Origin: a virus | DNA: 53,642 nucleotides | IMG/VR virus record: IMGVR_UViG_3300020400_000008 | Span: 1-53,642 of that record | Strand: one strand, 5' to 3' | The notes under the pieces: model-generated | Database searches by the model: none | What the model was told of the DNA's origin: nothing | Seen by the model: only the letters and a program-made list of their open reading frames with translations | Made by a program: the position numbers and the translations under genes | Shown here: piece after piece, positions 1 to 53,642 of the stretch | Position numbering within the stretch: position 1 is the stretch's first letter | Layout: every line of letters begins with the position of its first letter

Positions 1-42
1 TGCTGCCTTGAGCGGATTACTATCAAGCACGAATATGTTCAT
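1..42 (-). CDS. Partial gene, N-terminus only
   Basis: Only the first 14 codons lie in the window; they read MNIFVLDSNPLKAA, running off the left edge. The ATG overlaps the stop of the upstream gene (39-350), the same coupling used by the whole operon, so the start is well placed. From memory, the MNIFVLD-x-x-P-x-x-AA opening resembles a family of about 150-200 residue phage and virus proteins of unclear function; 14 residues are too few to assign it. Confidence 0.55.
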   Translation of the reverse strand, partial: MNIFVLDSNPLKAA

Positions 43-350
43 TCAATCACCCCTAATGATTTTCTCCACATCTCTCTCCATTCCTCGACAGGCTCTTTCT
101 CGTCAATCATTTCAAAAAGATAGTTGAGAAATTCCTTCTTGCCCCACGTCTTATTCTTTCCCGTGAGTCTTGACTCGTAGTGCTCAATATGATGCTCTTG
201 TTCCCGCGACAGGCTGTTGAAATGCTTGAGGACCTCTGATTTCCTACCGTTCTTCATGACGTCATGGAACGTGAAGAGCAACCACTTGTAGTGGTCCCTC
301 TCATTCTTGATGTGCTCTACAATCTCATATGGAGTTGCTATGTATCCCAT
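39..350 (-). CDS. Hypothetical protein, 103 aa
   Basis: Not recognised. It is a charged, probably all-helical protein rich in Glu, Lys, His and Trp, with no Cys and no membrane segment. Its ATG (348-350) overlaps the stop of the SANT/Myb-like gene, and its stop overlaps the next ATG, so it is the second gene of the unit driven by the promoter at 701-722. Co-expression with a DNA-binding protein is all the context offers. Confidence 0.8.
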   Translation of the reverse strand: MGYIATPYEIVEHIKNERDHYKWLLFTFHDVMKNGRKSEVLKHFNSLSREQEHHIEHYESRLTGKNKTWGKKEFLNYLFEMIDEKEPVEEWREMWRKSLGVIE

Positions 351-682
351 TATTCCAACACCTTCCTGAGTCTGCCCAGCAGTACCTCCATCTTGTCGAT
401 GGTGTCCTGTATGACGAGCCGCTGCTTCCTCTCCTTGGCCAACGTGCGCTTGTGGCTCTGGAAGAACTCCAGCACTGATTTATAGTCATCTTGTTGGGTG
501 TTTCTACCCCGCCTCTTGAGCGTGTTGAACCGCTGCCCACATGAGCCCTCGGTCCTACCTAGCCTCTTTGCGATCCTCCGCCTCTGGACATGGTCTCCAC
601 GCTTTACCTCACCCCACAGTGACAGGAGTTGCTCGTCCTCTGCATTCGTCCATTTCTTGTTCTTTCTCTTTGCTTTGCTCAT
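350..682 (-). CDS. SANT/Myb-like DNA-binding protein
   Basis: 110 residues. After a very basic start (MSKAKRKNKK) comes W-T-x-A-E-D-E-Q-L-L-x-L-W, then R-R-I-A-K-R-L-G-R-T-E-G-S-C-x-x-R, the usual spacing of a SANT/Myb helix-turn-helix (residues about 12-60), as in phage and transposon DNA-binding proteins. The second half is a basic coiled helix. The ATG at 680-682 is chosen because it lies at the same distance from the promoter box as in the other units; an in-frame GTG at 691 would sit too close. A role as a transcription or genome-binding factor is inferred. Confidence 0.75.
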   Translation of the reverse strand: MSKAKRKNKKWTNAEDEQLLSLWGEVKRGDHVQRRRIAKRLGRTEGSCGQRFNTLKRRGRNTQQDDYKSVLEFFQSHKRTLAKERKQRLVIQDTIDKMEVLLGRLRKVLE

Positions 683-700
683 TCTTCTCACTCTTCCTTC

Positions 701-722
701 TTTGCTCCTTTAAGTATGAATT
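701..722 (-). promoter_or_regulatory. Conserved early promoter box 1
   Basis: Minus-strand AATTCATACTTAAAGGAGCA followed by AA, with the ATACTTAAAG core ending 26 nt upstream of the ATG at 682. It is one of seven near-identical boxes, each just upstream of the first gene of a minus-strand unit. The core could be an archaeal TATA box (leaderless or very short leader) or a phage-type minus-10 element. Confidence 0.85.
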
Positions 723-1308
723 ACAACATGAACACGTCGTCTCCCGAGTATGGCGGCTCGATACCATCCAACTCCGAAACGTCCAAGCCCATCTGCTTGG
801 CCATGAGTTCAACCTGCTTCTCATGATCGTAGATGGGGACCTCTGACCTCTTCGCCAGTTCGATCGCCTTGTCCTGATCGATCATCCCCTGCTTGGTCAT
901 CTGCATGACGACCATCACAGCCTCGGTCGAGATGCCCTCGCCGTACACCATGCTCATCGGTCCCTTGACCGTGATCAACGGCTTGGCCCTGTCAGCGTTC
1001 ACCGCTATCTCCAGCCCCGCTAGGATGCTGGGGTGTACTCCTGTCTCAGAAGAAATGTCCTGAATGAGCATCTGCCAGCCCACGATGTCGAGCGGCTCCT
1101 CGTTGATCATCATCAGGCTCTGGTTTATCCAAGCCGCATGCTGTGACATGCTGTCCTGTACGATTGACTGGAGCGTGTCCAGCGTGTCCATGCGGGAGAG
1201 CATGTAGGTCCAAGTCCTGTCGGGTATCCTCATGCCGTCGACCTGCTTGGCGACGGTGCCGAGATACTCCAGTGCGTACTCGATGGTGCTGTCAATTACC
1301 TTGCTCAT
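721..1308 (-). CDS. Hypothetical protein, 195 aa
   Basis: Not recognised. It is acidic and Met-rich, apparently helical, with no Cys cluster or membrane segment. I place the start at the ATG 1306-1308 (MSKVIDST), which overlaps the stop of the following small gene; the longer open frame upstream has GC-skewed, low-complexity shadow sequence. It is the last gene of the DUF932 operon, and its stop abuts promoter box 1 of the next unit. Confidence 0.8.
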   Translation of the reverse strand: MSKVIDSTIEYALEYLGTVAKQVDGMRIPDRTWTYMLSRMDTLDTLQSIVQDSMSQHAAWINQSLMMINEEPLDIVGWQMLIQDISSETGVHPSILAGLEIAVNADRAKPLITVKGPMSMVYGEGISTEAVMVVMQMTKQGMIDQDKAIELAKRSEVPIYDHEKQVELMAKQMGLDVSELDGIEPPYSGDDVFML

Positions 1309-1505
1309 TCTTCCTCGCCCCTGTAGTGCATGAAGTTCGACATGTAATTCTCGTTGACTCTGATCGTCCTGTCGTCCCACGCGAGCGTGTAGATGCTGAT
1401 GGTCTTCTTCCCATCGACCTTCATCCTCTCTTCGTCCACGATGACATACATCTCACCGGTGTACACGTTTGCCACGGTGTCTGTTATCATCCACTTTCGT
1501 ATCAT
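1305..1505 (-). CDS. Small hypothetical protein, 66 aa
   Basis: Not recognised. It reads MIRKWMITDTVANVYTGEMY and onward, a beta-rich pattern with alternating hydrophobic residues and no Cys. The ATG at 1503-1505 shares a base with the stop of the 58-residue gene upstream (TAATG), and its stop overlaps the next ATG, so the three are translationally coupled. Confidence 0.75.
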   Translation of the reverse strand: MIRKWMITDTVANVYTGEMYVIVDEERMKVDGKKTISIYTLAWDDRTIRVNENYMSNFMHYRGEEE

Positions 1506-1681
1506 TACTCTTCCTCCTCTTCTATCTCTGCATTTTCCATGTCCCTCTCGGTTCCAAAGGCCTCGATGAACCACAGGTAGTACCCCACGTCCTGCAGTCG
1601 GTCCAGTGCCTCTCTCCCCTCGTAGGCCAGTGCCCCGGCCATCTTGCTAAGTTGGTGCATCAATTTCTCTTCTGTATTCAT
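1505..1681 (-). CDS. Small hypothetical protein, 58 aa
   Basis: An open frame that fills the gap between its neighbours: MNTEEKLMHQLSKMAGALAY followed by a helical middle and a Glu-only C-terminus (EIEEEEE). The ATG at 1679-1681 overlaps the stop of the zinc-pair gene and its TAA overlaps the next ATG. Perfect nesting in the operon is the main evidence that it is a gene; the function is unknown. Confidence 0.7.
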   Translation of the reverse strand: MNTEEKLMHQLSKMAGALAYEGREALDRLQDVGYYLWFIEAFGTERDMENAEIEEEEE

Positions 1682-1968
1682 TCCTCATTCACCTCATCAT
1701 TACTCTCAGGTAGTAGTACTGGTGCTTGGTCGGCACCAAATTGGTACGACCACTCCACGCCACAGTCCTTGCACCTGAGATTCAACTCGTGGACGTGGGT
1801 GAAGGTGCCGTCCCTCCCGGCCCACTCCCAGTCGTGCCAGTCTCGTGTGGAGCACTTCTCCATCGTCTTCAGTTGGTTGTACTCCTGCTCGAGGGTAGTC
1901 GCCTCGTTCGTCAGTTCGTACATCTTCATCTCCAGTTCCGCTATCTTCTCGTTCACGTTGTATGTCAT
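1678..1968 (-). CDS. Small protein with coiled coil and CxxC
   Basis: 96 residues from the ATG 1966-1968 (MTYNVNEKIAELEMKMYELT). Residues about 8-45 form a heptad-like coiled coil; the C-terminal half has Cys, an HDWEW stretch, two further His and C-K-D-C-G-V-E-W, which may form a zinc-ribbon-like site. The function is unknown. Start and stop both overlap neighbours. Confidence 0.75.
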   Translation of the reverse strand: MTYNVNEKIAELEMKMYELTNEATTLEQEYNQLKTMEKCSTRDWHDWEWAGRDGTFTHVHELNLRCKDCGVEWSYQFGADQAPVLLPESNDEVNEE

Positions 1969-2597
1969 GCAACCACCTCGCCCTTGTGCTCCCTGCCCTC
2001 GGAGTATATCTTGTAGCACATCTCCCTCAAGCCCGCTGCCACTGCGAAGACGCTTGGCCAGTCATCAAAGCCGGGGACTTCGTTCCTGCAATATGTCTGG
2101 GGGTCATCGATCGAACCCCACATCTCCACTGTGATGGACTCGTGCACCCACTCGCCCTCCTTCACTCTCTCCAGATCGTCATACGCGTTGTCCATGTCAT
2201 ACTCAGCATAACTCATCTCGTCGTGGGCATCTTCCACATCGTCCTCATCTGCATCCTCGTCCTTGTCCAACTTCTTCCAGATGTCCTCCTTGTCACAATA
2301 GGTACTCAAGGCGGCATCGTACTTCTCCTCCGCCTCCTTCACCTTCTCCTCATCGACATGATTCCACTCGACGTCAAAGCACACCTCGCGGGGGAGTAAC
2401 TCGTGGTCCCCATACCAGACACCACCTGACAGATGGAACCCATCGACCTCATGCGACCAATCGAAGTCACCACTGTCAGGCGATCCCATCTTCACCTTCA
2501 TGTCACGAACAGTGAACCTGTGCTCCCATTCGCCATCTACCTTGTACGTTCTCAGTTCCTCGCTCCAGTGTCTTCCTTCGTATCTCTCTTCGCTCAT
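1965..2597 (-). CDS. Acidic hypothetical protein, 210 aa
   Basis: Not recognised. It is strongly acidic (Asp/Glu-rich in the middle, including a long D/E run around residue 115) with many Trp and Tyr; the first 80 residues look beta-rich and the rest helical. Extreme acidity is typical of DNA-mimic or host-takeover proteins of phages, but that is only a possibility here. It is coupled by a 4-nt overlap to both neighbours. Confidence 0.8.
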   Translation of the reverse strand: MSEERYEGRHWSEELRTYKVDGEWEHRFTVRDMKVKMGSPDSGDFDWSHEVDGFHLSGGVWYGDHELLPREVCFDVEWNHVDEEKVKEAEEKYDAALSTYCDKEDIWKKLDKDEDADEDDVEDAHDEMSYAEYDMDNAYDDLERVKEGEWVHESITVEMWGSIDDPQTYCRNEVPGFDDWPSVFAVAAGLREMCYKIYSEGREHKGEVVA

Positions 2598-2776
2598 TCT
2601 ATCACTTCTCCTGTATATTCATCAGTGTTGTATTCCTGCTCCCATACTGGGTCGCTTATGCTGTGCTCCTGCAGCCGCTCGAGCCTCATGGTGTTCATCT
2701 TCTGAAGGGTGTCGACGAGGCGTTGCAGCCTGCCGACCTCCTTCTTCGCCTTGGCGAAGGCTATGTGTACGCTCAT
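2594..2776 (-). CDS. Small coiled-coil protein, 60 aa
   Basis: Starts at the ATG 2774-2776 (MSVHIAFAKAKKEVGRLQRL), which overlaps the stop of the DUF932 gene. The centre is a continuous amphipathic helix with Leu/Met heptads and the end is acidic. The function is unknown. Confidence 0.75.
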   Translation of the reverse strand: MSVHIAFAKAKKEVGRLQRLVDTLQKMNTMRLERLQEHSISDPVWEQEYNTDEYTGEVIE

Positions 2777-3783
2777 TGCATCACCACGCTCATGGCCTTG
2801 TTCCATGCGACCTGCTTCTTCTTGGCGAGGGCGCCGAACAGAGCCGACTCCTGCCTCTTCTCGCTGACCTTGCCGTCAGCCAGTTTGGTGAAGTCGTAGT
2901 CGATGGCCTCGGTGATCGTGTTGTACGCCTGCCAGACCGTGCCGGTCATGAGACCGACGTTGTTGGTGTCGTTGTACAACCGCTCCACCACGTTGTCCAG
3001 TAGGTTGCGGCCACGTGTCTTGAGGTTGCCATCCTCGTCCTTCTCGATACCTAGGACGTCGATGAAGTAGGTCTCCATCTCGCCCATGGTCATCTGTGTG
3101 CTGAGCATGCCGTTCGCCATCTCGCCCCACTGCACGAAGTCGGTGTTGACCATGCCGAGTGCGTCCCTCGCTAGGTCGACCTTGTCCATCATGTTCCTCG
3201 TGTGGCGGATGTTGTATCCCTGCCCGCGCCCTTGGTTGAGGGCCCAAGTGAGTGTGTTCTGGCACACCACCCTGATTGGTGTCTGTAGTATCTTGACGGC
3301 ACCGCTGCCGTCGTGCGTGTTGCTGATGAGGATGAACTGGTCCACCACATCCTTGCCACCGATGAGGATGCTCTTTGGCATACGTGCCAGCAGCCACACC
3401 GTCGCACCGTTGCGGAGCGCACCGCACACCTCGATCTTCGCCTCGTCCGTCTGTGTCAGGTCGTCGACGAATGCGAAGGCATCATCGTTCTGTAGAGCAG
3501 TCCACACCCGTCCCACGCTCTTGCCACCACGGCTGAGTGGGATGAGTCCGCCTTCCTCGTCTCTCCTGAACACGCCGAAGGTGTCAGGCACACGTACTGG
3601 GTTGCCGTCCTCCTCGATCGCCCACAGTGGAAGTTTCTCCACCTTCCAGTCCAGATGCGCCATCTCCAGCGCCTCTGCTGAGGTCATCAGGCCCTTCGCC
3701 TGTTGACCCAATCCGTGCCACGGGGTGTTGCCCGTCCACGCTGTCATCATCTGTCCGCTTGTTGTTTGTGCAATTCCATGCAT
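2773..3783 (-). CDS. DUF932 / phage-plasmid-like protein
   Basis: 336 residues from the ATG 3781-3783; an ATG 9 nt upstream (3792) is also open, but the inner one keeps the spacing to the promoter seen in other units. The N-terminal W-T-G-N-T-P-W-H-G-L-G-Q, the W-x-A-L-Q-N-D-D-A-F-A-F-V-D block, and the V-V-C-Q-N-T-L-T-W-A-L followed by I-R-H-T are signature features of the DUF932 family (the 'phage/plasmid primase-like' TIGR03299 group), common in phages, plasmids and archaeal viruses; its biochemical role is unknown. It leads an operon of seven genes, so it is probably early and abundant. Confidence 0.9.
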   Translation of the reverse strand: MHGIAQTTSGQMMTAWTGNTPWHGLGQQAKGLMTSAEALEMAHLDWKVEKLPLWAIEEDGNPVRVPDTFGVFRRDEEGGLIPLSRGGKSVGRVWTALQNDDAFAFVDDLTQTDEAKIEVCGALRNGATVWLLARMPKSILIGGKDVVDQFILISNTHDGSGAVKILQTPIRVVCQNTLTWALNQGRGQGYNIRHTRNMMDKVDLARDALGMVNTDFVQWGEMANGMLSTQMTMGEMETYFIDVLGIEKDEDGNLKTRGRNLLDNVVERLYNDTNNVGLMTGTVWQAYNTITEAIDYDFTKLADGKVSEKRQESALFGALAKKKQVAWNKAMSVVMQ

Positions 3784-3800
3784 TTTTCTCATTCCTCCTC

Positions 3801-3823
3801 TTTACTCCTTTAAGTATGAATTA
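3801..3823 (-). promoter_or_regulatory. Conserved early promoter box 2
   Basis: Minus-strand copy of the box with ATACTTAAAGGAGTAAA. It differs from the consensus only by T for C after GGAG. The core ends 25 nt upstream of the DUF932 ATG at 3783, and an AGGAGGA tract lies between box and start. Confidence 0.85.
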
Positions 3824-3837
3824 CTTTCATCACCGTT

Positions 3838-4233
3838 TTATTTTGTAGGGAGCGGTGCTTCCCCCACTAGCATGCTCTGTTGTGCGAAGTCGAGCAGGCT
3901 CTTCGCCTGCGGGCTCTCCATGTCCAGACCCAAGGCCATCCCACTCGGGAGCAACTCACCGTAGTCGTTTGCATCCACGTCACCGTGTATGATGATCCAA
4001 GGATGCTCCTCCGCTTGGTACAAGTCCACGCACACGTAGTACTTGCTCGTGCTGGCTGCGCTCTGGTGCGTCGGCTCCTGCTTGACCAACCACTCGGTCA
4101 CCTCGTCGGGCGCACGTAGTTCCAGTGCCACCCCGTACTCCCTGTTGATGCTCACAGGACCGATCCCCTGTATGTGCAATCGCCCTGCTTTCATTCCGTT
4201 CGTTCTCACTTGTATTCTATTCAATCTTCTCAT
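3838..4233 (-). CDS. Hypothetical protein, 131 aa
   Basis: Not recognised. It starts at ATG 4231-4233 (MRRLNRIQV), overlapping the end of the phosphatase gene by 17 nt; ATG at codon 14 (MKAGRLHI) is an alternative that still overlaps. The fold looks mixed alpha/beta, with YVCVDLYQ and PWIIIHGDVDAND segments. It is the last gene of the unit and may act with the phosphatase. Confidence 0.75.
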   Translation of the reverse strand: MRRLNRIQVRTNGMKAGRLHIQGIGPVSINREYGVALELRAPDEVTEWLVKQEPTHQSAASTSKYYVCVDLYQAEEHPWIIIHGDVDANDYGELLPSGMALGLDMESPQAKSLLDFAQQSMLVGEAPLPTK

Positions 4234-5098
4234 CTCCTTTGTTGACGTACTCACTCACGTCGATCATCTCGTCTTGGCACTTGTCGCACCCCACGCCCTC
4301 CTGATTGGGCTCGTGGTGGAATCCCATGTTGTCGCATGAGAGGCACTCGTAGACGTGCTCGCCCTGATGTGAGATTGTCTTTGTGGGGGTGAAGTTGTTG
4401 GGCCACTCCCACCCTAGATTGAAGGGGACATAGTTGCCATACGCCGATCTGCTCACCGGCGGGAACAGGTCCTCGCCCAGTGGTATCTGACAGACGTCCG
4501 CGATGTACTGCTGCTGTGATGCTGCCTCGACCTCGTGCTCGCACATCCTCGACCTGATGAACCGGATCAACTGAGCCGAGTCGGTCCACGTGTGCTCCTC
4601 CTTCGGTATGAGGAGGTGGGCGAGGATGGCCAACTGCACACCCGTCCTGCCGTGGCCACCGACGCACTGGCAGGACACGGTCTTGATGTCCTGCGTCTTG
4701 ATGTCGTAAGCCAAGTCCAACCAGAACTCCCGCTTGAGAGTACGTGGTATGGAGTAGTCGGGCCAGTCGATCGGGATGATGACCGGCGGCTTGGGCGCGT
4801 ACTTGGATATGGCCCAGCCATCGGGGAACGAGAACACGTCCCGCTTCACCACGTCACTTGGGCCCAGCGCCAAGTCAGGCAGTGGGTCCATCCTGTACCA
4901 ACAGCCGTTGCGGCTGGAGCCACCACCGTAGACGTCGACGCCACCGGTGGAGAACACGAGTATGTTGCCAGTGTGACAATCTACCTTGCTCTTCCACACG
5001 CTCTTCACCTCATCCAGTTGCTTCTTCGCTTCCTTCGTTCTTTCCTTGAGATTCTTAGTATGTCGTATCTGCATCTTCTTCTTCTTTCTCTTGCCCAT
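4217..5098 (-). CDS. Tyrosine/dual-specificity phosphatase with zinc ribbon
   Basis: 293 residues from the ATG 5096-5098, with GGAG 8 nt upstream. A lysine-rich tail (residues 1-40) is followed by a Cys-based phosphatase core: P-I-D-W-P-D (110-114) fits the WPD loop with the general acid Asp, and C-V-G-G-H-G-R-T-G (C145 to R151) is a complete C(x)5R phosphate-binding loop. The residue before the nucleophile is Gln instead of the usual His. The C-terminus has CLSC and CDKC pairs about 20 residues apart, a zinc ribbon not typical of the family. It probably dephosphorylates proteins or nucleic acid ends in the host; the substrate is unknown. Confidence 0.8.
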   Translation of the reverse strand: MGKRKKKKMQIRHTKNLKERTKEAKKQLDEVKSVWKSKVDCHTGNILVFSTGGVDVYGGGSSRNGCWYRMDPLPDLALGPSDVVKRDVFSFPDGWAISKYAPKPPVIIPIDWPDYSIPRTLKREFWLDLAYDIKTQDIKTVSCQCVGGHGRTGVQLAILAHLLIPKEEHTWTDSAQLIRFIRSRMCEHEVEAASQQQYIADVCQIPLGEDLFPPVSRSAYGNYVPFNLGWEWPNNFTPTKTISHQGEHVYECLSCDNMGFHHEPNQEGVGCDKCQDEMIDVSEYVNKGDEKIE

Positions 5099-5118
5099 GT
5101 TCACCACTCCTGTTCCAC

Positions 5119-7521
5119 CTAATCATCAGCGTCATCGAGGTGACCCTGCTCCTTCGCTAAATCGTGAGATTTGATCTTCAGTTTCTTCACCAGCCATGTG
5201 AATGACCCCAATACATGTCCCAATTTTTGTCTCTCGACATCGGTCATTGTCGATGAGTTGATCCGAGCAACGTACTTGTTGACCTTCTTGTCCAAGATGT
5301 GGCAACACCAATCGTAGATCGGCTTGGCGCTGTACTTGCCGTGCCAAGGATGCTTGCCCTTGTAGTACATACGGGCTATCTGGCCATCCTTGTTGATCTG
5401 ATCTTGTATTTCCAAGAACGAAGTACTGGGGGTTTGCTTTACCTCACCATCGAGGATGAACACAGCCATCTTCTCGGTGTCCACAGGGGTGGTATTGGGG
5501 TAATCGTCGTTCAAGTCGATGGTGGCATCTGCCGCAGTGGTGATCGTGCCCTTCACCTCGACCTCCTCTTGGAAATGCTGTTTGCACGACGAGCAGTGTG
5601 GCATGCCGCATGGGACGTACTCCGACTTCTTCGGGTACCTCATAGGATTGATACCAACGCTTGGGTGGACCATCACGTGTGAATCGACCACAGCCCTCAG
5701 TGAGGGCCAGATGAAGTTGGGTTGACTGTGGAACAGGTAGGAGGTTTCATTGGAGTTCAACTCCATCCCCTCGAATATTGGATGCTGCCTCTGGTGGCTG
5801 TGTTTGTTCTTCTTCAGCCACTTGTGCAACATGCCGTACTTCAAGTCGGCCTCGGACTTGTAGGTCGCTGTCACCAGTGGCTCATCCTCGATGATGTGCT
5901 TGGCGATGGCGTACACCTTGACCATGTCGTTCATGCGAGTGTCGGGGAACCCCGCTGTCGCATAGTCGAAGGCTGTCTTCTGTAGGAACTTGTTGAACAG
6001 GTGACCGGTGTTGTGGACGCAGTTCTCCAACGAGTTGATTGACGCCAGCACCTGCTCGTAGTCACCACCATCGAGGAAATCGGCGAGGGCACGTGCGGCA
6101 TCACGCCCATGCTTTGCACCATCGGCCCACTTAGGACCACCGTAAGACGATTCCCAGTTGGTCCTGAACTGCAACCTCATCCAATCAAGGAGGTTGGCCA
6201 CCTGCCTGAAGTCCTCGATGAATATCTTCTGGACACCAGCGTAGTAGTGTCTCCTGACCTTGGTGATCGTGTTTGGGTTGCAGGTGGTGGTGACCTCCTT
6301 CATGATGCCGTCACCGAGGACGGCATGTAGGAAGACCGGAATGTCAGGTGTGTGGGTCTTGTTATGATCCATAGAGTGCCTCATCTCACCCACTGATATG
6401 GCGAAAACCGCCTTGACGATCCAGCCAGCGAAGACTCCAGCGAGGTAGGCGACGACCTTGGGGTCGGACATGGGCATGCTCGCCCACTGGTGGAAGAACG
6501 TGGCGAGCCAGCCGAACTGCTTCTGCCAGTGTTGGTTGGCGTACTGCACACCAGCACGGAACTCACTCACGTACTGGGACGGGTCATATGGATTGGCGAT
6601 GAAAGTATTGTCGGGGTCATTGACGACCCAGCCACTAGCAGGCTCCACCCAAGAGTCACCGACCTCGACGTGACCGATCACGTACGGGATGTGGTGGGCT
6701 CGGCAGTGCGCACAGATGTGCGAGAGGAGTGAGCCGTTAGGTTCGCTGACAACGAAGCCGTCGGGGACGTTGTCCTTGGTGATGAACTCCTCGAGCCAAG
6801 CAACCTGCTCCAGACCAGTTGCCTCGAACACTTCACCGACTTCAACCCTGCCGTCCGGTATGATGCCATTGATGTCGACTCCCTCCGGTGGTGGTGCTAT
6901 ACGGACGTGGTTCTCAGCGCCCCTGATCTGTGTAAGGTACGTGCTGAAAGAATTCTCCTCCGCCTCAAGATGGTCACTCATCTTCCACTTACTCCATGAG
7001 ACGAACTCGATCTCGTGCATTTCAGGATCGAAGTTGAGTCCCTCCAAGTTGTAGAACAGTGATCGGTGACCCATCTTCAATGGCAGCGTGATGCTCAGGC
7101 CATGACCGGCGGTGGTGCCATCGTGACCCTGACCGATCACCGCGTACTTGCCCGGTGCCATGACCGCACTGTAGTCAGCGTCGATGAACGGCTGGAGTAT
7201 GAGGCAGCCCTCCGGGTCCAACTCGAGCATCGAGTTCCTGAGCCTCGCCCAGTCCATCAGGAAGTCGTCGGACCTGATCATCTTCGACTCGAGGACGCCA
7301 TGCCTCGGGGTCAGTGGGGCGGTACGCAGGAAAGCGAACTCCCTGTCGTTCCTCATGAACCACTCCCGTATGTGCTTGGGCTCGTCATCGAGCAGCAGCA
7401 CCATCGTGTGGCGTGGTACCTCGTAGGACCTGTTGAAATCTTCCTCGTAGCGCAGCAGGGCCGCTGCCTTCTGACTCCTGATCCTGTCTATCCTGTCTCT
7501 GTTATGTTGCCTCTCTATCAT
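5119..7521 (-). CDS. Large protein with PEP-utiliser swivelling domain
   Basis: About 800 residues (ATG 7519-7521; a GTG lies one codon upstream). Residues about 255-300 match the phosphohistidine swivelling domain of PEP synthase, PPDK and rifampin phosphotransferase: G-F-V-V-S-E-P-N-G-S-L-L-S-H, then R-A-H-H-I-P-Y-V-I-G and a V-G-D-S-W-V-E-P-A-S-G-W-V end, with His of SH as the likely phospho-carrier. Residues about 100-145 (L-I-L-Q-P-F-I-D, G-K-Y-A-V-I-G-Q-G) could be part of an ATP-grasp partner domain, as in those enzymes, but this is weaker. The remaining 500 residues are unrecognised and include a C-x4-C-x2-C group. A phosphotransferase acting on a small molecule or nucleic acid is the inference. 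Confidence 0.7.
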   Translation of the reverse strand: MIERQHNRDRIDRIRSQKAAALLRYEEDFNRSYEVPRHTMVLLLDDEPKHIREWFMRNDREFAFLRTAPLTPRHGVLESKMIRSDDFLMDWARLRNSMLELDPEGCLILQPFIDADYSAVMAPGKYAVIGQGHDGTTAGHGLSITLPLKMGHRSLFYNLEGLNFDPEMHEIEFVSWSKWKMSDHLEAEENSFSTYLTQIRGAENHVRIAPPPEGVDINGIIPDGRVEVGEVFEATGLEQVAWLEEFITKDNVPDGFVVSEPNGSLLSHICAHCRAHHIPYVIGHVEVGDSWVEPASGWVVNDPDNTFIANPYDPSQYVSEFRAGVQYANQHWQKQFGWLATFFHQWASMPMSDPKVVAYLAGVFAGWIVKAVFAISVGEMRHSMDHNKTHTPDIPVFLHAVLGDGIMKEVTTTCNPNTITKVRRHYYAGVQKIFIEDFRQVANLLDWMRLQFRTNWESSYGGPKWADGAKHGRDAARALADFLDGGDYEQVLASINSLENCVHNTGHLFNKFLQKTAFDYATAGFPDTRMNDMVKVYAIAKHIIEDEPLVTATYKSEADLKYGMLHKWLKKNKHSHQRQHPIFEGMELNSNETSYLFHSQPNFIWPSLRAVVDSHVMVHPSVGINPMRYPKKSEYVPCGMPHCSSCKQHFQEEVEVKGTITTAADATIDLNDDYPNTTPVDTEKMAVFILDGEVKQTPSTSFLEIQDQINKDGQIARMYYKGKHPWHGKYSAKPIYDWCCHILDKKVNKYVARINSSTMTDVERQKLGHVLGSFTWLVKKLKIKSHDLAKEQGHLDDADD

Positions 7522-7533
7522 CACTATCTCTCC

Positions 7534-7555
7534 TTTGCTCCTTTAAGTATGAATT
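7534..7555 (-). promoter_or_regulatory. Conserved early promoter box 3
   Basis: Minus-strand AATTCATACTTAAAGGAGCA plus AA. The core ends 20 nt from the ATG at 7521, the shortest spacing of the seven, and AAGGAGA lies 8 nt before the start. It drives the swivel-domain, phosphatase and 131-residue genes. Confidence 0.85.
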
Positions 7556-7607
7556 GACTCTGTATTGCTCTCACTGCTATCACTCCGGCGACTATGACTC
7601 TTCTCCC

Positions 7608-9656
7608 TCACTTGTTCTTCTGGGTGAGAATACTCGCATCGATCTCTCCTGCGTCCACCATATCTTGTAGCAGTGCGCGTGTGATCTTGCTCCTGTCCAC
7701 CTCGTCCCCGCCGTCGAGAACAGCCTTCACGACTGCTCGCTTCTGCTCGATCAGTTGATGGAACCTCTCGTCTATTGTACCTTCGACAGTGAAGTACAGG
7801 GCGTGTACGGTCTGCGCGTCCTGCCCTATCCTGTTCACCCTGTCCTCGGCCTGCTCTTCCCATCCGGGTACCCACTCGCGCTCGACGAACACCACGGTGT
7901 CCGCTGCCGTGAGGGTCAGTCCCTCCTTCGCTGCGAGGGTGCTGCACACCAGCACGTCGATCTCCCCCGCTTGGAACCTGTCCACGATCTCGCTCCTCTT
8001 CTCGGACTTTACTCCCCCGGTGATAGTATCGACCCTGAGTTTCTCCAGTTTGAGTATGCTGACCAGTGGTGCCACCACGTTCTTGTGGTGAGCGAACACG
8101 ACGATGGGTCGCTCGTTGTTCCTCTTGTAGTCGATAACCCACTCCGATACCGGTCCCACCTTCATGATGCCGCAGTTGTGCCTGAGATCGGTCAGCATGT
8201 TCAGCACGTAGCCCGCAGGCAACGACCTGCCGCTGTCCCTGATCTGTGAGTAGTCGTCTCCCCAGTCCCTCTGTCTCTGCCTGTACTCCTTGAGTTCTAC
8301 CTTGGTCGGGATCACTGGGATGCTCTGCCTGATCTTGTCAGGCAACTCGGCCATGACTTCCTTCTTCAGTCTGCGAATGGCGAAGTCCCTGCTGATGGCA
8401 TGGAGTTCCTCGATGTTGCTCGCACCACCCGTCTTCCAACCGAAGCCGTCATTGTATGCGCTGCAGTATCTCCTGACGTATGACAGCCAAGATGAGAACT
8501 GCGCCTTGCGCAGCAGGTTGAGTGTAGTGAAGTACTCGGATGGCCTGTTGGTGATCGCCGTGCCTGAGAGGCACAGCACAGACTCGCTCCTGTCAGCGAT
8601 CTCCACTGTAGCCTTGGTCCTGTCGGTCTTGCTGTTCTTGATGTAGTGGGACTCGTCCAAGATGCTGATGCCGAAGGACATCTGCTCCAACTGCTCGAGC
8701 CTCCTGCTTATGATGTCGTAGTTGATGATGGTGAAGTCGGCCTTCTCGATTGGTCCCTTGTACCCATTGATGACCTCGACAGTGGCATCGGGCATCCACG
8801 TACGGACCTCCTTCGCCCAGTTGTACTTGACGTTGGACGGACAGACCACGATCACGGGCCACTGCTCCTTATGGAGAGCGGCGTAGCCGATGGCCTGTAT
8901 GGTCTTGCCCACGCCCATGTCGTCACCTATCAGGCAACGACCACCAGCCAACTCGGCGAACCTGACGCCGACGTACTGGAAGGGGTAGAGTTCCAGTCCG
9001 GGTGCGAACACACCGGCCAGCCTCTCCCTCATCTCGGCCACGACCTCCTCGTCATCCAACTCGGCGGCATCCGATATGGCGATCCTCGCTGCGTAGTCAT
9101 CCATGTAGGTCTGTACTTCTGGGAGCGAAGCAATCGCATCGCATAGTGGTTGGTACACATCGTTGAGCCTCGACATCAGGAATGCAGCCTCACTCAGTGG
9201 TATGCGCCACACCTTCTTCTTGGCGTCCCATGCCCTGTTCGGCACACCCTTGACGATGTTCCTCACACGGTCACGGAGGTGACTGTCCTGAATCCAAGGC
9301 CAGTTGAGTTCGATCTCACCACGCACGACTGAGGCGGTGGCCACCTTGACCTTGCCAGCGTTGCTCGCTGGTGCGTCCTTGACCATGCCGAGCAGGTTGG
9401 TGACGTCGTACTTCTGCTTGAGAATACTTGCTGCCACTCGTATCACCTCGGGGTCGTACCTGATCGACCAACCACCATTGGAGAACTTCAGGTTGTAATA
9501 TCCCTCGACCTCGCGCAGCCTCTCCTTGAGTTCACCCTGCACCTCCCTGTCGAATGGGAACTTGATCGACACACGCTTGGACTTGCGTGGATACCTGCGA
9601 GCGGTGTCGTTCTTAGCGAACCACTCCTCCTCGAACAACTCGGTCTCGACCATCAT
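7608..9656 (-). CDS. SNF2-family DNA helicase (SMARCAL1-like)
   Basis: 682 residues. The helicase core starts near 220: Y-P-F-Q-Y-V-G-V, Walker A G-D-D-M-G-V-G-K-T (244-252), motif Ia V-V-C-P-S-N-V-K-Y-N-W, DESH (334-337) as the DEAH box, motif III L-S-G-T-A, and a RecA2 lobe with V-V-F-A-H-H-K, C-S-T-L-A-A-K-E-G-L and Q-A-E-D-R-V-N-R-I-G-Q (motif VI). Residues 110-165 with a W-x-x-K-K-K-V-W-R-I-P segment resemble the HARP region of SMARCAL1-type annealing helicases. Such proteins remodel forks or strip proteins from viral DNA. It is the last gene of a long unit that also contains the paralogue array. Confidence 0.95.
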   Translation of the reverse strand: MMVETELFEEEWFAKNDTARRYPRKSKRVSIKFPFDREVQGELKERLREVEGYYNLKFSNGGWSIRYDPEVIRVAASILKQKYDVTNLLGMVKDAPASNAGKVKVATASVVRGEIELNWPWIQDSHLRDRVRNIVKGVPNRAWDAKKKVWRIPLSEAAFLMSRLNDVYQPLCDAIASLPEVQTYMDDYAARIAISDAAELDDEEVVAEMRERLAGVFAPGLELYPFQYVGVRFAELAGGRCLIGDDMGVGKTIQAIGYAALHKEQWPVIVVCPSNVKYNWAKEVRTWMPDATVEVINGYKGPIEKADFTIINYDIISRRLEQLEQMSFGISILDESHYIKNSKTDRTKATVEIADRSESVLCLSGTAITNRPSEYFTTLNLLRKAQFSSWLSYVRRYCSAYNDGFGWKTGGASNIEELHAISRDFAIRRLKKEVMAELPDKIRQSIPVIPTKVELKEYRQRQRDWGDDYSQIRDSGRSLPAGYVLNMLTDLRHNCGIMKVGPVSEWVIDYKRNNERPIVVFAHHKNVVAPLVSILKLEKLRVDTITGGVKSEKRSEIVDRFQAGEIDVLVCSTLAAKEGLTLTAADTVVFVEREWVPGWEEQAEDRVNRIGQDAQTVHALYFTVEGTIDERFHQLIEQKRAVVKAVLDGGDEVDRSKITRALLQDMVDAGEIDASILTQKNK

Positions 9657-10123
9657 GCTCTCACCTCATGATACAGTGATCCGTCTTCCTTGAACTCCCA
9701 TCTGTTTGCATCTGCTATTTCCTCGATGCCCTCATTGGAGTACGCGTACTCAGACCCCCCGTGAATAGTACCAAGGAGTCCCTCCATGTCATTCCGGTTG
9801 ACATGGCTGATCACAATCCAATCCCAGAAAGTACCGGTTAGAATCTCGTCACCGCTGTTGACTGCCTTATGATACACCTCTTCAAACTCATCATTGTTGT
9901 AGTTGGTGAACCGTATGTACTCACCCCTGTCAGGGAACTGACCCACGCAGTAGTCCAGACTCCCACCGACTCGTGCCTGCAAGGCCTTCAGTGACGCGAT
10001 CATCTCATCCACATCATGTTGGTTGAGGTCATGCACGTTGTCCCTGACCCAATTGATGCACCTCTCTTTGTCGGGGTGCTCGCCTATCCTGTACACTGTG
10101 TACGTATGTGTTATCTGTCTCAT
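9653..10123 (-). CDS. Hypothetical protein, 156 aa
   Basis: Not recognised. It is an acidic alpha/beta protein with a helical first half and many aromatic residues; two Cys are isolated. Its stop overlaps the tandem ATG of the helicase gene, so the two are coupled and may work together. Confidence 0.8.
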   Translation of the reverse strand: MRQITHTYTVYRIGEHPDKERCINWVRDNVHDLNQHDVDEMIASLKALQARVGGSLDYCVGQFPDRGEYIRFTNYNNDEFEEVYHKAVNSGDEILTGTFWDWIVISHVNRNDMEGLLGTIHGGSEYAYSNEGIEEIADANRWEFKEDGSLYHEVRA

Positions 10124-10127
10124 GCCA

Positions 10128-10364
10128 TCACTCTATCCTCGCTATCGCAGCGTCGTACTCCTTCCATGCCTCGGCGGTCTTGACGTCCTTGTTGGCTCCG
10201 TTCCTGTTGAGGGGATGCTGGTGCGTGATCCTCAACTTGCCACGCAGCACACGCTCGGCCTCCTTCCTCGCTGCCTTCCTCTTGGCACACAGCGAGGCCT
10301 CGGTCCTCAGTACTTCTCTCCCCATTATATTCATTCCATCATTCATCTTCGTTGTCTTCTTCAT
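10128..10364 (-). CDS. Basic hypothetical protein, 78 aa
   Basis: Not recognised. The centre is a basic helix (A-K-R-K-A-A-R-K-E-A-E-R) and the end is acidic. Four ATG codons occur in the first 14 residues; the outermost (10362-10364) overlaps the stop of the first array gene and is chosen for that reason. A start at MNIMGREV further in is possible. Confidence 0.7.
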   Translation of the reverse strand: MKKTTKMNDGMNIMGREVLRTEASLCAKRKAARKEAERVLRGKLRITHQHPLNRNGANKDVKTAEAWKEYDAAIARIE

Positions 10365-10648
10365 TCTTCTTCCACCTCGTTAGTCATTATGAAAAGAGCA
10401 GTATCACGATTAGGACCATTCATGGTTCTGCAGATACGCTCTACTTCTGCTTTCCATTCACTCAACTCCTTGTATGCCTCAAGGAGAAGTGGTGCGTCTG
10501 CGATGAGTTTCTGTGTAGCCTCATCGTCAAGCCAATCCTCTCCGACTAACTCTGCAATCTCCTTGTCATACCCATCCCTCAGCACATGGGCTGAGTCAAA
10601 GTGCCATCCTTCTTTTGCGTGTCCTTCGTACTTGTCTGTGTCAATCAT
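10361..10648 (-). CDS. Array paralogue 1, LIADAPLLLE family
   Basis: 95 residues: MIDTDKYEGH at the N-terminus, a variable Trp-containing middle, then Q-K-L-I-A-D-A-P-L-L-L-E-A-Y-K-E-L and a helical end with ICRTMNGPN. The A-x-L-I-A-x-A-P-x-L-L-E-x-L core is a known feature of small phage proteins (Ea22-like / 'LIAAAPELLEAL' proteins) of unknown function. It is the 3'-most member of the array. Confidence 0.85.
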   Translation of the reverse strand: MIDTDKYEGHAKEGWHFDSAHVLRDGYDKEIAELVGEDWLDDEATQKLIADAPLLLEAYKELSEWKAEVERICRTMNGPNRDTALFIMTNEVEEE

Positions 10649-10942
10649 TCAATCATCTCCCATATATTCCTTGAACAATTCGTAGTGTTCGTTGCGACCT
10701 GCTTCACCGAGTCCATCCCACACGGACTGAATGAAATCACGCAAGCGCTTGACTTCTTCAAGGAGAAGTGGTGCGTCTGCTATGAGTTGCGCAGTTGCCT
10801 CTTTTGTGTTCCAACCCTCAGTCATTTCCGCTATTGGAGTGCCATGCGTGTCCATGAGGGTGTCGATGTCATCCCAATCCCAATCACCCTCTGCGTGTCC
10901 CTCGTATTTCCTTGTGTCAACGTATTTCCTTGTGTCAATCAT
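10649..10942 (-). CDS. Array paralogue 2, LIADAPLLLE family
   Basis: 97 residues with the shared start and the Q-L-I-A-D-A-P-L-L-L-E-E-V-K-R-L-R core. The N-terminus contains DTRKY twice because of a tandem 18-nt duplication (10903-10938), so the protein begins MIDTRKYVDTRKYEGHAEGD. This shows that the array is still changing by local duplication. It abuts paralogue 1 directly. Confidence 0.85.
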   Translation of the reverse strand: MIDTRKYVDTRKYEGHAEGDWDWDDIDTLMDTHGTPIAEMTEGWNTKEATAQLIADAPLLLEEVKRLRDFIQSVWDGLGEAGRNEHYELFKEYMGDD

Positions 10943-11292
10943 TCAATCACCTCATAATCTCCTATTTTTCTTTCAATCAATTCCTCTACAATAGCCCTAT
11001 CAACTTGGGGGTAATCTTCTTGAAGTATCTCCCATATCGCAATCAATTCAGTAGCCATTGGTTGTAACCGCTTGACTTCTTCAAGGAGAAGTGGTGCGTC
11101 AACCATCAGCCTGATGTCCGGGTTGTCCTCGGTGAGGTAGTGATCGCTGTCACGCATCACCAGTGCGATGGTCTTGAAGTCAACCACCTCACCATGCTCA
11201 TCATGCACCTCGAATATCACGGAGTCGTCAGCGCTGGTGCCTCTCCACTTGCCGTCGTTCGTCAGTCCATCGTATCTACTCATGTTAATCAT
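10939..11292 (-). CDS. Array paralogue 3, LIADAPLLLE family
   Basis: 117 residues. The start MINMSRYDGL is diverged, followed by a beta-rich insert (S-V-I-F-E-V-H-D-E-H-G-E-V-V-D-F) and R-L-M-V-D-A-P-L-L-L-E-E-V-K-R-L. The C-terminal helix is unique to this copy. It has 4-nt overlaps on both sides. Confidence 0.85.
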   Translation of the reverse strand: MINMSRYDGLTNDGKWRGTSADDSVIFEVHDEHGEVVDFKTIALVMRDSDHYLTEDNPDIRLMVDAPLLLEEVKRLQPMATELIAIWEILQEDYPQVDRAIVEELIERKIGDYEVIE

Positions 11293-11636
11293 TCACTCAC
11301 CAACCTGTTCATCTTCTCAATGTGATTACCAAGTTGGTAGTACCAACCTGTGTCTTGGTCACTGATGTCCGACCTAACTCTCTCAGCCGCCTCAACAAGT
11401 TTCCTTCCCTGTACACGCAGCCGCTTGACTTCCTCAAGGAGAAGTGGTGCGGAGGCCATGAGTCGTGCATTGGCGTAGTCCTCTTCCGTCCACTCTTCTG
11501 CGTTAGCCATCACCAACTCCGCTATGATGTTGTCAGTCTCGTTAGAGTGAATCACCGTGGGGTGAATGACATCCATCGCATCATCAACATACCAACCGTT
11601 AGGTGTGTGTCCATCGAACATGCTCGTGTCAATCAT
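11289..11636 (-). CDS. Array paralogue 4, LIADAPLLLE family
   Basis: 115 residues from the ATG 11634-11636 (MIDTSMFDGHTPNGWYVDDA), then A-R-L-M-A-S-A-P-L-L-L-E-E-V-K-R-L-R and a long helix. An in-frame upstream start would add only five residues. Domain order is the same as in the other copies: KY/MF-EGH head, variable middle, conserved helix. Confidence 0.85.
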   Translation of the reverse strand: MIDTSMFDGHTPNGWYVDDAMDVIHPTVIHSNETDNIIAELVMANAEEWTEEDYANARLMASAPLLLEEVKRLRVQGRKLVEAAERVRSDISDQDTGWYYQLGNHIEKMNRLVSE

Positions 11637-11815
11637 TCCTCTTCCCTCCATTCTTCCAATTTTGCTAATACATCATTGTTGAATTGTTCTCTTACCAATT
11701 CATACACACCCGGTATCGCCAGCATTGACTTAGCATCAAGTCCTTCTATCAGATAGTACAAAGCCTCATCAAACATTTCGTTTGTTATCCAACTGTATTC
11801 GTCTATGTCAATCAT
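11633..11815 (-). CDS. Array member 5, head only
   Basis: 60 residues: MIDIDEYSWITNEMFDEALY and an acidic helical rest. It keeps the MIDxDxY head but lacks the LIADAPLLLE block, so it is either a shortened paralogue or an unrelated gene that has acquired the shared start by recombination. It is coupled on both sides. Confidence 0.75.
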   Translation of the reverse strand: MIDIDEYSWITNEMFDEALYYLIEGLDAKSMLAIPGVYELVREQFNNDVLAKLEEWREEE

Positions 11816-12162
11816 TCTTCTTCACCTTCCCACTTCTCTACAAGACCGACATACTCATCTCCGTCAGGGAAACGCACAGTGACGTACAGATGTCCCTTCT
11901 TGTGGTAGTCATCCACCGTGACTGTCGGCTCACTCCGCAACCGCTTGACCTCCTCAAGGAGAAGTGTGGCTTCTGCTAGGAGGAATGGTGCGTCTGCTAT
12001 GAGTCGTGCATTGGCTAAGTGCCACTCCCTCTCCTCATGTATGCCCACGAAGTCAGTCCTTGCGATGGTGCAGTCCTGTACATCCACCACACGGAATGGG
12101 TCGTCCTCATCCACTGTCCATCTCTCAGGTGTTATGTTCTCGTATTTGTCTGTGTCAATCAT
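11812..12162 (-). CDS. Array paralogue 6, duplicated core
   Basis: 116 residues: MIDTDKYENITPERW head, a beta-rich middle, then R-L-I-A-D-A-P-F-L-L-A-E-A-T-L-L-L-E-E-V-K-R-L-R. The LLxEA/LLLEE part is doubled, which points to an internal duplication. The C-terminal 35 residues (H-L-Y-V-T-V-R-F-P-D-G-D-E-Y-V-G) form a beta segment absent from the others. Confidence 0.85.
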   Translation of the reverse strand: MIDTDKYENITPERWTVDEDDPFRVVDVQDCTIARTDFVGIHEEREWHLANARLIADAPFLLAEATLLLEEVKRLRSEPTVTVDDYHKKGHLYVTVRFPDGDEYVGLVEKWEGEEE

Positions 12163-12374
12163 TCTTCTTCATCTCCTATCCAAAAGAACGGTCCCATATG
12201 TTTGTTCCAAACATCAGTCGCCTCTGTGCTTAGATGACTTGGAATCAAATCGAACAAGGCATCTGCCAATGCACTCAACCGCTTGACTTCTGCGAGCAAG
12301 TGCTCAACTGCATCCTCCAACTCATCTGATGGTGTTTCCCAAGTCATCTCCTCGTATGCGTCTGTGTTAATCAT
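12159..12374 (-). CDS. Array member 7, partial family match
   Basis: 71 residues: MINTDAYEEMTWE head and H-L-L-A-E-V-K-R-L-S-A-L-A, which is a remnant of the LLLEEVKRLR helix without the LIADAP part. The end is Trp/Phe-rich and acidic. Start overlaps the zinc micro-protein upstream. Confidence 0.8.
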   Translation of the reverse strand: MINTDAYEEMTWETPSDELEDAVEHLLAEVKRLSALADALFDLIPSHLSTEATDVWNKHMGPFFWIGDEEE

Positions 12375-12517
12375 TCAGTCACCCTCTCAATCAATTTTGT
12401 ATCACAAGTAGGACAATGCCATGCGTGGGAATCAATGTTCCATGTCTCATCACATTTAGGACAATGCCCATCCTCGTACCAATCCATGTGTTCTTCGTAT
12501 TTGTCTGTGTCAATCAT
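12371..12517 (-). CDS. Array member 8, double-CxxC zinc ribbon
   Basis: 48 residues, exactly filling the gap between its neighbours: MIDTDKYEEHMDWYEDGH, then C-P-K-C, a 15-residue loop with W-H and C-P-T-C. The family head (MIDTDKYE) has been joined to a complete zinc ribbon in place of the LIADAP helix, so the head behaves as an exchangeable module. Start at ATG 12515-12517, stop overlapping the next ATG. Confidence 0.8.
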   Translation of the reverse strand: MIDTDKYEEHMDWYEDGHCPKCDETWNIDSHAWHCPTCDTKLIERVTE

Positions 12518-12789
12518 TCCTCTTCCCTCCATCGGGGCCAACCCTCATCGCTCAAGTCAATGTGGTAATGCTCCTGTGCCTGTGCCACTACTTCCTCTAA
12601 CCATTCGTTGCGCTTCCGCAACTCCTTGATCTTCTTAAGGAGAAGTGGTGCGTCTGCGATGAGGTTTGCATCAGCCCTGTTGTCCGATGTGATGTGAGCA
12701 ATAGTTGGGCCTTCGTCAACAAAGACTTCCTCGCCCATCCATGTCCAATGCCCTTCTGTATGTCCTTCGTATTTGTCTGTGTCAATCAT
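12514..12789 (-). CDS. Array paralogue 9, LIADAPLLLK family
   Basis: 91 residues from ATG 12787-12789: MIDTDKYEGHTEGHWTWMGE, then A-N-L-I-A-D-A-P-L-L-L-K-K-I-K-E-L-R-K-R and a helical, acidic end. It is the 5'-most and most typical member of the array and is coupled to the 189-residue gene upstream. Confidence 0.85.
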   Translation of the reverse strand: MIDTDKYEGHTEGHWTWMGEEVFVDEGPTIAHITSDNRADANLIADAPLLLKKIKELRKRNEWLEEVVAQAQEHYHIDLSDEGWPRWREEE

Positions 12790-13355
12790 GCCTCGACCTC
12801 CTCGGTGGGTGCGAGGTACGCTTGCTCCCTCTCGTCGTCCCAAAGCAGTACGTTGCCGTTCTCGTTTATGTCCGTGTCATACATGTAGTCGGGGATGAGG
12901 TAGTGGATCTCGCTGGCCTTGCCTGTGTCAGCGAGGTACCCAACGATCCTGTCCAGTGCGTTCATGCTGTCGACGGCGTTCTCATACACCCTCATCATGC
13001 GCTGGGTGAACCCATCACTCGACCAATTCAATGACACCTTCGCATGCTTCAAGGCCCACATCTCGAACGGATCGAGGCCAACGTTGGCTCTCCAACCTGC
13101 GTCAGCCATGCGCTGCACGAACTCCTGAGTGAACGGTGCGCCGTCCTCGTTGTCCTTGAGCACCTTCCTCGCCGTCATCTGGAACCTGAACGTGGCCTCG
13201 TCCACGCTCACCGATCGGTGGTATTGGTCATCCGCTATCCTTCCGATACCGGCTGCCATCGCAATGCCACCCATCGCCAGCGATCCGAGGAACTCGTTCT
13301 CCTCCTCGCTGAACATCTGTCGTCCTTTCTCACTCTCTATGCCTACAATCAACAT
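12786..13355 (-). CDS. Hypothetical protein, 189 aa
   Basis: Not recognised. It begins MLIVGIESEKGRQMFSEEEN at ATG 13353-13355, which has GGAG 9 nt upstream and the standard distance from promoter box 4. The fold looks mostly helical after a short beta strand, with a Gly/Ala/Met-rich stretch near residue 28. It leads the longest unit (array, helicase). Confidence 0.8.
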   Translation of the reverse strand: MLIVGIESEKGRQMFSEEENEFLGSLAMGGIAMAAGIGRIADDQYHRSVSVDEATFRFQMTARKVLKDNEDGAPFTQEFVQRMADAGWRANVGLDPFEMWALKHAKVSLNWSSDGFTQRMMRVYENAVDSMNALDRIVGYLADTGKASEIHYLIPDYMYDTDINENGNVLLWDDEREQAYLAPTEEVEA

Positions 13356-13372
13356 TCTCTTCACTCCTTTTG

Positions 13373-13394
13373 TTTGCTCCTTTAAGTATGAATT
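13373..13394 (-). promoter_or_regulatory. Conserved early promoter box 4
   Basis: Minus-strand AATTCATACTTAAAGGAGCA plus AA, with the core ending 25 nt before ATG 13355. It should drive about 13 genes down to the helicase at 7608. A GGAGTGA tract lies between box and start. Confidence 0.85.
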
Positions 13395-13468
13395 CAACCA
13401 TCCAACTCCCATTCCTCATACACGTACTCGTCTGTCTCTATCCTGACCAGCAGTTTGTCCTTGCTCAT
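13394..13468 (-). CDS. Micro-protein, 24 aa
   Basis: MSKDKLLVRIETDEYVYEEW plus ELDG. The ATG (13466-13468) overlaps the stop of the next gene upstream and the stop lies at the edge of promoter box 4. Short, but the coupling and the acidic, beta-like composition match its neighbours. The function is unknown. Confidence 0.5.
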   Translation of the reverse strand: MSKDKLLVRIETDEYVYEEWELDG

Positions 13469-13617
13469 GACTCACACCTTCCATAGATGGGGTGGCCGTT
13501 CATGTACACACGCATGATTGGACCGTCATCATTCTCAGGCACACCCTCTGTGTCTATCTCGACCACCCATCGACCATCCATCGGTGAGCGGTAGACAATA
13601 ATGTCAGGGTCGCTCAT
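13465..13617 (-). CDS. Micro-protein, 50 aa
   Basis: Starts at ATG 13615-13617: MSDPDIIVYRSPMDGRWVVE and a short beta-rich rest. The pattern suggests a small antiparallel beta sheet. The function is unknown. It overlaps neighbours by 4 nt on both sides. Confidence 0.7.
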   Translation of the reverse strand: MSDPDIIVYRSPMDGRWVVEIDTEGVPENDDGPIMRVYMNGHPIYGRCES

Positions 13618-13748
13618 GCTGTCACCTTCCACGTGATTATCTTCTCCTCTTTCTTCGCACCACACATGGGGCAATACCTCCACTTGGATGCTATACGCAC
13701 ACCACAATGCTCAACCACGCTTCCGTCTTTACGCTCGCCTCGCTTCAT
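13614..13748 (-). CDS. Micro-protein with zinc ribbon, 44 aa
   Basis: MKRGERKDGSVVEHCGVRIA, then Y-C-P-M-C-G-A-K-K-E-E-K and a beta strand. H-C at residues 14-15 with the CPMCG pair could bind one zinc ion. It lies exactly between two neighbours with ATGA overlaps at both ends. Confidence 0.7.
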   Translation of the reverse strand: MKRGERKDGSVVEHCGVRIASKWRYCPMCGAKKEEKIITWKVTA

Positions 13749-14317
13749 ATGCTCACCCCATGTTCAAGCAGGTAGGTGTACTCGCCGTACTCCATCGAGT
13801 AGTAGCCATACATCTGGTCCCTCGCGTAGTGCTCCCAATCTATGTACGACTCCATCGGGTCGCCGTTCTTGACGTGGCCACAGTCGTACGCCCACTCCCT
13901 GAAGAAGTCCTCCACATCCTCGGTCCACATCATCTGGCTGGCTATGCTCTCCACCTGCTCGGCGGTGGGAGTGTCATGCACGAACTCCGTTGCGAACAGG
14001 AACGCTGGCACGTACCTGCTGGCCTCGTCCTCGAACAGCCTCATGCACTCGATGAGGTTCGGTATGTTGGGCCACTCGCCCAAGTGCTGGGACACCCTGC
14101 CGATGTCACCGTCGTAATCCTGTATGTGCCACTCCTCCGGGTTGTGGTAGATGGTCACCGGCTGATCACACACGTGTGCCGCCATGTTGCCAGACTCCCA
14201 CGCCTCCTCTAGTTGATCGGCGTCCAAGTGCTTGTAGGTCAGTCGTCCTTCGTTGTAACAAGAGAGGCAGCCAACGGCCACCCGCTCCCTCCATGTGTTT
14301 GTCTGTTCCATTGTCAT
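13745..14317 (-). CDS. ardA: ArdA-like antirestriction protein
   Basis: 190 residues from ATG 14315-14317, at the standard promoter distance and with GGAGTGA upstream. The order of motifs fits ArdA: C-Y-N-E-G-R-L near residue 25, W-H-I-Q-D-Y-D-G-D-I-G near 70, then the C-terminal Y-I-D-W-E-H-Y-A-R-D-Q followed by Y-Y-S-M-E-Y-G-E-Y-T-Y-L. ArdA proteins are acidic DNA mimics that block type I restriction-modification; this one is also strongly acidic. Length is typical (about 165-190). It lies in a short unit with three micro-proteins, a good place for counter-defence genes. Confidence 0.75.
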   Translation of the reverse strand: MTMEQTNTWRERVAVGCLSCYNEGRLTYKHLDADQLEEAWESGNMAAHVCDQPVTIYHNPEEWHIQDYDGDIGRVSQHLGEWPNIPNLIECMRLFEDEASRYVPAFLFATEFVHDTPTAEQVESIASQMMWTEDVEDFFREWAYDCGHVKNGDPMESYIDWEHYARDQMYGYYSMEYGEYTYLLEHGVSI

Positions 14318-14336
14318 GTCTCTCACTCCTTCAGTA

Positions 14337-14357
14337 TTGCTCCTTTAAGTATGAATT
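14337..14357 (-). promoter_or_regulatory. Conserved early promoter box 5
   Basis: Minus-strand AATTCATACTTAAAGGAGCA. The core ends 26 nt before ATG 14317; AAGGAGTGA lies between box and start. It overlaps the stop codon of the unit upstream (14345). Confidence 0.85.
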
Positions 14358-14575
14358 ACCTCATCGGCTATGCCGTGGTACTCACTGCCTATGCCGAACA
14401 GCCTCTCCATGTGGTCGGCGTCCCGCAGTTGCCTCGCTTGCATGTACTCCTCCATGAAGGTAATCTCCCCATCACCATCGAGGAACAGGCTCCTCCCATC
14501 GGTCCACTCTATGACCGTGTACAGCCCCTTCGGCCCTCTCTCAATCTCGTACGTCGCATCGTCGTAGTCCTTCAT
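14345..14575 (-). CDS. Hypothetical protein, 76 aa
   Basis: Starts at ATG 14573-14575 (MKDYDDATYEIERGPKGLYT). The first half looks like a small beta sheet, the second half helical (M-E-E-Y-M-Q-A-R). The function is unknown. Stop lies inside promoter box 5. Confidence 0.75.
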   Translation of the reverse strand: MKDYDDATYEIERGPKGLYTVIEWTDGRSLFLDGDGEITFMEEYMQARQLRDADHMERLFGIGSEYHGIADEVIHT

Positions 14576-14772
14576 TCTAACCACCTCTCTTGCTCCTCGA
14601 TTCGAGCCCAAGCCTCGCTGTCCGAGGGGTACCATTCTTGACCGCACTTCTCGCACCGCATGAACACACTCCCGTCAGCACCGTGGAGGAACCCTTGGAC
14701 GTGCTCGCACTCACGTATCTCAACACGCTTCCACGTGGGGAAGTTCTCAGTGGGTAGAGACATCCACTTCAT
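14572..14772 (-). CDS. Small zinc-binding protein, 66 aa
   Basis: MKWMSLPTENFPTWKRVEIR, then C-E-H-V-Q-G-F-L and R-C-E-K-C-G-Q-E-W-Y-P. One Cys-x-His and one CxxC pair about 18 residues apart fit a zinc ribbon. The last 15 residues are a Glu/Trp helix. The function is unknown. Confidence 0.75.
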   Translation of the reverse strand: MKWMSLPTENFPTWKRVEIRECEHVQGFLHGADGSVFMRCEKCGQEWYPSDSEAWARIEEQERWLE

Positions 14773-14984
14773 TCAATCACCTCAATGCTGTCGGCGTACT
14801 TGCCGTCGAGCGTCATCACATCCTCGATGCACCACTCCTTGAACATCGTCGCGTTCTCAAACATGGCAAGCACCTCCCAATCGTAGGAGTACGTGTATCT
14901 CCTGCCGCCGTACTCCACGTGTATCTCCTTCCACTCGGGGTGCTTCGTCAGGAACAGGTTCTCGTATGCCTGTGGTCCAATCAT
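14769..14984 (-). CDS. Hypothetical protein, 71 aa
   Basis: MIGPQAYENLFLTKHPEWKE and on; an aromatic-rich alpha/beta protein with R-R-Y-T-Y-S-Y-D-W in the middle and an acidic end IEVIE. The function is unknown. Coupled on both sides. Confidence 0.75.
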   Translation of the reverse strand: MIGPQAYENLFLTKHPEWKEIHVEYGGRRYTYSYDWEVLAMFENATMFKEWCIEDVMTLDGKYADSIEVIE

Positions 14985-15193
14985 TTTATCATCTCCCGCA
15001 ATTCCTCTACCTTTTCATCATACAATGCAAGTGCCTTCTGCTCGTCTGCGACCTCCCATCCCTCGACCAACTCCTTGGTGTCCTCAGATGTGTGTCGGAC
15101 AATGTCAATCGCCCAGACAAACTTAGCAAGTCTGTGCATCTCGACCTCCCTATCTCCAATCATTCCACTGTACGTGCTATCATCTCCCTTCAT
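14981..15193 (-). CDS. Hypothetical protein, 70 aa
   Basis: Starts at ATG 15191-15193 (MKGDDSTYSGMIGDREVEMH), inside a longer open frame whose upstream part is covered by another gene. All-helical, charged, no Cys. The function is unknown. Confidence 0.7.
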   Translation of the reverse strand: MKGDDSTYSGMIGDREVEMHRLAKFVWAIDIVRHTSEDTKELVEGWEVADEQKALALYDEKVEELREMIK

Positions 15194-15354
15194 TCTATCA
15201 CCTCTACGAAGGTGTCCTCGATCGGCACCCACGGGTGGAGCCTCGCTGTCTCGCTCATGTCGAAGCACTGCTCGCACAGGTCGACCATGGGGTTGTTGCA
15301 TGGGGTCAGTATGGTGACCGCCGCTATCGCATGGTAGCAGTCGTCACAGATCAT
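15190..15354 (-). CDS. Small double-CxxC zinc protein, 54 aa
   Basis: MICDDCYHAIAAVTILTPCN, then L-C-E-Q-C-F-D-M and an acidic tail ending EVIE. CDDC at the N-terminus and CEQC about 20 residues on make a zinc ribbon. It exactly bridges two neighbours with ATGA overlaps. The function is unknown. Confidence 0.75.
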   Translation of the reverse strand: MICDDCYHAIAAVTILTPCNNPMVDLCEQCFDMSETARLHPWVPIEDTFVEVIE

Positions 15355-15686
15355 GCGCTCACCTCCATCTCCCTCAAGTCCTCGACAATCTCCAAAGCCT
15401 GCTTGAGCATCTCCTCATCAGCACTACCATTGATGGCCTCTTGGAGTGCGTGGTGCACCCAATTGAGCGCCCGCTTTGGATTTATGTTGCCTCTCTCCTC
15501 ACGGTGGAGTTCCCCGTGCATCTCCACCGCATCCCTCATGGCCCACGCCACGAAGTCGTCATAGGTCTCGTCAATGTCCGGGTCCGGTTCCCAATTGTAC
15601 CGGTACTCCACCCCGTCCACGGACACCACCGTGTCAAGGGTACCGTCGTCTATCAGTATAGGCTCGTACTCATCTTTTGTTGTCAT
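15351..15686 (-). CDS. Hypothetical protein, 111 aa
   Basis: Starts at ATG 15684-15686 (MTTKDEYEPI), 26 nt from the promoter core; an in-frame ATG at 15695 is too close to the box. The first 35 residues look beta-rich with V-S-V-D-G-V-E-Y-R-Y, the rest is a charged helical bundle. It leads a unit of six small genes. The function is unknown. Confidence 0.8.
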   Translation of the reverse strand: MTTKDEYEPILIDDGTLDTVVSVDGVEYRYNWEPDPDIDETYDDFVAWAMRDAVEMHGELHREERGNINPKRALNWVHHALQEAINGSADEEMLKQALEIVEDLREMEVSA

Positions 15687-15704
15687 GTCTCTCATCTCTC
15701 CTGT

Positions 15705-15725
15705 TTTGCTCCTTTAAGTATGAAA
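15705..15725 (-). promoter_or_regulatory. Conserved early promoter box 6
   Basis: Minus-strand TTTCATACTTAAAGGAGCAA, one base different from the consensus upstream of the core. Core end is 26 nt before ATG 15686. CAGGAGAG follows. Confidence 0.8.
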
Positions 15726-16043
15726 TCGATTGGCACCCTTGCTGTCCCTTGAATCTAAGTGTCCGGTGTATAGTCTGCACACAATACTGATGGCTGGTAG
15801 TATCTGTCTCACTACACAGTAGTCTCTACACACATATAGTAATACATACTTAGGTAAGTGTAGGATTGTTGGACTAATCCTCGTCTTATGTATGGACTAT
15901 AAATCGGACAGTCGGACGAAAGCCAACGAGCATCCGCCCATATACGCATACGCGTATGGGTCATTGGAGCCGCTGGGCATCCGCCCGCCCCGCACCGGCC
16001 CGATCGCCCATCCCTTCAAGAGGGGTAGGCATACGGGTCGTGG
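15726..16043. other. AT-rich then GC-rich intergenic segment
   Basis: I see no convincing gene. The first 170 bases are AT-rich, with TATGTATGGACTATA at 15887-15901, close to the palindrome at 21944-21960, and with CATACTTA in plus orientation at 15845 that partly matches the promoter box. From about 15920 the GC content jumps; a perfect 12-bp palindrome CATACGCGTATG lies at 15947-15958. A 73-codon open frame at 15892-16113 is rejected as coding because it runs through hairpins and has unusual composition. Confidence 0.5.
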
Positions 16044-16140
16044 CTGTCTCTCCACAATGGGAGACAGATGCAGGGAGGATAGGGGAATGCCCCTGTGGGA
16101 GAGGGGCCCGTAGGCCCCCCTCCGCTGGGGGATGGGTGCG
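16044..16140. other. Cluster of four GC-rich hairpins
   Basis: CTGTCTC (16044-16050) pairs with GAGACAG (16061-16067), extended by CC/GG around an ACAAT loop. It is followed by GGGG-AATG-CCCC, GGGCC-CGTA-GGCCC and CCCCC-TCCGCT-GGGGG. The cluster lies just beyond the stop of the minus-strand gene at 16151, so it would form the 3' end of that transcript (terminator or structured 3' UTR) or be an RNA of its own. No long T run follows on either strand. Confidence 0.5.
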
Positions 16141-16150
16141 CCCTACCGAC

Positions 16151-17026
16151 TTAGGCGGTTCCCCCCGTGATGATTCCGCAGGCGATCGCCCCTTGGTACC
16201 GGGCTCGCACTTGGTCGACCTTCTCTTTGGGGTTGACCTCTAGGCCCGCACCCTTGAGGGCTTTGAGCATGTTCGCCTTGGTGACCTGCTTCGGCTTTCG
16301 TGCCTCCGCCTTCTTGACCGTCTTGGTCCCGCCGTTGCGGGTCTTGACGGTCTTGGTCGTGGTCCCGTCGGCGTTGCCCTGCCACGTGTTGGCGGCGGCG
16401 ATGATCTTCTTCCGGCGGTTCTTCACGCTGGTGGTCTTTCCGTCGGCGTCCTTGATGACCTCGTACACGGTGTTTCCGTTCTCGTCCTTGACGACCTTAC
16501 CGCCCTTCTTGACCGGGCGCCTTTGTACGAAGGCCTCCCACCACGTGGGTCCGTTCTGGTCCTTGTGCCACTCCTTGGCCGCTGTGAACTGGTCCGTGAA
16601 GGGCCTGCTGATGCCCTCGGCGAACCATGCTTTCCCTGCGTGGGCCGCATTGATGGATGCATTCAGGTTGCGCTGGGCCGCTAGGTGCTTGGCGTATTTT
16701 CGCATGACGCCCTTGGTGAAGGCGTCGGCTAGGCCTTTGTCTGTGGTGGGTACGTCTTTTTCCGCATGGGCTAGGGCCGCTTCCACGAAGGCCCTTACGT
16801 CTGCTCGTGGGTTGGTGGCTACGTAGTTCACACGGACACGCTTTCCGTCCACTACTATTTGCTTGGTGTTCCACTTGGCCGTGGACGCACCTAGGAACAT
16901 GGGTATGCTCTCTAGGTTGTTTTTCCTACCACGCAGGTAGGCCCCCACCTCTGGGGCCATGGACGTATAGGTCCACTCTTTGTCGGTCGTTGTCTGGCTG
17001 TCGGTATGTGCTGTATTGTTCGACAC
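16151..17026 (-). CDS. Basic Ala/Lys-rich protein, 291 aa
   Basis: Not recognised. GTG at 17024-17026 is chosen (GAGGTGA 5 nt upstream, promoter box 7 behind it); ATG at MAPEVGAYLR is an alternative. Residues 25-150 look like a compact helical domain with W-N-T-K-Q-I and A-A-L-A-H-A-E-K; residues 160-250 contain W-W-E-A-F and a stretch dense in Lys, Thr and Arg (V-K-N-R-R-K-K, T-K-T-V-K-T-R); the end has a SAP/HeH-like helix pair (K-A-N-M-L-K-A-L-K-G-A-G). The GC-rich third positions and position beside the putative origin suggest a DNA-binding or replication-linked protein. The gene is richer in GC than its neighbours. Confidence 0.75.
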   Translation of the reverse strand: MSNNTAHTDSQTTTDKEWTYTSMAPEVGAYLRGRKNNLESIPMFLGASTAKWNTKQIVVDGKRVRVNYVATNPRADVRAFVEAALAHAEKDVPTTDKGLADAFTKGVMRKYAKHLAAQRNLNASINAAHAGKAWFAEGISRPFTDQFTAAKEWHKDQNGPTWWEAFVQRRPVKKGGKVVKDENGNTVYEVIKDADGKTTSVKNRRKKIIAAANTWQGNADGTTTKTVKTRNGGTKTVKKAEARKPKQVTKANMLKALKGAGLEVNPKEKVDQVRARYQGAIACGIITGGTA

Positions 17027-17048
17027 TTGTTCACCTCGTGGCTCTAGT

Positions 17049-17070
17049 ATTGCTGCTTTAAGTATGAATT
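17049..17070 (-). promoter_or_regulatory. Conserved early promoter box 7
   Basis: Minus-strand AATTCATACTTAAAGCAGCA, one mismatch (C for G after AAAG). The core ends 30 nt before the GTG at 17026. It is the first box after the strand switch. Confidence 0.8.
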
Positions 17071-17400
17071 GGTTGACGGTGATCGATTCTCGATGGTCGG
17101 TTTGGTGGATCGGCTCCCCACGTGTGGGTATAGCGGCGGCGTATAGCGTGGGCGTGTCAAAGGAGGCATCATTCAGTGCTACCCATATGGATGGGAGGGT
17201 GAACGTGGCGCAGTGGGTTCGGCTTACTGCCAAGGCCATTCGTACAGGCGTAGCCGCACGATGGGGTCGGTTCGGGGTCGGTGTGGTGTGGGTGTGGCAG
17301 TGGCCTAGCCCCGACCCCCCTGCAAAACCGCTGTACTGCGAGCCTGTGCGCACACGCCACCACACCCACCCCACGCCAGCACCACACCCACCCGACGACC
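17071..17400. other. GC-rich non-coding segment
   Basis: No gene is supported. The open frames on both strands here show no coding pattern and no coupled starts. The stretch holds GGTCGG-type runs (GGGGTCGGTTCGGGGTCGGT near 17264) and a C/A-rich tract (CACACCCACCCCACGCC near 17361). It lies directly between promoter box 7 and the TTTAGCG repeats and may belong to the same control region. Confidence 0.5.
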
Positions 17401-17497
17401 CTTTAGCGCTGGGCTTTAGCGGGGTGGGGGCAGGGGCGCAGTACCCTTTAGCGCCAAGGGGCTTAGCCGGAGGGATAGTTTAGCGCCGCCTTTAGCG
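17401..17497. repeat. Five TTTAGCG iteron-like repeats
   Basis: (C)TTTAGCG occurs at 17401, 17414, 17446, 17478 (GTTTAGCG) and 17490, all in the same orientation, with start-to-start spacings of 13, 32, 32 and 12, close to whole helical turns. The last two lie in a small hairpin (GCCGC-CTTTA-GCGGC). Direct repeats at near-helical spacing next to an AT-rich tract at the divergence point of transcription are typical of a replication origin; this is inferred. Confidence 0.6.
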
Positions 17498-17513
17498 GCT
17501 CCTTATAACCCCA

Positions 17514-17575
17514 TGCAGCGCTGCAGAAAAATTTCGGTGGGAGGCCCCTTCCGAAAAATTTTGAAAATTTTCAAG
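17514..17575. other. AT-rich palindromic tract, possible unwinding element
   Basis: TGCAGCGCTGCA (17514-17525) is a perfect palindrome. It is followed by GAAAAATTTCGG, a GC spacer and CCGAAAAATTTT, which can pair in part, and by the perfect palindrome TTGAAAATTTTCAA (17561-17574). In an otherwise GC-rich region this is the only A/T-dense stretch, placed right beside the iteron-like repeats. Confidence 0.55.
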
Positions 17576-17642
17576 TAGCGAGCCCCCTCCTGCCCCTGTA
17601 TGATGCCGGAGTTCACCCTCTTCTACAATCAGGGCCAGCACC

Positions 17643-17765
17643 TCACTGCGTCAGAACCCAGCCCGCTGCAGTGAGCAGGAACACCGCCAGAATGCCGATT
17701 TTGATGCCGAGGTCGATCAGTGCGTCGATCACGATCTTGCACATTGACCCCGCTATGGACCCCAT
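17643..17765 (-). CDS. Micro-protein with one membrane segment, 40 aa
   Basis: MGSIAGSMCKIVIDALIDLG, then I-K-I-G-I-L-A-V-F-L-L-T-A-A-G-W-V-L-T-Q. An inner ATG at 17744 would give 33 residues. The C-terminal 20 residues form one clear transmembrane helix. The outer ATG lies 25 nt from the centre of the symmetric TATA element at 17783-17795, which fits leaderless start. Holin-like or membrane-anchor roles are possible; existence of the gene is not certain. Confidence 0.4.
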   Translation of the reverse strand: MGSIAGSMCKIVIDALIDLGIKIGILAVFLLTAAGWVLTQ

Positions 17766-17782
17766 ATGCAGGCAGTCGCTGG

Positions 17783-17795
17783 GTTCATATATAAA
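17783..17795. promoter_or_regulatory. Symmetric TATA element between divergent genes
   Basis: GGTTCATATATAAAACAG contains TTCATATATAAAA centred at about 17790. The plus-strand ATG at 17817 is 27 nt downstream and the minus-strand ATG at 17765 is 25 nt away in the other direction, both at the canonical archaeal TATA-to-start distance. The core TATATA is self-complementary, so it could serve both genes. Confidence 0.5.
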
Positions 17796-17816
17796 ACAGC
17801 CATGCCACTACTACTG

Positions 17817-18008
17817 ATGGCACAGACCACAGACCCCTTTGTGAGGGCATGGCTCATGCTCAAGACCCAGCCACAGGGCATGAAGTTCACGGAGGCCGAG
17901 AAGTCGCTGATCATGTCCACGCTGACCAAGGCGATGACGAGCGGTGACCCGATCATGGAGGAGGAGGCCAGTATGCTCTTCGCCCGGTACATTGATGTCC
18001 AGAGATGA
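17817..18008 (+). CDS. Small protein with AW motif, 63 aa
   Basis: Starts at ATG 17817 (MAQTTDPFVRAWLMLKTQPQ); the ATG at 17802 lies too close to the TATA element. Residues 7-16 (P-F-V-R-A-W-L-M-L-K) match a motif shared with four other proteins of this arm. The rest is a single helical domain (F-T-E-A-E-K-S-L-I-M). No known family; possibly a small virion or packaging-associated protein. Confidence 0.65.
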   Translation: MAQTTDPFVRAWLMLKTQPQGMKFTEAEKSLIMSTLTKAMTSGDPIMEEEASMLFARYIDVQR

Positions 18009-18020
18009 TTCCGCAAGGTC

Positions 18021-18959
18021 ATGTCGGAGGTCATTCGCCTGTATGAGGTGGGTCCACGCGACGGTCTGCAGAACCTCGAGGGCGACATAACCACCGAGAA
18101 CAAGGCCAACCTCGTCGAGTTGCTGCTCGATGCGGGTCTGGACCGCATTGAGATCGGCAGTTTCGTGAATCCGAAGCACGTGCCGCAGATGGGGGACTCG
18201 AAGGACCTGTTTTTGTTGCTGCTTGATAAGGTAGGGGGGCGTGATGCGTTCTCCGTGCTCGTTCCCAACAAGAAGGGCGTTGAGATGGCCCAGAGCGTGG
18301 GTGCCGAGTTCCTCAACATCTACGTCAGCCCCTCGCCAACGTTCCTCAACGACAATCTGGGCACGTTCGAGTTGTCAGAGGTGCTTGATCGGTACGACGA
18401 GGCGCTGGAGGGCATCGATGAGAGCCGCGTCAGGGGCTACATCAGCCTCGCGTTCGACTCACCGTTCGGCGATTGGGATACCAAGGCGCTCGAGGACTGC
18501 ATCGTGTGGTGCAAGGAGAACTGCTCGACGGTCGTGCTCGCGGACACGGCTGGCATGGCCACGGAGAGCAGGCTCACCGAGGTGATCAAGATGGCGAAGC
18601 GGCACACGGACAACCTCGCCCTGCACCTGCACGAGCCACAGGTGAAGAGGATGACCTTCGACAAACTGCTGACGACGGCGTACCTCGCTGGTATCAGGGA
18701 GTTCGACACCAGCATAGGCGGTCTTGGTGGGTGTCCGTTCGTTCCGGGCAGTTTCGGCAACCTGCCGACCGAGTACATCGTGGACTGGGCCGAGTTCTAC
18801 GGCATCGAGATCGAGCAGTTCATCAGCAAGTCGAGGCTCGAGGCGGCTCGCCTGTATGCTGAGTCGATCACCGACACGCCCCTCACGGAGCGCCTGACGC
18901 GCTTCATATCAGGAAAACTGAGTGGTATTCGTCGACGCTGGATTCGTAGCGGAGCGTGA
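18021..18959 (+). CDS. HMG-CoA lyase-like enzyme
   Basis: 312 residues, about the usual length. DRE-TIM barrel aldolase family: E-V-G-P-R-D-G-L-Q-N (9-18) with the catalytic Arg13 and metal-binding Asp14, I-E-I-G-S-F-V with E44, P-K-x-V-P-Q-M-G-D (51-59), H-L-H (202-204) for the metal, and G-G-L-G-G-C-P-F (233-240) with the active-site Cys238 loop. The GPRDGLQN form separates HMG-CoA lyases from isopropylmalate and homocitrate synthases (TLRDG). HMG-CoA lyase splits HMG-CoA into acetoacetate and acetyl-CoA; HMG-CoA is also the mevalonate precursor of archaeal lipids. H-x-H is followed by Glu where Asp is usual. The last 15 residues are basic and unlike the family. It appears to be a functional auxiliary metabolic gene. 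Confidence 0.9.
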   Translation: MSEVIRLYEVGPRDGLQNLEGDITTENKANLVELLLDAGLDRIEIGSFVNPKHVPQMGDSKDLFLLLLDKVGGRDAFSVLVPNKKGVEMAQSVGAEFLNIYVSPSPTFLNDNLGTFELSEVLDRYDEALEGIDESRVRGYISLAFDSPFGDWDTKALEDCIVWCKENCSTVVLADTAGMATESRLTEVIKMAKRHTDNLALHLHEPQVKRMTFDKLLTTAYLAGIREFDTSIGGLGGCPFVPGSFGNLPTEYIVDWAEFYGIEIEQFISKSRLEAARLYAESITDTPLTERLTRFISGKLSGIRRRWIRSGA

Positions 18960-19298
18960 TCGCTGACTCATCTGCTCCTGCTCCTGCTGCTCCATCATCT
19001 CCTGCTCCTGTCGCTTCTGGTTGGCCTCTTTCAGCCTCTCGAAGGCGGAGTCACCTGCCTCCTCCGCACCCTCTCGCATGAAGAGCGGTTTGGTAGCCTT
19101 GGAGCCTGCGAGGGCACCTGCCCCCATGGCAGCGGCCCTACTGGTGAGCGCTCCCTTGATACCTGCTGCGACTGCAGGGGCGAAAGCATACTTCCTTATC
19201 TCGGGTGTGGCGACCCCTGAAAAGGAGCGGATAACACCAACTGAACGACCATATGGGAATACACTTGGGGCCGCCACGTCAAACCGGAGTGTGCGCAA
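18909..19298 (-). CDS. Hypothetical protein on the opposite strand
   Basis: The only sizeable minus-strand frame of the right arm. Its 3' end overlaps the lyase gene by 51 nt. Codon use (AAG, GAG, AGG, GCC) matches viral genes over residues about 30-110; the first 28 residues after the TTG start are doubtful. It has an Ala/Gly-rich helix (A-A-M-G-A-G-A-L-A-G), then S-A-F-E-R-L-K-E-A and a Gln/Glu-rich tail. An inner start may be used. It may be a displaced or inverted structural-gene fragment. Confidence 0.45.
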   Translation of the reverse strand: MRTLRFDVAAPSVFPYGRSVGVIRSFSGVATPEIRKYAFAPAVAAGIKGALTSRAAAMGAGALAGSKATKPLFMREGAEEAGDSAFERLKEANQKRQEQEMMEQQEQEQMSQRSRSATNPASTNTTQFS

Positions 19299-19336
19299 CT
19301 GTAAAATGCTTTAGGTGTGTATGACCTCCTAGGTGA

Positions 19337-19588
19337 GTCGCCATTGCTGAATCGTTTGACGTCTGCTTTGACCTTATCAAAGGTCAAAAAGGCCAATTCG
19401 GCTACCCGAGCGAGTCATACATCTCCCAAAGGCCTAGGAAAGTCGCGCAAGCCAAGGTTCAGCGACAGGCTAGGAAGGTCAAGACTCGCAAGACGAAGGC
19501 GAAGTACAAGAGGCAAGTCGATCGTGGAAACGTTCGTCCGAAGATGAGAAGGCAGACAGGGTTAGTAAGGGTGGCGAGATCAAGATGA
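19337..19588 (+). pseudogene. Basic protein frame without a start codon
   Basis: An 83-codon frame follows a TGA at 19334-19336 and has no ATG, GTG or TTG before the last quarter. It reads with normal viral codons: I-K-G-Q-K-G-Q-F-G-Y-P-S-E-S-Y, then a very basic part (Q-A-R-K-V-K-T-R-K-T-K-A-K-Y-K-R-Q-V). Its stop overlaps the ATG at 19585, as for real neighbours. The 5' end seems lost, perhaps by the event that placed the minus-strand frame just upstream. Rare start ATT at 19343 is the alternative. Confidence 0.5.
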
Positions 19589-19863
19589 CATCAGCATTCG
19601 AGAAGGCATGGCAGAAACTGGAGAAGGCAGCGTACGACAGTACGGACAGGGGCTACATGGACGACCCCCAGAACCCACAGGAGATGACACCGGAGGAATT
19701 GGCCCGTGCCAAGGCCAAGGAGCAGGATGACTTCACGCAGATGCTCGACGAGATGCCGGAGTTCGACGAGGACATGATGCAGCAGAGGCTCATGAACATG
19801 CCACGCGAGCAACTTATGGCCTTGGTCAGCCGAATGACGCGAGAGCAGGAGATGAGAAGATGA
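19585..19863 (+). CDS. Acidic protein with N-terminal AW motif, 92 aa
   Basis: Begins MTSAFEKAWQKLEKAAYDST, so the shared F-E-x-A-W-x-x-L-x-K motif is at residues 5-14. The rest is acidic and Met-rich (E-F-D-E-D-M-M-Q-Q-R) and helical. No known family. The stop overlaps the next ATG. Small, acidic and encoded beside virion-type genes, it could be a scaffold-like or packaged protein. Confidence 0.8.
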   Translation: MTSAFEKAWQKLEKAAYDSTDRGYMDDPQNPQEMTPEELARAKAKEQDDFTQMLDEMPEFDEDMMQQRLMNMPREQLMALVSRMTREQEMRR

Positions 19864-20417
19864 AGGACATGAAGGGCAAGAAGGGCATGACTCTGGTCAT
19901 CGCCGTCGGCAAGCCGTCACCGAAGTCACCCATGGACACGGCCAAGCCTGACAAGGACGAGAAGAAGAAGGAACTGGCCCAGCGTGGATTCGGGCGCTTA
20001 GATCCAACCACCCTAGCGATGATAGCGCAGCAGTACGGTCTCCCATACACGCAGACCAGTGACGTCAGGCCGGGAACCAACTATGATGGAAGGAGAGAGG
20101 AGATGGAAGCAGTTATGTCGAGGAGGCCACAAGAGAGGGCCCGCAACATCATCCCACTAAAGCCGAGAGAACCGGAGATGATCCAGCGATCCGACGACGC
20201 GTTCGACATGGCATGGTCCTTGATCAAGAACTACAACATGATGGGAGTGCCAGCGAGCCAGTCCATGATGACGGACCTGCAGGCTGCCCGACAGAGGGTC
20301 AACGAACTCGATGCCGCTGCTGAGATGGAGCAGGACCCACAGAGGAAGTTGCAGTTGAAGATGCAGGCCGAGCAACTCTACAACCAACTCACGATGATGA
20401 TGTCAGCACGAAGATGA
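19860..20417 (+). CDS. Hypothetical protein with AW motif, 185 aa
   Basis: A Lys-rich N-terminus (M-K-D-M-K-G-K-K-G-M), a middle with L-A-M-I-A-Q-Q-Y-G-L-P, then D-D-A-F-D-M-A-W-S-L-I-K (112-123), the shared motif, followed by a coiled-coil end (A-A-R-Q-R-V-N-E-L-D). No enzyme motif. It is probably a structural or assembly protein. Confidence 0.8.
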   Translation: MKDMKGKKGMTLVIAVGKPSPKSPMDTAKPDKDEKKKELAQRGFGRLDPTTLAMIAQQYGLPYTQTSDVRPGTNYDGRREEMEAVMSRRPQERARNIIPLKPREPEMIQRSDDAFDMAWSLIKNYNMMGVPASQSMMTDLQAARQRVNELDAAAEMEQDPQRKLQLKMQAEQLYNQLTMMMSARR

Positions 20418-21418
20418 TGGGTATGCCGTTCCGCTCAGAGAAGCAGAGACGGTATATGTTCGCAAACGAGCCTGAGATAGCCGAGAGGTGGACGAAGAAG
20501 TACGGCTCTAAGCCGGTCGGCGTCAAGAAAGCGGTCGTGATGAGGCCAAGCCCCGGCACAAGCACGTTCAGCAGCGCCGTTCTACCTGCACTCAGGGAGA
20601 GGAGAAAGAAGCCCTACCAGTACATTATGAGCCCCGGAAGGGCTGGGTCGCAGAAGATACAGGAGAGGATTGAGAGGAGGATAAAAGATCCCAAGATCAT
20701 CTCCGAGTCGATGGAGGACCCGTATCAGGGATCGCTCGAACTCGCGGAGTTCCTCGCCAGCCGGGGACTCTTTGATGACATGAGCGTTGATGACAGGCTG
20801 TACCTGCAGTCGTACCTGTCTCGACCCGGTGAGACGTACGCCGCATCAAAGAAGGACGTGGCTGCTGCCATGCCAGAGAGGAGGCGGAACCAGTTGTTCA
20901 TGAGACCGAGGGACCTCGGTGTCGTGTATCAGGTGATGAACAACCCTCGTGTCGAGTCAGGAAGGGGCATCATGCCCATCACTATCACCCCAGCCAACCC
21001 TAACAAGCCCATCCAGCCCACGTACGCGTACACGGGGGCTCCGATTGGCAGTAGTACTATACCCAGCAAAGTACAGGCAGCGCTGATGGAGAACTACGAG
21101 GACCTCATTCAACCACCCTCCTCCATCTACGACGTGCGAACCGGCGAGCCAATGGCACTCGCCTTCAGGTTGCTCAAGGAGCGCAAGTCGCCAGAGGCGA
21201 TGAGGCGCAAGTTGGAGTACGACAAGCGGTACGAGAAGACGCCCGAGCGGCGAAAGTACCAGCGCGAACTCCACGCTGAGAGACGAAAGAGGGGCATCTA
21301 CGGCACTGGTGACCACATGGACGTCAGCCACACGCAGGGTGGGAGGCTGACGCTTGAGCCCGAGCATGCGAACAGGGCGAGGCACTTCAAGGACCGGGGT
21401 ACGCTGAGGGTGGTATGA
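20414..21418 (+). CDS. Phage-type protein with HNH-like C-terminus, 334 aa
   Basis: The N-terminus M-P-F-R-S-E-K-Q-R-R-Y-M-F-A-N-E-P resembles a short domain seen in many tailed-phage proteins near head genes. The C-terminus is very basic and ends G-D-H-M-D-V-S-H, G-G-R-L-T-L-E-P, A-N-R-A-R-H-F: two His, an Asn and a Glu-Pro in an order recalling HNH nucleases and phage 'DVSH' proteins. No zinc-binding Cys are present. The nuclease function is not established. Start could be ATG 20414 or 20417. Confidence 0.7.
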   Translation: MMGMPFRSEKQRRYMFANEPEIAERWTKKYGSKPVGVKKAVVMRPSPGTSTFSSAVLPALRERRKKPYQYIMSPGRAGSQKIQERIERRIKDPKIISESMEDPYQGSLELAEFLASRGLFDDMSVDDRLYLQSYLSRPGETYAASKKDVAAAMPERRRNQLFMRPRDLGVVYQVMNNPRVESGRGIMPITITPANPNKPIQPTYAYTGAPIGSSTIPSKVQAALMENYEDLIQPPSSIYDVRTGEPMALAFRLLKERKSPEAMRRKLEYDKRYEKTPERRKYQRELHAERRKRGIYGTGDHMDVSHTQGGRLTLEPEHANRARHFKDRGTLRVV

Positions 21419-21879
21419 TGAGCCCCTTCGACCGAGCATGGACTTTGCTCAAGAGGCAGACCACGCTCGGTGAGTTTCACCCGGACCTCCCAAGCCCATA
21501 CGGCTCACACGTCATGCACTTCCATGGCACGACCCAGCCGGTGGCGCAGATGATCATGGCTGATCCCGCTGGTATCAGGCCGAAGCGAGGCGTACATGGG
21601 CATGGTGCCTATGTCAGCGATGACTACGAGATAGCGAGGAGGTATGCCAATGCAAAGGCAGTCGACCAACGTGGGTGGGATGGAACGAAGGTCAAACCAA
21701 TGGTGCTGGGTGTCAGGGAGGGTGTAAGCCGCTCTCGTAGCGAAGACAGGGAGTATGATCCAACTGTGACGATGGGAACCGAAGACTGGATGGAGGAGGG
21801 GTTCTACCCACAAGGCGTGAGGCCAGAGTACCTAACTCAGATACCAGCCGACTTCAACTGGTCAGGGGACATGCAGTAG
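21415..21879 (+). CDS. ADP-ribosyltransferase-like protein with AW motif
   Basis: 154 residues. S-P-F-D-R-A-W-T-L-L-K (3-13) is the clearest copy of the shared motif. Residues 35-40 read H-F-H-G-T-T (nicotinamide-site His37-Gly38-Thr39), and G-H-G-A-Y-V-S-D-D-Y (62-71) followed by I-A-R-R-Y-A fits the second strand of PARP/diphtheria-type ARTs (H-Y-x). The third catalytic position is unclear (Glu near 124 or Glu138). If active it would ADP-ribosylate host or viral targets; the T4 Alt protein is an example of an ART packed in the virion and injected. Confidence 0.6.
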   Translation: MMSPFDRAWTLLKRQTTLGEFHPDLPSPYGSHVMHFHGTTQPVAQMIMADPAGIRPKRGVHGHGAYVSDDYEIARRYANAKAVDQRGWDGTKVKPMVLGVREGVSRSRSEDREYDPTVTMGTEDWMEEGFYPQGVRPEYLTQIPADFNWSGDMQ

Positions 21880-22031
21880 GATGATTCCGATTCGTCCGAT
21901 TATTCATCTGTACGATATACTCTACAAGTAAGTATTATTCTATATGTATAGACTATACATTAGACACTTAGACACATTTCTCACAATACCTTTATGTTGA
22001 CCTCACGGTTGCCCTCAACAGGGGTCATACT
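21880..22031 (+). promoter_or_regulatory. AT-rich control region with operator-like palindrome
   Basis: No gene. ATGTATAG-A-CTATACAT (21944-21960) is a perfect inverted repeat with 8-bp arms. A weaker TATA-like CCTTTATG lies near 21990, about 40 nt before ATG 22032, and TAGACACTTAGACAC (near 21961) is a short direct repeat. It separates the accessory block from the membrane/GTPase operon, so an operator for the latter is likely. Confidence 0.5.
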
Positions 22032-22610
22032 ATGTCTCAAGACAACAACGACGCCGAGATAAGGCTCATGGGACTCATTTTGAGCCAGTCGGCACTCATC
22101 GGAGTGGCAGTCGCCATCTTCGACTCTGAACTATGGCTAGTGAACGACGATGTCTGGATGAACGGACTGAACTACGGAATGGGGGCCTTTGCAGTGCAGG
22201 GGCTCGCCTACTACATGTTCAAGATGTTCTTTGAGAGAAACCTGCAGGAGCGGGCTCGCATCAACGAGATGCAGAGATCGCAGCAATCTAGGTTCCGCAA
22301 CATGCAGGCCAACTTCGATCAGAGGAGGTCGGAGATGGAACTGCGCAAGGCGGAGGCGGAACTGGAGAAGGAACTCAGGTGGATGGAGCAGAATCCCGGC
22401 AAGGTGCCTAGTGGCTTCAGCCCCACTGGCGCAGCACGGGACGGTTTGAACCTAGGCAGCGACATGCACAGCACGTTCAACCCCGGCACACCGGTCCACG
22501 AGGCCTCCGTCACGCCCTCATTGAACCTCGGAGTGAATGAGAATGGCATACCCCTAAAGAAGGATGGCACCCCGGACCTTAGATACAAGAAGGTCCGAGG
22601 TGACAAGTGA
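22032..22610 (+). CDS. Membrane protein with coiled coil, 192 aa
   Basis: Residues about 12-30 (M-G-L-I-L-S-Q-S-A-L-I-G-V-A-V-A-I-F) and 47-66 (G-M-G-A-F-A-V-Q-G-L-A-Y-Y-M-F) form two transmembrane helices. A long charged coiled coil follows (70-125), then a Pro/Gly-rich flexible tail. No known family. It starts a three-gene module with the next membrane protein and the GTPase and is a candidate membrane partner for it. Confidence 0.8.
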   Translation: MSQDNNDAEIRLMGLILSQSALIGVAVAIFDSELWLVNDDVWMNGLNYGMGAFAVQGLAYYMFKMFFERNLQERARINEMQRSQQSRFRNMQANFDQRRSEMELRKAEAELEKELRWMEQNPGKVPSGFSPTGAARDGLNLGSDMHSTFNPGTPVHEASVTPSLNLGVNENGIPLKKDGTPDLRYKKVRGDK

Positions 22611-22867
22611 TGGGCAAGATATTCAAGACCCCGAAGGACGACTCCGTGGAGGAGACCCTCCGCGCAATGCATCTGGCGAATACCGTTGACAACGTCTACG
22701 AATGGGGCATAGGATGGGTACGGACGCTCATCGCATTCGGCATCGGTGTGCTTGGTACCAGTGCCGTGGAGTACTACACCGACATAGCGATCTGGGAGTC
22801 AACGGGTGATTGGGCTGCTGGTAAGGTCGAGGATCTCGCCCAATGGCTCCTTGATCTGGTGGGTTGA
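22610..22867 (+). CDS. Small membrane protein, 85 aa
   Basis: ATG 22610 shares its A with the stop of the gene before. After a charged start (MGKIFKTPKDDSVEETLRAM) comes W-V-R-T-L-I-A-F-G-I-G-V-L-G-T-S-A-V (about 36-53), one membrane helix, and then an amphipathic helix ending A-Q-W-L-L-D-L-V-G. No known family; likely works with the neighbours. Confidence 0.8.
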   Translation: MGKIFKTPKDDSVEETLRAMHLANTVDNVYEWGIGWVRTLIAFGIGVLGTSAVEYYTDIAIWESTGDWAAGKVEDLAQWLLDLVG

Positions 22868-22873
22868 TCGAGG

Positions 22874-23587
22874 ATGTCGGCGACAGGCAGCGTTCTGGTC
22901 GGCGCAGCATTATGGGGCCAGCACCTCTACAACGCTTGGAAGCCGAGGAGCGTTGGTATCTACGGTACAAGTATGGTCGGCAAGACGACGCTCGATCGCT
23001 ACATGACAACCCCCGGTGAGATGGAGGATATCCCCGAGGAGGAGAGGACCAACCACTTCCGCATTCTGAATCGCTATATGCTACCGAGGGCATCTAAGAA
23101 GAGGATCAGTTGGAAGGGGGAGAAGCGTGTCGTCAACTCCAGTGACGTTGGAGGCCAAGAGAGATTCTGGAACCTGTGGGTCGATGACATGGTGGCAAGG
23201 CAAGTTGAGGCCGTCGTCTACATGTTCGACGACAGGGCGTTCAAGGGGGGAGCCGAGGGCATGGAGCAGGTTGCTGGATTCAAGTACCTCGTTGACGTAC
23301 TCGTAAGCAGGAATTATCGATACAGGACATTGAGGAGCAGATGGAAGGGCAGGAAGTACTCGCCAAAGGTCGTTATGCTGGTGGCGAACAAGGCCGATCG
23401 GTTCTTCGACGAGAAGGCAGCACTACTCTGGCAGCAGGGGAGGATAGGCGAGCACAAGGTGTTTGACCCTTTCCGAGACGACTTGATCAGGCTGCAGAAG
23501 GCGAACATCAGGAGCAAGCGCTCCTTCATGGCCACACGCATAGGTTGGAACGTGGAAATAAGCATGCTTGACTTGCTGACCTCATGA
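22874..23587 (+). CDS. Arf/Ras-like small GTPase
   Basis: 237 residues, start after GAGG. P-loop G-T-S-M-V-G-K-T-T (31-39); switch II D-V-G-G-Q-E-R-F-W (91-99), the Arf / SR-beta / G-alpha form instead of Ras D-T-A-G-Q; V-V-Y-M-F-D-D (114-120); base-recognition N-K-A-D (172-175). The N-terminus (residues 5-15) is hydrophobic and could touch the membrane, as in Arf proteins. Insert 143-165 is basic. All GTP-binding motifs are intact, so it should bind and cycle GTP. The gene follows two membrane proteins; a membrane-based switch for virus-induced remodelling is inferred. Viral small GTPases are rare. Confidence 0.88.
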   Translation: MSATGSVLVGAALWGQHLYNAWKPRSVGIYGTSMVGKTTLDRYMTTPGEMEDIPEEERTNHFRILNRYMLPRASKKRISWKGEKRVVNSSDVGGQERFWNLWVDDMVARQVEAVVYMFDDRAFKGGAEGMEQVAGFKYLVDVLVSRNYRYRTLRSRWKGRKYSPKVVMLVANKADRFFDEKAALLWQQGRIGEHKVFDPFRDDLIRLQKANIRSKRSFMATRIGWNVEISMLDLLTS

Positions 23588-23633
23588 TTGACCCCATCAA
23601 TAGCCTTTTGAATGAACAACGGATGCGACTCAC

Positions 23634-23828
23634 ATGGCCAAGACCAATGGGGATACTGCTTTGGTCTCCACCGGTGGTGGTTCTAACAGCCTCAGAACCA
23701 CGGTCCCCATGTGGTTGGTCGAGCAGTTCTCTCTCGCTGCGGGAGACCGGTTGAACTGGAGGCTCGACACAGACGGAAAATCCATGTACATCAAGGTCCT
23801 ACCAGTCAAGGAGGGTGATCAGGCGTGA
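23634..23828 (+). CDS. AbrB/SpoVT-type swapped-hairpin protein
   Basis: 64 residues: S-N-S-L-R-T-T-V-P-M-W-L-V-E-Q-F-S-L-A-A-G-D-R-L-N-W matches the AbrB/MazE 'R-x-T-V-P-x-x-V-x-x-x-L-x-x-G-D-x-L' pattern, with the second beta strand K-S-M-Y-I-K-V. AbrB-type proteins are dimeric DNA-binding regulators common in archaea. It probably regulates the surrounding genes. Confidence 0.8.
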   Translation: MAKTNGDTALVSTGGGSNSLRTTVPMWLVEQFSLAAGDRLNWRLDTDGKSMYIKVLPVKEGDQA

Positions 23829-24766
23829 TGGGTGGAATTCCGAATCCAATGGCCTCAACACCCCAGCAGTCACTTGGCGTCGTCAACGAGGCACATCTCA
23901 TGGCGCTCGCCGCACAGGGTAACCCCCAACTCAACAGGGCAGCGCTCATGGAGCAGGCTGTCGCACAACAGCAGATGCAGGAGATAGCCCAGCAGAAGAA
24001 CCTCGAAGTGCCCAAGGTCAACTTCTACCCAAGCACACACGCAGATCCTAGGAAGGCGAGGCGCAAGGACATCAGGCAGGCTTACAAACTACTTCGCCCA
24101 GCGAAGAGGAATATATTCAGTCCAGCAAGACTACTGGGATCGAAGTACCTGTACAACAAGCAGACCCACGTATGCGTCGTCGACGGATGCAACTGCTCCG
24201 AACTCATACAGCACGACAACCTCTACGCTCGCATATGCGACGAAGACACAGGCCGCAGCCTATGGGAGATGTACTGGCAGAACCCAGTGACTGGGGAGCC
24301 ATCTGCATTCCTCGCCATGGACAAGGTCACGAGCGGGAGGAGGATGAGGGGCACGTACTGCCCCGAGCACCTCCACCTCTACCACCTGCTGTGCAAGTGG
24401 GAGGCCGAGCAGGAGAAGGAGAAGGAGATGCAGCCATCGAGGTTCAAGGACAAGGTGAAGCGAGGGGTCTCCATCGTCACCGTCCCAGTCTCCACCATGA
24501 AGAGGGACGAGATACCTGTTCCTGAGATGCTGGCGAAGTACGAGCCCTTCTTCGAGTTGCTTGAGAGGGACTCGAGGGTGACCAAGGGCATCAACATCAA
24601 CCACTACACGAACCCGATGACAGGACTCAATGACATCACCACCGTCACGTTCGATCTGAGGATATTCCAAGACGAGTTGGCAAAGATGCAGCAACCCACA
24701 CCCGCGTTCCAGCAGATAATTAACCAACAACCCCCTCCCATGAACCAACAGATAGGTGATCAATGA
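23828..24766 (+). CDS. Hypothetical protein with Cys/His cluster, 312 aa
   Basis: ATG 23828 overlaps the previous stop. The N-terminal 60 residues are Gln/Met-rich. Residues about 115-195 hold C-V-V-D-G-C-N-C, C-D-E-D, and Y-C-P-E-H-L-H-L-Y-H-L-L-C, probably a zinc-binding domain. The C-terminus ends in Gln/Pro-rich repeats. No family recognised; structural or DNA-associated role possible. Confidence 0.8.
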   Translation: MGGIPNPMASTPQQSLGVVNEAHLMALAAQGNPQLNRAALMEQAVAQQQMQEIAQQKNLEVPKVNFYPSTHADPRKARRKDIRQAYKLLRPAKRNIFSPARLLGSKYLYNKQTHVCVVDGCNCSELIQHDNLYARICDEDTGRSLWEMYWQNPVTGEPSAFLAMDKVTSGRRMRGTYCPEHLHLYHLLCKWEAEQEKEKEMQPSRFKDKVKRGVSIVTVPVSTMKRDEIPVPEMLAKYEPFFELLERDSRVTKGININHYTNPMTGLNDITTVTFDLRIFQDELAKMQQPTPAFQQIINQQPPPMNQQIGDQ

Positions 24767-25398
24767 TGTTCGGATTCAACAATCAGCAACAACCGCAATC
24801 GAGCACCCTCAACCTTTCACAGACCGGAGCACCACAGGCACAGGGAGGCATGTTCGCCATGGGTGGACAACCAGCGCAACCCGGATTCTTGGGTGGGATG
24901 TTCGCTGGCGCTGGGTACGGTGACCAGTACAACCAGTACTACAACCAACCAGTCGCACCACCCACCGAGACGGAGATCCTCGACTCCATGCTCAAGACGC
25001 TCAACCCCGTTGACAAGTTCATCGTCAGCCCACAGATGCCAGCGCTGATGGACATGCTCGCATCCCTCGTCAGCATGTCGGTCCTCAACATACTCAAGAA
25101 CGCCAAGTTCGCAATAGACGATGAAGATGGATCGATGCAACTCGATATATCATCGCTCCCCTCTGACCTCCAGACGCTCTCAGCCGAGAACATCATGGCC
25201 CAGTTGTCCAATATGCAGAACTCATCCAACCAAGTTATACAACAGGCTGAGATGCAGAGGCAACAGGTCCTCTCCATGGCCAACCAGAGCATGATGGCCG
25301 GTGCGCTCAACGCGGCCATGGCCAACCCCGGACTCATGGAGAATGTGGGTACAGGTATAGGCAGTTTCACCAGAAACCTACTGACGGGAGGAAGATAG
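24763..25398 (+). CDS. Gln/Asn/Met-rich protein, 211 aa
   Basis: The first 65 residues are Q/N/G-rich and low complexity; the middle is helical (S-P-Q-M-P-A-L-M-D-M-L-A-S-L), the end has Met-rich helices (A-L-N-A-A-M-A-N-P-G). No motif. Same Gln-rich style as the previous protein, suggesting both belong to one structure. Start ATG 24763 or 24766. Confidence 0.8.
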   Translation: MMFGFNNQQQPQSSTLNLSQTGAPQAQGGMFAMGGQPAQPGFLGGMFAGAGYGDQYNQYYNQPVAPPTETEILDSMLKTLNPVDKFIVSPQMPALMDMLASLVSMSVLNILKNAKFAIDDEDGSMQLDISSLPSDLQTLSAENIMAQLSNMQNSSNQVIQQAEMQRQQVLSMANQSMMAGALNAAMANPGLMENVGTGIGSFTRNLLTGGR

Positions 25399-25399
25399 C

Positions 25400-25645
25400 A
25401 TGATGAGCGGAGTACCCATACCATCCCAGTTCGCAGTCATGGGCCTCGACCTGTGGTCACCCAAGAGGAGCGTCGTCGTTGACATGGTCATGGTCCAACT
25501 GATCAGTCTCGTCCTCCTGATGCTCGGTGTCCTCGTCTTCAGGGCGAACGAACTCTCCACCAACGAGGCCACGTTCTACCTCGTCGGACTCTTCGGCTCG
25601 ATGATATTCCTATCAGCGGTTTATGCCCGAATTTCACGTATGTAG
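25400..25645 (+). CDS. Small membrane protein, 81 aa
   Basis: Two transmembrane helices: M-V-Q-L-I-S-L-V-L-L-M-L-G-V-L-V-F (about 31-47) and A-T-F-Y-L-V-G-L-F-G-S-M-I-F-L-S-A-V (57-74), joined by a short charged loop (R-A-N-E-L-S). Size and topology fit a class II holin, but no lysis enzyme is seen nearby. Start ATG 25400 or 25403. Confidence 0.75.
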   Translation: MMSGVPIPSQFAVMGLDLWSPKRSVVVDMVMVQLISLVLLMLGVLVFRANELSTNEATFYLVGLFGSMIFLSAVYARISRM

Positions 25646-25684
25646 AAGAAACGTTCATGTTTCGTGCTGCCTTAAGTACCACCA

Positions 25685-26368
25685 ATGGAGGGCGGGCCGC
25701 GCATCACAAAACGCTCCTGCGCCTTCTGCCAGAGCGACCAAAGAGACGAACTCGAGGAGATGCTCCTGTCCGGCGACATGACCGCCAAGCAGATGGACAA
25801 GGACATGGGTTGGAGGGCGAACACAGCCGACCGGCACTACAGAAATCACATGGGGGAGTACCACATGGCGGCCAACCCGTCGTGCAAGATATGCTCACAC
25901 CCGCATCGTGCGGAGTTCGAGTCGAGATACTTTCAGGATGGAAGTGAAAGCGAGGCAATTGCTTCTGAGTTGGAAGTATCCGAGTCAACCGTGTACCATC
26001 ATATGAAGCACCACTTCCAACCACTCGTCCAGAGAACGGCAGCCGTGGAGGTCGCACTCACAGTCGGTAGGGAACTCGACACGCTCAGGGGCAACGTCGA
26101 GAGGCTCAACGAGAAACTCAGCGAACTGCTCTCCGAGGGCTCCGTGCACGAGGACGGGTTCGTGCGTGACGCAGTCTCGCTACACAAGGAGGTGAGGGAG
26201 TCCCTCAAGGACATGCTCAAACTCAACAACGACTGGGGCAGTGACTCCAACGAGACCACCGTCAACCAGACGATCAACGTCCTGAAGTTGGAGATGTCAA
26301 AAGAGTCCCCCGAGACTTGGAGCAGAATACGAGCCCAACTCATCGAGCAGGCAGGTGGTGACCTGTGA
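25685..26368 (+). CDS. Tandem zinc-HTH DNA-binding protein, terminase small subunit candidate
   Basis: 227 residues. Two similar units of about 46 residues: S-C-A-F-C to R-H-Y-R-N-H (11-56) and S-C-K-I-C to Y-H-H-M-K-H-H (65-110). Each has CxxC at the start, a helix-turn-helix (second: E-A-I-A-S-E-L-E-V-S-E-S-T-V) and paired His at the end that could complete the zinc site. A coiled-coil region follows (R-L-N-E-K-L-S-E-L-L). DNA binding with an oligomerising C-terminus upstream of terminase fits a small terminase subunit; this is inference. GTG of the next gene overlaps its stop. Confidence 0.7.
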   Translation: MEGGPRITKRSCAFCQSDQRDELEEMLLSGDMTAKQMDKDMGWRANTADRHYRNHMGEYHMAANPSCKICSHPHRAEFESRYFQDGSESEAIASELEVSESTVYHHMKHHFQPLVQRTAAVEVALTVGRELDTLRGNVERLNEKLSELLSEGSVHEDGFVRDAVSLHKEVRESLKDMLKLNNDWGSDSNETTVNQTINVLKLEMSKESPETWSRIRAQLIEQAGGDL

Positions 26369-26793
26369 GGGACGTGCAGCAGTACATCCAGATCAAGGAC
26401 CTGCTCCAGCAGGACCACCCCGGATACGGCATGGTCAAGTCGAAGCACACCGGTATCTTCAGCGAGAAGGAACTCCCCCTCTTCCTCGACTTCGTGGCCC
26501 TTCTCTTCGAGCGATTCAACTTCTACTTGGGTGACAGCGGTCTACATGTGCTCGAGTTTGGCACCAAGATACCCATGCTGATCCAGAACCTCAAGACCAT
26601 ATGCGAGTCTGACGAGCCCGAGATCGTGTTCCCCGTCAGGAAGGAGATGAGGGAGATCATACCACTTATCGAGCAGGAGTTCCATGGCATGGGTGATTGC
26701 TTCACGGAACCACCGATGGTCAAACAATTCTATGAACGGGTAGCCTCTGCGCTAACACGCTCAGCGAAGTATCACATGGGGGAATCACAATGA
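26365..26793 (+). CDS. Hypothetical protein, 142 aa
   Basis: GTG start overlapping the previous stop (GTGAGG). Helical protein with F-L-D-F-V-A-L-L-F-E-R-F-N-F-Y-L in the middle; no Cys cluster. Not recognised. Coupled to the DNA-binding protein before it and the next gene. Confidence 0.8.
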   Translation: MRDVQQYIQIKDLLQQDHPGYGMVKSKHTGIFSEKELPLFLDFVALLFERFNFYLGDSGLHVLEFGTKIPMLIQNLKTICESDEPEIVFPVRKEMREIIPLIEQEFHGMGDCFTEPPMVKQFYERVASALTRSAKYHMGESQ

Positions 26794-28019
26794 CAGAGGG
26801 TATGATGGGACGCACCTCGGACACCCGAATGTACAATCCCCGCTCGGAATCCTCGACGATGTTCCGCAACAACGACGGCGAGGGTGGGTACAACCCCGGT
26901 GACCCGAAGTACGAGGACGAGGAGAAGCAGAAGAAGCAGGCCGCACGTGACAAGCAGGAGAAGAAGGAGAGGTCCCGCAAGCACATCAAGGTCAAGCCGA
27001 GCATGCTACGCGAACTCGACAGCGACGAGGATGCCATCGACGACTCGAAGAAGATCGATGCCGACAGGGAGATTCACTCACAGACCGGCGCTGCCGGGAA
27101 CTTCGGATTCCTCACCAGCCTCGCTGGCGGGGCCAAGGGACCGGGAGCCGCTCGTGGTGAGATGGTTGCCATGAGCGAGGCGATGGACGACGCTTGGTCC
27201 GAGTTGCTGAAGTCCAGTGCCAAGGACAGGTCGAAGAGGCGAAAGAAGGAGGCTCAGAGCAAGTTCAAGCCCAGCACTGGCGAGTTCAAGAGGCCAGTTG
27301 GTGGCTACGATCCCAAGACGGCTACCAGCCGACGTGCCAAGTTCAAGTCGAGGGCACTCGGTGGCAAGACCAAGAGGACAGGTCTTGGAAGGGCACACCT
27401 CGCTGTCGAGATGGAGCATCGCGGTATCAAGACGAAGCAGCCTCTCAGGCTCGAGGACCCGAGGAAGTACATGCAGCAGATAGGGAGGCAGCAGGTCAGG
27501 GCCCAACAGGGTCAGGTCCGAACACCCGCTTCCCCCTCTATACCACAGATAAGCGGCTACTCCACGAGGGGGATGCCGAAACCCAAACTTAAACCACACA
27601 GAGCACCACCGATCAACCCGCCGATGATCGCTGGCGCACCGCATCTGAACATGAGCGGAGGCACAACGGGCATGGGGATGGGAGCCCCTGCGCCTCCACC
27701 ACCGATGCCGATCATGGCGAGCGAGTCGAGGCACTCGGGTTCAGACCTGCAGAAGCGGTTTGATTGGGCTACCGTCCAACAACTGAGGCACATGCTCGCA
27801 GAGAGCAAGAGACTACTGCGCGAGAAAGAGCGTAAGAGGAAGGGCAAGGGAGATGCAGACACGTCGGGTGCTGCCTCGAACCTACCCAACCATCCGGCCA
27901 ACGGACCCAAGCAGACGTCCCGTCCCGAAGGAGCGACCGAGGATGCCAAGAACGACCCACGCCACTTCGGTGCTCACACCATCGGCAACGATGTCGGAAG
28001 GGGCGGTAGGACGGCATGA
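26790..28019 (+). CDS. Lys/Arg-rich protein with AW-like motif, 409 aa
   Basis: Residues 40-70 are very Lys-rich; A-M-D-D-A-W-S-E-L-L-K (131-141) is the fifth, diverged copy of the shared motif; 142-250 is basic; 255-310 is a Pro/Gly/Met-rich linker (P-A-P-P-P-P-M-P-I-M); the end is polar. Low-complexity composition suggests an internal virion or scaffold-type protein bound to DNA. No family recognised. Confidence 0.8.
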   Translation: MTEGMMGRTSDTRMYNPRSESSTMFRNNDGEGGYNPGDPKYEDEEKQKKQAARDKQEKKERSRKHIKVKPSMLRELDSDEDAIDDSKKIDADREIHSQTGAAGNFGFLTSLAGGAKGPGAARGEMVAMSEAMDDAWSELLKSSAKDRSKRRKKEAQSKFKPSTGEFKRPVGGYDPKTATSRRAKFKSRALGGKTKRTGLGRAHLAVEMEHRGIKTKQPLRLEDPRKYMQQIGRQQVRAQQGQVRTPASPSIPQISGYSTRGMPKPKLKPHRAPPINPPMIAGAPHLNMSGGTTGMGMGAPAPPPPMPIMASESRHSGSDLQKRFDWATVQQLRHMLAESKRLLREKERKRKGKGDADTSGAASNLPNHPANGPKQTSRPEGATEDAKNDPRHFGAHTIGNDVGRGGRTA

Positions 28020-30217
28020 GGCTGATACTCAAGAAGGGGTATCCGATTCTCAAGGGTGATGGCAATCACGGCGTCCACCCAGTGACCGGTCAACCCTTCT
28101 ACTATGGCAACCCTCCACCAGAATTTTTCCACTCCGAGGAGAACCCACTGAACAGGAACGGCTTCGACAGGCCACTGTTCTCCCACTACGGTGAGTTGGG
28201 GATACCACAGGGCCAGTTCGGTCCCGGTGAGTTCGGTGAGGCTGTGTTCACCGATGAGTTCGGCGTCCAACACAGGCACGGCATCGATGGCGTGATCTTC
28301 AAGGTCGGCATGAAACTCAGGGAGGCTGGCTTGGGCAACGTCAACGCAGCCGAAGTCGTGCAGGAGGCGATTGAGAGATTCAACGAGGACCACAAGAACA
28401 CGGAGGATCACAACCTACCCGATGTGGACAGCGATGAGTGGAGGAAGTTGCGCTCGATGGACTTCCAGCACTCCAGAAGCATATCGGAGGCATCGAACAC
28501 CAAGGTCAGGGATACTGAAAAGACGCTCGGTACGATATACACGAACTCAGGGAGGGGAAGCCACCCATCCTTGGGTAGGTTCCATGAGTCCTACGCCATA
28601 CCATTCGCCCCCTACCTCGCCTCCATAATGTCGAGGGACCTCGGTATCCAAGTGGGGAGATACGACGAGGGGTTGAGTGTTGGTCACATCAGCGCGGGCG
28701 CCCTATCGCTTAATCCAGAGACCGGCATGGCCGTAGGCCGCAGGAAGAGGGGCGCTCAGTCTGGGCAGGTCATAGGCCCGAATGGCGAGGTCAGTGACAA
28801 CTTCCTCAACACGATGGGATCGGATGGCGGTGTTGCCGTCGACAACCTACACTCACACGAGATGCTTCATCACATGCCTGATGGACTCTACGGTGTCGGC
28901 AAGGGAGGCAGACCCCCCAACTATGAGAGATTCATGAGTACGCTCATGGGTCTCGACCTATCCAAGATACCGAAGGAACTGCTCGACGAGGCAGTTGTCA
29001 CCAACCCCAAAACCGGTGAACCAATTACCCTGAGAGAGACTCTCTCTCAATCAACGTTTGCTGATATACTTCTTAGGCAACTGTATCAGACTCCGGGTGC
29101 GTTCCACCTCATGATGGGTGATACGTCACAGGGAATCCCCGAGAAACTACTAACAGACATTCGTACGGCAGCGAAAGAGCAGAACCTCCTACCAGAGGGT
29201 GTCTCCCTCGATGACATGAGAACCCACATCAAGGCGGGCCCGGTGAGGAACGCATACCAACAGAGAAGAGGAAAGAACAGCCACAAGGACGCTGCCGAAC
29301 TCTTCGCCTACGCGCAACTCCTCGGCGAGAGCGAGAACTTCCCCGGCGTCAGCGCACTGAGAGACGTCAATTGGCCGGATATAAAACTCCACCCAAACGT
29401 CGAAAACCAGAGGCGCATCACGGAATTGGTAGCCGCCGCCCTATCCCATCATTACGACCACACACCGAACAGGTCCCTGCTCGATGAGACACCGACCGGT
29501 CCCAACACCGGTAGGATGAGCGCTGGGTTCCCGACAGCCCCCATGAACATGGAACTACCACAGCACCTCGACCAGTATCACCTCAAGGAGATGGCGGGCG
29601 TACCGATAGCAGAGGCGCAGGGTCAGCAGATCAGTCCCCAGTTCGCAAGAGTCAAACGTCCTATTGGAGAGATCCTTCAGCCAACAACACCCACACAGAC
29701 CCCTGTTTCCACTCCACCAATTACTCCTAGCGAGGAATACCGACAAGCACAAGAAGCATTCCGCTATGCGACTCCTGAGCAGGTGCGTCGCGTGTATGTG
29801 GCAAGGAGCGGTCTAGGGCAGCCCGGAAGGGCGCCAGCACCCACTGGTCCGATCACCCCACAAGAACAGCGATTTCAGCAGACACTGTCCGATCCTTACC
29901 AGCAGACGCTCGACCAGTACCTACGTGGTGACACCGCACCCGTCGAGGACAGGCTCATCAAGGCGATGGAGAACCTGCAGTACAAGGACGCCGCCAACGA
30001 CGACGATGTCCGCAAGCACCTACCATCCACAAGGCTCAGCGCCAGCAGCGAGGACGACCTCTCCTTCATGGCCGAGAGGATGAGCATCACGAAGCACGAC
30101 GTCCGCGCCATCATCTTCTCCAAGGGGGACTGGCACCGTGTCGCCAAGACGTTCAACATGAGCCCCGTCATCGTCAAGGCCGTCAAGGTCGCGTTCGGGG
30201 GTGGTGCCGATGAGTAA
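28016..30217 (+). CDS. Large hypothetical protein with HExxH, 733 aa
   Basis: Not recognised. S-H-E-M-L-H-H-M (HExxH at 281-285) could be a zincin site but no third ligand is clear. N-terminal 120 residues contain H-P-V-T-G-Q-P-F-Y-Y-G; the middle is helical; 530-600 is a Pro/Thr-rich linker (Q-T-P-V-S-T-P-P-I-T); the last 60 residues (S-I-T-K-H-D-V-R-A-I-I-F, W-H-R-V-A-K-T-F-N-M) look like a helix-turn-helix. Size and place suggest a virion protein, possibly a minor head or ejected protein. Confidence 0.8.
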   Translation: MRLILKKGYPILKGDGNHGVHPVTGQPFYYGNPPPEFFHSEENPLNRNGFDRPLFSHYGELGIPQGQFGPGEFGEAVFTDEFGVQHRHGIDGVIFKVGMKLREAGLGNVNAAEVVQEAIERFNEDHKNTEDHNLPDVDSDEWRKLRSMDFQHSRSISEASNTKVRDTEKTLGTIYTNSGRGSHPSLGRFHESYAIPFAPYLASIMSRDLGIQVGRYDEGLSVGHISAGALSLNPETGMAVGRRKRGAQSGQVIGPNGEVSDNFLNTMGSDGGVAVDNLHSHEMLHHMPDGLYGVGKGGRPPNYERFMSTLMGLDLSKIPKELLDEAVVTNPKTGEPITLRETLSQSTFADILLRQLYQTPGAFHLMMGDTSQGIPEKLLTDIRTAAKEQNLLPEGVSLDDMRTHIKAGPVRNAYQQRRGKNSHKDAAELFAYAQLLGESENFPGVSALRDVNWPDIKLHPNVENQRRITELVAAALSHHYDHTPNRSLLDETPTGPNTGRMSAGFPTAPMNMELPQHLDQYHLKEMAGVPIAEAQGQQISPQFARVKRPIGEILQPTTPTQTPVSTPPITPSEEYRQAQEAFRYATPEQVRRVYVARSGLGQPGRAPAPTGPITPQEQRFQQTLSDPYQQTLDQYLRGDTAPVEDRLIKAMENLQYKDAANDDDVRKHLPSTRLSASSEDDLSFMAERMSITKHDVRAIIFSKGDWHRVAKTFNMSPVIVKAVKVAFGGGADE

Positions 30218-31082
30218 GGTGCTCGTCCGCAAGCAGTTGTTCGACCCCAAGCAGACAGCCAGCAACATGGCTGCTGTCACCGATCTCAGTAGCGCGGGTG
30301 CAGTAGAGCAACTCGGCCTCCTCAATCTCCTCAGTGGTCCTCAGAAGCCACTCGCCCCCGCTGCTGCGAAGGAACTCGGATATGGCATGGACTCTCCCCA
30401 GTACAGGAGGATGAGGCTGGGAGAGAAGATAGGCACGGGACTAGCCGGTCTCTACGGCGGGTATAGGATGATGGACGCCATTGCCTCCGGTAGGTCGCCG
30501 ACCAGCGCCATCGGTGCCGGGGCTGGGGCGTATGGTTCGATCGCCCCCATAGCAAGCAGGGTCGGTGTCCGTGCTGCCAGCAGGGGCATTAAACCAGCAC
30601 CAGTCGCAGTTGCACCACCTGTCCCTGAGAAGATAGAGTACAATCCCGTCTTTGACCCAGTCACATTCGGGCAAATGGAAAGGGGTAGGGCAGACACCAT
30701 ACAGCATAGGTTCCAACCAAAGCAAGTCGCAGTCGCACAACCACAACCATTCAGGCAACCTACACCACAGGAGGCTAGGGTCAACAGGTTAGACCCAAAC
30801 CAAACCGTCTTCACACACCAATACGCAGGTAGTCAACTACCTAGGAACATGCCCGAGATAGAGAGTCCCACACCCGAGGATAAAGCCGAGGGATACTTCG
30901 AGGACGAGCAAGTGCCGGTCTTGGCCCAGCAGAGCAATAAATCAGGCAACGTCGCAGTTGCTCAATCACAGCCCAAGGGCAAGAATCTAACCGAGGAGCA
31001 AATGAAGAGACTGATGGAAGGCTCATTGGACAGATTCATGGACACCGAGGCCAAGCAATCGGGTGCAGTGCAGGGTGCGTGA
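30210..31082 (+). CDS. Hypothetical protein with Gly/Ala-rich helix, 290 aa
   Basis: ATG 30210 overlaps the preceding gene by 8 nt. After a polar N-terminus comes I-G-T-G-L-A-G-L-Y-G-G-Y and I-G-A-G-A-G-A-Y-G-S-I-A-P (75-125), a small-residue, membrane-inserting type of segment; the second half is Pro/Gln-rich with V-A-V-A-Q-P-Q-P repeats. Such proteins are often ejected or head-internal. No family recognised. Confidence 0.8.
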   Translation: MSKVLVRKQLFDPKQTASNMAAVTDLSSAGAVEQLGLLNLLSGPQKPLAPAAAKELGYGMDSPQYRRMRLGEKIGTGLAGLYGGYRMMDAIASGRSPTSAIGAGAGAYGSIAPIASRVGVRAASRGIKPAPVAVAPPVPEKIEYNPVFDPVTFGQMERGRADTIQHRFQPKQVAVAQPQPFRQPTPQEARVNRLDPNQTVFTHQYAGSQLPRNMPEIESPTPEDKAEGYFEDEQVPVLAQQSNKSGNVAVAQSQPKGKNLTEEQMKRLMEGSLDRFMDTEAKQSGAVQGA

Positions 31083-31083
31083 T

Positions 31084-32574
31084 ATGAGCAACGAGGGCGT
31101 CAAGCAGTTCGTCGTCGAGATGGACAGGGAGATGTCCAAGAAGTCGTTCAAGTACTTCTTCACCGATATACTGGGTTTCCACTACAGTCACCATCACGAG
31201 ATGTGGGAGAAGGGCCTCAACGGTCACAGGTACTACTGCGTGAAGGCGTCCCGTGACCACGGCAAATCCACGCTTTTCATGTCGTATGCACTGTGGTTGG
31301 CGGCGTTCAACCCCGGAAAGCACATCATGATCTTCTCACACTCGCTCGAGCAGACCCTCGAGCACATGCGCTTTATACGCAACAACATAGAGAGCGCGGA
31401 CTGTCTGAGGGACCTCAAGCCGGAGGGCAAGCCTTGGGCCAAGTCGTACTTCGAGTTCACCAACGGCAGCCGTATGATGGCGAAGTCGGTGGGTGGTGCG
31501 ACTCGTGGCTTCCACCCAGACGTGGTCGTGTGTGATGACATCCTGTGGGGTACTACTGGGACGGAACTACAACGAGCAGCCGATTGGTTCTACGGCGTCC
31601 TGCTCCCTGTCCTGCATCACTCGAGTCGACTGATGATGGTCGGTACCCCGTTCTCCTACAACGACCTGTATGCAGAGTTGGAGCAGAAGGAGACGTTCAA
31701 GGTCGAGACTTATCCGGCCATCAACAACGAGGGCGTCGCCCTCTGGCCAGAGCGGTGGGACCTTGACGCCCTCGAGCAGAGGCGGATGTCCATGCCAGCC
31801 ATACAATTCTCGCGTGAGTACCTATGTGAGCCGATCCACGACGTTGCGAGCATGTTCCCGATGGACATACTGGAGGCTGCACGTGACCATGAACTCGTGC
31901 TCATCGACAGGGCAGAGACCTTCTACAACGACCAAGGCGAGGCGGATGGCGTGTGGGGCCAGCACTTTGTTGGCTGGGACCCAGCGATATCGTCCGACAA
32001 GAACGCCGATTACACGGCCATGACGATCATGAGGTACCTAGGTGACGACGACATCAAGCAGATCGTACATGTCGTTCACGAGAAGGGGCTCGGCAGCCAC
32101 GCACAGAGAAACATGATGCTGTTGCTTAATAACAGATTCAAACCGGAACTGATCGAACTGGAGGGCAACAATTTCCAGCGGATGTTCGAGGCGGAGTTGC
32201 AGGACATGAAGGCCGACATACCGATCCGCACGTTCATGACTACGCGCACGAAGAAGGAGACCCTGTTCATGTCGCTCCTCATGGCGTTCGAGCAGGGCAA
32301 GATCAAACTACCATACGGTGACGAGAGGAGCAAGCAGTACACCCACAAGGTCGAGGAGGAACTGAACCGGTTCGGCATGCAGAAGAACGGCAGGCTCGAG
32401 AGCGTCGGTGTCAATGACGACTTGGCGATGAGCCTCGCTCTGGCCAACTGGGGGACGAAGGAGTTCAAGGGCAGCGTCATGCTCCTTGATGACATCTTAC
32501 CCGGATTCGACGACTGGATGGGAGGCAAGGACCATCGAAAGTCAAATTACGGGAGTCCTTGGATGATACCATAA
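31084..32574 (+). CDS. terL: Terminase large subunit
   Basis: 496 residues from ATG 31084. ATPase: Walker A-like A-S-R-D-H-G-K-S-T (55-63), Walker B V-V-V-C-D-D-I-L (147-154), coupling motif around M-V-G-T-P-F near 195. Nuclease: G-W-D-P-A-I-S-S-D-K-N-A-D-Y-T (about 297-311) carries the first metal Asp, with further acidic residues at L-I-E-L-E-G-N-N-F and N-D-D-L-A-M-S-L-A near 450. It pumps DNA into proheads and cuts it. It stands upstream of portal, with inserted small genes between. Confidence 0.95.
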   Translation: MSNEGVKQFVVEMDREMSKKSFKYFFTDILGFHYSHHHEMWEKGLNGHRYYCVKASRDHGKSTLFMSYALWLAAFNPGKHIMIFSHSLEQTLEHMRFIRNNIESADCLRDLKPEGKPWAKSYFEFTNGSRMMAKSVGGATRGFHPDVVVCDDILWGTTGTELQRAADWFYGVLLPVLHHSSRLMMVGTPFSYNDLYAELEQKETFKVETYPAINNEGVALWPERWDLDALEQRRMSMPAIQFSREYLCEPIHDVASMFPMDILEAARDHELVLIDRAETFYNDQGEADGVWGQHFVGWDPAISSDKNADYTAMTIMRYLGDDDIKQIVHVVHEKGLGSHAQRNMMLLLNNRFKPELIELEGNNFQRMFEAELQDMKADIPIRTFMTTRTKKETLFMSLLMAFEQGKIKLPYGDERSKQYTHKVEEELNRFGMQKNGRLESVGVNDDLAMSLALANWGTKEFKGSVMLLDDILPGFDDWMGGKDHRKSNYGSPWMIP

Positions 32575-32583
32575 GGTGATGCT

Positions 32584-32937
32584 ATGCAATGGGAGTTCTG
32601 TGATTGTTGCACACCCATGCAACAGGCATCATTCGCCTTGTTAGACGGTCACTTCGAGAAGGCCAAGAAAAAATCCAAGCCCTTTCATGGATACAATCCC
32701 AAGAGGCACCACAGGAAGGGTGGCCTCAACGCCGCCGGTCGTGCCAAGTTCAAGAGGGAGACAGGTGCAAACCTGAAGCCCCCGGTGACGACCAAACCAT
32801 CCAAACTCAAGCCCGGAAGCAAGAGGGCTAAGAGGCGCAAGTCATTCTGCGCTCGCATGGGTGGTATGAAAGGACCAACCAGCAAGGATGGCAAACTCAC
32901 ACCGAAAGGTGCAGCATTGAAGAGGTGGAATTGCTAA
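32584..32937 (+). CDS. Small basic phage-type protein with Cys pairs, 117 aa
   Basis: GGTGAT lies upstream of ATG. N-terminal F-C-D-C-C; the body H-H-R-K-G-G-L-N-A-A-G-R-A-K-F-K-R, then A-K-R-R-K-S-F-C-A-R-M-G-G-M-K-G and G-A-A-L-K-R-W-N-C at the end. From memory, this type of sequence is frequent in marine tailed-virus genomes and large DNA viruses; the role is unknown but the strong basic charge suggests DNA or capsid interior binding. Confidence 0.8.
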   Translation: MQWEFCDCCTPMQQASFALLDGHFEKAKKKSKPFHGYNPKRHHRKGGLNAAGRAKFKRETGANLKPPVTTKPSKLKPGSKRAKRRKSFCARMGGMKGPTSKDGKLTPKGAALKRWNC

Positions 32938-33164
32938 TGACGATATTTGACGACATATGGAATATGCTAATAAAAGAAGAAGATATGGCGAAAGAAAAGA
33001 AGCAGATTATTGAATGCTTGAAGAAAGAGGGTGGGGCTTGCAGTCTTGAAGAGTGCTGCAAGGCCTGCGGCTTAGACAGGAAAAAGTGCAAAGCGCTCAT
33101 TGACAAGATGGACAATGTCAAAATACACAGACACGGTGACGTGGTCTTGATGGACGGATTGTGA
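32937..33164 (+). CDS. Small Cys-containing helical protein, 75 aa
   Basis: ATG overlaps the previous stop (TAATG). Residues 20-75 look like a winged helix (I-I-E-C-L-K-K-E-G-G, L-E-E-C-C-K-A-C-G-L, K-K-C-K-A-L-I-D-K-M, then the wing V-K-I-H-R-H-G-D-V-V-L), with five Cys on the recognition part that could bind a metal. Lower GC than neighbours. The function is unknown. Confidence 0.75.
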   Translation: MTIFDDIWNMLIKEEDMAKEKKQIIECLKKEGGACSLEECCKACGLDRKKCKALIDKMDNVKIHRHGDVVLMDGL

Positions 33165-33358
33165 TGGCTAAATTGAAGCGGGAGAGTTGCTGTTGCGGAG
33201 GCAACAAGAAGAACCCATGCAAGTGCATGGAAGAGGGCATCATGAAGTGCTCGATGACTCCTCCCCGCTGTCCGTGTTACAGTCTTCTCTTTGTTCAGAG
33301 AAAGGCAGCGGATCAACTTATGAAGATTGATTTGAAGAAGATGGTAGGTGTGATCTGA
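33164..33358 (+). CDS. Cys-rich micro-protein, 64 aa
   Basis: MAKLKRESCCCGGNKKNPCK, C-M-E-E-G-I-M-K-C, R-C-P-C-Y. Nine Cys in the first 40 residues point to a metal-binding or cross-linked fold; the C-terminal helix is basic. ATG overlaps the previous stop, and its own stop overlaps the next ATG. Confidence 0.75.
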   Translation: MAKLKRESCCCGGNKKNPCKCMEEGIMKCSMTPPRCPCYSLLFVQRKAADQLMKIDLKKMVGVI

Positions 33359-33549
33359 TGGTCGACTCGTGCACCTGTGGACATTGCATGGGCATGGGCT
33401 CTGCTTGGGACATGTTGGAGAAGAAACTCTGCCCGGAGGGCAAGGCTGCGGCAAAGAGGAAGTTCAAGGTCTACCCATCAGCGTATGCGAATGGGTGGGC
33501 AGTGCAATACTGCCGAGGTAAGTTCAGGAAGAAGGGGAAGAAGAAATGA
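33358..33549 (+). CDS. Small protein with KFKVYPSAYANG motif, 63 aa
   Basis: C-T-C-G-H-C at the N-terminus, then A-A-K-R-K-F-K-V-Y-P-S-A-Y-A-N-G-W-A and a basic end. The YPSAYANG motif is, from memory, recurrent in marine phage and giant-virus small proteins of unknown function. Coupled on both sides. Confidence 0.75.
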   Translation: MVDSCTCGHCMGMGSAWDMLEKKLCPEGKAAAKRKFKVYPSAYANGWAVQYCRGKFRKKGKKK

Positions 33550-33620
33550 GGAATACCACATACATGAAGAACACCACATACGTAGAGGAATGGAATGAGA
33601 ACACGACGACATGGGGCTAG
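33546..33620 (+). CDS. Possible micro-protein, 24 aa
   Basis: MRNTTYMKNTTYVEEWNENT plus TTWG, starting at an ATG that overlaps the previous stop. It contains NTTY twice. It would fill the gap before the next gene, but it is very short and could be untranslated spacer. Confidence 0.3.
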   Translation: MRNTTYMKNTTYVEEWNENTTTWG

Positions 33621-33624
33621 ATGA

Positions 33625-34263
33625 ATGAGTCGATGCACCTGCCACGATACCCTTGTTGTCAAGAACCTGAACAGGTGGTTCAAGGAGAAGTGGGTCGATG
33701 TGTCGAGGAAGGACCCGAAGACGGGCAAGCACCCACCGTGCGGTAGGGACAAGGCCAAGACCTCTAGCAAGGGCTATCCAAAGTGTAGGCCGTCCGTCAA
33801 AGTGAGCAGCAAGACCCCAAAGACATCAGGCTCCATGTCGACAGGGCAGAAGAGAGCAGCAACCAAGAGGAAGAGAGCCAAGAGGCAAGGTGTGGGCGGC
33901 AAGCCCACAATCGTCAAGATACTCAAGTCCTCATCGGAGTACCATGCCACCTTCGATCTGGAAGGGGTCATGCGAAATGGCATCATAGGTAGCCCAACGT
34001 CACGGAGATCCAACAGGCACATCCCACAGTCTCTGAGAAAGGAGGACTCCGTGTCGTACACGTGGCCAACGCTTCAGGAGGCACAGGACTTTCAAGCAAG
34101 GAGGATGCAAGAGACGGGGATAAATTCCTCTAGGGCTGGTATAGTCAGAGTCAACAAGAGCATGCTACCTCCACCCACACAACACAGAGAGCCATACGGG
34201 AACATCAGCCTCGTTCGATCGGGTGGTATCCCACCCTCTGCATTGTCAAGGGTACAGGAGTAG
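33625..34263 (+). CDS. Basic protein with phage/giant-virus FKEKWVDV motif, 212 aa
   Basis: W-F-K-E-K-W-V-D-V-S-R, P-C-G-R-D-K-A-K, G-Y-P-K-C-R-P, then K-T-P-K-T-S-G-S and A-K-R-Q-G-V-G-G-K-P-T. The order fits the DUF5872-like proteins of marine viruses (from memory), of unknown function. The second half (V-S-Y-T-W-P-T-L-Q-E-A-Q-D-F) is not part of that family. Very basic; probably a virion or DNA-associated protein. Confidence 0.75.
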   Translation: MSRCTCHDTLVVKNLNRWFKEKWVDVSRKDPKTGKHPPCGRDKAKTSSKGYPKCRPSVKVSSKTPKTSGSMSTGQKRAATKRKRAKRQGVGGKPTIVKILKSSSEYHATFDLEGVMRNGIIGSPTSRRSNRHIPQSLRKEDSVSYTWPTLQEAQDFQARRMQETGINSSRAGIVRVNKSMLPPPTQHREPYGNISLVRSGGIPPSALSRVQE

Positions 34264-34275
34264 TTAAGTAAAGGT
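34264..34275 (+). promoter_or_regulatory. TATA-like element before LAGLIDADG gene
   Basis: GTTAAGTAAAGG lies in the short gap after the previous stop, with its centre about 24-25 nt upstream of ATG 34293. The spacing fits an archaeal TATA box and leaderless start, giving this gene its own promoter within the late region. Confidence 0.4.
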
Positions 34276-34292
34276 CAATCGAGGGGTCAAGT

Positions 34293-35513
34293 ATGTGGGG
34301 TAGCGCTTTTCTCACTGACTCCTTCGAGATCATCAAGTCGGAGCCTGAGAAACTCACTGCCCCAATCAGGAAGAACATGTTCTCAACCACTGGTGAGGGA
34401 TGGTTTGAGACGCACTTGGGTTGCTCTGCCGCTGACTTCGTCGACAAGTTGCGCAAGATGAGGAGACACAACAAGGACTCCAAGTCCGAGATAGACACGA
34501 TCATCGAGGACGTCAGGACACTCAAGGCCCTAGAGGTCAAGGCCACACTCGATCACATCCCATGGGCTGACGACAGGCATGACACGATACGCAACCTCGG
34601 TCTCTCCGACAGGGATCTCAAGAGCCTCAGAAGATTCTCTGACAGCAGGCAAGTGGGTCTCATACAGGCATGCAACATGTGGGAGGGGGCAGACGCAGCA
34701 CTCAAGTCGCTCGATGATTTCGAGGACGTGTGGGGCAACGAGGAGCAGATGGCATGGGCGAGGGCCATGCAGAGCAAGACCGACGCACGGAAGATGTGGA
34801 GGTCCACCCTACATCAGGCAGACAGCCTCAGTAGCAAGGACAGGGAGACCATCTCCAAGTCAGCCGAGATACTCGCCATCGAGGGACCCCTCACATCACG
34901 CTCCCTCCATGAGAGGCTCATGCAACAAGGCGCAGTCCACAAGAGCATGACACCCTCCAAGTTGTCGAAACTCCTCAAGATGTATGGGGACGCCAATGAC
35001 ATCACATCAGGTGCATCGAGGGGCACCTTCGTCAAGATGCAGGGCAACGGGCTCATACTCAAGGACCCCATGGCGTATGCCGCCGGGTTCTTGGACGCCG
35101 ATGGGTACATCACCATCACAGGGAGGGGTGAGGCACGTGCTGGCTTCGTCGCCACCGGTGACAGGGGCAAGGCTCACTGCGAGCAGTTGCACAAGACACT
35201 CGACTGCGGTGTGCTGCAACTCGATCAAAAGATACACAAGAACAGCACGAGGAGCCAACACAGGCTCCAGTTCTACTCCAAGGCCGATGTCGAAAAACTC
35301 CTGAAGGGCATCCTACCGCACCTGAAGATGAAGGACACACAGGCAAAGGCCGTCCTACAATACATCCATGAGGAAGACCCCCTTCGCAAGGAGCAATTGA
35401 TGCGCGTCGTTCGCTTCTCGAATTGGAAGGATGATACTAAGAAGGCCGAGGATCTGCTAAGCGAATGGGAGTGCACAGTTGATGATATCACAAAATGGTC
35501 GGAGGGACTTTGA
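34293..35513 (+). CDS. LAGLIDADG-domain protein, 406 aa
   Basis: Residues 1-180 are helical and unrecognised; about 185-235 form a winged helix (E-G-P-L-T-S-R-S-L-H-E-R-L); at about 262 A-Y-A-A-G-F-L-D-A-D-G-Y-I-T-I-T is a classical LAGLIDADG helix with the catalytic Asp, followed by the beta sheet (L-H-K-T-L-D-C-G-V, R-L-Q-F-Y-S-K-A-D) and a helical end. Only one LAGLIDADG motif is present, so it would act as a dimer. It lies between terminase and portal and has its own TATA-like element, as expected of a free-standing homing endonuclease, though the long N-terminus is unusual. Confidence 0.8.
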   Translation: MWGSAFLTDSFEIIKSEPEKLTAPIRKNMFSTTGEGWFETHLGCSAADFVDKLRKMRRHNKDSKSEIDTIIEDVRTLKALEVKATLDHIPWADDRHDTIRNLGLSDRDLKSLRRFSDSRQVGLIQACNMWEGADAALKSLDDFEDVWGNEEQMAWARAMQSKTDARKMWRSTLHQADSLSSKDRETISKSAEILAIEGPLTSRSLHERLMQQGAVHKSMTPSKLSKLLKMYGDANDITSGASRGTFVKMQGNGLILKDPMAYAAGFLDADGYITITGRGEARAGFVATGDRGKAHCEQLHKTLDCGVLQLDQKIHKNSTRSQHRLQFYSKADVEKLLKGILPHLKMKDTQAKAVLQYIHEEDPLRKEQLMRVVRFSNWKDDTKKAEDLLSEWECTVDDITKWSEGL

Positions 35514-37264
35514 TGGCAGATGACGAGAGCAGGGTCAGTCGATTCCTATCCGCGTTGGGTAGGCCATTCCGAAGGAGAACCACTCCCCAGCCACAGATGC
35601 CCCTCTACACGACGGGCATACAGGAGCCGGTGCTGGCTCAGGGCATCACCATACCGGCGTTGTACGCAGTCTCGCGTGAGAACCTCATACTGAGGACCGT
35701 CCTCGCCAAACTCAATCAGGAGATATTCAGGAGGGGGTACTACTGGGAGAAGAAGTTCGAGTTGAAGTGCACAGACTGTGGTGAGGAGTACAACCACGAG
35801 ATCGACGTCTGCAAGATGTGCGATGGTCCACTGAGGAAGTGCGACCCGGACGAGATCATCTACCCGAAGTGGCTCCTCAATCAGGAGAACTCCATGGAGC
35901 AGTCATTCATGCACGTGCTACAGGAGATAGAGCATGACCTCAACGTCGTCGATGACGCGTTCCTCATCCTCGTCAAGGAGTACTTCGTTGATGAGAAAAC
36001 CTCGGAGATCATGTTCTACAGGGTCAAGGAGATCATCAGGGGTGATCCCATCTTCATGAGGATCGTGTCCGACAAGCGTGGTGTGCGTGGTGGTAGGTAC
36101 AAGGTGTGCCCCATCCACCGCGACCAAGTCTCATACCCCGGTCAGGACGATCCATGTCAGGTGTGTGGCTCCAAGATGGAGGATGCACACTACGTCAACA
36201 TGGCAGGAAGTGGCAAGACGCAGTACTACCTCAAGGGCGAGGTGGTTCACGTCAGCAAGTACAACCCATCCAAGTTGTACGGCAAGAGCCCCGTCAACAC
36301 GATGTGGCGCCAAGCGATGACACTCACAGCCATGGACAACTACATGTACACCGCATACCAGAAGAGAAGGGTACCAAAGGGCATTATATCAGTCACGACC
36401 GACAACCTCGAGTCGATGAAGTCGTTCTGGAAGGCCGTTGACGAGAAGATGGAGCGAGACCCCCACTACGTCCCGAAGGTCGGCATAGAGTCAGCCACGG
36501 GCAGGGGCGGTGTCAACTGGGTCAAGTTCATGGACACGATGGAGGAGATGCAGTACATCTCCGTGCGTGACGAGATAAGAAACAGGATAGCAGCCTACTA
36601 CGGTGTGAGCGCTGTTTTCATGATCGACAACGGGAAGAGCGGTGGGCTCAACAACGAGGGGATGCAGATCCTCGTCACCAACAGGGCGGTCGAGTTCGGT
36701 CAGAAGGTGTACACGGAGATCCTGTTTCCACGCATGCTGAGGCAGATGGACGTGCACGACTGGAAACTCACACTCTATCCGAACGAGGAGGAGGACGAGA
36801 TTACCAGACTACGGAGGGACGAGATGGAGGCCAACCTCGCACAGCGAATGCTGATGCTCGGCTACAAGCCCGAACTCCTCCAAGAGGGACAACGTGACAT
36901 CCGATTTGTTTATCGTAAGCAAGCACCAGAGATGGAAGGGGCTCCACCCGGCGCACCTCCTGCCGGAGGGGCTCCACCGATGATGCCACCGATGGCCGGA
37001 ATGGCTGGTGCACCACCAATCATGGGTGGCATGCAAGCGAGGGGGATGCCTCCGGGCATCATGCAACAGGTCATGCCACCATCACAACCCGGAGGTGAGG
37101 GTGTCGGCATCAGGACGCCAAGCGGTCCAGCACGTCCACAGCAGCGATCATCCATGGGTGCTGGAGCACCATTCTCGAGCGTCCAACAGAGGGGTCCAAC
37201 CAATACTCTGGGGCAGAATGTCTCCAACGCTCTACAGAACGCCAGAAGGCCTCGTGGTGCATAA
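35513..37264 (+). CDS. Portal protein with zinc fingers
   Basis: 583 residues from ATG 35513. The core is portal-like: I-P-A-L-Y-A-V-S-R-E-N (N-terminal wing), Y-G-K-S-P-V-N-T-M-W-R-Q-A, I-R-N-R-I-A-A-Y-Y-G-V-S-A-V-F and the N-N-E-G-M-Q-I-L-V-T-N-R helix. Inserted near 90-120 is C-T-D-C and C-K-M-C plus a further Cys, and near 203-225 C-P-I-H and C-Q-V-C, two zinc fingers not usual in portals. The last 120 residues are Pro/Gly/Met-rich. Portal forms the dodecameric DNA channel of the head. It follows the LAGLIDADG gene by ATG/TGA overlap. Confidence 0.85.
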   Translation: MADDESRVSRFLSALGRPFRRRTTPQPQMPLYTTGIQEPVLAQGITIPALYAVSRENLILRTVLAKLNQEIFRRGYYWEKKFELKCTDCGEEYNHEIDVCKMCDGPLRKCDPDEIIYPKWLLNQENSMEQSFMHVLQEIEHDLNVVDDAFLILVKEYFVDEKTSEIMFYRVKEIIRGDPIFMRIVSDKRGVRGGRYKVCPIHRDQVSYPGQDDPCQVCGSKMEDAHYVNMAGSGKTQYYLKGEVVHVSKYNPSKLYGKSPVNTMWRQAMTLTAMDNYMYTAYQKRRVPKGIISVTTDNLESMKSFWKAVDEKMERDPHYVPKVGIESATGRGGVNWVKFMDTMEEMQYISVRDEIRNRIAAYYGVSAVFMIDNGKSGGLNNEGMQILVTNRAVEFGQKVYTEILFPRMLRQMDVHDWKLTLYPNEEEDEITRLRRDEMEANLAQRMLMLGYKPELLQEGQRDIRFVYRKQAPEMEGAPPGAPPAGGAPPMMPPMAGMAGAPPIMGGMQARGMPPGIMQQVMPPSQPGGEGVGIRTPSGPARPQQRSSMGAGAPFSSVQQRGPTNTLGQNVSNALQNARRPRGA

Positions 37265-37303
37265 GTGTAATTAAGGCAGCATGCCTACGGCCGGGCGAGC
37301 ACG

Positions 37304-37663
37304 ATGGATTTAACGAAGATGGACCCAATGGCTCGAAAGATGAATGTCCACGCAGTAGCCCTTTCTGAGGCTCTTGAGACCGGTGATGCTGAACTTGCGA
37401 AGTCGCACATCAACGAAATCCTCAAAGTCGGTGATTTCATGCTCGAGGACCTAGACTTCTCCATAGCCAAGTCACAGGAGGCAGAGATAAGCCCGATCAG
37501 CAACTTCGCCAATGGAGTACCAGTGATCAAGTACAATGAGCGAGGCACGAACTTCAACACCGACAACAGGAGCAGGCAACTACCCGGCACCATCATCTCA
37601 TCGAGGACCAACTCGAGGATGAGGCCGCACACAGGAACATTCGGTGGGTACAGACCACAGTAG
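37304..37663 (+). CDS. Hypothetical protein, 119 aa
   Basis: Not recognised. MDLTKMDPMARKMNVHAVAL begins a helical domain to residue 60 (E-A-L-E-T-G-D-A-E-L-A-K); the rest is polar and extended (R-T-N-S-R-M-R-P-H-T-G). A TATA-like TAATTAAGG lies about 30 nt upstream. Position between portal and protease suggests a head protein. Confidence 0.75.
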   Translation: MDLTKMDPMARKMNVHAVALSEALETGDAELAKSHINEILKVGDFMLEDLDFSIAKSQEAEISPISNFANGVPVIKYNERGTNFNTDNRSRQLPGTIISSRTNSRMRPHTGTFGGYRPQ

Positions 37664-37671
37664 GTGCTTGA

Positions 37672-38019
37672 ATGGCCGAAGAGCAGGATGTCACTGAGCG
37701 ACTCATGAACGCTCTCATCTCCAAGATGGAGTCCATGGACAGCGACATCAAATCGGTCAGGGCAGAGAACGACCAACTCAGGAAGATGATGTCCAACCCA
37801 GCCACGCTCCTGAAGAGGGCTGGCTACGTCAGGACCAATACACCTCTCTCTGAAGACATGTTAGACGATCCCTTCAGGATGGATGACACTGTCATCAAGT
37901 CAGAGGGAACAGCGAACAACCAACTAGACACATACACCAACGAGGAGGTGCATGAGATGTCATGGGAGGAGATCCACGAGATGGCCTCGCAACACAGGGA
38001 AATAAGGGAGTTGTACTAA
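37672..38019 (+). CDS. Coiled-coil protein with scaffold-like C-terminus, 115 aa
   Basis: A trimeric-type coiled coil in residues 12-45 (M-D-S-D-I-K-S-V-R-A-E-N-D-Q-L). The C-terminus V-H-E-M-S-W-E-E-I-H-E-M-A matches the C-terminus of the protease-scaffold protein (A-S-M-S-W-D-E-V-H-N-L-A). The shared end is likely a docking motif for the major capsid protein, so this may be an accessory scaffold. Confidence 0.75.
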   Translation: MAEEQDVTERLMNALISKMESMDSDIKSVRAENDQLRKMMSNPATLLKRAGYVRTNTPLSEDMLDDPFRMDDTVIKSEGTANNQLDTYTNEEVHEMSWEEIHEMASQHREIRELY

Positions 38020-38020
38020 G

Positions 38021-38773
38021 ATGGTAAGACCGAGATACAGCGATGCAAGCACAGACGCGATCAAGATGTTAGAGAAGGCACACTTCTTACTGCAGAAGGC
38101 CGAAAAACTACAGATGGTCGAGCACGACGGCAAGAAGGTCCCCCACTTCGCCGCTGATGGAAAGGGCCACAAGGACGAGAAGAAGAAGGCTGACATGGCT
38201 GAGAAGGACAAGTACTGCATGAAGCGCTTCGGCAAGAAGTACTCAGACTGCTCGGAGAAACAGAAAGCAGAGTGCGACAGAAACGTCAACAAAGTCGAAA
38301 AGGCAAGTATGGCTGAAAAGGACAAATACTGCATGAAGAACTTCGGTAAGAAGTACTCTGAGTGCACAGCGGCACAAAAGGCACAGTGCGACAAGGCTCA
38401 CGGTAAAGTCGAGAAAGGTAGTGAGAAGTGCCCAAAGTGCGGCGACAAAATGGACAAGGGGATGTGTATGAAGGCCGGTTGTGGAGGCATGATGAAGTAC
38501 GGCAACGTGCAGAAGGGCCCCCACCACAAGGAGCAGTCCTTCGACACGAAGCCCGGAGGCGTTCAGTTCATGGCCGAGTCAGGCGGACAGACATACAACG
38601 CCTACTACACGACGAATCAATCGCTCCTTGAATCAGACGACGTCGCAAACAAGGGTGCTAGAAGGGAGAACTACAGCCTAGAGGCACTTGGTCCAATCAC
38701 CAACACACACGACAGGGCTGTGGTCACCCACGAGATAACCAGTGGTGGGGAAACGAGAGCACCAGAGGCGTGA
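38021..38773 (+). CDS. Protein with two Cys-containing repeats, 250 aa
   Basis: Residues about 64-95 and 99-130 repeat M-A-E-K-D-K-Y-C-M-K-x-F-G-K-K-Y, then C-x-x-x-Q-K-A-x-C-D. A third copy is in the giant protein that follows. After them comes a CPKC / M-C-M-K-A-G-C pair (zinc-ribbon-like). The last 80 residues are beta-rich (V-Q-F-M-A-E-S-G-G-Q-T-Y-N). Function unknown; probably virion. Confidence 0.8.
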   Translation: MVRPRYSDASTDAIKMLEKAHFLLQKAEKLQMVEHDGKKVPHFAADGKGHKDEKKKADMAEKDKYCMKRFGKKYSDCSEKQKAECDRNVNKVEKASMAEKDKYCMKNFGKKYSECTAAQKAQCDKAHGKVEKGSEKCPKCGDKMDKGMCMKAGCGGMMKYGNVQKGPHHKEQSFDTKPGGVQFMAESGGQTYNAYYTTNQSLLESDDVANKGARRENYSLEALGPITNTHDRAVVTHEITSGGETRAPEA

Positions 38774-38776
38774 GAT

Positions 38777-38926
38777 ATGATTGACGTCCTTGTTTTCAGA
38801 AAAGCAAGAATGGCTCCCTGTGGCGCTTGCGGTGTCAACCCCATGGAGGGTGACAGGATATGTGCACTACCCGGAACACTACCCCATCCGATAGAAGGGT
38901 GCAATGATTACAGACCGATGCAATAG
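38777..38926 (+). CDS. Micro-protein with four Cys, 49 aa
   Basis: MIDVLVFRKARMAPCGACGV, then R-I-C-A-L-P-G and E-G-C-N-D-Y-R-P-M-Q. C-x-x-C and two single Cys could make one metal site. It lies exactly between two genes with 3- and 10-nt gaps. Not recognised. Confidence 0.6.
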   Translation: MIDVLVFRKARMAPCGACGVNPMEGDRICALPGTLPHPIEGCNDYRPMQ

Positions 38927-38936
38927 GTGGTAGCGT

Positions 38937-41900
38937 GTGTATGAGGACGCTGCTGACATTTTCATAAGGGCACGTGACGCCCTCATAGAGTCAGTCGACA
39001 ATGACGTGGACATCGACTCCTCCATGCGGGAGTACATATTCGCCAAGTCCAACTTGAGGGCCCATGGGTTCGACTACGATCTCACGTGGCGTGAGATGAT
39101 GTGCGACAGCCTCGTCAAGCAGGAGGGACGGGAGAGATTTGTTCCCAGTTCGGAGTACAAGAGGAAACTGAGGGAAGAGAGGAGGGAACAGCACAAGGGT
39201 CACCTCCCACGCACGAACCACTTCGCTGGTCGCATAAAGAGGAACGACCCATCGGTGTCACACGGCATGCCAGTGAGTGCAATAGCAGATCCTACACGAC
39301 ACCACAGCAGGGCTGATGAGCACATCCTGTCAGCCATCCACGACCCCCTAGAGAAGAGGTCCATGACAAGTGGGGTCCCGCGGAAGATAGACTTCCTAGC
39401 AAGGAGGTTCCTACCCGACGAGGAGGGCAACTCCCGATCCAAGGAGGTCAAGAGGGCAGAGAGACTCATCGAGGACTGGATGGGTGGGACGAACAATCCC
39501 CACGTCACTGAGAACAAGGAGGGCACCTACTCATACCCTCTCCTCGGACCACTCGGTGACTCCGTCGACCAATCCATACTCAGCCACGAGGACGACATCT
39601 ACGAGAGGGACTTCAGGAGATGGAGCCGGGACAACGCAGCGGGTCAGGACAGCAGTGAGATCAGGCAACAGCACTTCAGTGACAGGGCAAAGGGGTGGAT
39701 GGACACATCAGGCCCCGAGTTCGACGAGTCAGGTGAGTTGTCCGAGGATGACAAGAAGATCCTCGAATACCTATCAGAGAGACCAGAGGCAGAGGCCATA
39801 CGAGAGAGGATGGGAACCTCATCCATCACCAAGCACCCCTCCTACCTGAACCAGTTGTCGTTCATGCTCGGTCTCCAGTGGCTCTCACCAGAGGAGCGCT
39901 CCAAGGTCATGTCTCACTTGAACGAGCACGGTAGCGACTCCAAGGAGCAGCATGTGAAGTTCGACGACGGCACACGACTTCCCATGGGACGCTTGAAGAG
40001 AAACATGAGGATGGCATCGGCGAACGCGCTCAGCCACGTCAGGAGGGGACCGAAGGCAGGTCCGCACAACGTCGCACCCGCGTGGTCGCAGTCATACGAT
40101 GTAGGAGCAGGTGTCGATGATAGGGCACTCTACTCCGTTCTCGAGCATGCGTACTTAGTCGATGGTAAGGTCACTTTTGACAGGATAGAGGCGGAGAAGG
40201 CGGAGATGGCTGAGAAGGACAAGCGCTGCATGGATAAATTCGGTAGGAGATACTACGAGTGCACAGTAGAGCAGCAGAGACGAATCGACAGGGAAGTCGA
40301 GGGTCACGGCAAACTCATGAACAAGGCCATGGCCAATCTCCACGAGGCCTTTGGCATCAAAATGGATGACGATAACTACGTGGAGCGATTCATGCACCTA
40401 CCCGACCTATCTGCATCCCAACTGGCTGGCATCAAGGGTGACATGGTAGATGAGATGGAGACACTCACCGCCAGCAAGAAGAAGGGGAACGTGGTGAAGA
40501 GGGACAACCTCCTACACGTGCTTGGCTTCGACAGTAAAGGGAACGAGATACCAACCGGCGACCATGGCTACCCGAACCACTCAGGCCCATTGATAGACAA
40601 TGCCCACCTACAATCCCTCCTCAACAAGGAGAAGGAGTTCAAACTTCTACCCAGCAGACGCAGGGAGATACAGGACGTCCTCTCCTTGTTCGGGACAAAC
40701 GTCCCATTCAAGGACATCGAGAGCCTACCAACGGAGATCCAAGAGGCCATATCCGTGCTTGGTGACAAGCACTTCGCAGGTGACTTCGCAAGCATGTACC
40801 ACGAGGGTGGGCATGCCATAGACCAGCACATACTCACCGAGAAACTTCACGACCACCACTCGGAGGGGGATGACAGCATCATCTCGACCGTGGACAGGAA
40901 CAAGGAGGCCATCATCCCGAATCCGAGGAACATGGGTCTCTTCGGTCATCTGATGCGACCCTCCGCCGAGTCGGACCTCGGCCCCCACGCACTACAACAC
41001 CACTCCAACTTCCTAGGGACGTCACTCTTCAACCACGCCCTCTCCTCCGTCACTTTCCCCTCCGTGGCCAGACTCCTGCACGGTATGAAGCAGTCCGAGG
41101 TCGGATCGAGGTATGGCAAGCAGCAGACCATCGACCAACTCAACAATCTACTCATCGACTCTGCGACGGAGGGCAACAGGAAGAACATACCATACGGCAA
41201 GGGAATCATGATGCTACCGAAGGACATCACCGACTACGATAGGGAGTTGGATCGTGAGGTAGGGGACTTGTTCGCAGGTGGTGGGTCCGTTCGCAGAGAA
41301 ATGAACCTAGACGACTACAGACTCATGTCGGGGGAGCAGAGGAGGAACAAGATCGAGCACATGAGACTAGCCTCGCTGCTTGGTGGTATCCATGACAGGT
41401 TCCCAGCAAGGAACTCACGCATCGACTTCAACGAGGACAACATCAGGCAACTCGAGCAGGCATTCTCTACCACCGATGCCACAGGTGACAGGAGAAAGGC
41501 AGCGAGTCGAATAGATCAGATGAACCTCAAGCACCAATACGAACTCAAGTCGATAGTGGACGCAGCACGTCACCTCGCCACACTCCTACCACCAGAGGCC
41601 CTCGACCCTGACAACCCGGCGTTCGATGCCAACATCAGGAGGCTCTTCCACGATGCCAACAAGTCGTTGCATGTCCTACCACCTGATTATTGGGAGGGTG
41701 TTGGTGTCAGGCCGATGACCGCTGACTACATGATATCCAAGCAGATGCAGACAGCCGAGCCCATCTACAGCCAACTGAGGGAGCGCCTCACACAAGGTGG
41801 TGGCATACCAGTCACCTCCCGCTCCAACCCAAGCGAGTTGGCAGAGCAACTAGGGTTCCCCTTGGACGACGCCCACATCCAACACGTGCGATCATATATC

Positions 41901-44672
41901 GAGAGCATACCACAGGATAGGGTCCAGATCGTGCAGTCGAATCACAATCTGATAAAGGATCATGGTGACCTCATGGGTTTCGACTCAGGAGTGTATGACG
42001 ACCACCTCGACGACCACATCAAGCAGCAGTACGGGCATGGTGCTGGTAGTGCCGACTCACCGCTCGTGGCCGAGCAGCGAAACCTCAAGAGCATCAGGTC
42101 AAGACTAGAGAAAAGGATGCGCGAGGGTGATCAGAGCGTTGCTCAACAACTGCAGCAACTAGAGTCGAGACTGATGGAACTGGACCCACTCATCGAGCAG
42201 GAGAACAGGATACGCTCCTTCGACGCCCTCTACAGCAGGGCATTGAGGTACCTCGAGGACAACAACGTCGATAGGGCTACCTCCACCATATCGAGGCTCG
42301 CGGAGAGGATGGGCATAGAGGTGGACACCAACAACCCTGAACAGGCACTCGAGGGAATCAGCGAGATGATATCCGAACAGAGGGGTGGATTGGGGTACGG
42401 TAGGCAACTCCACGGTCACAGCGAGGCCATTCAAGGGATCTTCAACAAGGACAGGAAGGAGCAGCACTCCGCCTTCGGGATACGACGCATCCAAGCACCA
42501 CTCGACACCACCAAGACGGACGATGGGAGTGTGACCACCACTCCATTCACAAGGATGGGGGAGAGCGAGAGGTACAGGGGTGGAGTGTTGAGCGATACGA
42601 CCAGAGGTCAGGCACGTGAGGGAATGAGCGCCAGCCACAGGCACAACCAGACGCTCCACAACCTACGTGACTTGGTCGTCTACGACCCCGAGAGCGACAC
42701 AGGCGCCAATGAGGACAGCACGTTCTCCACCGAGCGCCTAGACTTCGGTGCACAACCAATCACCGACTTCAACTCGGATGGAGCCAATGCCATGCACTAC
42801 TTCACCAGTGCGAGCGCCAAGAGGCAGAACGGATGGAGAGTGAGGCCAACACACGGTTTCGAGTTCGACGAGGGGTCGCCCCAGATCGGCACCCAGACCT
42901 TCGAGCAAGCACTGGTGTCAGTTCCCAATGACATGATCAGCGCAGCCCTCGGCCCAGACGTCGCTCAGAGGTACCTCTTTAACGGCATGAACACTGATAC
43001 CTATGGTATGACCGAGTTCGATCCACCGGCCAACAGGGGAGATGCGATGGGAGTACCCCTGTCTCAGACACCCATGATCGGCAAGTCGATTCAAGACGCC
43101 GGACTCTATGCCACGTTCATGCTCAACCCGGACCTGATCGTCAAGGCAGACGCCTCACCCGAGTGGGTGCCGCCCATCAGACCCATGCACAGAATATTCA
43201 GGATGAGGGACTTGGAGGAGTTGAGGGGGTTCACCGGTAGTTGGGTCGTCTCCAAGTGGTACGACGGCGACAGGATAGTCCTGACCAAGAAGAACGGGAG
43301 GGTCAAGGCCTTCGACGAGGACGGGGGACAGAGAGCCATTCCAGACTGGGCCAAGAAGGGAGTCAAGAACCTAGGTGAGAAGGACTGTACACTTGATGCC
43401 ATCCTCGGCAAGGAGACGCTTCACATCATGGACATCATGCACTACGACGGCACCGACATCATGGACATGAACGTCAGGGAGCGCTTCAAGGTTCTCAGAG
43501 GACAGTACGACAGTCACGAGCAAGTCATCATCGTAGGTCCGCACGACACGAGGTTCACGGACGAGGAGGGACTGCAGGATGCCGTCAAGACACTACAGGC
43601 AGAGCACAGGACCATCCTGCTCAGGGATGGCAAGAGCACCTACATGCGCGGTGAGAGAAGACATCCCAAGTGGGTGGTGCTGAGACCGAACAGGGACATC
43701 AACCTCATCGTTCTCGATCGCAGGGGCAACGGCCCCTACACGTACAGGCTCGGTGCAGGACCACTGATAGACGGAGAGGGCCTCAATGACAGGGCCGTCG
43801 AGCATGACGGCAAGGTCTACCTCGACGCTGGTACGGTCTCGAGCCCGAAGCCGTTCGAGGAGGGTGATATCGTCAAGGTCAGGTTCTCCGGCATCAAGAG
43901 GGAGAGCAAGGGAGGACGTGACATATTCACGATCAACCCGTCAAAGTTGGTCGGCGAGGGACAAGGCGAGTCCAGTGTCTCAATGGAGACGCTCTCCATA
44001 CTCGCCAAGGCATACCCACCAGTGCATCTCCCACATGGCATCGACATCATGGACAACACCCTGCTTGTCACACTACCCAACGAGAGCATGGTCACATACA
44101 GTTTGGAGAAGAGCAGCCTAGGATATTGGGTGCACTCACCGACCACACCATTGTCCGATATGGGAATGGATACTTACAGCATAGAACTATCCGAGAGCCT
44201 CAAGCCATTCTGGGGCGAGGTCGCCAGCATGATGCTGAAGGGCAAGATAGAGAGGCAGAAGGAGGCAGAGAGCGAGGTTGCACCAAGCGAAGAGCAGCAG
44301 GAGCACCGCAGGAAGGTCATCGAGGGTGAGAGTGCTGGCATCCTGAAACCAGAGGACAAGAACATCCTACTCAAGCCGAAGATGAAGAAGGCACTGGAGG
44401 TGCTCGAGCGGGCACTCGACGTCCTCGAGAAGGAGCAGATGTTCAACACGACTGGTGCCAAGGGCTTGGGCATCGACTTGGGCAGTGGAATACAGAGCCC
44501 AAGGGGACCGACGAGACTCACGTCAGAGATGTCGTTGCCCGACTGGGACATGAAGGAGAGACCGGAGGAGGACCCCGAGGAGGAGTATCCCAAGGCAAAG
44601 GCCCTCAGACAGAGGAAGAAACGCTCGCAGTCAAGCGATTCCGAGGAAGAGATTAATACGAAGCAGGAATAA
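38937..44672 (+). CDS. Giant protein with HExxH and degenerate DNA-ligase fold, 1911 aa
   Basis: GTG start. Residues 1-420 are unrecognised; near 422 lies one M-A-E-K-D-K-R-C-M-D-K-F-G-R unit like those of the 250-residue protein. M-Y-H-E-G-G-H-A-I-D (HExxH at 622-626) fits a zincin. Residues about 1415-1660 follow an ATP-dependent DNA ligase: V-V-S-K-W-Y-D-G-D-R (1437-1446) in place of motif I (K-x-D-G-x-R), L-H-I-M-D-I-M-H-Y-D-G (motif IIIa), R-D-G-K-S-T-Y-M-R-G-E-R (motif IV-V area) and an OB-fold with F-E-E-G-D-I-V-K-V-R-F. The Lys is one residue out of register, motif III Glu is Ile and motif IV Glu is lost, so activity is doubtful. The end is a Lys/Glu-rich tail. Probably a virion protein. 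Confidence 0.75.
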   Translation: MYEDAADIFIRARDALIESVDNDVDIDSSMREYIFAKSNLRAHGFDYDLTWREMMCDSLVKQEGRERFVPSSEYKRKLREERREQHKGHLPRTNHFAGRIKRNDPSVSHGMPVSAIADPTRHHSRADEHILSAIHDPLEKRSMTSGVPRKIDFLARRFLPDEEGNSRSKEVKRAERLIEDWMGGTNNPHVTENKEGTYSYPLLGPLGDSVDQSILSHEDDIYERDFRRWSRDNAAGQDSSEIRQQHFSDRAKGWMDTSGPEFDESGELSEDDKKILEYLSERPEAEAIRERMGTSSITKHPSYLNQLSFMLGLQWLSPEERSKVMSHLNEHGSDSKEQHVKFDDGTRLPMGRLKRNMRMASANALSHVRRGPKAGPHNVAPAWSQSYDVGAGVDDRALYSVLEHAYLVDGKVTFDRIEAEKAEMAEKDKRCMDKFGRRYYECTVEQQRRIDREVEGHGKLMNKAMANLHEAFGIKMDDDNYVERFMHLPDLSASQLAGIKGDMVDEMETLTASKKKGNVVKRDNLLHVLGFDSKGNEIPTGDHGYPNHSGPLIDNAHLQSLLNKEKEFKLLPSRRREIQDVLSLFGTNVPFKDIESLPTEIQEAISVLGDKHFAGDFASMYHEGGHAIDQHILTEKLHDHHSEGDDSIISTVDRNKEAIIPNPRNMGLFGHLMRPSAESDLGPHALQHHSNFLGTSLFNHALSSVTFPSVARLLHGMKQSEVGSRYGKQQTIDQLNNLLIDSATEGNRKNIPYGKGIMMLPKDITDYDRELDREVGDLFAGGGSVRREMNLDDYRLMSGEQRRNKIEHMRLASLLGGIHDRFPARNSRIDFNEDNIRQLEQAFSTTDATGDRRKAASRIDQMNLKHQYELKSIVDAARHLATLLPPEALDPDNPAFDANIRRLFHDANKSLHVLPPDYWEGVGVRPMTADYMISKQMQTAEPIYSQLRERLTQGGGIPVTSRSNPSELAEQLGFPLDDAHIQHVRSYIESIPQDRVQIVQSNHNLIKDHGDLMGFDSGVYDDHLDDHIKQQYGHGAGSADSPLVAEQRNLKSIRSRLEKRMREGDQSVAQQLQQLESRLMELDPLIEQENRIRSFDALYSRALRYLEDNNVDRATSTISRLAERMGIEVDTNNPEQALEGISEMISEQRGGLGYGRQLHGHSEAIQGIFNKDRKEQHSAFGIRRIQAPLDTTKTDDGSVTTTPFTRMGESERYRGGVLSDTTRGQAREGMSASHRHNQTLHNLRDLVVYDPESDTGANEDSTFSTERLDFGAQPITDFNSDGANAMHYFTSASAKRQNGWRVRPTHGFEFDEGSPQIGTQTFEQALVSVPNDMISAALGPDVAQRYLFNGMNTDTYGMTEFDPPANRGDAMGVPLSQTPMIGKSIQDAGLYATFMLNPDLIVKADASPEWVPPIRPMHRIFRMRDLEELRGFTGSWVVSKWYDGDRIVLTKKNGRVKAFDEDGGQRAIPDWAKKGVKNLGEKDCTLDAILGKETLHIMDIMHYDGTDIMDMNVRERFKVLRGQYDSHEQVIIVGPHDTRFTDEEGLQDAVKTLQAEHRTILLRDGKSTYMRGERRHPKWVVLRPNRDINLIVLDRRGNGPYTYRLGAGPLIDGEGLNDRAVEHDGKVYLDAGTVSSPKPFEEGDIVKVRFSGIKRESKGGRDIFTINPSKLVGEGQGESSVSMETLSILAKAYPPVHLPHGIDIMDNTLLVTLPNESMVTYSLEKSSLGYWVHSPTTPLSDMGMDTYSIELSESLKPFWGEVASMMLKGKIERQKEAESEVAPSEEQQEHRRKVIEGESAGILKPEDKNILLKPKMKKALEVLERALDVLEKEQMFNTTGAKGLGIDLGSGIQSPRGPTRLTSEMSLPDWDMKERPEEDPEEEYPKAKALRQRKKRSQSSDSEEEINTKQE

Positions 44673-44682
44673 TACGTTGCCG

Positions 44683-44694
44683 CTTCATATATGT
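44683..44694 (+). promoter_or_regulatory. TATA element before protease gene
   Basis: CTTCATATATGT, very similar to the element at 17783-17795 (TTCATATATAAA). Its centre is about 31 nt upstream of the GTG at 44721, so it could give a leaderless or nearly leaderless late transcript for protease, capsid and tail genes. Confidence 0.5.
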
Positions 44695-44720
44695 AGTATG
44701 ACAGAACGAACTGTGATACT

Positions 44721-46115
44721 GTGTTGTCACAACCACTACGTGCAACAGGGGAGTCAAGTCTCCGATTGCTCAAGGGTGGTGACCTCGTCGTCGCTGGCTA
44801 TGCCAGTGTCGAAGTGGTGGACAAACAAGGCGACAAGATAACCAAGCAAGCACTCAAAGACGCATTCAAGAAATACATGGAGGACCCGAAATTCAGAAAC
44901 GTGCAACTAGCGCACTCAAACATACAAGTCGGGGAAGTAATACCATCATACACTGATAACGAAGGGAGGTTCTGGAAAAGCGAAGTTGACGATGTCGGCA
45001 TGTTTGTGGTTGTATCACTACGAGACGACATTGAGAAAGCAAAGGAAGTCGCTGCTGAAATCCGCAAAGGAGCACTCAGGGGATTCAGCATCGGTGGTCA
45101 GGCATTCAAGAGAGTGAGGAAGTCTGACCCCGAGCACGGAGACTACCAAGAGATCAGCAAGTTGGAACTGCATGAGATTACAATCTGCGAGCGAGGCATC
45201 AATCCAGAGGCGACGTTCAAGATTTTAAAAGAAGACAAAGAAAAACAAAAGGTGACAAAAATGACAGAAGAAAATGACGTAATGACGCAAATGACTGACG
45301 TCCTCTCGCGTCTGGAAGGTCGACTGGATGCCTTTGAGAAGGGGATGCCTCCTCAACTCAAAGAAGCCATGAAAGACGACAAGAAAGATATGAAGGACGA
45401 GAAAGACAAGATGATGGAACACGGCAAAGATGACGAGAAGAAATCTGAGGACGTAGAAAAGTCCGACGAGTACTCTGACGTCATCTCGTCCGAGTACTTG
45501 GACTGGATGGAGAGCACCCTGAAATCCGCTGGTGTGGATGTAGAGGGTGCTCGAACCCACTTCGATGACGTGGCAAAGGCGAACCTCGGTTCCCACCCCA
45601 GCGACATCGGAGACGGTGGCTCCTACTTCGGTGGGCAAGCACCCGGTAGGGAGACCGTAGACGGAAAGCCAGAAGTACCCAAAGCCAACTTCGGCACTGG
45701 TGGAAAAGGCAAGAAATCCACTTTAGAGAAGTCCGACTACCTTAACCCAGAGGACGTATCCGCGACTGACGTGGAAGCAGCCTACGAAGTCTACAAAGCA
45801 GCCATGCTAGAGGCAGAGATGAAGAAATCCCTAGAGGGACAGTTCGCATCCCGCTACGAGCAAGAGCGCTCCGAGGAGATCGCAAAAGCCGCTGCTCTCG
45901 AGTTCGATGCACGAGGACCTCTCGATGATATCCAGAAGTCGATCGCCTCCCTAGCGGAGAGAGTCGAGGCAATCAGCAACCCAGCAGAGACTGGCGAGAC
46001 CATCGCCAAGTCCGAGTCCGTGCCATCAGTAGATGTTCCCTCCACCGCTGACCTAGCGTCAATGTCGTGGGACGAGGTGCACAACCTCGCAAACAAGGCC
46101 TTCAGGAGGGCCTAA
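44721..46115 (+). CDS. Prohead protease-scaffold fusion
   Basis: 464 residues; GTG start. Residues 14-170 are an HK97-type (S78) prohead protease: L-V-V-A-G-Y-A-S-V (23-30), catalytic H65 in Q-L-A-H-S-N-I-Q-V-G, S123 in L-R-G-F-S-I-G-G, and L-H-E-I-T-I-C-E-R-G-I-N-P-E-A (150-164). The rest is a Lys/Glu-rich scaffold with coiled coils, ending A-S-M-S-W-D-E-V-H-N-L-A-N-K-A. It directs head assembly and cleaves scaffold and capsid N-termini. AGGTGA before ATG 45261 (codon 181) could allow separate translation of the scaffold part. It directly precedes the capsid gene. Confidence 0.9.
   Translation: MLSQPLRATGESSLRLLKGGDLVVAGYASVEVVDKQGDKITKQALKDAFKKYMEDPKFRNVQLAHSNIQVGEVIPSYTDNEGRFWKSEVDDVGMFVVVSLRDDIEKAKEVAAEIRKGALRGFSIGGQAFKRVRKSDPEHGDYQEISKLELHEITICERGINPEATFKILKEDKEKQKVTKMTEENDVMTQMTDVLSRLEGRLDAFEKGMPPQLKEAMKDDKKDMKDEKDKMMEHGKDDEKKSEDVEKSDEYSDVISSEYLDWMESTLKSAGVDVEGARTHFDDVAKANLGSHPSDIGDGGSYFGGQAPGRETVDGKPEVPKANFGTGGKGKKSTLEKSDYLNPEDVSATDVEAAYEVYKAAMLEAEMKKSLEGQFASRYEQERSEEIAKAAALEFDARGPLDDIQKSIASLAERVEAISNPAETGETIAKSESVPSVDVPSTADLASMSWDEVHNLANKAFRRA
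45250..45263 (+). promoter_or_regulatory. Possible internal ribosome binding site for scaffold
   Basis: AGGTGACAAAAATG: an AGGTGA site 6 nt before an in-frame ATG at the exact boundary between the protease and scaffold parts. The same AGGTGA type is used by the capsid and other genes of this region. Lambda (C / Nu3) shows that this arrangement is used in phages. Confidence 0.45.
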
Positions 46116-46138
46116 GTAAAACACAGAGGTGATTATGA

Positions 46139-47269
46139 ATGGCAAGAGACTACGTACGAACAATAACAGACATGGAGCGCTACTACTACGGCGCTGGAAA
46201 CGCAATGGGATACTCCTACTCCGGTAGCGAGTTGCTCAAGGCTGACAGCCCTATGCTGTCCACGACTGCTGGTACCTACCAAGCAATCTACGGGCGCAAG
46301 GTCTGGTCGCAGTTGAACCAAGAGTTCAACGCCTTCAGCATCCTACCCAAGAGACCTTGGGACAGGAGCGGCTGGAGAGTCATCACAGAGAAGCCTAACG
46401 GCGGTGCACTCCACGGCGGAGTTGCTGAGAACGCAACACTGCCTGAGACTGTGAGACCAACCTTCCAGCACATCGCTGCAAAGCCAAAGACGATCGCACA
46501 CACCTTCGACATGTCGGAGACTGCGATCTTCCTTGCTGACAAGGACGACGGTCTCGGAGACATCCGATCCGTACTGAAGGAAGAGATGGGCAAGCACCAC
46601 GCTGAGATGGTCAACAAGATGCTCCTCACGGACGTCACGACCGTCGCTGCCAACAACTTCGAGTCGTTGGACAGAATCACAACTGGCAACAACCAGATGG
46701 CATCAGGCACCCATTACGACGCTGGAGACGAGGACATCTACTCCATAGACAGAAGCGCCAACACATGGTCCTTCGCTGAGGACAACGCGAACGCAAGTTC
46801 GACGAACAGGGCCCTCAGCCTAGACCAACTGGACACGCTCTTCCAGAACATCTGGGAGCGCGGTGGAAACCCGAAGGTCATCCTGACTGGATATGACACC
46901 TTAATGAGACTACAGCAACTGCTACAGTCCCAGCAGAGGTTCATGGAAGAGAAGAGAGTGACCCCCACCTACAACGGTGTGAAGGGTGTTCCCGGTATCG
47001 AGGCTGGTTTCATCGTGGCAACTTACAACGGTGTCCCGATCATACCATCCAAGGACGTTGTGAAAGACGGTATCAGCAGGATGTACTTCCTCGACACTGA
47101 TTACGTGTACTTCAGCACAGCAATCCCAACTCAGTACTACGAGAGTGGTATCGAGACTGGCGACCCATTCGCCATCAACAGACTAGGTCAGGAAGGGCTA
47201 TACCGAACCATGGGTGAGATATGGACCACTTTCTTCGGAGCACATGGTAGCGTGAGGGACCTGTCCTGA
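46139..47269 (+). CDS. Major capsid protein, HK97 fold
   Basis: 376 residues, start ATG 46139 after GAGGTGATT. After a short N-arm (MARDYVRTITDMERYY) comes T-T-A-G-T-Y-Q-A-I-Y-G-R-K-V-W, N-A-F-S-I-L-P-K-R-P-W-D-R-S-G-W-R-V, a pattern I associate with archaeal tailed-virus capsids, then a spine helix and P-domain (I-R-S-V-L-K-E-E-M-G-K) and the A-domain G-N-P-K-V-I-L-T-G-Y-D-T-L. Length and position after protease-scaffold support the call. It forms the icosahedral shell. Confidence 0.9.
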   Translation: MARDYVRTITDMERYYYGAGNAMGYSYSGSELLKADSPMLSTTAGTYQAIYGRKVWSQLNQEFNAFSILPKRPWDRSGWRVITEKPNGGALHGGVAENATLPETVRPTFQHIAAKPKTIAHTFDMSETAIFLADKDDGLGDIRSVLKEEMGKHHAEMVNKMLLTDVTTVAANNFESLDRITTGNNQMASGTHYDAGDEDIYSIDRSANTWSFAEDNANASSTNRALSLDQLDTLFQNIWERGGNPKVILTGYDTLMRLQQLLQSQQRFMEEKRVTPTYNGVKGVPGIEAGFIVATYNGVPIIPSKDVVKDGISRMYFLDTDYVYFSTAIPTQYYESGIETGDPFAINRLGQEGLYRTMGEIWTTFFGAHGSVRDLS

Positions 47270-47302
47270 ATTGGAGATAACAAATAGGTAAGGTGAAAAG
47301 AT

Positions 47303-47698
47303 ATGGCAGAAGAACTAACATTAAGCGGAACAGCAACAGCAACCCTAGTAGGGGCATGGGAACTCAGAGCGGGTTCCATGGACACTACCGAACACCTTGA
47401 TGGAGCAGCAGACGTATCGTACCCCGGTGGGGGTCCCGGTACGTTCAACGCATCTAACTCGGATGGAGCAAACGGGTACGACCCAGCACCAAAGTTGGCA
47501 CTAATCAACGTGACAGGCGGCGCAGATGGTGAGACAATCATCCTCGGTGGCGGAGCATCAGCGATCCTGAGCGTTATGTGCACCGATGCCGGTACATCAG
47601 CAGTAGCAGTTGGAGCATCCTTCACAGGACTAACAGCAACCTTGCAGTACCTAAGCGGCTCGGCAAACGTGACCACAGTGATGATACTGTACAACTGA
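47303..47698 (+). CDS. Probable capsid decoration protein, 131 aa
   Basis: AGGTGA upstream. An all-beta, Gly/Ala/Thr-rich protein (L-T-L-S-G-T-A-T-A-T-L-V-G, G-A-D-G-E-T-I-I-L-G-G-G), with almost no charged residues, typical of small capsid-decorating or tail-tube like folds. Immediately after the capsid gene. The family is not recognised. Confidence 0.7.
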   Translation: MAEELTLSGTATATLVGAWELRAGSMDTTEHLDGAADVSYPGGGPGTFNASNSDGANGYDPAPKLALINVTGGADGETIILGGGASAILSVMCTDAGTSAVAVGASFTGLTATLQYLSGSANVTTVMILYN

Positions 47699-47707
47699 GG
47701 TGGGTAA

Positions 47708-48097
47708 GTGCCCTCTGTGCGATACAATGGACCCTCGTTCTACAGGCGAAGCCCCGACGCTTACACGCCTGATTGGACAAGGGGAGAGGTTAGGGAAGTC
47801 TCACAAGAATGGGTTGATCAGTGGCGAACAAGACTGGTGGCTCCCTACTTCACCCTTGAAGGTGACGAGGCCCCAACGGTCGATGAGGGGAACGACGGCA
47901 TACCTGACGATTCGTGGCGACGTGCTGACATCAGCGCGTGGCTCGGATCTCAGGGTGTCGAGTTCGCCGCATCGTCATACAGAACAAAAACGAAATTGCT
48001 TCAACTCGTGGACCAGCATCTGAACCCCCCGGCACCAGAGCCGGAAGTATTAGATGAGGAGCCTCCAGTTGAGGAACAACAGGAAACAGGAGAGTGA
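47708..48097 (+). CDS. Small protein with HeH/SAP-like helix pair, 129 aa
   Basis: GTG start. After a Tyr/Trp-rich start (P-S-F-Y-R-R-S-P-D-A-Y), residues 70-105 read W-R-R-A-D-I-S-A-W-L-G-S-Q-G-V-E-F and Y-R-T-K-T-K-L-L-Q-L-V, the helix-extended loop-helix (HeH/LEM) form used by phage head and terminator proteins to bind DNA. A Pro/Glu tail ends the protein. Probably a head-completion or capsid-DNA protein. Confidence 0.7.
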   Translation: MPSVRYNGPSFYRRSPDAYTPDWTRGEVREVSQEWVDQWRTRLVAPYFTLEGDEAPTVDEGNDGIPDDSWRRADISAWLGSQGVEFAASSYRTKTKLLQLVDQHLNPPAPEPEVLDEEPPVEEQQETGE

Positions 48098-48104
48098 TTA
48101 ATAC

Positions 48105-48386
48105 ATGGCATTTGAAAGTACAATAGACACAAGACCAACAACAGTCGGCAACCTACTCATGGTGACCGGCACCTTCACCAACGGTGGAAGTGACGCAGGA
48201 GGAAACATAGACCTCTCAAGTCAACTTGCCACAATCGTTGCCGCTGGCGCTAACGCCGGTAGCAGCACCCCCGGAAGTGGTGCAGGAGTCGATGGAGTGT
48301 TCGCACTGATCAACGGAACTACCTTGGTCATACAGAACGTCAACGGTCAAGACGGCACATGGTTCGCTATGGGTCAACGAAGTTGA
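48105..48386 (+). CDS. Small beta protein, 93 aa
   Basis: MAFESTIDTRPTTVGNLLMV and Gly/Ser/Ala-rich beta strands, resembling in style the 131-residue protein after the capsid gene. GAGTGAT lies before the start. Possibly a second decoration or head-fibre protein; not recognised. Confidence 0.65.
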   Translation: MAFESTIDTRPTTVGNLLMVTGTFTNGGSDAGGNIDLSSQLATIVAAGANAGSSTPGSGAGVDGVFALINGTTLVIQNVNGQDGTWFAMGQRS

Positions 48387-48403
48387 TTCGGTAGGTGAAC
48401 CCG

Positions 48404-48598
48404 ATGGTTAAGGCACTACAAGTACTAGGACCGTTCACGCCTAAGCAATTTAGCGGAGCAGGCAATGACGGTGCTCTAAGCACCAGCATGACCACTGCTA
48501 TAGAGGCCCTAACTGATTACGACGGTGCTAAGATAGTATCAGTAGAACCGATCATGGTCCTTGGTAATGTCTTCCTAATCGTCTATCAGAAACCATGA
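48404..48598 (+). CDS. Small beta protein, 64 aa
   Basis: ATG 48404, with TAGGTGA 5 nt upstream; a GTG at 48395 would start inside that ribosome site. Beta-rich (K-I-V-S-V-E-P-I-M-V-L-G-N-V-F-L-I-V-Y), no Cys. Not recognised; a virion accessory by position. Confidence 0.65.
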   Translation: MVKALQVLGPFTPKQFSGAGNDGALSTSMTTAIEALTDYDGAKIVSVEPIMVLGNVFLIVYQKP

Positions 48599-48613
48599 GA
48601 GTGAGGGATATGC

Positions 48614-48913
48614 ATGGGGTTCGAGTTAAGAACGCTTGATATCGATGATCTCTCAGTGGCACAGAAGCAGAACGTGAGATACGCAACAAGCATCGGGGAG
48701 GGGAATGTTCTCTCAGAGGACAAACCCCTCGCCGGTGTCACATCCGAGCAGCGCAAACGGAACAAGAACGTAGGCGACGTGCTCAACATAGGCGCTGGTA
48801 CGCGCTGCAAGCACTGTGGATTCCTACACTTCATGTGGAGGGAAACATGCGGTGCATGCGAAAGACCAATGGAGTACAACCTAGCGACACGGAGTGAGGA
48901 GGCCAGACTGTAG
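48614..48913 (+). CDS. Small zinc-ribbon protein, 99 aa
   Basis: G-T-R-C-K-H-C-G-F-L-H and E-T-C-G-A-C-E-R-P-M (65-88) form a typical zinc ribbon; the N-terminal 60 residues are polar and helical (S-V-A-Q-K-Q-N-V-R-Y). The ribbon follows the connector genes; role unknown. TAG is directly followed by the next ATG. Confidence 0.75.
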   Translation: MGFELRTLDIDDLSVAQKQNVRYATSIGEGNVLSEDKPLAGVTSEQRKRNKNVGDVLNIGAGTRCKHCGFLHFMWRETCGACERPMEYNLATRSEEARL

Positions 48914-50479
48914 ATGCCACAAGTTTTCAGTCCCGGTGAGCCAGAGACTAGACCCCTTGACCCAGAGGCCCTCGTCTACACCACACCACAGAAGGTCGCC
49001 GACCTCCTCGAGATCGGCCCACAGGACGCTGTGGCAGTGAGCGCAGATTCAGAGAGCACTGGGGTCTTCGTGACTGGTGCGAACTATCGCAACATCGGGT
49101 TCGCTGTGGGAGACACGATACTCATCTACAGCGATGCCGATCCCCTTGGTCTGGAGCGCACCATCACGGCCATCACATCGACGATCAACGGTGTGAGACT
49201 TGGCTTCGCATCATCAATAACGGCAGCGGACTACCAGAGCGCAGACAACACCTTCGTACAGAACACGGCGTCGTTCACCAACGGTAGGACGAGGGGCGTC
49301 ACATTCGACAAGGTCAAGCAACTCATCCTCCGTGTGCAAGACAGGATAGACAACATAACGCACAACTCATGGAGACCGAACCTCGTCGCTGCGGAGTACA
49401 TCAACTTCGACACCTACAAGCCATACAGGCGACGATACTACACCGACTATGTCGGTACCACACCACTCCTCTTCCGCAATGTCCAACAGATGCTACGCAT
49501 CGAGTTGTGGCAGGGTGATGACTACAGGGAGATAGGTGCATCCGAGGCTCGCATCAAGATACCGGACGACCCACGATCACTGTCAGGCTCCATCGTCCTG
49601 TCTCCCGGCAATGGGAGCGCCGCTACGCTCACGACAGGGACGTCAAGCACACAATGGAGGGCAGACTTCGACAAGATAACCACAGCACAGAACCTCGCTG
49701 ACCTCATCAACAAGGAGGACAGGGTCAGCAAGGCAGCCGTTGAGTTCTCACCAACCTTCACCCTCGAGGGTAGTACTTCCAATGTAGGAGTACATAACGA
49801 GTTTCTAGCAACCGCAAACGCGGACTATGGTAGCGGCCAAGTCAAGATAACAAGCATGAGATCCACACAGGCTGGTGAGTCATGCAGCATCGTGGTCACG
49901 GACAGCAACATAGAGTTGAACCAAGTGACGACCAAGACAGCAGTCGTCAGCAATGCCACCACGACTGTCCTGACCGTTGACTCCACATCAGGCTTCGCGG
50001 CTGCTGGGGTGCTGTCAGTTGGGGACACCGCCATCAGGTACACGGGCAAGACGAGCACCACGTTCACTGGTTGCGCCTCCGTCGTAGGCTCATCAGTGGA
50101 TGACCTGAATGGACTCACTGTGACCCAGAACCTATTCGTGGTTGACCTACAGGGTGGGAGTTCCAGCGGTGACAGGGCAAGGCTCCGTGACTACTGGCTC
50201 GACCACGATCTGGGCATCATCTACTTCAACAACTCATACCCGTTCTTCGAGTACAACGCCGTCAAGGTGGCCTATGTCTACGGAGAGAGGTACTTGGAGA
50301 AGGCCATCGAGGACATCTGCACCAAGATGGTGGCCATCGAGTTGCTCCTCAGCGATGACAGGAGCGTCCTCATACCCGAGGGGTCACAGAACGTTGACCT
50401 CGCATCCAAGATCCAACTCTACCGTCAGGACATCGACAGGGCGCTACCACGGTACATCGAGGTGGTCTCTTTTGAGTAG
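48914..50479 (+). CDS. Head-tail connector or neck protein with inserted beta domain, 521 aa
   Basis: Start and end form one domain (Y-T-T-P-Q-K-V-A-D-L-L and the last 60 residues, E-K-A-I-E-D-I-C-T-K-M-V-A-I-E-L-L), which fit a helical head-tail adaptor. Between them are beta insertions, including V-L-T-V-D-S-T-S-G-F-A-A-A-G, I-R-Y-T-G-K-T-S-T-T-F-T-G-C near 355-390, a repeat unit common in phage tail and neck proteins. It precedes the tail-completion genes, as connectors do. Confidence 0.65.
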   Translation: MPQVFSPGEPETRPLDPEALVYTTPQKVADLLEIGPQDAVAVSADSESTGVFVTGANYRNIGFAVGDTILIYSDADPLGLERTITAITSTINGVRLGFASSITAADYQSADNTFVQNTASFTNGRTRGVTFDKVKQLILRVQDRIDNITHNSWRPNLVAAEYINFDTYKPYRRRYYTDYVGTTPLLFRNVQQMLRIELWQGDDYREIGASEARIKIPDDPRSLSGSIVLSPGNGSAATLTTGTSSTQWRADFDKITTAQNLADLINKEDRVSKAAVEFSPTFTLEGSTSNVGVHNEFLATANADYGSGQVKITSMRSTQAGESCSIVVTDSNIELNQVTTKTAVVSNATTTVLTVDSTSGFAAAGVLSVGDTAIRYTGKTSTTFTGCASVVGSSVDDLNGLTVTQNLFVVDLQGGSSSGDRARLRDYWLDHDLGIIYFNNSYPFFEYNAVKVAYVYGERYLEKAIEDICTKMVAIELLLSDDRSVLIPEGSQNVDLASKIQLYRQDIDRALPRYIEVVSFE

Positions 50480-50846
50480 ACCATCGTTCGAGACGAAACT
50501 GCTGCTCAAGCAAGTCACTGATCACTTCAAGGCCAACGACGAACTGCAGAACCAACTACGTGACGCATTCTCACAGAGCCCCCAATCCCAGAGGGAGAGG
50601 ATAGAGCAGGAGGAGAGGGACCTCTCTGACATAGCGGATGGGGAGGATTTGGACGAGGGTACGCTCTCTAGGGTGGAATCCCGAATGGTGAGTGAGAACA
50701 CACTCTATGACAACTACGACCTCGATCTCAAGGGAGGGGCGATAGTCCCTGACACCCAGTCGTACTTGAGAAAGGTGGAGAACAACAGTGCCATACGGGC
50801 ATTCGAGAGAACGGTGGTGAGGAAGCGTGGTCGCAACATTCAGTGA
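50472..50846 (+). CDS. Hypothetical neck or tail protein, 124 aa
   Basis: Begins at TTG 50472 (MSRPSFETKLLLKQ), overlapping the connector gene by 8 nt. A longer upstream open frame is rejected, since it only mirrors the connector gene. Helical N-terminal half with acidic patch (E-Q-E-E-R-D-L-S-D-I-A-D-G-E-D), second half ends very basic (R-T-V-V-R-K-R-G-R-N). The start codon is not certain. Confidence 0.7.
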   Translation: MSRPSFETKLLLKQVTDHFKANDELQNQLRDAFSQSPQSQRERIEQEERDLSDIADGEDLDEGTLSRVESRMVSENTLYDNYDLDLKGGAIVPDTQSYLRKVENNSAIRAFERTVVRKRGRNIQ

Positions 50847-51276
50847 GGGAATAAATCTCGTCATCGACGTCCTCACCGAGAACTGGAACAGGGGCAACAC
50901 GGATGGCATCAAGCCCGTGATCATCGACGTCGCTGATGTCAGCCCGGAGACCGGTAAGCGCCTCGACATGCGAAACAGGGACTACGTCATCGTCTTCGAG
51001 ACAGCGCATAATGAAGAGACGCCCGAACTCCTCTACGACTTCGTCACCACTAGGATAAACATCACACTCGATGCGAGAACCATGAGAAGCCGCAAACAAC
51101 AGCAGTTGATGGAGAATGAGATCCGTAGAATCATTCATACCAAGAGGAAGGGGGACGGCACGAACATGGACAGGCTCGTGTACAAGACCCGTACGGATCT
51201 CTCCGATAGGACCAAATTACTCTTCAGAACTACGTTTCAAGTCGAAGTTGTTATCTTCGCAGAACTCATCCCATAG
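50827..51276 (+). CDS. Putative tail completion/terminator protein, 149 aa
   Basis: GTG start overlapping the gene before by 20 nt. Y-V-I-V-F-E-T, a mixed alpha/beta fold (I-N-L-V-I-D-V-L-T-E-N-W, I-N-I-T-L-D-A-R-T-M) and a C-terminal beta strand F-Q-V-E-V-V-I-F-A-E-L fit the size and pattern of tail terminator proteins (lambda gpU / SPP1 gp17 type). The place just before the main tail protein supports it. Confidence 0.6.
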   Translation: MVATFSEGINLVIDVLTENWNRGNTDGIKPVIIDVADVSPETGKRLDMRNRDYVIVFETAHNEETPELLYDFVTTRINITLDARTMRSRKQQQLMENEIRRIIHTKRKGDGTNMDRLVYKTRTDLSDRTKLLFRTTFQVEVVIFAELIP

Positions 51277-51284
51277 GTGTAGGC

Positions 51285-53282
51285 ATGCCATCGACAGTGT
51301 ATAAGGGAGATTTGACCGAAGTCACATTCGGTCATGAGACGGGTGTGGTGCTACCGCACGACTACGCAGGATCATTCAAGTTCATCGCCAAGGCGGGGAA
51401 CCGCGACCTCGTCAAGGACACCAGCATCATCACCTTCAGCGGTGGTGCAGCATCTACCCCAGTCAATAATGGAATACTCGCGTTCCCCATAGGTATGCTC
51501 GTGGGCTCCAAGGTAGTCTTCAGCATCAAGAGCACTAGCCCTGAGTTTAGCACTGATGATGACTTCTCCGTCTCTGGTCGTTCCTACACCATCATCAAGC
51601 ATGCCGTAGTAAGCAGCGCGACAGAATTGACCATCACACCCGCATTGAAGGTGGATCATAGTAGCGCAAAGGAATCAAAGACGAATGATGTCATGGAGAT
51701 CCTACCGTTCGCAACACCGTCGATGGACGTGTCGATGACCTACAATGCGACCGCCTCCAGCAGCGCAGAGCGAGTACTGACGGACCAGTTCGTAGGACTC
51801 GTCAACACGATATCACTACCTGAGACGAGGGTCGATCTCAAGAGGTATCACGTCGTTGGCCTAGGCCGTGACGTGGCCGTTCAGGTTCCGGGTAGGTTCC
51901 TCAACACGGGTGGTAGTTTCGAGTCCAACATGCACAATGCCAGATGGATGTACTACTGTCTCGGACATGAGGCGACCTCCGCCACTGGTGGGACGCTCCA
52001 GACAGGAGGGGCTACGTTCCTGACCGATGCCGTCATTTCACAAGGCGACTCCTCATTCACGTACGATGGTGGCTCATCCGCCCCTACGATAAACGGTGCA
52101 AGCCCAGCAGCAGTCGGTGCTGGTGATTACGTCATAATCGCTGACACCAACACCACCGACATAAAGACCTACAGGGAGACCGCGAGTGACGGGACATGGC
52201 CCACCAATGGAGCGAATTCAATATTGAGCAAGGCTGTCAAGCAAGAGATACGCAGGATCGTGGCTATATCAGACTCCTCCGGGTCAGGTAGGATATGGGT
52301 CGATGACCCACTGAACTTCTCCCACGCCGATAACACCAGCATCAAGTTCCTGAAGTATGAGGCTGACAGCACAAGGGGCAGCCCCCACATGACCACCACG
52401 AACACCAACTACGGGCTGATAACGAACCCAGTCGAGCGCATACTATTCTCACGTACGAATATCCCATCGTTCGCCATGGAGGTCAGCATAAGGAGGAGGG
52501 ACACTGACAGCAACGAGGGGACGACCGATGGGTCGAACAGCGACTCCAAGCAACTCACACGAGTCTTTCGTGGGTGCAAGGTGACGAGTTTCAACCTCAC
52601 AGCGGACACTGATGCGGCACTGAGGCTGACCGTCGACTTCGACTCGGCACTTGTCTACACGGACACTGGGAGACTCGAAACGGGTACCAAGGGTGACAGG
52701 TACGACACGCACAGGCTCTTCGAGGACACTGCCAACACCGAGGTGAAGAGGAAGGAGTCAGGCATCGCCAAGAGGACCCAGAAGCCCTTCATGTTCTACA
52801 ATGGGATTATTACAGTGGCAGGAGTACAGGTCGGTCAAGTCGTCAGTTTCAACCTCAATGGCACCACTGGCGTCCAGCAGTACTACACCGTCAATGGCGC
52901 GAACGTCGCTGACTCCGAGACGGACCAAGTCCCCTTTGCTGGGACACGCAACCCATCTCTGGCAGTCGAGGGCAAGACTGAGTATGACTTGGAGATGGAG
53001 ATCATCGTTGACGACCCGGTTTTCTACCACAAGATGAGAAGGGCAGTGGACCACTACGACGACGACACCAGCGACACCACCGATGCCGATATGATACGAC
53101 TGTCCTTCACCAAGCAGGGTGCAGGTGCAACGAGGGAGTCAATCGACATCGTGATGGACGACTACTTCATCGTAGAGGCCCCTTTGCCCATACCCGAGGA
53201 CAAGGGCCCCTTGCGATCCACCTTGAAGATACTTCCAAAGACGGTACACGTTATAGCCAAGGACACGCTGATGCATAGTTGA
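51285..53282 (+). CDS. Probable major tail or tail-sheath-like protein, 665 aa
   Basis: Almost all beta with Ser/Thr/Gly-rich strands: T-E-V-T-F-G-H-E-T-G-V-V, V-P-G-R-F-L-N-T-G-G-S-F-E-S-N-M near 210, R-V-F-R-G-C-K-V-T-S-F-N-L near 425 and I-I-V-D-D-P-V-F-Y-H-K-M near 565. The S-F-E-S-N/S-F-N-L patterns recall tail-tube proteins with inserted Ig-like domains. It is twice the usual tube length, so it may carry surface domains. No Walker or catalytic motif. Followed by a tail-chaperone-like gene. Confidence 0.65.
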   Translation: MPSTVYKGDLTEVTFGHETGVVLPHDYAGSFKFIAKAGNRDLVKDTSIITFSGGAASTPVNNGILAFPIGMLVGSKVVFSIKSTSPEFSTDDDFSVSGRSYTIIKHAVVSSATELTITPALKVDHSSAKESKTNDVMEILPFATPSMDVSMTYNATASSSAERVLTDQFVGLVNTISLPETRVDLKRYHVVGLGRDVAVQVPGRFLNTGGSFESNMHNARWMYYCLGHEATSATGGTLQTGGATFLTDAVISQGDSSFTYDGGSSAPTINGASPAAVGAGDYVIIADTNTTDIKTYRETASDGTWPTNGANSILSKAVKQEIRRIVAISDSSGSGRIWVDDPLNFSHADNTSIKFLKYEADSTRGSPHMTTTNTNYGLITNPVERILFSRTNIPSFAMEVSIRRRDTDSNEGTTDGSNSDSKQLTRVFRGCKVTSFNLTADTDAALRLTVDFDSALVYTDTGRLETGTKGDRYDTHRLFEDTANTEVKRKESGIAKRTQKPFMFYNGIITVAGVQVGQVVSFNLNGTTGVQQYYTVNGANVADSETDQVPFAGTRNPSLAVEGKTEYDLEMEIIVDDPVFYHKMRRAVDHYDDDTSDTTDADMIRLSFTKQGAGATRESIDIVMDDYFIVEAPLPIPEDKGPLRSTLKILPKTVHVIAKDTLMHS

Positions 53283-53291
53283 GGGATAGAG

Positions 53292-53642
<351 letters not shown>

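Follow-up and report, generated by a model that had tools for sequence, protein, structure and literature searches.

The window analysed here, the 53,642-base record IMGVR_UViG_3300020400_000008 from a virus of bacteria, encodes a protein (P0001) in which a diverged unit, predicted to be a phosphohistidine dikinase, is fused to a conserved helical domain that we call X. The next gene encodes a predicted phosphatase of the protein tyrosine phosphatase (PTP) fold. Because the same three parts travel together in many phages, they point to an uncharacterised phosphorylation system and not to a metabolic PEP enzyme. We assign a probability of roughly 0.55 to the reading that P0001 carries out an ATP-dependent, dikinase-type phosphohistidine phosphotransfer, passing the phosphate to an acceptor at X, with the phosphatase acting on the same phosphorylated species.

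The fused gene and its dikinase half

The gene and its parts are as follows.

5119 to 7524, minus strand: fused dikinase-X protein P0001, a real open reading frame of 801 residues from GTG 7524 or 800 residues from ATG 7521
6895 to 7491, minus strand: predicted ATP-grasp domain, residues about 12-210 (Foldseek, residue counts and profile ranking)
6619 to 6873, minus strand: predicted phosphohistidine swivel (PEP-utiliser mobile) domain, residues about 218-302
6718 to 6720, minus strand: predicted phospho-carrier H269 (His268 counted from the ATG), aligning with the catalytic His of PpsA and PPDK
5887 to 6582, minus strand: X domain, residues about 315-546, all-helical in the model; a separate gene (phrog_20946) in other phages
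5122 to 5877, minus strand: C-terminal tail, residues about 550-801, with a low-confidence model and varying among relatives

The spacing of a Shine-Dalgarno run at 7535-7528 suits ATG 7521 better than GTG 7524. Therefore, ATG 7521, which the first-pass annotation had given as the gene end, is probably the true start. Residues are numbered here from the GTG; the motif that had drawn attention to the protein, with its His268 equal to our H269, occupies residues 264-284 (residues 253-300 read VPDGFVVSEPNGSLLSHICAHCRAHHIPYVIGHVEVGDSWVEPASGWV). The AlphaFold2 model has a pLDDT of 71 overall and mostly above 75 for residues 1-550. The last 250 or so residues, which mostly fall below 60, are missing from a 531-residue relative (L014).

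Single-sequence searches with P0001 against Pfam, PHROGs, the PDB and related loci returned nothing usable. The lone sequence matched none of the PEP-utiliser models, including PF00391 (gathering score not reached), no PHROG of known function, and no relative among PDB sequences, and a PEP-utiliser HMM built here scored it no better than shuffled decoys. Weak VHS and DUF932 matches of the protein or its family were under the cut-off and were set aside. A tblastn search over annotated phages gave one weak relative, a 569-residue protein of podovirus ctVRi840 (Manatee Spring) with 25% identity over residues 59-284 (E 1e-3), and an alignment of these two sequences led to 17 IMG/VR loci, one contig having a second copy. 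This contig (L015 and L036, IMGVR_UViG_3300005077_000007) carries two diverged fused copies, only one of which is followed by a phosphatase. The fused family thus comprises 20 homologous proteins including P0001, and residue counts are given over 19 aligned members. When the family was scanned over GTDB genomes, no close bacterial relative was found.

Because the lone-sequence HMM score is at decoy level, the assignment of the dikinase half rests on the family profile and the predicted fold. The profile of residues 12-320 was run over 4354 ORFs outside the family, 76 of which (1.7%) are dikinases or His domains. Dikinases accounted for 9/9, 19/19 and 37/39 of the non-self matches in the top 10, 20 and 40, although these are often related phage genes and do not represent 37 independent events. 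E. coli PpsA matched the profile with an E value of 6.5e-4 in a single alignment that covers both the E..QxR motif of the ATP-grasp part and the His, and the stand-alone His domain of locus L119 matched with 5e-5. Local hhalign of the dikinase part gave the right register (E 0.0086). When PDB sequences were searched, PEP synthase, enzyme I and a pyruvate kinase with a PEP-utiliser domain came up repeatedly in the same register with weak E values. PF00391 was the commonest Pfam match among members (4/19, best E 0.0068). In a Foldseek search of the P0001 model against the PDB, the best two matches were rifampin phosphotransferase (RPH; 5hv1, E 1.6e-4, and 5fbs, E 4.6e-4), and the remaining matches listed were ATP-grasp enzymes.

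The residues expected of such a unit are also retained. H269 is present in 19/19 members and is preceded by Ser268 in 18 and by Cys in one, which preserves the G-x-x-S/C-H motif. The invariant positions of the N-terminal half are Q18-K19, R67, P70, P73-R-H-G76, E79-S80, G136, T138, E173, Q199, R201, H269 and G289. Within the ATP-grasp domain lie the invariant elements Q18-K19, R67, the PRHG..ES loop (73-80), DGxT (135-138), E173 and Q199xR201; the nucleotide-site residues K19, R67, E173, Q199 and R201, each found in 19/19, are those of a PPDK_N-type (PF01326) domain. We take them to correspond, in order, to Lys22, Arg92, Glu323, Gln335 and Arg337 of PPDK, whereas the position of PPDK Asp321 varies in the fused family. 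In RPH, Lys22, Arg117 and His825 are functional residues (PMC4844700).

The N-terminal half of P0001 is thus, as judged from profile and model, a short, diverged ATP-grasp and swivel-His unit. The first-pass annotation had proposed a PEP-synthase-type swivelling His domain with a possible ATP-grasp part in front, and both proposals are borne out, the former by the profile ranking together with the fold and the latter by the fold, which is closest to RPH. Its description of the motif as a close match to the mobile His domain holds for the family, which scores clearly above chance, but not for the single sequence. It had also asked beforehand about the His in relatives and about the fold, naming loss of the one or unlikeness of the other as refuting outcomes. 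Neither occurred, because the His is kept in all relatives and the predicted fold is consistent with the swivelling domain. A degenerate, non-catalytic dikinase serving as a structural or binding scaffold would agree with the strong divergence and the failure of single-sequence searches; however, the carrier His and the nucleotide-site residues are invariant down to about 20% identity, and we regard this explanation as improbable.

The X domain

The roughly 500 residues behind the His domain had been called unknown in the first-pass annotation. They include a separate, conserved helical domain, which other phages encode as a gene of its own. Neighbour-gene clustering joined P0001 with a protein of about 340 residues from Stenotrophomonas, Rhizobium, Rhodobacter and Vibrio phages, which is annotated as "hypothetical" or "putative membrane" and corresponds to phrog_20946 (no function assigned). 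The part in common covers residues of about 366-520 (hhalign E 1.1e-12), and the E-x-R-H, GG..W and HN.G....K motifs occur in identical order in both, as expected for members of one X family; the first Arg of the RExRH signature is Gly in P0001. The three signatures, counted over 78 X sequences, are the following.

6376 to 6387, minus strand: X signature 1, E380-x-R382-H383 (E 78/78, R 75/78, H 75/78)
6127 to 6156, minus strand: X signature 2, W457....GG(462-463)xxW466 (GG and W466 78/78)
5989 to 6015, minus strand: X signature 3, H504-N505-x-G507....K512 (H, N and K 78/78, G 77/78)

Seven residues (E380, G462, G463, W466, H504, N505 and K512) are identical in all 78 sequences. Within the 19 fused members, the invariant positions of the C-terminal half are E380, R382, H383, R424, G462-G463, W466, H504-N505 and K512. 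The X domain model built from the 78 sequences is all-helical, with a pLDDT of 83.2 and a pTM of 0.86. It matched no PDB fold (best E 0.75) and gave only two weak viral matches, in BFVD. X is therefore, as far as alignment and model can tell, a distinct conserved domain, and its invariant set of E, R, H, H, N and K suggests a predicted binding or catalytic site.

The large number of invariant polar residues in X, reminiscent of an enzyme active site, also suits a biosynthetic route. There, the dikinase would phosphorylate and so activate a hydroxyl group on a small molecule or a modified nucleotide, X would do the follow-on chemistry, and the phosphatase would remove a protecting or leftover phosphate; the product would be a base, nucleotide or glycan in modified form. 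A pathway in which dikinase activation precedes dephosphorylation is known from HpeHI and PpsAB (PMC12167813), and several carriers have glycan or ParB-like neighbours. On the other hand, no consistent biosynthetic neighbour was seen among the loci and their genomic positions vary, and we consider such a route unlikely.

The partner phosphatase and the module in other phages

Downstream of the fused gene lie the following features.

4217 to 5107, minus strand: partner phosphatase P0004 (PTP fold), likely starting at ATG 5098, 20 nt past the P0001 stop
4757 to 4765, minus strand: WPD loop with the general-acid Asp, residues 115-117 (D117 invariant in the family alignment)
4640 to 4666, minus strand: P-loop C148-V-G-G-H-G-R154-T-G (C148 and R154 invariant in 18)
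3838 to 4254, minus strand: 138-residue gene after P0004, kept in nine related loci by neighbour clustering

P0004 has the CX5R P-loop, the WPD Asp and the Q-loop, with C148, R154, D117 and Q198 invariant, and its family profile matches RPTP-alpha with an E value of 1.5e-12. By these motifs and profile, it is a predicted Cys-based phosphatase of the PTP fold. The same criteria led us to reject the label "thymidylate synthase", which PHROGs and several GenBank phage records give to the phosphatase family phrog_17568; this family accompanies X and truncated PPDK in other phages. A phosphatase lies directly 3' of the fused gene in 16 of the 17 IMG/VR contigs and in podovirus ctVRi840, often with a 4-nt overlap, and in the 17th contig it adjoins the second fused copy. 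The 138-residue gene, which has no Pfam match, is possibly a fourth part of the module in the subgroup of the window only. Further downstream (2773-3792, minus strand) is a DUF932 protein (E 3.8e-47; phrog_1221, no function assigned).

The fused arrangement, with the phosphatase as the next gene, has a split counterpart. X is a gene of its own in phages of Vibrio, Stenotrophomonas, Rhizobium and Rhodobacter, where it lies beside a truncated dikinase gene and either one or two phosphatases of the Cys type. The dikinase is the canonical truncated "pyruvate phosphate dikinase" (PPDK; phrog_18609), found in at least 40 phage records. Among annotated phages, truncated PPDK and X occur in equal numbers of organisms (33 Vibrio, 4 Stenotrophomonas, 2 Rhizobium and 1 Rhodobacter); the other PPDK matches were unannotated Listeria, Enterococcus and faecal records, Bacillus phage G and Acinetobacter records. 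Searches with X gave 74 viral and 8 genome-contig loci, which were reduced to 64 by removing near-duplicates. A phosphatase is present in 60 of these 64 loci and a dikinase in 52, and in 8 of the 12 dikinase-less loci X lies no further than 4.5 kb from the locus start. The gene order dikinase-phosphatase-X-phosphatase was observed in 46/64. The CX5R motif is intact in 110 of 111 phosphatases of the X loci, the exception being cut by a contig end. The module lies in the helicase region in the window and in terminase-polymerase regions in other phages. Of the X loci on bacterial contigs that could be judged, most (L122-L126) have phage polymerase, portal or terminase genes beside X and so look like proviruses or phage contigs.

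In locus L108, a single ORF encodes both a canonical dikinase (E 7e-156) and X (E 4e-19), and a phosphatase comes next; from its sequence, this is a second, independent fusion of dikinase to X. A phosphatase accompanies X in L109-L117 and L128, where no dikinase could be recognised, and in L107 and L119, where there is a lone His domain. L118, L120, L121 and L129 have X but no phosphatase. X is therefore not a mere appendage of the dikinase and may have a function of its own. The lone domains (L107, 2021-2431; L119, 5099-5428) are stand-alone PEP-utiliser His domains of 110-136 residues. No PPDK_N ATP-grasp domain was found in either record, and a host enzyme (a dikinase or PTS enzyme I) might charge them. 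L129 contains two consecutive proteins of 1.2-1.3 thousand residues (1105-4851 and 4833-8822) with X motifs, from a Candidatus Uhrbacteria MAG, with no dikinase or phosphatase nearby.

The canonical truncated PPDKs of Vibrio, Stenotrophomonas, Rhizobium and Rhodobacter phages are already annotated and published, and the novelty that the first-pass annotation expected of a virus carrying this kind of domain does not stand. The available text of three papers (PMC12038007, PMC5834331 and PMC7326821) treats phage PPDK genes as PPDK or metabolic genes and describes neither X nor the module. The TIM barrel that one of them gives for the C-terminus of the J26 PPDK (PMC12038007) finds no Pfam support here. 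In the open-licence PMC literature, we found no paper on a module of dikinase, X and phosphatase; within that literature, three things appear new: the fused, diverged form, domain X and the association of the three parts.

An auxiliary metabolic PPDK or PEP synthase, converting pyruvate to PEP and back in support of host energy metabolism, would agree with the annotation of the truncated relatives as PPDK and with what is published on the Vibrio phage homologues (PMC12038007). However, no PEP-barrel family is matched by P0001 or by four phage dikinases. A Pfam search of P0001 for a C-terminal PEP/pyruvate-binding TIM barrel found none, and the all-helical X sits where the barrel would follow the His domain. 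Because no PEP-binding domain was found in it, P0001 was classed as a phosphohistidine dikinase and not as a PPDK. The strict tie to phosphatase and X would also be left unexplained, and we regard such an auxiliary metabolic enzyme as very improbable. Because phage PPDK is part of a conserved module with the helical X and a phosphatase, the metabolic-helper reading is probably wrong for an entire group of phages, including culturable Vibrio and Stenotrophomonas phages.

Several other genes of the window were noted. A small Myb/SANT-like DNA-binding protein (PF13921 above the cut-off) is encoded at 350-691 and an ArdA antirestriction protein (PF07275, E 8.8e-17) at 13745-14326, both on the minus strand. 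Five tandem small genes of 95-120 residues (10361-12162, minus strand), apparently mutual paralogues with a MID...G...LIADAPLLLEEVKRL pattern, are reminiscent of Ea22-like phage proteins and have no Pfam match above the cut-off. A 1911-residue ORF (38937-44672, plus strand) between the portal (35495-37264) and head maturation protease (44721-46115) genes has only a weak ATP-dependent DNA ligase match (residues about 1495-1579, E 0.0017, under the cut-off).

Proposed function and related systems

In the preferred reading, the ATP-grasp domain would use ATP to phosphorylate H269 in the mobile domain; AMP and Pi would probably be released, as they are by PPDK, PEP synthase and RPH. The charged mobile domain would then swing over to the helical X, which would hold the acceptor in place of the pyruvate/PEP barrel of PPDK or the rifampin-binding domain of RPH. 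The PTP-fold phosphatase would act on the same phosphorylated species, either undoing the modification or stripping phosphate from an intermediate. We infer catalytic activity, dikinase stoichiometry, the acceptor site at X and the shared substrate from these resemblances. Dikinase, X and phosphatase would form one phage module, which most phages encode as three or four separate genes and which is partly fused in the window. Counting against this mechanism, the ATP-grasp domain is short, diverged and without the conserved Asp321, and kinase and phosphatase could act on different substrates. That P0001 modifies a host molecule, as the first-pass annotation had suggested, is possible but unsupported.

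A protein target, from host or phage, would make the module a regulatory pair of His kinase and phosphatase, with X as the target docking domain, a version that overlaps the preferred reading. VadK, a truncated PPDK, is a protein-interacting His kinase that autophosphorylates its His (PMC13400623), and P0004 is closest to classical protein tyrosine phosphatases. However, PTP-fold enzymes also use glycans and lipids, and small-molecule acceptors are more common among the precedents (RPH, HpeHI and glucan water dikinase); we consider a regulatory pair somewhat unlikely. Returning to phosphotransfer at X, we tentatively propose a widespread phage system in which a PPDK-derived His dikinase, a putative acceptor domain X of new fold and dedicated PTP phosphatases would add phosphate to, and remove it from, one particular molecule of the host or phage, with a likely value in take-over or defence escape. 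With four conserved centres (ATP-grasp, His, X and the phosphatase Cys) and both fused and split versions, the module is a testable system.

The closest relatives of the module are the phage truncated PPDKs of phrog_18609 (Stenotrophomonas DLP5/Summit, Vibrio SIO-2/J26, Rhizobium and Rhodobacter), which, like P0001, have ATP-grasp and swivel-His domains, no PEP-barrel match, and clustered X and PTP genes. They are canonical, with PF01326 and PF00391 above the cut-off, a separate X and usually two phosphatases, whereas P0001 is highly diverged and fused to X. P0004 has the WPD loop, CX5R P-loop and Q-loop in common with classical PTPs such as RPTP-alpha but is a compact phage form with an N-terminal C-H-x-G motif.

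RPH is a fused dikinase with a non-PEP acceptor domain (PMC4844700), and HpeHI is a split form (PMC12167813). RPH-Lm (5hv1 and 5fbs), the top fold match of P0001, likewise combines ATP-grasp, swivel His and a separate acceptor domain (putative in P0001) in one chain. However, its order is ATP-grasp, acceptor and His, and that of P0001 is ATP-grasp, His and X; X did not match the acceptor domain of RPH. The two-component small-molecule dikinases HpeHI and PpsAB likewise show split as against fused architectures, together with a non-PEP acceptor domain (PMC12167813); in HpeHI, the His domain is joined to the acceptor domain and, unlike in the phage module, there is no dedicated PTP. VadK (Rv1127c) also has ATP-grasp and His domains without a PEP domain, and X and PTP are not described there (PMC13400623). 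Plant glucan water dikinase and SEX4/LSF2 (PMC12892837) are starch enzymes that, unlike the phage module, are neither fused nor operonic, but they offer a functional analogy, in which a PPDK-type His dikinase is countered by a Cys-type phosphatase.
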